This document shows, in pieces, positions 1 through 64,000 of a stretch of 64,000 nt of DNA. Position numbers and translations under genes: made by a program. This DNA comes from Ianthella basta. Lineage: Eukaryota > Porifera > Demospongiae > Verongiida > Ianthellidae. The notes under the pieces were generated by a model that saw only the letters and a program-made list of their open reading frames with translations, searched no databases and was not told the origin of the DNA. The DNA is taken from assembly GCA_964019415.1 (NCBI GenBank), contig OZ025884.1, positions 4,347,193 to 4,411,192 on the forward strand, read 5' to 3'. Position 1 is the stretch's first letter. Every line of letters starts with the position of its first letter.

Positions 1-66
1 ACTGTCATTGCCATCTCCTACATATTTGAGCTGTACACCACCATGCATACATGTATGTTGGTGTAG

Positions 67-3000
67 GTTGACATCCTTGGCAGAGGCTGCTGGGTGGTGA
101 GGAAAGAGAGCTATGACATCATCAATGATCTGAAAGAGGGAGACATAAATCAAAGCAGGAGGTTCATACTCTGTATCCTCAGTGCAGAGCACTCTGTACT
201 GTAGACTGCATGTGTCGCTGGACCTGACAATGCACTTGGTGCAGTGCAATGATACTGTGCTGCTTGCATGGCCTGTTCTTTCAGTGACTGCTGGTATGAA
301 TGATGCCTGATAGAGGATGATGTGATCTGCACATTGGGTGGAGTATGTTACGATGTGCATTTCATTCATTAAGTATATCCCTACTGGTTTTGCTTTATGC
401 TTGCAGTATGTCTGTATCTTTAACTGTTGGTTTGTTTCAGCTGGCGACGATGGCAGTGGAAAGACATTAGCCCTCTCTCAGGTTGTGTGGTACTGTGCCA
501 AGACCAACTGGATTTGTGTGCATGTGCCCAGTGGTCAGTGAGGCTCTCATGTGTGATTATGTACTATAAGGTATAGGAGTGTGGTAGAGCTACATACAGT
601 ACATGTTTACATATATGGTACTGTATGTGTATGTACTGCCAATATTCCTGTCTAGTTTATCAGATTTGTTTCCTCATTCACTACTGCATAGCCATCTTTT
701 GTATTATTATGTTCTACTAGGGCTGGCTACATGTGACTAGTGTTTCTCCTATGTTTCTGTATGTTGTTGAACATTTGTTGCACAATGTGTGCATGTGTAC
801 ATTTGTCTTCTGCTTAGTATTTTCTTGGACCAACAAGTCCTCCACACCTCGTCCTTCAAAGAAGGAGGGCACTTTTGACCAGCCTCAAGAAGCAGTTCGG
901 TGGCTAAAGCTACTTAAAGCACTCAACCCCACCCACCTCACTGAGGTAGATGCAGTGCACTTTACTCTTTAATGTGGGAATGTAGACACTTTTAGTGGTA
1001 CTTCTCTTTAGGTGAAACTGCGGGTACACTGCCCTTGTTCTCTCTCTTTTGCTCTGTAGCTCACTCTGAGCCAGGACTACCAGTGGTCTAAGCGAGAACA
1101 CTCTTCAGCTGGAGGGAGCCTGTCAAAAGTAGTTGATTTAGTGAGTACTGTACATGCTGTATGTACGTATGTATCGCTACATTCACCATGTACATTAATG
1201 TTGCCACAGTACATGTACGTACAAACCTGTATGTCCCCCATTTAATGTGTGAGTGTTAAAGCCCCGACTTTACATGTTTTCCATAGTAGCAGGATACTAA
1301 TGACATTATTGTCATAACTAAGTTTGGTAAATGACATCCACCATTTACAGTTCTGTCTGTCCTACTGTACCTGTGTCTTATGCTACATTTGCTTCAGGGC
1401 CTCTTGAATCCACTTATTGCCACAGAGATTTCTGGGGTGGTGCTGAAGGAGATTATCAGAGTGGCAAATAGGTCAGTGGTTTTCAGAGTACTGTACTTCA
1501 GGGTGTGAATAATGCTTGCCTCAGTGCTGCACCTGGGACAGTGTGTGCATTTTCTCATGCATATTCATCTATGCTGGTAACTGTGCGTGTATACGTACAT
1601 TCAGAACTGGCAGGATCATTGGAGCCCGCCCACTCACAATACACAAAGGTCCTACACATGTTTGTACATAAACAGGTATACACCCAATCAAGACACCAGA
1701 CCACATGTACATACATGTACATACTGGTACACAGTATTGTGCCATCTTCCAGTGGCTGTGTGCATGTGCAGTTTCTGCATCTGTTTGTGCAGAGCCAAAG
1801 TGCTATTGGCGATAGATGAGATGAATGGATTGTACGGTTCTACGTTGTTACAGTCTTCTCCAAAGCAATGGGTTGGTTGGTTGACATAATTTTAACCTAA
1901 ATACACAGCCACAGTGCCCTGTGTGGGTATCTCCATTTAAACTCTTTATGTGGCCAAGTTGGATTCTTACATTTCAAGGGCACTGACATGCCTTTTGCCA
2001 TTTGTGCAGATTGCACCTTACCAGCTCAATTTAATCAGAAACATAAGAGACATTGTGGCTGGACAGGTACGAACAGTATGGTCTGTGTAGTGCATACCTC
2101 ATGCCAGGAGACACTCTTTTTTTGCCTGTACACTCCAATGACATAGTAGACACAGGTAGGCATCGACCTGGTTCCATGTGCTGTATGGCCTGTTCCGCCC
2201 AGAGCCCTGTGGTGGTCATCGGTGCTTTATCCCGCACTGGAATCAAGAGACAAAGCAAGCCCAGCACTCAACTTGCAGACCTACTGGGGCACGAGGTGAG
2301 ACACCATGCAAGGAGCCTGCTTCTTCACACTTGTCACATATCCACCACTGTCTTTGCAAATTTATACATAGCTGTCTCATTTGCTAACCAAGAGACTACT
2401 CTGCCATAGCACCACATTCTGACACTGTTTCACCCAAGTTCGAGAAACTGTCTGGTCTAGTCACTTTCACGTATTGTAAGGCTTTGATACACATTACAGG
2501 GGTGCGTTTGGGGAGGGGGGGGGGGGGGGGTATCTACCCCCCTTTCCCATTGCTATAATCTCACCCTCTTTAGGAAGTTGCAGCCATATGCCAGCATAGT
2601 GTTCCCCTCCTTAATTCTTGGACCTCGGTTTTGTCTCCCACCCCCCTTGAGACTCTTACTGTAATTCACCGGATCTTGGATTATAATGTTTGTTTGTTCT
2701 GTCATAAAATTGGCATCTTGCAGGGAATCGGCTCAAGACGCTCCATGCCAGTTGAGGTACTGCAGGGGGAGGCATGTTTTTAGAGGGGTGCTGTTCACCT
2801 AGCTGCCTTCCGGCTGAAGAGCGAGATGTTCTTCGTCTGCTCTCTGCGGGTCGACACGCCATTCTTATAATTATCGACCAGCCCTTCCACTACCAGTCAT
2901 TGGCGGACTTGATACGAGCCATGCCAATGAAGGGAGTGGGGGGGACATGAGCTTAGAGATGCCATTTTTAACTACTCATGCAGCCCTTGACAACATACAG

Positions 3001-3792
3001 TATTTCTTTCCGCCATAAGAATGTGACGTCACATCCAGCTGATGTGTGCTGAGCATGCAGAGAGACCCGCCCGAAGGGCAGGTATATCTACTAGTTTTGT
3101 AAATGCAACAGTGCATTACATCAGTGGATATGTTAATCCAGGGTGTCAGTGGATATGTTAATCCAGGGTGTTCACACTGAAACTGGCTCCAAACAGTTTG
3201 CTTGAATTTGTTTGCTGCCAAGCTTGGCTTCAAAAGCCCATTATCCCGTATCTTTTGCCTCAGGGTACAGAAGAATGCAAGGAGTTTCAGGAGATTAAGA
3301 TTGGAAACTATTCTTATGATGAATTTCATAATTGCATGCAGCATTACCTCAAATCAGGGTGGTTTATGAAAGGTGAGACACTGTCTACGAAATGTTGACT
3401 TTCTAATAGTATGTGGAATATTTTTGTAGCAGCCATGTTCAACTGAGGCACTCTTTTGATGAGCCAGCAATACTTACCATGCTTTCTATAACTATATACA
3501 TACTGTAGCTAAAACTGGAATACAATGTAGTATATACCAGTATGTACGTAAGGCCAATGCACCTTGTATTGCTGTAGAGATGTAAGTCGTCATGTTGAGT
3601 GAGCCCGTATAGTTCAGGAGCCTTAGAATGTGCTTAATGATTTTTTGATGTCGGATGATGTGTTTATGGTCAGTGCCTCAATTTGTTTCATCCCTTCTGG
3701 TAGCTGACATGGATGATGTGAAGCTGAAAGAGATATGGACTCTAATCTCTGGCAATCCAAGGGAAATGGATAAAGTGTGTTCTGTCTATTAA
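67..3792 (+). CDS. DAP3: mitochondrial small ribosomal subunit protein mS29 / DAP3 (5' partial)
   Basis: P-loop GTPase of the mitochondrial small ribosomal subunit; in vertebrates also called death-associated protein 3. Ten exons join in frame: 67-172, 441-533, 818-945, 1060-1140, 1398-1471, 1793-1871, 2010-2066, 2203-2295, 3264-3372 and 3704-3792, giving 302 residues and a TAA stop. Walker A reads GDDGSGKT, followed by LALSQVVWYCAKTNW. Further family landmarks are FDQPQEAVRWLK, a Walker B-like KVLLAIDEMNGLYG, VVVIGALSRTG and YDEFHNCMQHYLKSGW. All introns are GT-AG with matching phases. The human protein is about 398 residues, so roughly the first 95 residues (transit peptide and N-terminus) lie left of the window. 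Identification is from remembered family sequence and is strong; exact exon borders are by eye. Confidence 0.93.
2515..2530. repeat. poly-G run
   Basis: Uninterrupted run of 16 G in the intron before the ninth visible DAP3 exon. Similar G/C homopolymers occur at 8074-8089 (C) and 52388-52407 (G). Length is likely variable and sensitive to sequencing error. Confidence 0.9.
3121..3170. repeat. perfect 25-bp tandem duplication
   Basis: Two identical adjacent 25-bp copies (3121-3145 and 3146-3170), about 93 bp upstream of a DAP3 exon and inside its intron. It looks like a recent replication-slippage duplication. Confidence 0.9.
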
Positions 3793-6447
3793 TTATTCTT
3801 TTATGAAACTCTTGTCTCGTGATGTCATTGCAGACCATGATCCTGTGACACTGTCAGTCATCTTTGCACCTCTGTAAGGTCTCCTCACTCTTATTGATAT
3901 TCTCCGCCCATGTGACCTGGTATATAGCTGCCAATCATGATATAATCCAACTTTCCCATTCATTGCACCCATGCAGTCCACTTGGTGATGAAGGCTTCCT
4001 CATTATTGTGAAAGTGCACACATTATGACCTGTTATGCTAGGGCTAAGGGAGACACCCCCTCTTTGATGTCAGTGGGTGTGGCGTCTAGATGTTACTTTA
4101 CACATGTGTATGTGTCCTTGAAGTCCAAGCTTTGTGCAATCAATTTGAGAGGGTTTGACCCCTCACAGGGCAATTCTGGAAACACCCAATTTGAACAGTC
4201 TGACAGGGTTTGACCCCTCACACAATGGTGTCAGGATTTTTCAATGTTTATAACAATTGACCTTAGGAGATCAAGACTTGAGTGTGTGTTCATTGTATAC
4301 TATGTGAACTGGGGATAACCTGACATGTTTTCATGTTATTCCAGTACTGATTGAAGTATGGCATTCCATCATATTAACAAAGGCGGTGTGTAATGCAATA
4401 AAAGTGCAGCTTATTGCTTAAGTGGTGTCTAGCAGGCACCAGGCCCAGGGCATTCTTCATGCAGTGGTCACGGTTGTGGGTGGCATGTGGTAACTTACAC
4501 TGAGCAACAGCTGTTTCAGTTCTTCTGGAGATAGGAATTCTACTGCAAAATGAAATTTTTGTGGTGACACATTAAGTAGCTGTACAGGGCATTACCACAG
4601 CTGTATAGAGAGGTGTTACAGCCAGTGCGTGTCTGACAGCAGAAGGGCAATGTTATGGGCATTGTGTGGAGTGTTGTATTTGTCAATAGGTGCATTTGAG
4701 CACTGATGCTGGGATTACTGTATATCTTACAATGAATTATGACCCTCTCGTTGTAAGAGAGATGTGGTGGAGGCTCATGCTGTGGTGTCCAATGGACTGG
4801 TGGGTTAGTGAGATTTTTTGTAGCATTGAAACTGTTGCTAGGCACGTGGACAGCTCACTCGTTTTCTACTTCATTAGGTAAGGACACCTGGACTGTAGCA
4901 TTTCTTACTGCCTCTCCACTGAATGCTAAATTGTGATTCATTTGTTTAGTGCGTGCAAGCCAAGCAATGCTTGGTTCACTTTGCATGCTGTTTTTCACTG
5001 GTGCAAAATAGTTGTTGCTTGAGTAGGTTATTTCATAATCTTAATAGCAGTGACAGAACCCTGAGAGCCTGTAGGGACCCACAGTAGTTCAGTGGAGAGT
5101 GGAAAGCCCACATAGCAAAGGAATTAGTAGGATATCTGAGGTAGGTATAGGTGTCTAGTATGGAGCTGCTGTTTGAAGTTGTGAACCCAGAAATGGTCTA
5201 GAATCAGGAACCTTACCTGATGCTAGGACAAGTTTGTATGCACAGATGAAAGAAGAGTGAAATACATATTGAATTCATGAGCCATGTACTGTATGTCATG
5301 CACATGTGGTGTATGGTAACTGTATATATTGTACAGTGTGTAGCTAGTAACAGCTTGCTTAATGCATTTTTAACTTGTTGCCAAGCCATATATAGTGTTC
5401 TTGTTGGAACCCCTTCACTAGCTGCTGAGTATGGCCTCTGTGTTCAGAGTCTGTGGGAGCCTGCATAGCTGTGGCTGCCCTTGGTATTGTCAGTGGGCCT
5501 GATCTGATAGCAATTCAATAAGCATGCTGGTGCTGAAGCCTCAGTAGTTGTTAACTTGAGCATAGAACCAGGTCATCTTTCTGGACAGTTGCAACGTGAT
5601 GAGCACATCCTGTGTATATATGCTAGGCCAGGCATGACACACTTTAGGCTGACTGTGAGTGAGGCATCCATGTGTACTTACTGTATGTATGCACCTTGCC
5701 ACTCTGAGCAATAGTTGATGTTGTGAATTCCCAAAGCTTGCTAGCCACCATGAATACTAGCCTGGGTGACCCTTGACCTTGTCCGGGCAGACTTGCAGCA
5801 GTGGTGGCCATTTATGGCAGTCATGCTGAAAGAAAGATTTACGTATTGTGTTTGGTCGTATGCTAGCACAGCACTCAGCATAGTGACATGAGAATTGCTA
5901 TTGCAGTATAGTTTGTTGCCAATTGTCTCCTTGATCCTTCAGTTCTGGACCAATTGAAGGAAAGAGGAAGTGTCCTTAGGGATGTGATGCAGTGGTCTTC
6001 CTGATCTTGCTCCAGTTCCACCTGTTACCAGGCTTGCATACCCTTGCCTTTTAATTTCTAGTTAGAGCCTCCACTCCTTCCCTTGTACATATGTATGTGT
6101 ACAGTACATCCAATAAAATACATCTACACTACACTACATCTCTTACACATGCCAACATCAACTGACTTGGTCTGTTCATTGCACATTTGCCATGTCCCAC
6201 GTATGTGCTGAACCTGACTGTGGTGTGCATGTTCCAGCCACTGTTTGTAAGACACACAGTGAGTCCCTCGACTAGGCAATATGTTTATGCATACAGTAGC
6301 TCCTAGTGCTAGCCTAATTCCATGCAATGAACTAGTCTTACTATTGCAGCGCTGGTCTGCATTATGTCATAGCAATCTGTACCACAATGGTGCAGGCACT
6401 TTGTTAAGCTGGCGGGAGCCATGTGTCACCAGCTGTATGACTGTACA
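3793..6447. other. intergenic stretch, no gene recognised
   Basis: About 2.6 kb after the DAP3 stop. Only short ORFs without splice-compatible neighbours or recognisable domains are present. A 17-20 bp word around GGGTTTGACCCCTCACA occurs twice (near 4149 and 4205). An AATAAA at about 4398 is too far from the DAP3 stop to assign with confidence. No RNA gene was recognised. Confidence 0.6.
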
Positions 6448-6990
6448 GGCAGTAGCAGGCAGTAGCAGGTAGTAGCAGGTAGCAGGTAGCAGGCAGTAGC
6501 AGGTAGCAGGCAGTAGTAGGTAACGGGTAGTAGCAGGTAGCGGGCAGTAGCGGGCAGTAGCACGTAGCGGGCAGTAGCAGGTAGCGGGCAGTAGCAGGTA
6601 GCGGGCAGTAGCGGGCAGTAGTAGGTAGCGGGCAGTAGCAGGTAGCGGGCAGTAGCAGGTAGCGGGCAGTAGCAGGTAGCAGGCAGTAGCAGGTAGCGGG
6701 CAGTAGCAGGTAGCGGGCAGTAGCAGGTAGCGGGTAGTAGCAGGTAGCGGGTAGTAGCAGGTAGCGGGTAGTAGCAGGTAGCGGGTAGTAGCAGGTAGCG
6801 GGTAGTAGCAGGTAGCGGGTAGTAGCAGGTAGTGGGTAGTAGCAGGTAGCGGGCAGTAGCAGGCAGTAGCGGGCAGTAGCAGGTAGCGGGTAGTAGCAGG
6901 TAGCGGGCAGTAGCAGGCAGTAGCGAGCAGTAGCAGGTAGCGGGCAGTAGCAGGTAGCAAGCAGTCGCAGGTAGCAGGCAGCAGCAGGTT
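6448..6990. repeat. 17-bp minisatellite (about 31 units)
   Basis: Tandem array of a 17-bp unit close to GTAGCAGGTAGCGGGCA with C/T and A/G variants and some partial units. Runs of the GGGTAGTAGCAGGTAGC variant cluster in the middle (about 6730-6840), showing local homogenisation. Because 17 is not a multiple of three, each reading frame cycles through all three phases of the unit. Two long minus-strand frames (6367-7020 and 6426-7091) stay open through it, encoding a Leu/Pro/Ala/Thr/Tyr-rich 17-residue period. I regard these frames as by-products of a repeat lacking minus-strand stops, not as genes. Confidence 0.92.
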
Positions 6991-9601
6991 TTCTTCATAA
7001 TATAACACGTGTATTTGCATGTGCCATGACCATTGGTTATGGTCACGGTGCAGTGTGTGTCCAGCAAAACATGGCTGTGTACACTCACCACTATAATTTT
7101 ATATTGTCCTGTGTATTGTAGTGTGACTTCACAAGTTCACATATAGTGCAACTGTATATTATGGTTATATTAAGCATGTTATGGTACCTCTATGATGTGG
7201 TGGTAGTCTTCTTTTAGTGTTGCTATGGGTGATGGTAACAGTACAGCAAGCACTTTCTGTAACAGGAACAGAACCCCAAGTGCTACTATGGGTAATGCCT
7301 TAACATCTGGTGAAATGCATATGATACTTCACTGGTGTCCCTGCAGCCATATAATAGAGGTTGTAGAGTGTGGTCAATGTGGACCAGTGCCGCAAGGTAC
7401 TGGCTCTGACTGGCGTTCATGCACTCCAGCTTCCAGTGTGCCGACAGGGCCTCAATGACTGTTTAACAACAGAACTCTTCTTACTACAATAACACATAAT
7501 AACCAGATAACACTGAACTCCAACAAAGAATTATACAATCCATTATCAGCAATAACTTTGTCTGACAAGGGCATAGTACATCACAGATCTTAGTGGAGAT
7601 GAAAGCAGTTTCAAGAGTGCATGGTATTAGAAATAACCACATGCTGATCGTCATGAATCATAATCAGTTACATTTGTAAGCTGTTTGATTCCCAGGGCAG
7701 GATGGAATAAAAGTGTTGTGTCTATAATAATTGGTACTCTAAATAAATGTCACCAATGTGCTTGACTGTATGTTAACGAAGAAGGAAGATTGTGACATAG
7801 GCATCTAGGCTACATGATGGAGGGTCAGAAGAATTAGATTTGTGTTATTACATCAGTCACTAGTCCACATTCAGTGCTTAGATCACTGTATGTGTATGGG
7901 TGCATGTTGGTGCTGTCAGTTCCCTGGCAACATACCTCCCTTCACCAGTCATGAGCAGGTGTCTCTTGTCTGGCTCCCCACACCACCTGTCAGGGGTAAT
8001 TAGCTGCTCAAGCTAGACTAGTGGTTTGCCCCGAATGGCTGCAGCCACCCTCCCATGACAGGTAGCCTCATGTCCCCCCCCCCCCCCCCACACACACACA
8101 CAACCTCGCCAATATGGTACAGGAAGCACTAGTTGTGAGGACACATGGAAATCACGACACACCCAGTGTGTGTATGTTAAACTGCTAAGTGTTGGGGAAG
8201 ATGGGTCAGTGTTAGAGGCCTGTCATTGTGGACTTTGGTTCCATGTTTGAGTTGGTAATGATCATCATAGGTGATAAAGTGGGTGACTTATCACTTCAAT
8301 TTAGCTCTTAATTACTTTGTTTTCACAACAGAACTCGGCCATTTAATATGTATACACAACAGAATCACAGAATTTGAAGAATCTCCACTTATTTCTTAGT
8401 GTGGAACTTCATATTCCTAGTTGTCCCAGTGTAATATATAAGAATTATCAGCTAGAGGAACTGGAACTATGCCCCCTTGCAGCATCCCTTCTCGTGACTG
8501 GCTACTGACTGTGGTAATCACCAAGCTCATGGAGCTCCAGAGATCAGTAACCTTCACGAACATTCCACACCTTGGAAGCCTATGTGTACCTTGTCATGGG
8601 CTTCTGTTGTCCTGCTATCAGATATCACTGTAGGTCAGTGGGAGCAGCCAGTCAAGGCGCACTAATGACTGCTAGCCTTATCTCACTAGTTCTTGCAGTG
8701 AACCAGAGTGATTGCTCACACTTGCTATCAGGTTCGCGAGCTCATTTCTCTAATTGTGAGCGTTAAACTTGTTGTGTGTATTTGCATGGTGTGTACATAC
8801 ATTCTCAAGATTGGAGAGTACAGCACACTATAGGTACTCTAGCATACATCAGTTAGCTGCATGGGTAGAGGAGAAAGCCTCTACTGTCAATCTTTCTCCA
8901 AACAGTGTGGTGAATATGCTTCATGCTACAGCTTGCCTAGTGCCTACCACATAAGCTGCTTATTAGGTTTTGGTTTAACATGGTGAAATGGAAATGTAAT
9001 TGCATATACCAAGACAAACCCCTATGGAATTAAACTTGCATCTATGTTCAGTATGAAGTATTGGCATGTCGCACACAAGCAGCCCCCTTATAGTGGGCGG
9101 TGTATGTGAATGGCTTCATGTAATCTTATGCAATGTAATAATGGCATTGCATATAGGGATTCATTGCTCTGTGACGTGATTTAAAGGTACCTTCATGAGA
9201 TTAAAATCACAGCTTTGACTCAAAGAGTTACAGGACATTTCAATCAAGAGTTTCTTTAGCTGTTACTAAACTGATGAAAGGCCTTGCAATTGAGTGGCCT
9301 CCTGACCACCCCACCCCACCCCACACCCATCCCATACCTCACCCCACCCCACCTGCCCTACCTCAACTCACCATCGTCTTTATTCTTAGTGCATCCTGCC
9401 TCAAATGCATACTATAACTTAAGTTACCCTTTCAGCTTGTGCTGCCTTGTAGTCAAGGACACGAATCATAGTCAAATGCACAGAGGGTATGCGTTTATTC
9501 CTACCATATGCTTATACAAGAGGAATACAACCATAAAGTAGTGCCATCATATAATGTGTCATAATGGAGATACAAGCTGACATGTGTGACCACTTCATAG
9601 C
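6991..9601. other. intergenic stretch between minisatellite and CUB gene A
   Basis: No supported gene. It holds a run of 16 C followed by a short CA repeat (8074-8102) and a CCCCA-rich stretch near 9308-9352. A minus-strand AATAAA (plus TTTATT near 9495-9500) lies about 105 bp past the stop of CUB gene A and is a plausible poly(A) signal for it. Confidence 0.55.
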
Positions 9602-12600
9602 CTATTCATCAGGACACGGCACCAATGCAGGTATAGTGTTGTTGTTATCCCTAAGGAATACTGCCACTTTCCGCAGGATGGAGTTATCTGAATTTGCACA
9701 TTCATCAGCATCTGCTCTGCCTTCAATCAGCTCCTCAAGCTTGACGAGCTCATTTGCATCTGGCCTGGTGGCCTGCGCATACAAGGGACAAACAGCATTC
9801 ACTTATTAAACAAGCAGGTCCAAATCCCTATCATTGAGGTTGAATTGGTTGTTGGAGGATATGGGTAAAAGTTCTAGGTACTCATGCATGCTAATGTGCA
9901 TGGGCAGGAGCTGGACCAGTTCTGATATGTACTACAGCGCAGGCCTGTAGGGTGGTGGGATTGGTGGTTCAGAAGATCCCCTTCCCCCCTCCCTCCCCCA
10001 GCATTGGATGAGTCCACCAACCACTGAAAACTATACATTTTAGTCCCATAAATTTGCCATTCCATGTAATGTACATAGAAATGGCTCAGCTGAGCTCTAC
10101 TCAGCAGCACTCGTAGTATAGCATTGTGTTCCACTTTGGCTGGACAAGAGCCCTCCCATTTTCCTACTAGTCTATGGGCCTGCGTACAGTACATCATAAC
10201 TCATTTGCTAGCACTCATTGTAAAGAAATTCTTCTCCTTTCCTCACACAATCATAACCAGTTGATCTAGCAGCCAGACTTGGTTCATCTGCGCAGCAGTT
10301 TGCATGTGCACTAAGCAACATGGTAGTGCAATGAATTCCCTTCCTTAATATAGACTTCTAACACATATACTCTTTGTTTGTAAACATTTGATGCTGTGTG
10401 TGAAGTGCCACCACTTGATGTAGCTCACCAAACTCAATCATGATATATTAGAGATATACGTATAAACGTTTTCCCAAAAACCACAGAGGTAGGTATGGTG
10501 CATTGTCTCCCTCTTTGTATGGTGGCAGTAAATTTAAGAAACAAAGAGGATGGATCAGTCACTCAGTGTCTCTTAACATTATATGGGAATAATACCTACA
10601 TCTGTTAACACCTCAGTATACTTAATTCATCGTCCACAGATGTCACCAGATGTCACCAGATGTAGGGAGGATGATATTTCATAATGCATATTTACTGTAC
10701 TTTTGTGTGCAGCTGCACATGCTAAGCTATGACCACATCTTGTTATAATAAACGCAACGCACAAAACATTTGTTAACTAATTGCTCCTTCAGTTTTGGAC
10801 AAATGATCATGAAACATGGTAGAATTACAAAGAGGCGTAGCAAGAGTATTTTCCTACTAGTCTATGGGCCTGCGTACAGTACATCATAACTCATTTGCCA
10901 GTACTCATTGTGAAGAAATTCTTCTACTATCCTCACACAATAATAACCAGTTGATCTAGCAGCCGAAGCAGGTCGAGCCGAAATTTTGGTTTAAAGTAAT
11001 TCCGTCCACGTTCTTGGCACTTTTACGGTCCTGCCATATCTAAGAGATGTGGAAAAGATCATGTTTCGTTGTTCACAAACTCCTTCAAATTTCTACCAAT
11101 CTTCACCAACAATCTCTCCGTGCACACAACATAAGTAAATTCTGTGTGCACGGAGTTTTACGGAGCGAGCCTACAGAATGCTCCCAATTAAATAGGCAGA
11201 TTCCATTGGTTCAACACTCAAATTTCAAATGATATGCTGGAAACCCACCCAAAGGGTGGGTTATTCAGTTAGTGACATCAATGCAGGTATTGGCCTTGGC
11301 TGTTTTGATTCGGAGTAGAGGTGTCAACTTAGCACTTAGGCTCAACACCAACCAGCATATAAACAGAACAGGGACTGGAAGCTATCAGTGCAATAATTTA
11401 ATTTGATGGGCTAGTGGCTCAATTGCAGATGTCCTTGAAATGGTTTGCGAGTAAATTTTGGTTGAAGCTTGCTGTGCCTACACTACAAACAGCCATTGAG
11501 CCTAAGCTGGAGGAGGAGTAGGCAGACAACAGTGGTTAAACCCGTGCACCTACGACATTGGAAGATGGTGTAGGTGCATGGTGCATAGCAACATCTATCA
11601 AATGCCTGGAACCTCCATTACTGGAACTGCTTGCGGAGCTTTCTAACTTAATAAAGAAAGAATAATGAAATGCAGCCAGTCAAAAGCAGTGTAATAAGTT
11701 TACTTCTATTCCCCCATATTGTTCATGGTCTACTGCCGTTGAGAACCATAAGAATATGTAAGAAGACGATGAACACAGCTGAGGTCACTTTCTACAGGTG
11801 TGGCACTTTGTTTGGAAGTAAGGTTAGGCTTGCATACACTACCCCTTCCTCGTGGTTAGCCCTTTTTGCCGGTTTTCAGTTCTCTATCAGAACAGTGCTA
11901 CCTTCTGTTATATTACAGCATACATACAACCATCACCATCCCTACATAGTCAAGTATTACTGTGTCGTTTGATGAATTTCAAAAATGAAGGGTTTGCTGA
12001 CATAATTGTAAAATACATCTAGATGGTGCAGCACTTGAGCACTCGCTCACCGCATCTCCCCTGCAGAAGGAGCTAGAGGTAGCCGTCTTTGCATTACAGC
12101 CACACCAGAGGGATCCACCTTGGGGTGACATGAAGACTTCTTCTTCCATATTGGTCATGCCCAGTCGTGTTGTCATGCACTGCTCCTCTGTCAGACGACT
12201 GGGGGGAGTACCATGGGTAAAGAATTCTGCTCCAATGCATCCTTTCAAACCAGAGAAACCAATCTCCCCTGTAGATGAGAAAGCACTGTATAGATCCTGC
12301 AGCAATCATCACCTTGTCTCACTGATGATGCAAATATTCAAAAGAGATACACTCACCTACTCCATCGCAAGTACGGCCACTTTTGCTCAAGTTTTGCAGT
12401 CGTTGGATGAAAGGGTTTTTTACCAACTTATTTTTGAAGCACCTGGACAGGAACACGATTACTGCAAATTGATTCCAATGTTATGTGGTACTTGAAGTAG
12501 GTGAGCAGGCTTTATGTGATATATGACATAACAGTGAGGTCAAGTGGTGAATGGAACTAGGAAAGGACAATTGTTCCAGCATTTCTTGAGACCACACCCT

Positions 12601-14346
12601 GAGTGCCAACAACCCCATCAACTCCGAATGTTCTTTCAGCAGTTCAGTGTGATATACAAGGGTGGATTATGCTGAATTCTGTCATGTGCTGCAACCTGAT
12701 TGGAATACATTTATGTAATTTTTGGCTTACGTGATGTGCCTCACATCTGTGGAGCTTCAAAACCAATGAGAGGACCACAAATGGCTAATTCATATGTGCT
12801 AAATGCTTCACTGATATGGAAAAGGCACTTGTTTACTTTGAAGAATACTATGCTGCTGAAGAAACCAGCAATTAGCCACTTCTACACAAGGAAGAGCTGT
12901 GATGGAAGTATTTACGGAAAGATAGGAAGATCATAAAAGTTTGTACTAGTGAAGGAGCTTCACTGTCACAGGCAGGCTTTGTTAACTTAGCAACCATATT
13001 CTGCCAGTAGATAGCCTCTCTGAGTTCCAGCGAAAAGGGAAGAACTGCCATCAGCTGTAAGTTGTGCCATCAGACACAAAGTAAAACAGTGAGTGGCAGT
13101 GCAAAATCATCACAATTGATTAGAGAGTTCATTTTCCTTCCATAAAGATTTATTATCTATGGCATCTTATGTGATGGAAGTTATTAAAGTTTGCATTACT
13201 ACACAATATAAGGCACCTGGATTGCTTTTGATCCATGGCCCACTGACACAAGTCACAATGAACACAGAGAATATTCAACTTACGGATTGTTGGTAACAGA
13301 TTCTGGACATGTGCAGCAGGTAGTGGAAGGGTTTCCCATGGGTGGGGCACAAGTATCAATTGTGACATCTTCCATGTTATTGTGTGCAGCTGTCATGCCT
13401 CCCATGGTGTTCATATCCTGCAAATCAGATGATAGCATAGTATTGTAAAAAGCAATGCAAATCCTGGTGGTATGAACCAAAATGCATGAAACAACCTTTC
13501 TTCTTTCTAGGCACACAAGAATCCGAAAGCAGCATCCTTCTATCCCTGTTTCAGTATAGAAGTATACATTTGGAACTATACGGTAAATGCTGTTGTAGAT
13601 CTTTGTTGCAGGACGCATGCCTGGTAGGCTACCACAAGTTACAAGATCCTTATCCCAGCCAGACTTTTTCACAATAAGCTTGTCCTTACATCCGGTGTCT
13701 CCATCATTAGGGTTGCCCTCAATGTCCTGCTTCAAGACGTGCATGTACACTTGGTCTGCCTGTGGGAGGTTCCAGCGACAGATAGTGATATAGCTGTTGA
13801 ATGTCTTGTTTGCAGGACACTCCAGAGTAAATACTGTCGTATCAATGGGATCCAAACAGTCCATAGCAACAGGATTAGCATCACAAACGCATTTTTCTCC
13901 CACAACAGTGACAGTTGTGACGTTCTTCCTGCACAGGATGAAGATATATTACATAACCCCTAACCCCCTAACGTAACCAAGCTCATAACTTACATCACGG
14001 TGCTGTACACATCGAAACCGTAGCGGCCAAGTAGAACGCATGTAGCTTCGTCTAGCGATTTACCATATTTCGCTCTGCATATTTCCAAATCGAGAACTTG
14101 GGTGGTAACGTGTTCAACGGAAGTAACCGTTTCTTCCTCGACTCTACAGGAATAACAGTAAACGCATCTGGGAGGGATCGAAGGAAACAAACAGTTAAGG
14201 CAGCATTAACACCGGGGGACGCCATCGCAGACTCAAGCTGTTCGCTGCGACTATGCTCACCCTTTAGGCGTTTTCCCTGGTAGCGCGCATTCAGGGGACG
14301 CGCCGGCTAGGTGCACTGCGGCCAACACAACGATTACTCCGATCAT
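9602..14346 (-). CDS. secreted CUB-domain protein A (seven exons, paralogue family)
   Basis: Exons in transcript order: 14346-14261, 14167-13994, 13928-13496, 13417-13284, 12442-12357, 12268-12051, 9772-9602; total 1302 nt, 433 aa. The start gives a signal peptide, MIGVIVVLAAVHLAGA. Exon 2 has CVYCYSC and spaced Cys. Exon 3 carries a CUB-like domain: an ICRWNLPQADQVYMH strand, then GDTGCKDKLIV, then DLVTCGSLPG. Exon 4 ends in a TTCCTCPES cysteine knot. Exon 6 has the family core GFSGLKGCIGAEFF followed by LGMT and LWCGC. The last exon starts ATRPDANELVKLEEL and contains ECANSDNSILRKV. Intron phases 2-2-0-2-1-0 match genes B and C. It is probably extracellular; function unknown. Intron 6 is long (2.3 kb) and repeat-bearing. 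Confidence 0.85.
10158..10964. repeat. pair of 117-bp direct repeats 690 bp apart
   Basis: Positions 10158-10274 and 10848-10964 are near-identical without gaps, both starting ATTTTCCTACTAGTCTATGG and ending in GATCTAGCAGCC. They lie in intron 6 of CUB gene A. The layout resembles terminal direct repeats of a small element (807 bp overall) or an old segmental duplication. The 573 bp between them shows no coding similarity that I recognise. Confidence 0.85.
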
Positions 14347-14399
14347 TCCGCGAGCACACAATGGTCATACGGTCGCTCACAGCACCGTGTTTGCGCTGG

Positions 14400-14407
14400 C
14401 CTATATA
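14400..14407 (-). promoter_or_regulatory. TATA-like box of CUB gene A
   Basis: The minus strand reads TATATAGG about 55-60 bp upstream of the predicted ATG at 14346. The equivalent place in gene B has TATAAAGG, which supports both starts. Confidence 0.5.
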
Positions 14408-15078
14408 CAATCAGTAACCGGAAGTGGGCAGGTGAAACGCCATTCTACGCGCTATGCACCTTCTATATACCTTCTTTATTGTATTATACAACACGGTGCA
14501 TTTAAATAATAATAATAATAAACCATACCTACGAGCCTAAATTTGTGCCACCATGCATGTTATGACGTCACTACTCTGTCGCTGTCGAATCCATCCCTTT
14601 GATTCCTATTTTAGTGGCTTCATTGTAAGTCTAACACCTTGTTTGGTGCTCATGTGCATGCATGGCTACTTGGCCATACTCGCAGTGTCCACACAGCAGC
14701 TATCCCGCATCCCACCCGTGCATGTACATAGAGCCACAAATTATGTTTAAAGGTATATGTCCACAGCCATTGTACATTGCTACTTGTTTAATGCATGCAT
14801 GCACACAACATCAGCAGCAGCTGGAGTGGCCTGAAGATTACAGAATGCTAGGATGTGACATAGTTCATACTAACCATATTCATGTTGTGCATGCTGGAAC
14901 ACCAGTAAGAACAAAGCACTCACTCAAATGCTCACGAATGTCACTGTGTCAGCACACACACAATGTACAATAGCAGTTGGACGTACATACGTAGAATTAA
15001 ATACACCCTTAAAAGTGATAAAATACTTAGTTTTGTTAAATTAAACCACGAAGTGTTGTATCAACAGACTGAGCATAT

Positions 15079-17455
15079 CTAACATCTAATGTTGTCTGAC
15101 AATGTCAAAACAGGCACTTGCTGCGATGTCAGAAGGAATTCACTGACAGTACGAAGAACAGCGTTGTCTGAACTTGCACACTCGGTAGCCTTGACATGTC
15201 CAGCAAGCAACCCCTCTAGCTTAATCAGCTCCTTGGCATTTGGTCTAGTAGCCTGCACACAAGAAGAAACATACATTATCATGAAATATAATAGTACAGT
15301 GAAACCTGTCTAAGACAACCACCCATGGGCAAGTTCTAACTGACCATTATACACAGTTGGCTGCCCTACAGAGGTAGATTTCAATGGTGCTATTTGGGGT
15401 CAAGGCTGACCGTTTTAGAGGAGGCTGCCTAACACAGTGACCATCTTAGACAAGTTCTACTGTACTTCATGATGATCTCTGCATGCACTTTGTAGCTTGT
15501 ATCTTTATGATACAGTGCACCCTGCACTGTATGCCATCTGTAGTGGTACAGCACTAGATGACAAAAGTCTTATTCAAAACTTTAAATCTGACTCAGCTAT
15601 CCCTGCTTGACAACAACATGGACAGTCAATGGACAAGTTATGTACAAGAAGTGTCTGTGCCCAAACAGATCAATGATGTCAGACATTTGTGGTGCTTCTT
15701 TGCACAATCATTGTAACTATGGTAACCAAAATTTACCCCTGCACATAACAACAGTGTCCTTACAGGTATGCCATCCATACAGAAGGTGCTACTGCTTGGG
15801 CTGCTGCAACCACACCAGAGGGCGCTACCCCGCTCAAGGAAAGCTGACCTCTCCTCATCTGTCATACCCAGTTGCATGTTCTCACACTCCTCCCGTGTCA
15901 AGTTACTGGGGGGACTACCACGGGTAAGGAATTCAGCTCCAATACATCCTTTCAAGCCAGAGAAACCAGTTTTCCCTGCACAGGTGGAGTAAGGAAACAG
16001 CTGGTCACAAGTCAGTCCTTGTACATATGTGCACAGGAATCTGAAGGACAGGCATAACTGATGCAAGCCAATTCCAATCAATTACATAATAACCACTTCC
16101 TCTGCCTAAATTTGACACTTGGTGTATTAATGAGTCTACAGAATGAAAGCTATGAAAATGACTCACCTATTCCAAGACAAGGGCTGGAAGGATTTACACT
16201 TTCTTGTAACAATTTCTGGAAAACAATGTTGTTCTCCAAACCACCACTTGGACACCTGTACACAGGAGGAGACAGTTCCAATCGACAGCTAGTGAGCAAA
16301 TGCATTGACAGATGGTAATGAAGAGTCCAACCTACATCTGTCTGATGTTCACTTTTGGACATTCACAGCATGTAGTGAAAGGACTGAATGCTGGCGGGCT
16401 GTGGACATCGATGACTGCACCACCACGAGGCATGCTATTCCTTGAAATAGAGTTCCCTCTGATTTTCATGTCTGACAACTGCACACAAACAATATGAAGT
16501 GATAAAGATTGAGTGTAACTAAATGAAATCAATTCCACAGTCTAAGGACGCATATACTCTTGTACCAAGTAAAGGAAAATGTAAACAAACCTTTCTACTT
16601 AGGTAGACAAGAAGGATTTTGAAGCTGCTACTTTCCATGTCATCACTTGAGAAGAAAACATTTGGAACTTTACTGTAGACGCTGTTGTAGATCTTTGTTG
16701 CAGGACGTGTATATGGTAGGCTACCACAAGTTGTAAGATCCTCAGCCAAGTCTGTAGATTTCACAATAAGCTTGTCCTTACATCCGGTGTCTCCATCATT
16801 AGGGTTGCCTTCAATGTCCTGCTCCAAGAGGTGCATGTACACTTGGTCCGCCTGTGGGAGGTTCCAGTGGCAGATGATGTTTGATGGATCTTTGGAGCAA
16901 GCTCTAGGAGACTCAATAATGAATGAACTGTGGTTAGAGTCCACGCAATTTTGCACGACTGCGGTAGAATTACAGCTACAAACTTCGGCGGTGCTGTAAA
17001 CTGGTGTTTCTTTCCTATAATTCGGATGAAGAGAAATGATAATCATATCTCGTAACATCTCCACTCAGCTCCAGTTATACGCACACGGCACGGGTGGTAC
17101 TCACCTTTCATAGAAACCCATTAAATTGCACAAGTACTCGGTTGCCGGTATACCATATCTCTCACAGAATTCCTCGCACTCCTTGTGATTGATAGTTTCT
17201 GTTAACCTGTAACCTACGATTTCTCCAGTAGGCTCCTCTTTCACTTCGCAGCGATAACAGGCAGCGCAACTGCAAGAGAAGCACGGCGACACACAGTTCA
17301 TCATCTTTCCCGCACAGTTCCATGCAGTACAACAGTCGGCCAGTAGCCAAAACTCACCCTTCTTGTAGGTTGTTGGGGACCATACAGTTGAGAGGCGCTC
17401 TGGCGCCGGCCAGCGATACAGCTCCGATCAGAAGTAGGACAAGTCTTCCAGTCAT
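15079..17455 (-). CDS. secreted CUB-domain protein B (seven exons, paralogue family)
   Basis: Exons in transcript order: 17455-17358, 17269-17105, 17014-16591, 16478-16336, 16255-16167, 15975-15764, 15252-15079; total 1305 nt, 434 aa. Signal peptide MTGRLVLLLIGAVSLAGARA, then APLNCMVPNN. Exon 2 carries CAACYRCEVKEEPTGE and more Cys. The CUB-like exon has CHWNLPQADQVYMH, GDTGCKDKLIVK and TTCGSLPYTRPATKIYNS. Exon 4 contains FTTCCECPK. Exon 6 contains GFSGLKGCIGAEFL, then LTREECENMQLGMT and LWCGC. The last exon begins ATRPNAKELIKLEGLL with ECASSDNAVLRTV. All seven exon borders fall at the same place and phase as in A and C. It is closest to A, especially in the CUB exon. Likely extracellular; partner or ligand unknown. 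Confidence 0.86.
15295..15464. mobile_element. 170-bp MITE with TACAGT termini
   Basis: It begins TACAGTGAAACCTGTCTAAG and ends, read on the minus strand, TACAGTAGAACTTGTCTAAG, so about 20 bp of terminal inverted repeat are visible. It lies in intron 6 of CUB gene B. A second copy is at 30269-30444. There is no coding capacity; it was presumably moved in trans by a TA-targeting transposase. Confidence 0.85.
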
Positions 17456-17528
17456 ATCGCACACCGCGTTCTGTCAACTGAGTTAGTAAATCAAGGGAAG
17501 CGTTACTCAGAATCTCCGCTGCCGCGCT

Positions 17529-17536
17529 CCTTTATA
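17529..17536 (-). promoter_or_regulatory. TATA box of CUB gene B
   Basis: The minus strand reads TATAAAGG about 75 bp upstream of the ATG at 17455, in a moderately GC-rich promoter stretch. Confidence 0.6.
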
Positions 17537-19986
17537 CCCTCGCTTTGCACTTCACACCTGCCCAGAAGCTAGCAACAAGTGTCACCATAATTCTGTCGGA
17601 ATGATGTCATTACGGATGTCAGGTGTGATCAAACACAATAGCTATGCATGAGGTAGCGTTTGCACGGGAAGTTGTGTCATCCATTAATTATCAGCTGAAA
17701 TAGTTGGAAAGCCGGCAAATGTCACCAAAGCGCCCTGAATAAAGGATTTAGAATGAACCATGACAGACTCACTTTTTCCCTCTACTTCAACTCCTATATA
17801 TGTAATAATTGTGATGTGTGGTCCAACTGTACCAGTGATGGAGCTAAACGCCTTGAAACTTTTTCTACTGCTGTTACGTCTTATACTTTTACAAATATCA
17901 CTTTTACTCTACCTCCTCTGCCAGCAGGAACTTGATTGTCCTGAATTCCACATGTGACAGACAATGTACAAGTGTATGTTTAAACTCTCCGTCTCCAATG
18001 TACCTGACACGTCTCTTTCACACACCATCAACCCACCCAACACACATGCATCATCCACAAACCACCTCAACCTCCCTTTGACCCACCCATCTTCAGTTGT
18101 TCAAAAAGCCTTTCAGTTTTGCAGGTGCTTGGGCATGGTGATCCGTCCCATGCAATGTTCAAGTTTGCAAGGACTATCCCACATTCTGTTAACTGTGCAG
18201 TGCATGATCACATTCCTTTACACGAATACTGCATGTACTTGAAGTCACTATGCATTTCTCTACCCTTTTTGCATGCTTGATGACCTTTTAATTACTTTTT
18301 TCATATTCATCAATCTTACATTTGTACTAATCAGCCTCACTCAACTCTGTCTTATCACATTGTTTTCATTTCCCTCACCCCACCCTTTTCTCTCCTTATC
18401 ATGTGGTTGCCTTCAGAGTAGTCTCTGGCTAGTGACTATCCTGCTTCAAGATTAGCTACCTGAAACTAGCCTAACCAAAGGAGCATTAGAGGTATCGTAG
18501 GTGGAGGTATATTCACCCCCTCCTCTGAACACCAACCCAATACATTCACCTGTTACCACACACATTCATTATATTCTGAAGTCATGCATGCGTTTCTTAT
18601 CTATTATGTCACACATCATCCACTGTCACCTACTTTAGAAACAGCTTTTCTGAAGTCATGTCAGTTTTATACCAGATGAAAAAGATCTATAGATCGAAAC
18701 GTCCTAGACATAGATTGATTGGTTGTGATCGCCAATGGCAGCACTATCATGCACTCAAAAAATTCCTACCTTCATGTGTATGTGTGTGGCCAGTTTTGAA
18801 CAGAGGTGTAGTGAGTCATTTGATCATCAGACAGCTGCTCTGCATTACAGATCATTCTCATATACACACAAATATTGCATATGTATGTATGTGGATAAGT
18901 GAATAGCATTCTTCTTCTTGCATCATCACAGGCATACAACCACCGCCACCCAGCCCTAGTGTTAATTGCTATGGCTCATGCAGCAATTGTATGCATTTCC
19001 AATATTCTCCCTAGCATGCATGCACTTTCTACTCCTGTGCTGGGGTATATGCTGTGTGTGCACTCTAGTTTTAAAGAGACTAGAATTAATTTAATAAAAA
19101 GTTCTACAGAATTGTAAGGATGTAGGGATGGCACAAAAATACAGAAACAAGTTAAAGCTGTTACAAGGTGGAGCATTAACCATCATCCCTACATGCAAGA
19201 ATACTGCACCTTATAGTCCTACATCCTTGATTCAGATTGTAGGACTCTCAGCATCTCCTATGTTAATCAGACAGCACGGTAGTGCTCTCTATGTAGGGTG
19301 GCAGTGGTTGTTCGTATGTTGTAATACAAACAACCGCTCAAAAGCATAGAAACAAGCAACAGTAACTTAATACCATGATAAGCCACATTTCCGTGAAGTT
19401 CACTCTCCATTCCATTCCCTTGTAGCTGCATGGACCTAAATGTCCAACAGCTAGTCCCATATAGCTAGCTACTAGGAAATTAGGAATGCAGAGTGAGCTT
19501 CCTCCTGGTTCCTGCATTATAAGTAATAACAATTATATTCTGACATATTGGACATTGAGCTGAATCAGCTAATCATTCGCTAATATATCCTGCATAATAA
19601 CAAAGTTAATAGCTACCATGCAATGAGAAATCAAGCTGACTTGTTAAGACTACCATGTATAGCTGTAAATGAGACACGTGATGGTATTAATTGGAAAGTG
19701 GTTAATTTGATAGATTGGCATATAAACAAGTGGAAGCACCAGTGGTGCAACCTATGTATATTCAATTCAATTCAATTCCATTATTATCAACGTTCACCAT
19801 GCCACATGGTCGCACTAGGACTAACTGTGGTCCAATGTAGCACATACAAACATAAGAAACATCATGTAGATAGTCAGTAGATGAGTAAATCAGGATATCT
19901 GTGCCATAGCTAACAGGAAAAAGCATTGTGCCATTGTGACTACAACAGGAGGGGGAAAGAGGTGAGAACAACACATAGAGTCTTAA
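17537..19986. other. intergenic stretch upstream of CUB gene B
   Basis: No supported gene. ORFs are short and of non-coding composition. A hammerhead-like core sits at 18673-18699 (entered separately). Confidence 0.5.
18673..18699 (+). other. hammerhead-ribozyme-like core (degenerate)
   Basis: Reads CAGATGA, then a GATC-TATA-GATC stem-loop, then GAAA and CGTC. This matches the order CUGAUGA - stem II - GAAA of hammerhead ribozymes with one change in the first box. Such motifs are known at the ends of Penelope-like retroelements. Catalysis is doubtful because a core base differs. Confidence 0.4.
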
Positions 19987-22060
19987 TTAAAATTTGCCAA
20001 ACCGAGCATACCACATTGACATAATAGTGGACAAAATGTTGTAGTTCCTACAAGCAAGGGACAGTAGGTGAGCTGTGCTTTCTGCTTCTTCTGTGTGTGA
20101 TTGGACTTCAGGCAACAATGGCTGTCGATGGCTGTTCCATGCTGGACATCTCAGAAGCCAATGCATCACATCTTCTACTTCATTTCTGGTACACTCCTTG
20201 CACAGCCTATCCTCTCTCTTCACTCCCTGCCACCTGCCTGTCTCCACCTGAAAAGCTGCTGTGCCTCCCCTTAGCTTCAGCAAAACCCTCCTCTCCCTCT
20301 TTGCCTTCACATCTGCACAAGAAGACTCCTCACCACACTCAACAATCCTCCTCAACATTGACAACTTCGGTTTCATCTCCAAATCCTTGCTTCATTCTGC
20401 CCTCACTCTCTGCCATGCAACACTCTCCAGCATTCCTTTCAACTCCGCCTCTGACATGTTCTGTACCTGCTCAGCACCCACCACCTGCCAACCAAATTCC
20501 CTACAACAACTCAGCATCTTCTGCATCCAACTGCCCTTGCCATATTTTACTGCCTCCATTGCCACTCTCCTCAATATTCTCCCCTCATACACTTTGCTTG
20601 CCAGCACTTTGAACCAAAAAAGGGTGCATCGCATTCTTGCCAACCACACTATTGGCAGATCCCCCATTTCTAATAACAGTGACACTCTAGGGTGCAGGGT
20701 TCCAACACCAAAGAACATCCGACATGCCCTCAGTTGTATATGATTCACAGCTTCTAGATTCTGAGAGCACCCCCAAATTTCAGCTCCATACAGCATGGAG
20801 GACTCCACCAGCGAACTCATCAGCTTCTTGAACGTCCCAATGCCTATATCCCCCACTTCTACTCTGTACCGCTGAAACCAAGCCCCCAAGGCCTTCATCC
20901 CTGCCACTACTTTGTCTTGTACCATCTCCTTAAGGTCCAAGTGCTCATCTATCACACACCCAAGTACTTGTAGCAGCTCACCATTGGAATCTCCTCACCA
21001 TCGATCATGTATCTTATCTCATTTCTCATCACTTTCTTCTTTCTGATGTGCATGATACCACACTTTTCAACATCGATCCTGATCCCCAAATCTTCACACC
21101 ACTGCACAAGTACATCTAGACTCTTTTTTAATCCCTCTCTGTCTGAGGCCAACAAGGTGGTGTCATCTGCAAAGAGGAGACCTGGTATGGTGTCACCACC
21201 ACACTCCACACCACAGCTATCTTCCCTCAGTCTGGACACTACTCCATTTATGTAAAGGGAGAATAACAAGGGAGAGAGAACACAGCCCTGACGAAGACCA
21301 GCATTGACCCGAAACTCCTCACTCTGTTCACCTCCTACTTTGACATGGCAGGTGGTCCCCTCATAAAGGGCCTTCAAGAAATGCAAGAACTTGCCATTTA
21401 TCCCCAACCCCTCGAGGCAACCTCAGAATTTCCTCCTGTCCACTTTGTCATATGCCTTAGAGAAATCTATGAATGCAACCATCATCCCATTCGCCTTCTT
21501 CACCATTTCCATCTGTCCCAACAGCACCAACGTCAACACCTGGTCCCTGCACCCCCTCCGCTTCCTGAACCTCCTTGCTCATCTGCAATCAGACCTTCCA
21601 CTTCAGCTACACTTGACAAACGGTTGTTTAAAACCATACATAGGACCTTACTCACAGTAGAAGTCAGTGAGACTCCACGGAAGTTGTTCACGTCACACGC
21701 CCCTTTAGCCTGATTCTTAGGTACTGGAACCACTAAGCTCTCCTTCCATGCAGATGGGACAAGACCATACTCCCAGCAGACTTGGAACAGCACCAGCCAA
21801 AGTCCAAGAAGACAGTCAGCCTTCATCATCTCTACAGCAATTCCAACTTGCCCTGGAGCAGCATCCTTCCTCACTCTTTCCAATGCCCATTGCACTTCTT
21901 CTGCTGGGATAGGTGCGCAGAGGCGGTCGTATATATAGTAGGACAATCTATGTACTTCAGCTTGTCATCTGCAAAGAGGAGACCTGGTATGGTGTCACCA
22001 CCACACTCCACACCACAGCTATCTTCCCTCAGTCTGGACACTACAAGGCACTTCATTTCC
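19987..22060 (-). pseudogene. non-LTR retrotransposon reverse transcriptase remnant
   Basis: Minus-strand frames 21946-21533, 21407-20952, 20955-20392 and 20382-19987 together form a reverse transcriptase of a LINE. Visible motifs are an upstream KNQAKGACDVNNFRGVSL block, FIDFSKAYDKVDR, LRQGCVLSPLLFSLYING and the catalytic LLFADDTTLL. A C-terminal CKEC...H...C zinc-knuckle-like tail is also present. Frameshifts and at least one stop interrupt it. No endonuclease domain is seen, so the copy is 5' truncated. About 75 bp around the FADD motif (21170-21244) reappear at 21969-22045, an internal rearrangement. The copy is inactive. Confidence 0.9.
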
Positions 22061-22939
22061 TTCACTTGCTCTATTATCTGCCCTCAAGCTTCGTGCTCTA
22101 AATCCCACAGACACCTCTTGGACGGCATTTAACTATTACTTGTACTACCTAAGCAGAAGCACTATGCCACCACATGCCACCACCAGCCCCACACAGTGCA
22201 AGTTGCAAAGTGCATGAATATGACAGTGCTGCAAAGGAAGCACCACTCTAACATGTAATTGTTGCAGTTTGCCAGGGCCATGGAACAATGGTGCAAGTTG
22301 GAGCGCAGCAACAATATGCAACTTGCTCATAGGCTTGTCCAGCTTTGGCAGTTGTGTCCATGTACAGCTGTGTGTTGACACTGCAGCCCACTCCCTCTTG
22401 TACTGTTACGGGGTCCAACCAGACACTCTACATTAAACTCGCATTGGTAGTGTTTGCCTGCAGCAATGGCATATTAAAGCACAAGCTGCAACTTCACTAT
22501 GGGACAGTTCTCTAAAGCAATATACCTTATAGAGAGTTCACTCTGAGTTTTGACAGTCCACTGGTTAGCTTTTGCATGCATGTGGATGCTGTATAGATTA
22601 ACTGTTTGTATGAAAGAGTGGCTAAGTAGATGCTGTGTAAGATCTCTCCTTGTCTACATAAATCCACAAACTTAGAAGTGTCAGCTATGTATATAATGTA
22701 GCTGGTCGACACTCTAGCTTTTGAGACTGACCACAGTGACTTGCATTACTATATATCAGGCAGTGTCTCCCTGGATAGCTACTACTTGAGCTCCTTACCT
22801 GAGCAGGTCCACTGTTAGTAGTAGTGGCATATATGGAAAGTGACAGAGTATTAGGCCCCTGCATTTGTATCTGCATTGTGTTCCTTTCCAAAGCATGTGG
22901 ATCACATGGCCCTGGTAGCCATCTTGATGTCATATGTAT
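22061..22939. other. intergenic stretch between two RT remnants
   Basis: No gene or recognised repeat beyond short palindromic words. Confidence 0.45.
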
Positions 22940-23950
22940 ATATCTTTATGGGTACCCCATCAGCCGGTGAACATCATCCAGGGACTCTACACTGGTACAG
23001 GTTGCTATGTGAGAACAGCATATGATGCATGTATTAAAGACGTTTGGGTGACCGGGGTGAGGCAGGGCTACGTGTTACCCTTGTTGAGCTGTTTCATGGA
23101 CAGGATTCCGAGGGAAGCGACTTTAATGCTTGGAGGTGATGTGCACATTGAATGCACCCCTACTGGTGGTCTGGTCCTTTCCTTTCAGGACAAGACTTGG
23201 CCTCCTGGATTTCAAATTTGCTGTGTGTGGATGACATCATGCTGGTTGCAGCCACAGTGACTAAGTAGGAGGGAACTACAACACATGCTGGATGTCCTGG
23301 TCAGAACCTGAGTCCAATTGGGCATAAATATCAGTGTTAGTTAAACCAAATCCTCATAGTTAAAGAGCAAGCTAAGGGCCAGCCATCTATCACAATGCAA
23401 TTTCAAGTATTGGGAGCTGGAGTCTATCTAGTACCTGGACAGTGAGGTGGGTCAGATTGTGGACGGTAGCAGTGAGGCTTGAGAAGGCTAGCAAAGTGTA
23501 CCTAATGGAGAGGAAAATCTGCAGGAGATACAACCTCAGCAAAGCCACCAATAGTCACGTATGTATTATGAGTAATGCTAAAGTCTGTCCTTCATTCTGT
23601 ATGGAGAGTTGGCTAGTTACACAGCATGCATAGGCATAACATCAGAGGGTTGAAGACCTTTCAGATGCGATGTCTCAGAGACATCTTGGGATTCATCTGT
23701 GGGACATGCACCACATTGTAGATATCCTGAAGGGAGTTGGGAGAGTTACCAGTGGATGAACAGCTGAGACACAGGTGACTGCAACAGCTACGTAGGCCAC
23801 CTGCAGTGGGTGCATGCCCTAGCCCCAGACCACAAGGGTTTGGAAGAGAAACATCTTGGTGGAAGTCTGCAATTATGGATTGATGTGATCAGCAGGGACC
23901 TGTAGGAGTGACCAACTGGCAGAAGGTGGCCAACAACTGAGCCAAATGGT
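22940..23950 (+). pseudogene. second, degraded non-LTR reverse transcriptase remnant
   Basis: The plus strand shows VTGVRQGYVLPLL (compare the RT block LRQGCVLSPLLF), then VDDIMLVAAT (the catalytic A/V-DD box) and a LYGE-like block. A frame near 23650-23700 reads MRCLRDILGF. The tail resembles the W...A..R..W end of LINE proteins. Many stops and frameshifts are present. The orientation and sequence differ from the 20-22 kb copy, so this is a separate insertion of another family. Confidence 0.75.
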
Positions 23951-24068
23951 GAGCTGTTTTACAGGAGTATACACTAGTATATACCTGTCACCATATGAGC
24001 ATCATATAGACCTGTCCAACATAGACAGGGTTAAGAAGTGTGTGTGTGTGTGTGTGCATGCATACATA

Positions 24069-24110
<42 letters not shown>

Positions 24111-25187
24111 TGTAGCTACAGATCATCTCTTATATTGTGGAGCTACCCAATATTGCAGTGAAATGCCTCTTCATGTGACCACCACAATCTGCAGAGCAAA
24201 AAGTAGCAGAACTGGGTGTCCCCTGACTATTTGCTGAAATGTTCACTAAGGCCTAGGGAGAACACTGGGAGGACAGACAGAAGTACCTCTAGCTGTCTCC
24301 AAAAGATAATTAGAAATGAACTCTCCAGTGGAACACCTAGGGCCATGGGGGATCAAGGATGATTGTACATGCTCTCTAGATCAGCTAGCACATTTAGTAT
24401 TACTATTTCCCAGCATGCGTACTAGTCTGCCAGATATATTGTAGCAAAAATCAGTAACTAATCTTCTGTGTGAGACTGAAAAGAGGGAATAACACACTGG
24501 AAGCTGGAAGCTATGTACATATGTATGTACTGTAGATGAACTGAAGAGGAAGTTTCAGCATGTTCATGCGACTGAAGAAACAACCATAATCATTGTCGGT
24601 CAAGGCTGTTCAAGTGTTGTAACGCATTATCACTTTAATAGCTTGGTCTCAACAAGGAGAACCTAGTCATAATAATTATAACAAGTCTACCTCCACCTTG
24701 TTAATCTACCCTGCATGGCTTGCCCAGCATTGATCTTCCTGTGGGTATTGTCAGTACATCCTAACAGTATGCACTGGCATCCTATTTGGTTGTTGCTCCA
24801 AATATAAACTGAATTCAAATAATTGTGTTTCTGCCTGCCAAATGAGAGACACTCCCATACAGAGACATCCACATTCAAACACCCCTTTCTTTTAATATGT
24901 AACTATTCTACCAGTACGCATTGATCAACCGTTTCTCTACATTGACTATACAGTTTAACACAATGAGCGTAACTAGAAGGACATCAGGTCATACGTATTA
25001 TGTATACGTACAGTACATGGGGTGAACAGCTTAGTGCTTGCAGTAGTGTGTACTTTGTGGCAAAAGGGAATGGTGTATAAATATAAAAAGCATTTGGATA
25101 AATATTAAAATGCAATAAGTATCCAGATCCATACTCAATCTGTTATATGGATAGGGTTTGTGTACTGCAGGTGTTAAGTTGCAGACT
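23951..25187. other. intergenic stretch with TG microsatellite
   Basis: Contains (TG)n tracts at about 24037-24056 and 24071-24112. Nothing else is recognised before the stop of CUB gene C. Confidence 0.6.
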
Positions 25188-27657
25188 TTACTGTGGGCGC
25201 ATATACCGAATGGTGTTTTCACTCAAGATGTGATCAGCAACAGTCTGGAGGATAGGGTTGTCTGATCCGGCACACTCAGAAGCTCTGGTGTTAGCATTAG
25301 GGCTATAGACCATGTGGTGCAGCTGGACTAGCTCATGGGGGTCAGGTCGGGTGGCCTGGAAGGCAAAGAGTAGGGATATAAGCATGGTGATACAGCTGGG
25401 TTGGATAGCAATAGTGCTTCACTGCAAAGAAACAGAAGTGTATGGATGACACCGGCCAGTTAGTCATGTTGACATGCAGGAGGATGACTCTGGGAGTATG
25501 CTAGTATTGCTATTGTTGATCTTGCCAAATGAATGGTTTGGTCTATATCTGCCAGACTACATACATAAGTTTGGTCATCAACAGTTGCATCACAAGATCA
25601 TAAAAACTAGCAGCTAGCTAATTCAGTGGTGTTCACGCTCTAAACTGGTCTGTGCTAGTGCAGAAAGCTAGCTAAGTCTATCTAGCAAGCTCTAGATATT
25701 AGTCATAATAAACTCACTGCAGTGTCACCACATGTGTCAGTAGGGGTGTATCCACTCCACATTGCTTCACCTAGTACCAAGAAGTCTGCTGCCTCTTGGG
25801 GTGTCATGCCCAAGCGAAAGGTTTCACATTCTTCTACTGTCAGACTATTGACTGAAGTAGGGCTGCCACAATGGAAGAACTCTGCTCCTGGGCAACCTTT
25901 GTATCCATTGAAACCATATGCAGCTATGGGGCATAGGGGGAATGCATACACAAAGATGTGTCCATTGATCTGCTATGGCTTGACCAAGTGCTAAGGCTAT
26001 ACAATGGAATCCGTCAACACTTGAATCCCAAGGACATGCATGAACCTCCATGACCAGTTAACTCGTGATGCATTAAGACATACCACCATCTGGGATGTTG
26101 CTCTTGATTGCTGTGTACTTTGTGTAATATGGGTTGTTATTCAAGGAGGCACTGGAACACCTGTTAGAAAACAGTGACATTATATCAATTGCCATGGTGT
26201 AATGCTACGTATGAAGACTAACAGATAACTCTCCAATGAACTGTCAGAAAACTCACAGTGTTGTAATGGGTGTATTGAGGGCTCTGCATCTACAGCCTTC
26301 GGCTGTGGCAGCATTGTCATGCCGGGAGGCCAGAATGTTTACTGTATGATTACTGGTTCCTAGGAAAATAGCCACATCTCTCTGTAGCAGCAGGGTAGCA
26401 AAAGGTGGAAATGTTTGAAGCTGAAGTGTACACAACACAAAGCAAGTGCAGACACAGTTACAGTGAAGTATATACCTTGCTGACTGGCGGGTCATAGTAG
26501 GCAACAAGCATCTCAAATCCAACCCCTTCATTCGTTGCATTGCTAACAAAGAAGGTTTCCACTCCATTTCCAAGAAAGTCATTGTTTATCACAGCTGGAA
26601 GACCTTGTGAGTTCCCGCATGTGACCAAGTCTTCGTTGAAGTTGTCCGACTGAATCATAAGCTTGTCGTCACAGTTTCCAGACACTTGGTGTATGCCTCG
26701 TGCTGTGAGACTAATATAGATGCCTGAACCTGGCTCAGGGATGTTCCAGTAACATAAAGTGTTGTTTGGGTAAGGTGTTGGACTGGCAATGAAGAATACA
26801 CGCTCTGATATGCTGAGACAAACTTCATGAATTGGGACTGGGTCTACATTGCAGACCAGCTTCACAATGGCCTCCGTCACGGTTTCCATCCTATAAATGA
26901 AGCAAGTATGATGTCACAAGAGGCCGAACAACATCCACATGCTGCTGCACATGTGTACCCGCTATGGTATTGGAGGATTAGATAAAGGAAGGGTGCTGAG
27001 CTGGCCTTGGTTCCCAATCACTCACTATTATGCATGGTTACTGCTCACTGAGCTAAACACAGCAAGTATACAACTGTTGCACAGCAATGAGATATGTGTA
27101 TGCACCCCAAAACTGTCAAACACTGCACAGTGCACTGCTGACTACCTGCTAGCAATGCATTATAATAACAATGAATATACAGCGACGTGCAGTTTACACC
27201 GCCATAACACTGTACTACAGCGTGCGGCCAGCTAGGTGTTACGAAGAGTGAGTGCTGTAATTAGCTACTTACATTGTATACCCCAGGATTACACAAATTG
27301 ATTCATCTGCCGTCAGGCCGAAGGTGTCCAAGTACTCCTGACAAGCCACGAGATCAGCCACAACATTACCCGTTTCGACCACTTGGTACTCTCCAGTGGG
27401 CACTTCAACAACGCTGTACTTGTAGCAAGCGCCGCACCTGAACATGGACCAATAAGCAGGGAAGGTTCGGTACATTGCGTCGCAGTTTGTGCACGTGTGC
27501 ACGTCTAGCGGCATTTCCATGTGTGTGTGCGTGTGTCGGTACTGAGCGACACTTACCCCTCTTCTGGTATTTCAGGTATGGTGCAGTTGAGATCACTTGC
27601 TGCAGCGAGCACCAGGGCAGAGAGAAAGGCAAGACCAATTCCTCTGAGCTTGTCCAT
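25188..27657 (-). CDS. secreted CUB-domain protein C (seven exons, paralogue family)
   Basis: Exons in transcript order: 27657-27557, 27437-27273, 26890-26476, 26381-26257, 26160-26084, 25923-25718, 25355-25188; total 1257 nt, 418 aa. Signal peptide MDKLRGIGLAFLSALVLAAA, then SDLNCTIPE. Exon 2 has CGACYKYSVVEVPTGEY. The CUB-like exon has LCYWNIPEPGSGIYISL, GNCDDKLMIQ, DLVTCGNSQG and a GVGFEMLVAYY strand. Exon 4 has EGCRCRAL. Exon 6 has GFNGYKGCPGAEFF, then LTVEECETFRLGMT. The last exon begins ATRPDPHELVQLHHM and holds ECAGSDNPILQTV. Intron phases are identical to A and B. It is the most diverged of the three; LWCGC becomes MWSGY. Function unknown. Confidence 0.86.
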
Positions 27658-30268
27658 CTTCCTTGATTCGTTCTACGGAACTAGATGCGAACGCGCCGAC
27701 TCTGCTCTGCTGTCTTCGATTCCCACGCTTTTATCGAAGCGCCTCAATAGTCTGACGTCGTTGCGCGTCACTTGTCATATAAAGGCGTTAGGTGTACCTT
27801 AAAAAGTGTTATTAGGGACGCGCGCATCCGCACATATTCCGACTAATAAGGAAGTGCATCCGGATCCGCCCACTTCTATGCATTTTACTACAATCATGAT
27901 GCAAAATAATTGCAATATTATATTACACTAATGATGCACGGTTTACCTGGTCCCTAGTAGGGCAAAGCACTGCCTATGTGTTGATGGGAGTCATTAGGAA
28001 TGAAGAGTTCAGTGGTGCATATCACGGAGGAAGCAATAGCATGTATTTCTGAACATATACCTGAACAAAGCAATGCTGCATGTTTCGATCATGTAGGATC
28101 AATCTCAGAAGGACAGTCTATTACATTGCAATGCTGTTAAATACATGCCATCTTTGCACTCTTTCACTTCATCCATTGCATGTCCTTCACAGATATATTA
28201 CCAGGTGAAGAAATGGTGAGAATGTGGCTAAAAATTAATATATTTCCTTGAATTATGCTAGGCACTACACTATCCCTCCTTGGTCCTCAGCTTCATAAAG
28301 TGTTGGTATTCTCCGGAGGGGTGAACCTATTATTGCTATAGCTATCATAGTTTGTATAATATTATGTATGTGAACATACATTGAATGACACTGTAGCAGT
28401 ACTAGTGCTCTATAGAGTGTTTGGCATGAATGTAGAGGACAGGACAGAGGCTGCATGCCACACTGACAGCGTCATGTGTACGTACAAGTGAAAGCCACTT
28501 ATATTACCAAATTTGGTATGATTGTTGTAGGCTTCATAGCACCTTGAATGCCAATCACAGAGCTTCTCTTACATACATTAATGAAATTACTTACCTTGTT
28601 TCCTTGTGTACGAAATGAGCTGTCTCCAAGTTGACTGCTGAAGGCAACCATTTAATGCGACGAAGCCAGTACTATAGCTTATGCTTGGCTGCCCATCTCC
28701 TGGAGTAACATCCATATTGCAGGTGATCGAGATGCAGCTACTAATGTGCAGATGGTAATGTAGCTATAACTGTTATGTGCAAGATATGCTAGGCATCCCT
28801 TGTATTCTGTAAACACTGCAGTGAGGGCCCTGGAGTATACTTATGTCCCATTATAGGAGGTATACAATGGCATTAACATAACCATATTGACTGATTTCTG
28901 CTAAAATACATAGCCAGTCACTTCCAATGACATGTCTGGATTGGGTAAGCGATCTCCCTTTGGGTGGGCCCCCCATGAACCTCATGCCCAATGAATGTAC
29001 AAAGGATATTGGCAGCAAGTAAAGTTAAAGGTGTGGGTGTGTATGCAACCTTAGTGTATGACAAAAAATGTACTTAAAGTAAGCTACATGAAAGTGATTT
29101 CAAATGTGAGGTTAATGGAGAAATGATAAAGGCTAAGGTTAGAGTATAGAGGATAAGCATTATTGCACATGTACATGTAGCTGAACAAAAGCTGTAGAAC
29201 TAAAGGAAGTATATCATGCAGAACAATCAATCCTGACTTCCTGATGGATTTTATTTTAATGTCTGTCCTCTGACACAAGGCCTAGCTCTCATGATGACAT
29301 TCATTTGTGGATTTTATTACAGAAACCAACACATGCACACAGCAGCAAAAATGAAGCCATGCCACATCATCAGGGCCATAAGAAGGGAGAAAACATCACA
29401 GCATGTAAGATAGACCACGTGTTACCCTGTCTATATGTTCAACAACTCTAACTTGGTGGCTGGGATAGTTGCAATTTCGACACAAATAAACATTGGAAAA
29501 TTGAATTACAGATTTATGCTGCTCACACATACTACGGCAACAATTAGTAACATCTGTAATAAATCTGCACTATAACACTGATCATATCAGTATGTGCCAC
29601 TGTTGTTCACTACATGAAGGCAAGTTATCACAAAGCAATACCTGCATTTCTTTGCTACTGTACACCAAACCTAAAGTACAGCACAATGTTGCAATCCCAT
29701 TGTTTGGTGTGGACAGACCATAGATTAATAATACTGAGTACAAAAGAATGACTTGGTGATTGCACACAAACTGTTATTACCTACACCACACAATGCCGCA
29801 CCCTCAAATCCTGAAGAAGCCGTGAACAGGCACAGACAATCAGGATTCAGTGTTCCCAACCCACACCCATCTGCTACAATGATACTCCATACCATCCAGA
29901 CCAATTCTCCACATATGGTTGGCACATAATGTGCACTAACACCAGGTACATAAATGGGCAACAGATGGATCAATAGGGAGAGCTGTCAACAAACCACCTA
30001 TTTTGAAGACACCCTATGACCGTTGAATACCAGTATATACATTCACACATAAGGGAACTCCTACAGTGCAGAGGGACACTGGGCAGCTGTGCATGGACTG
30101 ACCTTGGCATGTGTTACTCCCATGTGTGGCATTCACCCAATAACATCATTACTCATTACTGTGCCTTAATGATGTAATCTGAACACAGAACCCATTCACC
30201 TCTTGTGCTGCCCTGAAGTCAGATCTGTACTCCTTGAGAGCAATTTCTGCTGGTTGCTAGCTACCATA
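27658..30268. other. intergenic stretch upstream of CUB gene C
   Basis: No supported gene. A minus-strand GATAAAAG near 27728-27735 could serve as a TATA-like element for gene C, weakly. The rest holds only short ORFs. Confidence 0.45.
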
Positions 30269-30444
30269 TACAGTGAAACCTATCTAAGACAACGTGTTGG
30301 CCAGTTCTAAGTGACCTTTATGAGGGGTGGCTGCCATACAGAAGTGGGTTGCAATGTTTCAGTGCTATTTGAGGCCAGGGAAGCTGGCTGCATTAGAGAG
30401 GTGGCTGCCTAGCACTGTGAACATCTTAGACACGCTCCACTGTA
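30269..30444. mobile_element. 176-bp MITE, same family as 15295-15464
   Basis: Begins TACAGTGAAACCTATCTAAG and ends ACTGTA after a block near ACATCTTAGACACGCTCC. The internal sequence is colinear with the 15.3 kb copy but clearly diverged. Confidence 0.85.
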
Positions 30445-30889
30445 TTATGCAAATGAACACTAAGCACACACCACCCCTTTTGAATCTTCAGCAAGTCTAA
30501 GGTTATATCCACACTACCTTTAGCAGCATTTGTACGCATTAAGAAATTAAAGCAGGCTCCTTTAGATCAACAGGCCACACGGTCCTTCAGTAGCAGGCAC
30601 ACATGCTGCCACCTTCCTGGTGCCAGTTGAATCATGCATGCATCAATGACTAAAACTGTCAGGCTTCTTTTATTTCACTGGTTGATCTTTACAACCAATG
30701 TGGGAGATTGTTTCACAGTGACGTATCTGCCATTTAATAATTGTCAAGCTGACATCAAGTCAATTCCATCTTGAAAGTGAAGCACACAATGTATATACGT
30801 ATAATGGTGATTACATTGAAGCCTCGTGCGGCTGTGAAGACATACAACAAATAGCAGTCAGTCTGAGACATACATACCAGTTGCCCCAA

Positions 30890-31180
30890 ATACCAGCCTC
30901 AGGCAACTGGCACATGACAGGGGTATCACATTCAGAAGAAGCACTGTTCTGCACGTGACTTACAAGGAACGTGCTGCTCTTACTTGATCTTGCCACACAA
31001 TGCCAGACTGATGCCTACACGCACACAGTAGATTAATACTTACTACTGTGGGGTTTGGTTGCCTGTCACAACAGAGGCCACCACCATGCTCTGTTGGTTT
31101 AAGTGGTACACGTGCTGCCACGTACACAGTGCCTATCATAAGCAGTATGCATTGGCACATGTACCAAGTATAGGTAGTGG
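30890..31180 (-). other. possible exons of a small Cys-rich secreted protein
   Basis: On the minus strand a frame reads MCQCILLMIGTVYVAA, which could be a signal peptide. It continues RVPLKPTEHGGGLCC up to a GTAAGT donor near 31047. A downstream open stretch has CDTPVMCQLPEAGIWGNW ending at a GTATGT donor near 30880. I could not join these exons in frame with confidence. This may be chance. Confidence 0.2.
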
Positions 31181-31189
31181 AGCACAATG

Positions 31190-33289
31190 AGTTGACATGC
31201 TAATACGCTATGATGATAGACAATAATAAATCGCTCTGTAGTCCTCTCTGCAGACACCAGCAATTAAGCATCTGAACCGGCTCCCTACATTTTCAGGTAA
31301 CAAGGAAGACTATTTAAGCGACAGTGAATATTAATACTGAGAGCTCTTTACTAGACCTGTGGTCCAGTTTGGTCTTAGACTACAAGGTATGGGTACAGGT
31401 GACGGCCTGATCTCTCCCATCTCTGCCCCTTTGTTAATGCTTGTCCTCAGAAACAAGAGTTAACACAATCTCACAGTCCAAAGGCTACCTTGCACTCTCA
31501 TGACAGTACACTCAACACAGGCTGTACCAATCTAAAGCCACCTAAGGCCACCGTCCCTCTCTCCTACTTACGTCAGTGCTGGTCCAGAGAAGAGTGATGG
31601 ATTCACATGAAGCCATAGCAAGGCACACACCTACGCATCATACCCCACTCAACTACATACGTATGTATATACATAGGTGCACATATCATATACTTGGCTC
31701 AGTTGCCATGGAGTGCATCTTGTTACACAAGACAACCTCTAAGTGGCCACATGAAAGATACAAAATGGCTTTCATACATAGCAGTACCTTTAGCTCACCC
31801 ATGACAACATTCAGCTGTCACGTACCATACAGTAGCAGCACTTAGTAACAGCCGCGGTCTTATGAATATAGGCAGTGGACCAACCCCACCTCCTCACAGC
31901 AACAGTGGCATGACAATTTGAACCACCTCAACAGAGATCACCCACCAATTAATGGCAGCATTCTCTAGACCTTCACAAAATATGTTACAATGGTCACAAG
32001 CAATGCAGTACGTACGTATACTAGACTTGCCAGTCACTCATTGACTACACAGACCTGTGCACACACATGCACTGTAGGTGACCTTCACACACCACTGCTG
32101 AGAATTACCACATACCTACAGTAGGAACAAAATGAATCTATAGTGCGTGACACCCACTGACTGAGTCACCACACCTGGTCACGCACGTCGGTACCGCAGG
32201 AGATAAAGGGTCGCCACTAGCAAATAAGGCTGAGTCTCCAAATAGAATCCTAGTTCAACAGGTGTGCATATCCCGAATAGGGCACGACATACCTACAATG
32301 TACAGGAGATAACAGGACAACAACTGATTGTCAACTGCCTGCAGTGGGGGCACTAGCACTGTACATGTCAGTGAATATGGCAGTTGCTAAGTGGTTGCTA
32401 GAAATCACCACTGAACTTTAACCTCACTGACTGTGTCGGACTATGCACCTATATACGTATATACGTACGTATAAGCAAGATCTGTCAGTGAACAATGTAC
32501 GTAGCATGCAAAGGTAACTGTGTTCTCTTCAAATATTCTCACCCATTATAATTATATGCACTCGGAATAATCATTGTAATTGGCAAGAATGACAAGTCAT
32601 TGAACATGTACATGCAATAGGTTAATCCCAGAAGGGATCCCGTTCTCCGTCTCTCTCAGCAATCCCAAGCACCGCTGCCGTATTCCCCCACTGGATAGCT
32701 ATTGAGAGCTTCTGCAGGAGGTACTCCTTGCTTCTAGCTTCTCCAGTCACCTGATGGAGATGTTGTCCTAGGTCACTCACCCTAACCCTAACCCCAACCC
32801 CAACCTCTACCATTACAATTTGATCAGATCCTTGGAAGCACTTGTGTGGCATCTTTCCTTCTCCCCAGGTACACTTGTATATTGGAATAGCGTTGCTCAT
32901 GACCAGGAGAGATCACAACAAATGAGGAGGACCATATCCATTAACGGATAGATGGAGGGAGTATTTTGGTCTACTTTGAGGAGCAACTAGTTCAAATCTA
33001 GAAGTGATATATGATGATGCAGGGAAGGTGGATAACGAAGAGATCAAAGTTGAATGGGGGAAAGCGGAAGCAGTGTGTGGCATAGGTAGGTGGTGAATTG
33101 CTTAAGGCAGGTGGATGGTCCACAGTGAGATAGCAGACTGAAGTGCTAAGAATGACAGGAAGAAAGGGAACAGTACCACTGGAATGAAGAAGATCCATCA
33201 CAGTGCCCTTGCACAATAAGGATACCAAGCTATGTAGAATGCAAGAACTACTGAAGTTTCAGTCTCCTTAGTGACCAGGGTAAGTATAA
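31190..33289. other. intergenic stretch
   Basis: No gene recognised. A short minus-strand ORF at 32622-32900 contains a run of CCCTAACCC-like repeats on the plus strand (32779-32808), too short and degenerate to call a telomeric relic. Confidence 0.45.
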
Positions 33290-34050
33290 TTATGCAAGGG
33301 TGTTGAATAAGAGAGAAAGGGGCAGATCAGTGGCAGGGTATTTGGGTTGCAAGGAGGGTTTTGGAAAGGGATCAAGCTGCATTGATCAAATATTCACCAC
33401 AGGGCAGCTGATGGGGAAATTAATTAAGAAAATACAATGTTTAATGCCATATATGTCCTTAATGTCAGAAAGGGAAGCAGAGTGCTGCAGTGGTGTCAAG
33501 AACAGGAGGCAGCTGTGAGTTTAGGGTGCAGGGGAAGCCAGTAGGACATACTTCACTAACTTCCCTGCTTGGGTAGTAGTGAAGTAGGTCCTGGGTGTAG
33601 TGATGAAGGGTGATGGGTCAATACATAGATGAGGAAGTGGAGCCAGAAAAGGCACAGCAATTGGGGATGATCGGTGCCATGAGCAGGCAAGTGTTAGAGA
33701 AGAAGGCGAAGCTGAGCAGGAAGATAAAAATGAAGGTGTACAATGCATGGATAGTGCCCACGCTCCTATACAATTTGCCACGAACCCTGCAGGCCAGGCA
33801 CATGTCACAGCTACACACTGTAGAGATGAAACATTCAACAAGTGGCAGGGGAAACATCGGTGGTCTGTGTATGTAATGAAGAAGTGGGAGACATGCTAGG
33901 GTAGGAAGCAGTTGACATGGTGTAGAGAGGCAGAGCAGGTGGTTGGAAAAACTGACTGAAATGAGCAATGGAAGACTAAAACAGAGGGTGCACGTTAAAG
34001 TGGAAGGCCCACAACCAAGTGGTAGACCATGTAAGAGGACAGTCAAACAA
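33290..34050 (+). pseudogene. third non-LTR reverse transcriptase remnant
   Basis: Plus-strand fragments in several frames match LINE RT blocks: GFGKGSSCIDQIFTTGQLMG (the QxGFRxGRSCxDQI box), then KIKMKVYNAWIVPTLLYN and RHMSQLHTVEMKH (thumb region). A tail contains GRLKQRVHVKVEGPQPSGRP. The catalytic FADD block is missing. Frameshifted and inactive. Confidence 0.75.
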
Positions 34051-34404
34051 AGTTATAACCAGTGTAAAACAGCTTTAAACTAACCCATTAGACATACAGT
34101 AAGAACAATTATACTTTCATCTTTCATTAGGATGAGCATGCTATTTTGTGTTGGCAATCCCCACAAAGAGGGCACTGCATGAGACTGATTGATTATAACA
34201 CACAATGATTGTGCAATCATTTACACACTACCAATCAGTCTGGGCATAGTGAACTGTATGTAGGACATGTGTTGTCGGTCAGCACTGATGGAGGAGAAGT
34301 GAAGATCACTTAAGTAATAGGGCACAGGTTACACGTACAGCCAATAAATATGTTGCATTATTGACAATCAAAACAAATGAATCTCAAGTCAATGTCTGTT
34401 AGAG

Positions 34405-37400
34405 TCATAATTCTTTATTCTGCTGTCTAATTGCAGTCAGCAGTTCCCGAGCTGTGTTCTGAAGAGATGCCCAATAGGAGTCGGTATGGTCGTGCATGTC
34501 CCACTGTTTCAAACGCACCTCTAGAATCTGTGTGGCACCCACAAAGCTGCATACATCAGCACATGCCTGCATGCCTTCAATGGCCTTCTGCTGATGATCC
34601 AGATCAGGGTGGAGCAGCAGGCTAACCATAACACGACACCACACAGAGTCAGAGACTGTATTCAGCAAGATGGGTCTAAGAGGAAAAAGCCGTTAAGTGC
34701 TGAACACATCAAACCATGCGGACAGTTGTCAGCCCCATTACTCTATTGTGCTCCAATATATCAGATGTGGAACCATTCAGCTCACCCACACTATGTTTAT
34801 AAACATGGCATATGCATCACATACACACATCCCAGAAGGGTTTGTTTGGGGGTATTATGCGACTTAAACTAATGGCTATTGAGATATGAATACACTGAGT
34901 GGTGCATGCCACACATACCATGTGATACTACATTTCCTTGCATGGTTTAATCAGGGTGCACAGTGTTGTTTCTGCCACATAATCAAAGGGTTACATGTAT
35001 CAACACATCACGTAGCACGATAGCTAGGTACTACTGAAGTGAGGGTTTCTCAGCTGTCATAGGCATGAGAAAGCCCTGGGCCTGAGAGCCACCACCCCAT
35101 CAGGTGGGAGGAAGCCATGGTGATTGACCGGGCCAGAAGCTCCAGGGAACTGCTACTCAAAGAGCCAATCCACATCCGGCTGCTCCAACCTCCCCTCAAC
35201 AAGGATGTTGGACTTGAGCTGCCTGGGTGTTGGACAGCTGCCTCGAAAGGCAGTGAAGGCTGGGCCAATCAGAATCATTCCAACAGCACCCTTTCATGAT
35301 GCAATTTCCAGTGACAGCAGATGATGAGATGCATTGCTATAACATGAGTGCTCATGCTAGCTTCTTTTCTTTTACCCTGAAGAAGACCAGAGCATCTGGT
35401 CGAAATGTCAGCAAGGTTCAAACCCTGCTGTGATCAAGCTGGTAATTGGAGAACCAACCCCTTTCTCAGCTAGGTACAACTGTATGTGTTCAGTGTACAC
35501 TAAGCACCTCACATTGCTGACTTACCTCAGTGTGGTCTGTTCACTACTGGCATCCTCTCCCTCCTGTACATTGAAGGCATACAGTACATTGAATCATGAT
35601 GTGAAGCTCAAAGAGTATGGAAGCAATTTCATCAATTGGATAGTATGTGGTGCACATGCCACAGTAGCAGCTGTCATCATTTAAGTTTGTTCTGACCAAA
35701 AGGTTCACAATGTTTCGGTATATACTGTACAGTAGCATTCTGCATTCACCATGTCACAGCACTCTTAGCTAGCCAGTCTAACTGTTGTGTGCACATAAAT
35801 GTGTATACTAATAGACTTCATTATTCATTACATAAATTGTCATTACTTGTCACCAACATCAATATAAGTTGTGGGAGACTAGGAGTGCTGTTTGTTGCCT
35901 TCACTGATGAAGGTAGCTGAGTGCTAACAATACGTCTGAACCTTCCGATAGAGTGAACAGATCTGAACAATGTGAGACTACCTAGCCACTCAGGACTGGT
36001 CAAACTCAATATAAGCCACTGACATATATCAACACAGCATAGAAAGATATGTATGTACTTAGCAGCAGTGAATAATAAGGAACTAGCAATGTGTGTGCGT
36101 ACCACACATGTGCATACCAGTTCATTCAGCATGTCTGTCAGGAACACAAGTGCTTTAATCTGGTACTTTGTGCTCCTGTCCTGCAGGTCCCTGCCAACAA
36201 CATGCAGCCCATCCAGTGTCACAATGAAGTGCTGCTGAGCATCACGATTGTGTCTAAGTATGGCACTAATGGCAAAGAGTGCCCTCCGCTGTAGAGTGTC
36301 TGACTCAGGATCACCGGAGGGGTGCAGGGAAGGGAGTAGGGAGTTCAAGCAGCCAAGAACCAAAGCTTGTTGCTGTACGACCGGGTTGCTGTTCAGGGAT
36401 AACAGGGAAGGGTTGGCATGAACCACTCAGGATGCACTGCAGTGCCACTCTAATGCATTGTATGCATCACAAACACAGTAGAGGATTTAAAGCCTCTTTC
36501 CTAACATTCTTACAGGTACTTGTACGTGAGCAGTGCATGCAAAGTATAGACCCCTTGCAAAGGTAGTGTGGATCCATCCTTGAGGAGTCAATTCTAATAG
36601 TGTTCCAATGGGTAAAATTACATTCTAGAGGTACATACTCTCTGCCACTGTTTGAAGACTCCTATATGTATGTGTACATGGCATTGTTAAACTGCCAGTG
36701 CTGCCCCAATACAAGGAACTGCATGGTGGAAATATGCAGGGTAAGCAAATAAGTAGCAGCTATATGTGCTGAATGAAAGTAGGAAGAGGCTATATCCTGC
36801 ATTCTTGTTTATAGCAGCCGCAGACATCATTGGACAAGTAGATGTAATTTGAGCAATTAAAATACACACCAGTCAGTGCTTGTACGTATGCCTTTGATCA
36901 TACAGTTAAACTACACTGTGTGCTTACAAAGTACTTTGTATGCAGCATAGTCAGTGGAACAAGATGACTGTGCCTTACACCAATGAAGCAGACATGATAG
37001 CTACCTCTGGTGTATTGCTGTTGACAAGCCTCACCTCTGTGCAGCTGATCCAATGACTTGTGCGGCCATAGAGCGAATGACAGTGCTTGTGTGGTTCAAG
37101 AACTTCATAACAAGACTAAGCCCTCCAACAGTGGCAAAGAACTCGCCATTGTCAATCTGATGCACAAAGTACTCCAACTCTTGCATGCTGTGAGTCAAGT
37201 CATCAAGAGTGGCATTACTCCTGGCAAGAACATCAAAGTGCTCCAGCATTGCTCTGTGCTCCTTGGTAAGAAACTTCTCTCCAAACCTGTCCATGACCTC
37301 GTCCTCTTCCTTGCTCCATTCAGACACTGCTGGCTCATTGCCTGAGTCCATACCCATGGAGGGTGACCCATTTGGGATATGGGGAAGAAAGTGCAAGGTG

Positions 37401-37846
37401 TCCTGCTTCTGTTCTTTCAAGGACTCTCGCAGCTGTTCCTTAGTAAAAGCAACAGATTTCTTATTAACAATACCCACTCTGTCCGAGGACCCCAAATGGT
37501 TGGCTCGCCGAATGTCTTTATATGGCACACCTTGAACAGCTGGTTCTTCTGCACTGCTTAAGGCATCAACGTTGCTGCTTTCGTCTCCTTCCTGTTCACT
37601 GTCTTGTAACAGTTTAGCTTCTTTCTCCCCAGTCCGAAGGTTAATCCTCACATGAAGACCTGGAGGAATAGTCTCATCATCGCTGATGCGCTTCCACTCA
37701 GTGGTCGGCTCAAACAACTTTGTCTCCGGTTCCAAATCTGTGTCCTCCACAGCCAACTGTAAGTCGTCGCCATCATCAATCTCGTTGCTGTGTACGCAAG
37801 CGAGATAGATACAAAGATAAAGAAGAAATCCTCTTTGGACGGCCAT
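34405..37846 (-). CDS. SIL1: SIL1 nucleotide exchange factor for BiP
   Basis: ER-lumenal armadillo/HEAT-type protein that releases ADP from the Hsp70 BiP. Clear exons: 37846-37035, 36388-36118 and 34675-34405 (stop TGA). At least one short exon of phase 0 to 2 between 34676 and 36117 is not resolved. The N-terminus MAVQRGFLLYLCIYLACVHS is a signal peptide. Family landmarks are EWKRISDDETIPPGLHVRIN followed by LRTGEKEAKL (human: [20 protein letters not shown]), LEYFVHQIDNGEFF, GGLSLVMKFLN, RRALFAISAILRH and DSVWCRVMVSLLLHP. The length will be about 451 aa plus the missing exon, near the human 461. The C-terminus ends NKEL. The AATAAA formed by the Asn-Lys codons overlaps the CDS end. Confidence 0.92.
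35077..35250 (+). pseudogene. Penelope/GIY-YIG-type retroelement C-terminal fragment
   Basis: The plus strand reads HPIRWEEAMVIDRARSSREL, then KEPIHIRLLQPPLNKDVGLE and LPGCW. This is the pattern of the tail found after RT in Penelope-like and related elements (W-x-A-x-V-x-D...R...KEAIxIR...LNxDxGLELP). It lies in a SIL1 intron in the opposite orientation, 127 bp before a hammerhead-like core on the same strand. Confidence 0.6.
35377..35405 (+). other. hammerhead-ribozyme-like core near Penelope-like tail
   Basis: CTGAAGA is followed by a stem II (GACCAG - AGCAT - CTGGTC, six paired bases) and GAAA. The first box differs from CUGAUGA by one base. It follows the GIY-YIG-type tail at 35077-35250, as expected for the terminal repeat of Penelope-like elements. 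Confidence 0.5.
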
Positions 37847-37884
37847 CTTTACGCTTCTTCTGTGTTGCTTGCGTAATCTTCGTT

Positions 37885-37945
37885 ATTTTATACACACCGT
37901 CCGCAGAACACTGACGTGGCGACTGACGTGGCAAAGGATGGTTGG
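37885..37945 (-). promoter_or_regulatory. SIL1 promoter: TATA box, two TGACGTGG (UPRE) sites, ERSE-like site
   Basis: The minus strand has TATAAAAT at 37892-37885. Two TGACGTGG octamers, the core bound by XBP1/ATF6-type factors, lie on the plus strand at 37912-37919 and 37924-37931. The second overlaps an ER stress element spaced exactly as CCAAx-N9-CCACG (minus strand, 37945-37927), with C instead of T at position 5. All lie within about 100 bp of the SIL1 start. Predicted: induction of SIL1 by ER stress. Confidence 0.65.
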
Positions 37946-37949
37946 GCCA

Positions 37950-39219
37950 CGTTGATTTGGACCACTGTGAACCCCTACTGGGGGACTGTCTGTTTGCCGC
38001 GCAAAAAATCTATTGTAATCATGTAGTGGCTACCCTGAGGCCTGATGTGTACTTTGCTATTGGCTGCTCAGGCTACAGTAGAACTTGAGCACTTAGCTAG
38101 CATGCATGCAGACATTGTCCAGATGCCCATATCTATGGATTGGTCATAGATAGTGAGAATTGCATTTGGGCTTATTGTTCACTGGGTGTTGCTGGTGTAG
38201 CTGTACAACAGCTTTCTTTCCTGCTTGGCTACTTTCCATACACACTACAGTACCAGACACAGCTGGTGGACTACCGCTGTAGGGAAGATGGCATATGCAT
38301 ATTCAGTTGAGTTAGCACTTACTATAGTGCAACGCCAGTGTTGAGGGTCAGACTATGGGATTTTGTCAAAATTAATACACTTGGAATTGTAAATTTACTG
38401 TGAACTGCTTTCTTGCTGATCCTCAATTGATAGCTATAGAGGTATAATCCTTCCCACCACTAAACATGGCTGATTACCTCCATAGCTGCTTTGCTCATGG
38501 GAATGGCTACATTTTGAGGCTTAGTTAAATTACTAGCTATTAATCAGGTTAGTTATGAGCGATGACAAAGAAGCACCATGCTATATATACAATGTTTACC
38601 TTGTCATCTTATGCAAGTGTGCCATACTGCATTTGGTTGTTGTGTCCTATTCCAAACTGTGCCATTCTAGTCCTGACCATTGATCTACAAATTGCACTAG
38701 TGGTGTGATCCTAGTAGCACCACGTACTACACTAATACTTCACTTGCACTCCCATGCCTGGTGATCCTCACTTGTGACTTCTACTAGTGGAATACTATAT
38801 TATCATATGTTACTTCTTCTCATTTTGAGTGAAAACAGACAAATTGTGTGCACATGCCTGTACAAAAAGTCTTTTGTTTACAAGCCAATTGTTTTAGGGG
38901 TTCCAGATGCTTCCTATATGTCGGGCTCCAAAGCCCTGTGTAGCTATGTTTGAAGAGTAATTCATAATCTTTGCACATTTCTGGCCTGGGGATGTATTTG
39001 AGGTGCCCTACCAGGTCCATGTGTATTATTTCTGTACTTTCAATTAATCAACACACATTACACACAGATATGCTTATGAACACCCCCACACTGACAGCTC
39101 TATAAGTCTAGGTATCAATTATAAGTAGGAGCCTATGAATCTCATTGGAGTAAATGTGCTTACAGATTAGTAATCACATGAATTCTAATTCACTCTTTTG
39201 ATCACACAGAAACCACTTT
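37950..39219. other. intergenic stretch between SIL1 and the NIDO protein gene
   Basis: Between the SIL1 promoter and the stop of the neighbouring gene no ORF with coding character is seen. Confidence 0.5.
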
Positions 39220-42200
39220 CTAGAAGTCACGCTCAACCACTGCTGGTGGGCCATAGGTGTCATAGGCTTTGACAGCTACCTCAAATTGGTATCGTCTGCC
39301 GTGCTCCAAATCGCTAAAGAGAAAAGCCCTCACGTGTCTACTCAGCTCATACTGATAAACAGTGGCATTGGAGTCTTCTGTAGCCAATGACACTTTCACT
39401 CTGACTTTGCTGATAAAATGAGCTTTTGAAACTGTCCAGCTGATCACGTAACCAAAGCCTGTCTTTCTCACAAACCAGATTGCAGGAGTGATGAGAACTG
39501 CATATCATGCAAGCCACAAGAATACCAAGGCAGTTAGTAACATGCATTAGTCTATGGTGCATATACACTTGCCTGTTTCGCACAGTGATCCTGTGAATCC
39601 AGGAAGGCATTGACATGTCGCTGTGCTCACATGCTCCATACATGTGCCACCATTTTCACAGACATTAGTCTGACATGGCTGTATGTCTGTGGGCAGAGGG
39701 TAAATCACTTCGATGGTAAGATGGCAAATCAATGAAGTGAATTTTCCGGCACAATACGTATAATATATATACACCCACCTGGCTCTGAGCAGAGAGAACC
39801 TGAGTAACCAATTGCACAGTTACAGGAGTTGTTAGCTATGCACACACCTTGCTCACAAGGTGGATCACAAGTAGCTGTAAAAGCAATTAATGGTATAAAT
39901 TCAACTGCTTGGTTTGTACATGTGTTGTGTGTGATTTTAGCATTTAATGACGTACTTGAGGTAGATAGTTCCATAATCATTTCAAGATTTGCACTGCCCT
40001 CAAACGTTGATGCTCCAATCTGTACATCCTTTGTAGCAGCTATGTCAAATAGGCAGAACAGGTCTCCCTTGCAGATTTCATTGGCTGAACTTTCAAGTGC
40101 ACTGTTATTGAAGACTGGACTAAAGACTGGGGTAAAATCAGGATCATAATAGTCTTTCCATGACTTTCCCTCATCGTAGGTGAAGAGGCTTTGTGTAGGA
40201 GAGTCAATGATCCCTAGAAATGCAAGGTCAAGTTAATTTGAACACATGTTCTCGTGGAATACCACACAGAAAATGCCTGCACAATCATAAATGCTCATTT
40301 GTTCAACTCACATGTGATTCCAAACTGCTCATGTATTGCCTTAAGAGATGAGTTCACAGGAATTGCAGCTGCTGCTCTTTTGGGATTAGGTCGTCAGAGG
40401 TGTTGCCATTATAGTTTCCCATGAGTCCTTGTGTATTGCCTTTGTAGGAGACTGGAAGAGACACTAACACCACAGAGATAATGCTATTCTCCTCCTTCAC
40501 CTCTATGTATGCACCATTGTTAAGGAATATTGCAGCCAGTGTTTGGTTTCCACGATCTGCTACAGTGACATTAGCAAAATCTTGTTGTGGGTTGTCTGCA
40601 AAATCCACTTCTTCGCCATTCACAAGTGCGGTAAGGCCAATGGGACGAAGGTCTATCTGTACTGTGTCAGAGTGATTCTCTTTTGCTACTAATGAAGAGA
40701 AAACTGTGGCACTTGCATTATTCCCTGATGCATCTGTGGCCACTGTCATGCGCCCTTGGAGTGTAAATTGGCTGTCTTCAGTTGTTATCAGTGTGAATTC
40801 TCCCTTGCCATTGAACGTGTATTTGTGACCATCAAGAGTAACAATGTGGGGGTCACCATAGACACAAGCTGCATAGGGTTTAGAGCGTATTATGTTATGC
40901 TCAACATGAATTGGTCCAGGAAATGTACAGAGTCTAAACAGCCGAGAAAATCAGCCTACATTAAAGATTCCCAAGCTATTTATGATTAATAATAAAAATT
41001 ACTCTCAAATGTGTTTCAAGACTTAGAAGAAATTAATTGAGTTTTATTGTTTGCCAATACTCCTTTATGCAATATTTACCACTGAGAAATATAATTAATA
41101 CAAATCTTTTTGCTAGCCCATGATTGGGTCTCAGCCTTCACACATCACCCTGGATTGTGGTGTACTGTAATTTGGGAAATGTTCATTGTTAAAATATTTT
41201 CGTGGTTGTCACAGACCACGATAATATTTTCACACAAAATTTCCCAAATTATGGTATTATAATTTTTGTCTACAGTAGTATAAATACAACAGTTTCTGTG
41301 CATTATCAGCAGCAGATTGTGACAATTGTAAGCAACTATTAACTGGACAGTTGAGCATATGAGAGTGAAGCATGCAATCTAGGAGGCTCATGTCAAGGGA
41401 AGCTATTTGTGACAGCTGAACCACGAAATAGAGCTTAACCCATTAGAAGGGAATCACCTTGGTAATCGTGTCTACAACCATTGGTGGTATGTTATATCAA
41501 ACCGGGTGATAAAGCATTACTTATCTCATTGTACTTAACATACACTTTATGCACAATACCTGGCGGTGGTGGCTGATACTTGGCACCATTATCTGATGGG
41601 CGTCTTTGGTAGTAGCTATCACACATGGAGAATTTTCCCGCCTTGCAGCAGTAAATGTAGGGCAGAATATCTTCTCTAATGTGATCAATGCTGCTTTTGT
41701 AGTCTTTAGGAGCAAACTTGTTCACACTCCCTCCATTACTCTGCCCCAGTGTGAGGTTCCCACCATCATTGTAGCAGCACTCCTGACCCTCCTTGAGTGC
41801 ATTTTCTCTACAAGCAAATATGTAAAATGATATTATAAAAGAAAGTATTCATGCTAAGTTCTGTAGTATGGTGAACAATAGCCATGATGTGGTAATGGCA
41901 CAGATAGCACAGAGAGCTGGGTTGTGGCAAATTAATCATTGTGTTCAGTTCATCACACTGTACATCCATCACTGACCTTGCCCTTTGCTGAAAGCAGACT
42001 GTTGTGTTTTGATGCAAGTACAGCTGATATTGTCTGTTATAGCTTGATGGTCCAAACACAGAGGTTAGGTTAACTTCAGTGAGCCCACTGTTTGGAAGTC
42101 TGGCTTGCTCCAGCCTAGGTGGACAAGGGATAACGTTTTCCAGGAGAGTAGACCCAATTTGTTCATTTTCTGATTTTGTCCAGGAGTTACAACTAATCCT

Positions 42201-45200
42201 TAAAGAAATCGAATTTATAGCACTGCTAGCTGTAGATCCAATGAATATACCAGACCACACTCCACTCAATGGACTATCACTGCCAGCCTGTCTCCTTCTT
42301 CTATTAGATGATGTTGCTGATTCAGCAACTTTAATAACCACAGGAACAGCAGTCTTTGCATTGTCCAGGGCGGGAATTTCAACCTCATCACTTCCAGTAT
42401 TGTTAATGTCCTGCTTGAGTACATAGCGGGTAGACAGTAACCCTTCCATTTCATCAATTTCATACAATAAAATGTCAACACTGTATGACTGTGGATCACT
42501 ATAAGGTAGTATATTTGGGTTCCATTCCAGTTTCACATGAGATTTAGGATCCAGAAAAAGTGAGCCTGACACCTCAACTTCATGGCCATACTCTGCAGAA
42601 ACTGGTGAATTGTATATGAAGATTGAGGATGGAGTTACCACAACAGTTATTCTAGCATTCTGCTGCTCATAATATAATTATCTCTTACATATAAAGTTCG
42701 CTATTTATACAGTACACTTAGCAACAATATTGCATATTATACCTGCACTACGTATGTATTAGAACTAATAATGGCAGATTAATGAAGACCATGGAGTCTT
42801 CATTTGCTGTGCAGATCAAATCAAGTGTAGTCTTTGCAGTGTACTTCAGCTTTAACAATGTATCTGTTGCAAATGTAATTGATTAATTGACACTTACACG
42901 CTGCTTTCATTACTCAATCATTACTCATTGACCACATGAAATGCAGCATGTTTGGCAACAGGTCAACCACTGTGGACACATCAGGAGTAATTCTTATATG
43001 TACTGTAGACTGGAGGTGTCCTTATCTCAGAATTTTGCAACATACAGTATATCCGAATGCACTAGAGTTTTATTTAGTTCAATGTTTTTAATTTTGGCAG
43101 TAGGTATGCATTGTACAGATTCCAGCATCTGCAAACCCAAAAATACCAAATCTGCGTGTGAAAGTGATATATTCGCACAAAGTGAACCTCTAGAGAGTAT
43201 GAAAAACATCTCTATAAACATTATACATCTCTGCGTAGCTTTTACAGTGGGTGTGCCCACTTAGTGTGTGTACAAATAATATAATGTGTCTTAATCTAAA
43301 TGTTTAAAGCAGTTCCTGTACCTATATACATATGTACATATAAGCATTTGAGCAAGAAATGTAATACTTACCTATGTAGAAGGTAGCATGCCCAATGTAG
43401 CGATCACTGGTGTTTGGCTGGGTGACCACCAAAGTGAATTGAATCCTGCCAGTTGTCTGCAGTTGTGGCGTAATGCAGAGGAATTGGCTCTGGTTTATTA
43501 AATATTCTCCTTTCACTGATACACTGTCAAAGGTACAGGTGACAGAGATGTCAGCAGCATCCTGTTGGCCTTGCACGCATGGTCCAGACACCACCACTGG
43601 TGTTCCTCCAAAGACATTTCCAACACTTGGAAACACCTTTAACAGCTTCACATCTGATGCAGGTACAACAATAAATTGCCATGGATGCAATGGTAGGAGT
43701 ATGGTATCAGCATTAAAGGTTAGATCTCAAAGTTCATACACTACAGAATTACTCTGAAAGTTTATTGTAGCTGCCACTCACCATTGCCCTGACAACCAAG
43801 AACTACTGGTCTCTCCACATCAAGTCTAAGAATCCATTGACCAACTCGGCCTGAGTTTCCCACCAGATTGTCAATGAACTGAATGTCCTCTGTGAGTGAA
43901 CCAGGTAAAACAATGTGTCTCACACCGTCTCCAGCATTGTACCCTGCTATGGCTGGTGTTCCTCCAAAGCCATTCACTCCATCGTCATCATCACCAGTTA
44001 CCCAATTAATTCCATTTTCAGCATAGTTGAATATTGCAATAGATCTTCGGCCATCAGTAGCAATCACCAGCTGGAGAGTGTTCAGCTACATAAAAATAAT
44101 TACATATCAATATTGATCAATCATTCAATGCAGATTTCTCACAGTAGCAGACCGGCATACATACAGCAATATGGTTATTTGTTACATGATGAAGCCATAC
44201 ATCAAAAGAAACAACTGTGCGTTATTTTGGCAAATGCAATGGATAACACACAGTTGCCTTATTTGGAAGTGTATAACGCATTGTTTGTTTTATAATGCAC
44301 TGCTTTGAAAGGGGCTCTTATTGACATATCCAATCACTTTCTAGCCTTATGCAAACGTTTTGTCTGCTGTTTTAGCAAAATCCCTTCAGCATGCACCTTG
44401 TGAACTTTCACATGAACTTTGGCTCTTCAATGTAGTCAGGCGTCGCGTGTCACACGACACCTGACTATCCTCAATGATGAGTGCAAGACACTTAGAAATG
44501 GTCATCCCCAGAAATTTATGCCTAGCACAGCACTGCACATGCATGTTTGATGGCAGAGACTTGGAATTGTGCATGCAATGTCTTTAGAGTTTTCTGAATG
44601 TGATTTTAGTGTGAAAAGAAGCTCCCTCCACTCTCCAAGCTCTACGGATCTTTCAATTTCATGCAGTCTGCATTCTGCAGGGAAGCTCTGAGTTCATACG
44701 CCGTTAGCAGGTCTTCAAATCATCTGCCATAGCGCCGACTCAAACACCGCCGTCGCCTTATTCGGAAGGAGAGGCCGCTGACAGCCTTTACCCTCACTAC
44801 GCTTAGCCCTTCACCTTTCTTCGTCAAGAAGAGCGTGTTCTTCGGTTTCTATAGTAATTACAGTCTAGTTCGTTCGGCAAAATGATTCGACGGCAAGGGA
44901 ATTCAAGCGCAAATCGTTTCTGTTCGAATTGTAACAAGCCAGTTATCGCATGCCCTCAGGCGTTTCGCTAATTTATCGCACTCGGGCGCTTTGCGCCCTC
45001 GTGTGATAAATTAGCGAACGCCCTCGCGGTCATCTGATAAGTAGTACATAGTAACTAGTTATAAGCACTGTTCTGGGTATATATAATGCTATATCGGGCA
45101 AACACCATTCTGCATCATCTCCCATCTCTTCTGTAACTTTGCTCTTTGGTCTTCTTCCACACTTCTCCTTCTTGAAGACTCTTTTAACCTATCTCTTCTG

Positions 45201-47797
45201 TGGCATTCCTTCAATCCTCCTCCTCCACTCCTTCTTCTTCCTGTCAGCCACAGCTAGCACTGCTTCAACCCCAGCTTTCTTCTGATGTGTTCATTCTCAC
45301 CTCCTACTTTACTCAGGCGTCTCATCTCCATTGCCTGAATTCTGAATGGTTCTATGTCTCCTCTGAAGGCTCCAAGTCTCACTCCCATACAGTAGAGTTC
45401 GCTCAACCATGGCATTAGTTACTGTTAGCTTTATAGCCTTGCTCCATTTGTTCCATTCAATGAATACTTTTTTCAATGCCCCACCATTCTTGCTGATGTC
45501 CCAATTCTGTTTTCAATCTCATCAACACATGATTCTTCTTCATTAAATGTGGCCCCCACAAACTTTGTTGTAAGTAAGTACCTCCTCTACTGCACTCCAT
45601 TTTTGTACATGTGCGTATGTACCATGTACAGTACCTCCCCCTCTCCATACTACCATCACCTGGTCATCTCCCATTTTATCTTTTCTTTCACATCTCCATC
45701 TCTTCTTTGAGCACTTCAACTTTTTTGCTTGGTGTCCTCCTCATGCAGCCACTGGCACCATCATAAGCATAGTAGAAGCACAATAGGGATTTCTGAGATA
45801 GTCTTCTCATTAAGCTGATATTGCATGACACAGTTGTTACTACAGTATGTGGTTGACATTATGGTCCTACTTCAGGTGCTGGTCAACAAACACTCCAAGT
45901 ACATAGCTTAAAGACCTTTATTTGATCAATCAAAGAATCATTACACGATACGAGAGGAGGTGGGTGCTTACTTGGTGCATCAACTTGGTCTTCAGGGCAA
46001 CTTGGTGATAACTCACCATTGAACCTCACAGCCTGCTCCCGGTTGTGCAGATAGGACTTGACCCTTCGAGTTCTAAGTTCCTGCACTATGTTCTACTGCC
46101 TTTCTTGTGTACAGGGACAATTTGTGTTTTCCTCCATTTGTACCATATCACTAAAGGCTGTACAAAATTCTTATAACCTTTACACCACTATATCTCCACC
46201 TACCTTAGGTATTTCACCTGTTATTTTACATCTTCCTAGTGCTTTTACCTTCAACCTCCCGATTCATGTACTTATTCCAGATATGTACATGCACAATTCT
46301 CCTTTGTTTATTCTGTATTCCAGTCTGCTTATATGTAAAGCTGTTTGACTATGTGTCACTAGTACTGTTCCATCATCCTAAGTTCCCTGCATGAACTACT
46401 TTTGTCAGTATACGTACACATAGGGTGGGTGCAGTTTTGGAGACACTACACCATTCCTACTACCCTCTTGTTCTCTGACATGGGCAAGGTGATTGAATCT
46501 GTGCAGATGCCCTGCTATGGCTGAAGCAATCAAGCTGCAGATAATCCTGCACCTGATTCAACTGCTGTATGGTTGGTCATATCTCATGGTCTCAGCCAAA
46601 TACTCTTTGACGGTGACACAAATCCTATCAATGTTGATAGTGTAGAGGCTCATAGTTGCATTGTTGATACACTGATACAAAATTCTTGAGCAAGACACAA
46701 CTGTTAATGATAAATCAAGTGCAGGATGTTTCAATCCGGAGGTCTTTGTCAACTGCGTACCATCATCATCATCTTGTGCCCACCACCACCACCACCCACC
46801 TCTCATTACACCATCATTATCCATTTCCTTTCCAGAAATATGAGAGTACAACTGATAAAAGCACCACCCCAAAATTTGAGTAGCCAATATATACACATAC
46901 TAGATTGCTGTAGTGAGCTGCTCCAGAGAGGCACCAACCTTCCTAAATTGTTACTAACTGTAACCTATTCCACGGCTGACCATCACCATTCCCACATAGA
47001 CAGCACTATTGTGCAGCCATCATGAGCCAATGCTGAAAGGGCATAATTATGGCAACAAAGCCAGCCAAATGAATCACCAACACAATCAACCCATAGCCTT
47101 CATCAGCTGTTTTGGTCCCTATTTCATCCTGCTACATCCCTTGCTCTAAAATGGATTCCTAGCCTATTATGTGTCAACCAGAAGAAATACTACTGTGGGG
47201 CTAGTAGGGTGGATGGCATTTAAAGAGGTTGTCTGTCTGGCCACCGTGCACTCTTCTAATCATGATGATTCTATCAACTAACTTCACCTTAAAGAAGGAA
47301 CGGAGTCTAAAGTTGAAGAAATGACCGTGAGGGTTAATTGGCTCAAACTTGCTAAGCATACAGGCAAAGCACTTCAAGAACGCAAGAATCAGTGAACGCC
47401 TTTCAACAAGCTGGAAACCAAATTTTGAAAGCTCACTCCGTTTCTGTATGTAGTTACACTTCGAAGCAAGTATTTCCAGTTAAAAAAACTCGTAGGGCTG
47501 CCGCCCCAACTCGAAATACTTGCTCCCTCTAGTCGCTGCTGTGTTATCAATACAATTATTATAGTAGCTATTGCGACTAATTTTCTGCAATTCATCAATA
47601 CACTTGTGAACGCACTTCATAGGCAAGAATGAACACAAATGATTGAAGCGGACATGAATAGAGTCAAAAATATTTTGACACACTTTTGCACAACTGCACA
47701 GTACATAAACTTACATACCTTATACACAGTTTGCATATGAATACCTTTGCATATTCTCAGAGTTGCCAAAAACACAATCCAAGTACACGCACGCACG

Positions 47798-47835
<38 letters not shown>

Positions 47836-49547
47836 CACGCATGTAGCTAGCTAAACATACACATGCAAGCATACGTACATGCTCTCTAAAAGACATGGAT
47901 GAGAGGAGAGGGACATGGATGGAGGGCACGCAAATAGCTGCAAGTGCTTTACAGCACACCCGCAGTCATTGCAGCGGCAATGGTTCTGTTGTGGCAGAAG
48001 GCAGTTCGCTCGACCGCACTGCGCGCACCATCTGGAAGAAATTTCGAAGGGTAACTGTGCGCGCTTAAGCTTTAAACGTTATAGACCGTTAGCAAAAGTT
48101 TGTGTACAGTATTCTTGGGGCTCACCAAGTTCTACGATGCTCCTGTCACTTCTCTGAGACAGGGAACTAAAGTCCTTCAACGGGGCGGCCATGATTGAAA
48201 GCGTCATGTGAGCAAAGTCGTCGAACTGCTGGGTGCTATCCCGTTGCTTTCTGTACGTATTCACACCAGAGGTGGTGTGGTTACCTGTTCTACAACTTTC
48301 GAAGACAGAAGACTCCTATGCTCCACGCGGAGCGACGTTTGGAAGCCGGCTTCAAAGTCCTTCCCTCGGTTCTTCCGGCCTGAGACAGGCAAATCCAATG
48401 GCCGACAATATAAATTTTCTATCTTCAATACTTCGCACGATACATTATTATATAAATGTAAGTACAGTTATACTACTTCAGTTTACGTATTATACAAACA
48501 TACATACATACCTAGCTAGAGTAATGAAAGAAAGCTAGTTCACCGAGTAGCAACTTTAAATGACAGGTAGCTACACTGCAGTTAATCTGCTCCCAGAAGC
48601 AACTGCATAGGACAACCAACACAATGAAACAGAATGGAGTTCCTATTCAAATGTAAATGATGGTGTAGCGTCTTAGTTCACCACAAATTGATTGTGTTAT
48701 GACCACTTCTTGCATCCATTCCAATCCTCAGATGCCCAACTCGCACAGTAGACATACATACCAGGTATGTATGACCCATAAGGACCCAATAGCCTATACC
48801 ACCCTGGGACAGGGAGCCTAAGCTACGATGCTCAAATGAATTAAAATAGGAATAATCTGCCTTGCATTACCTTGTCATCATTAATCCGATAGTATCCAAC
48901 TTGATCCCAAGTGATGATCAAGGTCCACTCAGGGGTGAAACCACGCAACTGAGGGATGGTAGATGCAATTACGGTGCGAATTTCATCTGTTGCTTGAGCT
49001 TCTTGACCCTTGGTGAAACTCTTATAGTAAATTCGTCCTGACTTATTCCCACCTGTTGCAATATCAGCCCAGAAAGGGGCTACCACTGCAGACCAGTCTA
49101 CATTTGAAGTGGTTCGTTTGAATGGAAATCCAATTGTCCTTGCAGAGTATGGAGTGTTTACAATGTTCTGATTATTTGTAAGTGCAATGTAGCCGCTATC
49201 ATCAATCTGTGCATGTAAGAAATTAACAATAATATTATAATAATAATATAATAATAATATTATAATGAAAGTCTCAGATTGGAGCCTGAAAACATGCACT
49301 CTATAGCCATCAACCTTACATTGATAAAGCTGTATGTTCGTCCGAAGTATGGAAAAGGAACTGTAGTGCTTACTCCAGCATACAGATCAACTCCCCTAGG
49401 AAACAAGCTGTAGCCATATTCAGCTCCAAATGGATAGCCAATGAATTCTTCAAATTTGACTGCATCTGCGTACGAGTAGAGACTGCAGAAGAAAGACATA
49501 AACAGTACAGCCACCAACGGCATATGTAGAGGTGACTGACAATACAT
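39220..49547 (-). CDS. secreted NIDO/IPT-like/AMOP/VWD/EGF/FN3 protein (mucin-4/SUSD2-like)
   Basis: Exons in transcript order: 49547-49320, 49206-48871, 44085-43782, 43653-43372, an unresolved join, about 42650-41977, 41807-41560, 40868-40312, 40213-39956, 39874-39779, 39686-39573, 39497-39220. Signal peptide MPLVAVLFMSFFCSLYSYADA. The NIDO domain spans exons 1-3 (VVAPFWADIATGGNKSGRIYY, TLIITWDQVGYY, then LVIATDGRRS). Exon 4 is IPT-like (GNVFGGTPVVVSGPC). AMOP: GQECCYND and FSMCDSYYQRRPSDNGAKY. VWD: VYGDPHIVTLDGHKYTFNG and GLMGNYNGNTSDD. Next come LFCLFDIAATKD, two EGF domains and a C-terminal FN3-like domain. No transmembrane segment is seen. Phases agree except a one-base deficit in the VWD exon and an unresolved join before 42650. 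Intron 2 is 4.8 kb. Confidence 0.85.
41161..41264. mobile_element. about 100-bp palindromic MITE
   Basis: Left end TACTGTAATTTGGGAAATGT. The right end, read on the minus strand, is TACCATAATTTGGGAAATTT. An inner inverted pair AAAATATTTTCGTGGT / AAAATATTATCGTGGT flanks a short loop, so the whole element can fold into one hairpin. It lies in the NIDO gene intron between the AMOP and VWD exons. Confidence 0.8.
44700..44957. promoter_or_regulatory. GC-richer, promoter-like island inside NIDO intron 2
   Basis: CpG-containing sequence unlike its surroundings. On the plus strand an ATG at 44882 opens a short frame MIRRQGNSSANRFCSNCNKP that soon stops at the hairpin downstream. No donor site is convincing, so only promoter-like composition is claimed. 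Confidence 0.25.
44958..45023. repeat. 30-bp-stem perfect-like hairpin
   Basis: GGCGTTTCGCTAATTTATCG...GGGCGC, a TTT loop, then GCGCCCTCGTGTGATAAATT and AGCGAACGCC. About 27 of 31 positions pair. It may be a tiny MITE or a structured terminator-like element. Confidence 0.8.
45100..45800 (-). pseudogene. non-LTR reverse transcriptase fragment in NIDO intron 2
   Basis: The minus strand reads TLLYGSETWSLQRRHRTIQ followed by AMEMRRLSKV, the thumb block of LINE RT (LLYGSETW...). Upstream in transcript order, near 45470-45560, another frame reads GATFNEEESCVDEIENRI-like sequence, also typical. Frameshifts are present. It is oriented like the host gene. Confidence 0.75.
47790..47830. repeat. CA/GT microsatellite
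   Basis: A short run of (CGCA)n followed by (CA)n within NIDO intron 2. Confidence 0.85.
48126..48192 (-). CDS. possible first coding exon of a nested gene
   Basis: On the minus strand an ATG in strong context (AATCATGGCCGCC) opens MAAPLKDFSSLSQRSDRSIV, then EL, and ends at a good GTGAGC donor in phase 1. About 95 bp further, after an acceptor at 48032-48033, another frame shows a Cys-rich stretch WCAQCGRANC and CRCNDCGCAVKH, but it would need phase 2. The proper join gives only about 47 residues. It lies inside intron 2 of the NIDO gene on the same strand. Either a small nested gene, an alternative promoter, or chance. Confidence 0.25.
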
Positions 49548-51321
49548 TGCCGAGTGCTTCCAGTGGCTGGCTACATGTTAAAAGCTCCCTATATTTATAG
49601 CACTTGGTAATGGCTTTTCATTGGCTTCTGCCTCCATATGACTATAGAGTGACCTGCACTTCAACACATGGCCTGTGATAATACAATAAGATCTATGTAG
49701 CTACATATGTACAATATAGGTTGAAACATTTGCCGTTATTTAATCTCATTTAAAAACAAAGTATAAAAGTGAATTGGCCAACAGGAGGCTATGGTGACCA
49801 AACACACAGTAAAGTAGTTCTTGTTTAAGGTCAGTGTGTGTGCTGCATCTGTATTGTGTATGGGGGGATGTAGTTGGCAAATATCGTTATCAATGTTATA
49901 GGTACGTAGTAAGCCTGCATACAATGGCAGCTTAGATGCACCATGCAGTTGAGTTGATAATTCAGATATTTTACTGTTAACAACAAAACAAGCAGGAATA
50001 CAAATAACCTTCTAAGAATCTTGTTAATGGAATTAATAGTCTGGTTCTGCTCAGTTGCTATTGTTGCACAATAATAAAAAGGGTTGCACTCATCAAGAGT
50101 AAAAACTACAGTAGGTGCCAGTGGATCATTAATGTATCGTACACAAACTGCTGAACTGTGACCTCACATTGCATAGCAGGTCTTTCAGCTGTATCATCTT
50201 GTACTCAACTTGAGCACAGTCATAAACAGCTGCTAGAAGTGGCATCATACTGTAGCTTGTACAGTGGGTGAGTGATGGGACACTTGACTTTTTATGACAA
50301 CATTCTGCAAACAGTTGACTCTGTGTGCAATTGTGCAGACTTATAGAAGCAGTGTTTGTGCACCTTTGCACTCTAGGCATGCATATGCCATCTTGTTTGA
50401 TGCATTAATGGATTGTCTAACTTACCAGTATGTAGGATGTAACATTAAACCATTAATGAATACTACCAGGCTACTTCCTTTCTCAAGAACATAAGACATT
50501 GCCTTCTGCCAGTTTAGTTTTCACATCTTACAGTATGCATTATTGCATGTGTGCACACACACAGGAATGTGTGTGTACAGACTGTACATGCAGCCCTTAA
50601 TATGCCCCCAAATTGTAACATGGAGAGATTATTATAGTATTATCATTTTTGATGGATTGCTTAAAAACTCTTACAATCTTACAGAAAGAATAGTGTTTGA
50701 CTATGGACATTTCTGTATCTGTTTTCAACTAACTTTGGTAGCCTTGTGTGTATGATGTGCACACATCTGAGTAGGAGGCCTAGGACCTACAGTACTGTGT
50801 TGCTTGGTCAAGCATTTGTGCTTCCTTTGTGACAATCTATTTAGTCTCTAGGACTATCCTACTTTTCTGCATGATATTTAAACAATAAACAGCACTGTAA
50901 GTGTACATACATATATGGCTTACCATTACTAGTGTAGGGGATGGGAGAATGTACATTAAATTGATATGAGTATAGTAGATATATTGTACAGTACATGAGA
51001 CCTGCTTAACTAGCCATGTAATAATCAAAAGATACACATCACCTGTATACTCCCATGCATCTATATAGTCATGCACTCTAGCTTATAAACTGATTGCAGT
51101 AATAGAATAATGCATGGGTATGTGTGTGTGTGTGTTTGGTATGCTTGTTAAATGTTCAGTGGTGTTTTGCTTGGCAGCTTGTCAATGAAGCACAGATGGC
51201 CATCACTACTGGGTTAGCAAGTGAAGTCATAATGAATGAGTGATTCGAGCTGCTATTCCTACTGTTAGAACAAACACTTCTCTTCATACTGACATTAATG
51301 AACAAATTGAGATTGCCAACA

Positions 51322-51350
51322 TTTCAGCCAACTGTTCTGGCCTTCATCAG
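51322..51350 (-). other. hammerhead-ribozyme-like core with intact CUGAUGA box
   Basis: Read on the minus strand: CTGATGA, a stem II GGCCA/TTGGCT with loop GAACAG, then GAAA. Both conserved boxes are exact. Flanking sequence for stems I and III was not resolved by eye. Probably a remnant of a Penelope-like terminal repeat. Confidence 0.5.
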
Positions 51351-52548
51351 GGCAAATAATGAAGAAACTAATACGGGCACTGTCAATTTATAGGTATGCA
51401 TACAATTAATTGGTGTCAGATGTTTCTAGATGTTGTGCGCTCAGGTCTGGCTGTGGTTTGTCTCATCCTGCCTCCTCTTTAGGTATTCCTACTGCTACCT
51501 CTTTACCTGGTTGCTACCTATATCATAACTCAAGTACATATATATTAGCTGCAAGATTATTTAACAGCTCACAATGTATGTACACCAGTTACTACAAGCA
51601 TTGGTGTCGGAATAGCTACAGACACTTACATCATTACATAACTAGAAAGTTTTGATCCAAAGAACAGCACCATGCTCAACATTCAGCATTGCCTAACCAT
51701 TTCCATTACAGCCAATGCAGTAAACTCTGCTCCAAAACCATGAACAACTGGCAAAGGATAAACTGATGTCTGTATATACCATTGACCGATAGTTATTCTC
51801 AGCAATTCTCTTGTGCTAATGCAAGTCATGCCTTTCTACTTCATTTCATGGTACATCGCAATGACATGCACATAATAGAGTTACTGTATACGTGCACAAT
51901 GTACTGTACTGCTGCACAAAGCTATGTACACACACAAGAGGCCATAACATGCTAATTGGTGAAGTATCCTTTATGAAAATATGCTTACTTTTCAGTATTA
52001 ACCTACTTTTCAACATGATCCCATAACAATAACTAGCACAAAGCATTGCTACAACATGCGGTCACTGGCTACTACTGTCTGCCAAATAAGGAAATGAGCA
52101 AGTATATGGCCACATGCAGACTGGTCAATAGTTTCAGCCTTGATCCCCTCAATATACTTCTACTCAGCTGCCCTCCACCTTTGCTAAGTTTCACTGCACT
52201 AGATTTGTGACGGGATGGCTAGCTATGGCATTAATGTAGCTATCAGTTCAGATATGGGTGACTGGGTACACCCTTAGCTACTGTTACGTTATATGATTTA
52301 ACTACCTAAAGTTAAGACTAATGGAGAGGGTCTATGTACAATAGTCACACAATGAAAGACAAGGTAATGGAGTGCACATGGTAGGAAGGGGGGGGGGGGG
52401 GGGGGGGATATGGCAGTAGCTAGCTAGCTATAGCTATCAGACCTGAGCCGGCGGCCACCACAAGAATTGGAGACCAGTGTGGGAGTTTCAAAGGAGGTTC
52501 TGGATAGTCTTTAGAGCCCGCCCACATCCGTACATAGGATGGGATGGA

Positions 52549-52664
52549 TTGATGGCTGCTGGTGGTGATCATGGCTCAGCTGTGCAAGGGCCAGCTATTG
52601 ATCTGGAGGTTGCTGGTTCTGGTCTGGTCCACTGCTATTTTCCTTTCCCCTCTTTCCTACCATG
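52549..52664 (+). mobile_element. tRNA-like SINE remnant
   Basis: Shows an A-box-like ATGGCTCAGCTGTGCAAGGG and a B-box-like GGAGGTTGCTGGTTCTGGTC at tRNA-like spacing, ending in a CTTTCCCCTCTTTCCTACCA tail. A related copy in the opposite orientation lies at 63118-63245, aligning over about 110 bp. Confidence 0.6.
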
Positions 52665-52780
52665 AGTAATTCATGACCTTGTCTTTTAAAATGTAAGAAT
52701 AATACATTTCCAATTTTATAAAATCAATGCAAACACGTACATACTCGGGCGAAAGGCCTAGAGAGAAACAGCATCCGGTG

Positions 52781-52808
52781 ATGACGTAATCGCCAATGCG
52801 CAAGCAAA

Positions 52809-52816
<8 letters not shown>
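52781..52816 (+). promoter_or_regulatory. TFIP11 core promoter: TGACGTAA, CCAAT and TISU/YY1-like start
   Basis: A CRE/ATF-like TGACGTAA (52783-52790) and GCCAAT precede the start. The start codon context CAAAATGGCGGA resembles the TISU/YY1 element (SAASATGGCGGC, 10 of 12). In mammals TISU marks housekeeping genes with very short 5' UTRs. Confidence 0.5.
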
Positions 52817-62838
<10,022 letters not shown>

Positions 62839-63733
62839 CATCATTGTTCTTCATTTTAATGTATTGTTCTTTTTATGAACCGTATCCCTATGACACCCAG
62901 GTGGGCGCTGACTGGCGATGTGGAAATGCACTATATTTCCTTTGACTGTGTCATATCATTAAATCCTCCCTAAGTTGTACTAATGTGTGAATGCATGTAG
63001 CAGCTATGTCACTGTATTTGTTGGCACAACAGTAGATGTTGAGTCCTAGATAAGATGGTCTCAGTGAGTATTCCATACAGCATTAAACATAAATGAAAGA
63101 CAATGTTGTAAACCACACATGGTAGGAAAGAGAGGGGGGAGGGGAAGAATGGTGGAGAACCAGACCAGGGCAAACAACCTCCAGACTTTTAGCCAACCTT
63201 TTGGCAGCTGAACCACTGGTCACTGCCAACAGCCATTGATCCATTCCCTCCTTAAATATAAGTACCAATGTGGGAGTGCTCCATTCAGAGCATCCAGTGT
63301 ATTACTGAAATTCAGTAGTGCACTGGTTAGTTGGTGCCCGTGTGGGGTTTCAAATGATGGTAATTTTCTCCGGAAGACTCCAGTGTGCATACACAATTCT
63401 TAAATAAATCATAAGGAGGAAAAATTATGACATTTGAATCGCAGAATTAATAGAAAGAGGAGCAAACATGACAGTTATTCCATGCAGTCCACCATGAGCA
63501 TTGGCAGTTTCTTGCAAAGCGTGAAACATCATTATACTTGCCCTGTACATTTGCATGCCACTTACCACTCCATGCTCATGCACACTGTGTATGGATTCTG
63601 GATGAATGGTGAATTTGGCACAAGAAAGGCATGATTTTATGGGTCAACAAATTCTAGACAGCCTACAGCATGCAGTTGATGCATTAATTCTTCACAAGAA
63701 TTACAAGTAAGAAAGAGAGAAATGCACAGTCAT
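62839..63733. other. TFIP11 3' flank with SINE-like repeat
   Basis: An ATTAAA about 120 bp after the TFIP11 stop (near 62957) may be its poly(A) signal. Positions 63118-63245 are a minus-strand copy of the SINE-like repeat at 52549-52664 (shared CTGGAGGTTG, CTGGTCTGG and CTTTCCTACC blocks). Confidence 0.5.
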
Positions 63734-64000
63734 TCATGTCAAGGTAGCTGCAAGTTCTTGTACTGTATTTGTTGTAGCCTTCTTCAGGCCAAGCTTTGGC
63801 CAATGAGCAGCCATTTTAGCTCGTACAATATTACTTAGTGATGGGACCTCCACAGGTGAATCATTGTAAAAGAGTCTGAGACCTTCAACATACTTATCCC
63901 TCTGGACACCTTGCACAAGAGGAAGGTGCCATTTCAGACAGACAAAGTAGTCTAACAAATGCTGAGCTCTTGCAAGCTTCCTGTATACTTCTAGGTTCAT
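63734..64000 (-). CDS. unidentified ORF at the right edge (partial)
   Basis: 88-codon minus-strand frame, open to the window edge and ending in a stop at 63734-63736. It contains KLARAQHLLDYFVCLKWHLP, GLRLFYNDSPVEVPSLSN and WPKLGLKKATTNTVQEL. Composition looks coding and the end is compatible with a 3'-terminal exon. The family was not recognised. It could be a host gene converging on TFIP11 or a mobile-element fragment. Confidence 0.4.
   Translation of the reverse strand: MNLEVYRKLARAQHLLDYFVCLKWHLPLVQGVQRDKYVEGLRLFYNDSPVEVPSLSNIVRAKMAAHWPKLGLKKATTNTVQELAATLT

Follow-up and report, generated by a model that had tools for sequence, protein, structure and literature searches.

In a 64,000-nucleotide window of the Ianthella basta genome (the whole stretch of DNA that was analysed), three tandem genes, here called A, B and C, encode a small family of proteins whose core is a divergent CUB domain. 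New here are a homogenised stretch of the CUB exon that A and B share, and a set of putative calcium-site positions that are kept in A and B and of which two are lost in C. The full reading, namely a three-gene tandem family of secreted, ligand-binding CUB proteins, with calcium-dependent binding in A and B and gene conversion between these two, is one to which we give about even chances.

Gene models and surrounding sequence

Gene models rebuilt from the sequence (Table 1) agree with the initial annotation on a tandem family with invariant gene structure, that is, three minus-strand genes of seven exons each with fixed phases and the same protein lengths, and they reproduce the outer limits of the array exactly. 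All 18 introns are GT-AG, their phases are 2-2-0-2-1-0 in each of the three genes, and, exon by exon, the lengths in A, B and C differ by multiples of three only. At the protein level B is 47% and C 35% identical to A, and this likeness is not due to chance, because paralogous exons match at E-values down to 3.5e-42 in whole-genome protein searches (exon 3 of B from the A query; 5.9e-42 in the reverse direction). Most of the elements that had been listed as common to all three genes are indeed present (signal peptide, cysteine-rich exon 2, CUB-like exon 3, GxKGCxGAEF in exon 6 and ATRP in exon 7), but the CCxC of exon 4 is found in A and B only and is absent from C; the WCGC of exon 6 is likewise an A/B feature that C has not kept.

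Table 1. Positions in the window of the array genes, selected exons and the repeat-derived sequence between B and C.
Feature	Positions	Strand	Details
Gene A	9602..14346	minus	433 aa; exons 14261-14346, 13994-14167, 13496-13928, 13284-13417, 12357-12442, 12051-12268, 9602-9772; spliced open frame
Gene B	15079..17455	minus	434 aa; exons 17358-17455, 17105-17269, 16591-17014, 16336-16478, 16167-16255, 15764-15975, 15079-15252; spliced open frame
Gene C	25188..27657	minus	418 aa; exons 27557-27657, 27273-27437, 26476-26890, 26257-26381, 26084-26160, 25718-25923, 25188-25355; spliced open frame
CUB exon (exon 3) of A	13496..13928	minus	Homologous to exon 3 of C (E=6.5e-8); four CUB cysteines, spacing 26 and 18
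CUB exon (exon 3) of B	16591..17014	minus	Homologous to exon 3 of C (E=7e-9); four CUB cysteines, spacing 25 and 18
CUB exon (exon 3) of C	26476..26890	minus	PF00431, C1s and own-genome CUB model
Homogenised stretch of A shared with B (residues 123-207)	13568..13822	minus	Coordinates worked out from residue numbers and exon ends
Exon 6 of A, GxKGCxGAEF ... WCGC region	12051..12268	minus	Matches no family; counterparts at 15764-15975 (B) and 25718-25923 (C)
Decayed LINE-like reverse-transcriptase sequence	19987..21946	minus	Broken ORFs, FADD motif by eye; fills part of the B-C gap, outside the family

An AATAAA lies about 102 bases past the stop codon of A and a TATAAA 81 bases ahead of the ATG of B; the TATA-type pattern occurs 4 times in the window, where 4.47 matches are expected. 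The three 400-base upstream regions have no exact 8-base word in common. CRE-like upstream words (TGACGTCA in A, TGACATCA in B and GACGTCA in C) were picked by eye and are not claimed as elements. Within the LINE-like sequence, the ORF at 20392-20955, next to the one with the FADD motif, gave no reverse-transcriptase match, and the piece 20000-20300 has 40 scored genome matches, itself included, of 133 candidates.

The CUB exon and its putative calcium site

Sequence comparison identifies exon 3 as a divergent CUB domain, both in C and when the three genes are taken together, which bears out the domain assignment of the initial annotation. Exon 3 of C scores 19.8 bits against PF00431 (E=0.001), near but under the Pfam cut-off of 21.4, and matches human C1s among PDB sequences, with E=5.1e-6 for a two-CUB chain (two stretches summed) and E=0.0079 for a single-CUB chain; its residues 36-131 of 138 align with CUB1/CUB2 of C1s. 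Against a model of 15 CUBs from the same genome it scores 31.7 bits, as against 12.5 for the highest-scoring of 9,000 shuffles. Taken alone, the exons of A and B are barely recognisable as CUB, as PF00431 misses both (nothing at E<=10) and their 5.6 and 6.5 bits against the 15-CUB model are not decisive, and their assignment comes mainly through homology to C. A profile of all three exons, compared with the 15 own-genome CUBs, gave a probability of 95.7 and an E-value of 1e-8 for that single comparison.

The C1-C2 and C3-C4 cysteines are present in all three exons, with spacings of 26, 25 and 22 (A, B, C) and of 18 throughout; they would form the two disulfide pairs that are conserved in CUB domains. 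Together with a W and a C..D motif, they are the CUB features that the array has in common with C1s and PF00431. The first cysteine pair is missing from several of the 15 own-genome CUBs. The predicted structure of exon 3 is nearly all-strand and of low confidence (pLDDT 44.8), and its top Foldseek match is a CUB domain (E=0.012), that of Neto2 (7f57), with the CUB_C domain of TSG-6 (2wno) at rank 10. TSG-6 also has a weak sequence match to exon 3 of C (E=0.17), and against the family profile it obtains E=1.8, where an unrelated glycoside hydrolase obtains 1.7. Unlike TSG-6 and Neto2, the array proteins have no detected Link domain or membrane segment. The VIA-align rows for the same exon 3 model are mostly cupins, with the first CUB by title (Neto2) in row 42; this listing is no help to the CUB reading, and we give it no weight because of the low pLDDT. 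C1r, C1s and the MASPs have a CUB-EGF-CUB-CCP-CCP-serine protease architecture, whereas the array proteins contain a single CUB, and no EGF, CCP or trypsin-type serine protease domain was found in them by Pfam.

In CUB1 of C1s, Glu45, Asp98 and Ser100 touch a lysine of the partner and Asp53 is essential in the calcium site (PMC4222235). When we matched the array residues to C1s numbering in one joint alignment, A had E/D/E, B had E/D/D and C had H/D/N at the three acidic positions Glu45, Asp53 and Asp98. A and B thus appear to keep the acidic calcium-site positions and C to lack two of the three, so that, by analogy with C1s, calcium may enable the former to bind basic partners, while C would have another mode of binding or none.

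Gene integrity and probable exchange between A and B

Judged from their sequences, A, B and C look like intact and old genes. Between C and A/B, synonymous sites are saturated (pS 0.79) and nonsynonymous differences stand at a lower 0.45-0.46, as expected for genes under protein-level constraint. The exon 3 donors of A (GTTGTT) and B (GTTTGT) do look weak, but three open seven-exon frames with the same phases, despite saturated synonymous divergence from C, make it very improbable that any of the three is a pseudogene or mispredicted. A stretch of exon 3 links A and B closely: of the codons for identical amino acids, 54 of 57 are themselves identical inside residues 123-207, versus 68 of 131 elsewhere, a score that none of 20,000 permutations reached. 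In 20-codon windows, A/B pS is 0.08-0.20 over alignment columns 151-220 and 0.45-0.99 outside them, save for an edge window at 0.30 and a patch in exon 6 at 0.20-0.33. The stretch carries what we read as a gene-conversion signature. The local similarity of A and B could also stem from strong purifying selection acting on the core of the CUB domain, and such selection would account both for the high protein identity of the stretch and for a DNA identity of only 82% in the best A/B BLAST match, a value which in turn implies that any conversion was not very recent. We consider it highly implausible, however, since the choice of synonymous codons is conserved too, residues 136-207 show synonymous saturation when C is compared with A or B (pS 0.83 and 0.85), and same-strand BLAST matches between the introns of A and B are limited to a few bases next to the exons. 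The exon 6 patch (19 of 23 codons) was considered as a second site of conversion and rejected as not significant (1,361 of 20,000 permutations).

Cysteine-rich regions, relatives and possible roles

Of the cysteines in A, B and C (29, 26 and 18), 16 are invariant in all three; 8 more are common to A and B, and C lacks all 8. The C-terminal parts match no Pfam family at E<=10, nor does the N-terminal part of A match any; that of B matches CodY (0.16) and DUF1660 (1.1) only, both far below the cut-off, and that of C, scanned within the whole protein only, gave no significant match. Exon 6 has no significant match among PDB sequences, and its structure model, of low confidence (pLDDT 55.2), has four short helices. 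The earlier statement that the architecture matches no family therefore holds in Pfam-A and PDB sequences for the whole and for the non-CUB parts, but not for the core. VCSC and WCGC, each following an EC..G motif, had hinted at an internal duplication linking the N- and C-terminal parts, but a profile comparison (probability 0.1) led us to reject it. The CGC...C..G.ATxP region may resemble cysteine-rich diatom proteins, a likeness on which nothing here is built.

Protein searches of the whole 209 Mb genome, with each of the three proteins as query, turned up neither a fourth copy nor the end regions elsewhere, and all matches outside the array have E-values of about 0.09 or weaker. The mitochondrial genome marks the organism as a sponge. 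The match of B at C20:4755095 (E=0.09) falls in a 94-aa frame antisense to a 1037-aa frame that by eye resembles fibronectin III repeats, and was taken as chance; A matched C14:429063 (E=0.67), and the match of C at C5:7180951 (E=1.45) is a CUB domain that PF00431 finds independently. The same genome has at least 35 PF00431 matches on six contigs, the array genes not among the 35, and its other CUB genes share the domain but not the end regions of the array. Two short peptide patterns from the exon 6 alignment had 39 matches in prokaryote contigs and two from the whole alignment 155 in viral contigs, with no relative confirmed in either set. The titles and abstract openings that were consulted contain no description of the family, which is not proof of its unpublished status.

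The proteins are most likely secreted and ligand-binding, to judge from their sequences. Secretion, as initially annotated, has its sole support in the N-terminal hydrophobic segment: the 12-mer of highest hydrophobicity begins at residue 2 (A), 5 (B) or 7 (C) and is followed, by eye, by an A-x-A/S type cleavage site, and past residue 30 the threshold of 1.6 is exceeded only at A 216 (1.89) and C 112 (1.64), both in exon 3. The proteins would be exported and disulfide-folded and would bind ligands outside the cell through the CUB domain, which in A and B would grip basic partners via calcium, with the end regions as disulfide-locked scaffold or oligomerisation parts; conversion would have swapped the middle of the CUB exon between A and B.

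It is possible, though doubtful, that they are instead structural matrix or adhesive glue proteins, polymerising through disulfide-rich ends with the CUB as a mere spacer, and thus serve no recognition. The cysteine counts, highest in A and B, would suit such a role, as would the NxS/T sites (4, 3 and 4 in A, B and C) and the absence of any enzymatic domain in Pfam searches; neither the missing N-/C-terminal duplication nor the lack, on reading, of repeat-rich or low-complexity stretches speaks decisively against it. A role in immune or symbiont recognition, with diversifying selection and conversion generating variants, seems rather unlikely. The conversion stretch itself would fit, and in its 3' half (residues 173-207) pN is no lower than pS (0.198 and 0.166), but this half was chosen after looking and holds few differences (4 synonymous, 16 nonsynonymous), residues 136-207 overall show the reverse (pN 0.111, pS 0.156), and no more than three genes were found in the genome. 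Returning to secreted ligand binders, we would tentatively entertain a sponge-restricted recognition or adhesion family that combines CUB with two undescribed cysteine-rich families, in which conversion keeps the calcium-binding CUB cores of A and B alike and C, lacking the site and eight cysteines, has taken another role.

Nothing found makes A, B and C, whose core is a common CUB domain, a new kind of system. The word 'system' in the initial annotation has no support, since no link to partners emerged. Their fixed gene structure, the two regions outside Pfam and the putative calcium-site contrast between A/B and C nonetheless make this small family a clear candidate for tests of the way in which secreted ligand binders arose in early-branching animals. 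Should relatives turn out to be widespread, the gain would chiefly be new domain families for the catalogues; should they be confined to one clade, the family would be a modest lineage-specific novelty.

Gene models, constraint and surroundings

Genes A, B and C, rebuilt from the raw window sequence, comprise seven exons apiece with GT-AG boundaries in all 18 introns, and these models reproduce exactly the three seven-exon genes, shared intron phases (2-2-0-2-1-0) and predicted protein lengths (433, 434 and 418 aa) of the initial annotation, together with its outer coordinates for the array (9602..27657). Its list of shared motifs also held up overall, except that the CCxC of exon 4 is present in A and B and has not been retained in C. 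The same holds for WCGC, in the GxKGCxGAEF region of exon 6. At the protein level B is 47% and C 35% identical to A, and exon lengths differ among the three by multiples of three only. The array is a real and apparently intact small tandem gene family. Classical exon-shuffling modules are of symmetrical phase 1-1; exon 3, the CUB exon, has a phase-2 intron on one side and a phase-0 intron on the other, and is thus not such a module.

Gene C is saturated at synonymous sites relative to both A and B (pS 0.79), with nonsynonymous differences of 0.45-0.46, while A and B differ by a dS of 1.07 and a dN of 0.48 (Nei-Gojobori count). The persistence of three long open frames across the predicted splice joins at such distance suggests that A, B and C have been maintained as protein-coding genes.

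Around the array (see table), the NIDO, TIG and VWD exons probably form one adhesion-type gene adjoining it, and the TIP_N and GCFC exons probably belong to tuftelin-interacting protein 11; none of the neighbouring elements suggests a functional link with the array.

Coordinates of features, as positions in the window (C17:4347193-4411192) unless another contig (C15, C16) is named
Feature	Position	Strand	Remarks
17-base minisatellite	6452-6989		about 32 copies; source of long, spurious CYLLLPAT-rich frames on the minus strand
Gene A	9602-14346	minus	
Direct repeats, intron 6 of A	10158-10274 and 10848-10964		two of 117 bases, 95% identical, 690 bases apart
Gene B	15079-17455	minus	
Decayed LINE-like sequence	between B and C		ORFs, motif read by eye
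LINE-like piece	20000-20300		40 scored matches (itself included) from 133 genome-wide candidates
Gene C	25188-27657	minus	
Gene with sub-threshold Fes1 match	37031-37846	minus	upstream of array; E=0.009; SIL1-like by eye
NIDO, TIG and VWD exons	40354-49299	minus	upstream of array; E=1e-14, 2.6e-5 and 9.7e-9
TIP_N and GCFC exons	52809-58675	plus	E=7e-11 and 3e-10
CUB cluster	C16:2592319-2726839	both	14 of 35 CUB matches
CUB cluster	C15:2013630-2080748		7 of 35 CUB matches
CUB cluster	C15:3489940-3563457		4 of 35 CUB matches

The CUB exon and the cysteine-rich ends

By sequence comparison, exon 3, initially called CUB-like, is a CUB domain, supported directly in C and chiefly through homology in A and B; the assignment follows from the scores of C, the family profile and the four CUB cysteines, which are present in all three (spacings 26/25/22 and 18/18/18). 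Against the Pfam CUB family (PF00431), exon 3 of C alone reached E=0.001 (19.8 bits, just below the cut-off of 21.4), and those of A and B gave no match at E<=10. Among PDB sequences, exon 3 of C matched two-CUB chains of the human complement protease C1s at E=5.1e-6, a value that sums two stretches (separately 0.035 and 5), and single-CUB C1s chains at E=0.0079 and 0.015. A model from 15 of the 35 PF00431 matches in the Ianthella basta genome, selected for covering most of the profile, was run on A, B, C and 9,000 shuffles, and gave 31.7 bits for C (best shuffle 12.5), 6.5 for B (16 shuffles higher) and 5.6 for A (at least 23 higher). In profile-profile comparison with these 15 CUBs, exon 3 of all three yielded a probability of 95.7 (E=1e-8 for a single comparison), and that of A and B alone 53.6. 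With a low-confidence structure model of exon 3 (pLDDT 44.8), Foldseek placed the Neto2 CUB on top (E=0.012) with cupins close after, and a VIA second look returned mostly cupins.

No significant Pfam match came up for either cysteine-rich end, N- or C-terminal; the two ends are not recognisable as copies of each other, and the exon 6 profile found nothing below E=0.36 among PDB sequences; exon 6 is predicted, at low confidence, to form four short helices. Sixteen cysteines are invariant across the family, and eight more are common to A and B, all of them missing in C; since this count is even, it would be compatible with disulfides having been lost as complete pairs.

Copy number and probable gene conversion

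All 96 contigs of the genome (209,087,449 bases) were searched with A, B and C down to E=10, scoring every candidate. Because the resulting 14, 16 and 15 matches all lie inside the array except for one each, no recognisable fourth copy was found in this genome. The single outside match of A is at C14:429063 (E=0.67); that of B, at C20:4755095 (E=0.09), was rejected as it runs antisense to a long frame resembling, by eye, fibronectin III repeats; and that of C, at C5:7180951 (E=1.45), is a CUB domain independently found by PF00431. No relative was confirmed on prokaryote contigs (exon 6 alignment and two peptide patterns) or viral contigs (whole alignment and two peptide patterns). Elsewhere in the genome, the C16 cluster is apparently a larger tandem CUB array, and several CUBs of the C15 clusters have YPLNK..VWQI.IP-like cores.

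The 21,233-base mitochondrial contig carries nine in-frame TGA codons in COX1, implying that TGA is read as an amino acid, 17 tRNA genes found by ARAGORN within 19,000 bases, and a 78-aa frame that resembles ATP9 by eye. A large mitochondrial tRNA set together with atp9 occurs in many demosponges and homoscleromorphs; more than two tRNA genes, or an atp9, are not known from the mitochondria of cnidarians. The mitochondrial features thus point to a sponge belonging to either demosponges or homoscleromorphs.

Identical codons are used at 122 of the 188 positions where A and B share an amino acid (Met and Trp excluded), and these concentrate in residues 123-207 of A (54 of 57, against 68 of 131 elsewhere); the segment score of 45.7 was never reached in 20,000 permutations (highest 36.7). 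Within residues 136-207, pS is 0.156 for A/B, 0.828 for A/C and 0.849 for B/C. At the nucleotide level, BLAST of A against B returned on the same strand only a stretch of exon 3 (297 columns, 82% identical), an exon 6 stretch (120 columns, 81%) and a trivial overlap of two input pieces, so that the introns do not align, and a single weak 42-base match on the opposite strand. As selection at the protein level hardly accounts for matching synonymous codons, the best reading of the CUB exon similarity is local gene conversion, and not a very recent one. Residues 173-207, picked after looking, hold 16 nonsynonymous and 4 synonymous A/B differences, and the exon 6 stretch was not significant by permutation (1,361 of 20,000).

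Putative ligand binding

A hydrophobic segment at the N-terminus and no strong one later mean that all three proteins should be secreted. According to PMC4222235, the human C1s CUB1 contacts a lysine on its partner through Glu45, Asp98 and Ser100, and its calcium site requires Asp53. When the acidic calcium-site positions are matched by hand to C1s in a joint alignment with the 15 CUBs, A has E/D/E, B E/D/D and C H/D/N, the phmmer alignment placing Q, not H, of C opposite Glu45. By this comparison, calcium-dependent binding of basic ligands may be the function of A and B, and C would differ; this step from sequence to function is about as likely to be right as wrong. Less likely roles for these predicted secreted proteins are matrix glue and, at still lower probability, immune recognition; their family joins a core domain already known to ends that are uncatalogued.
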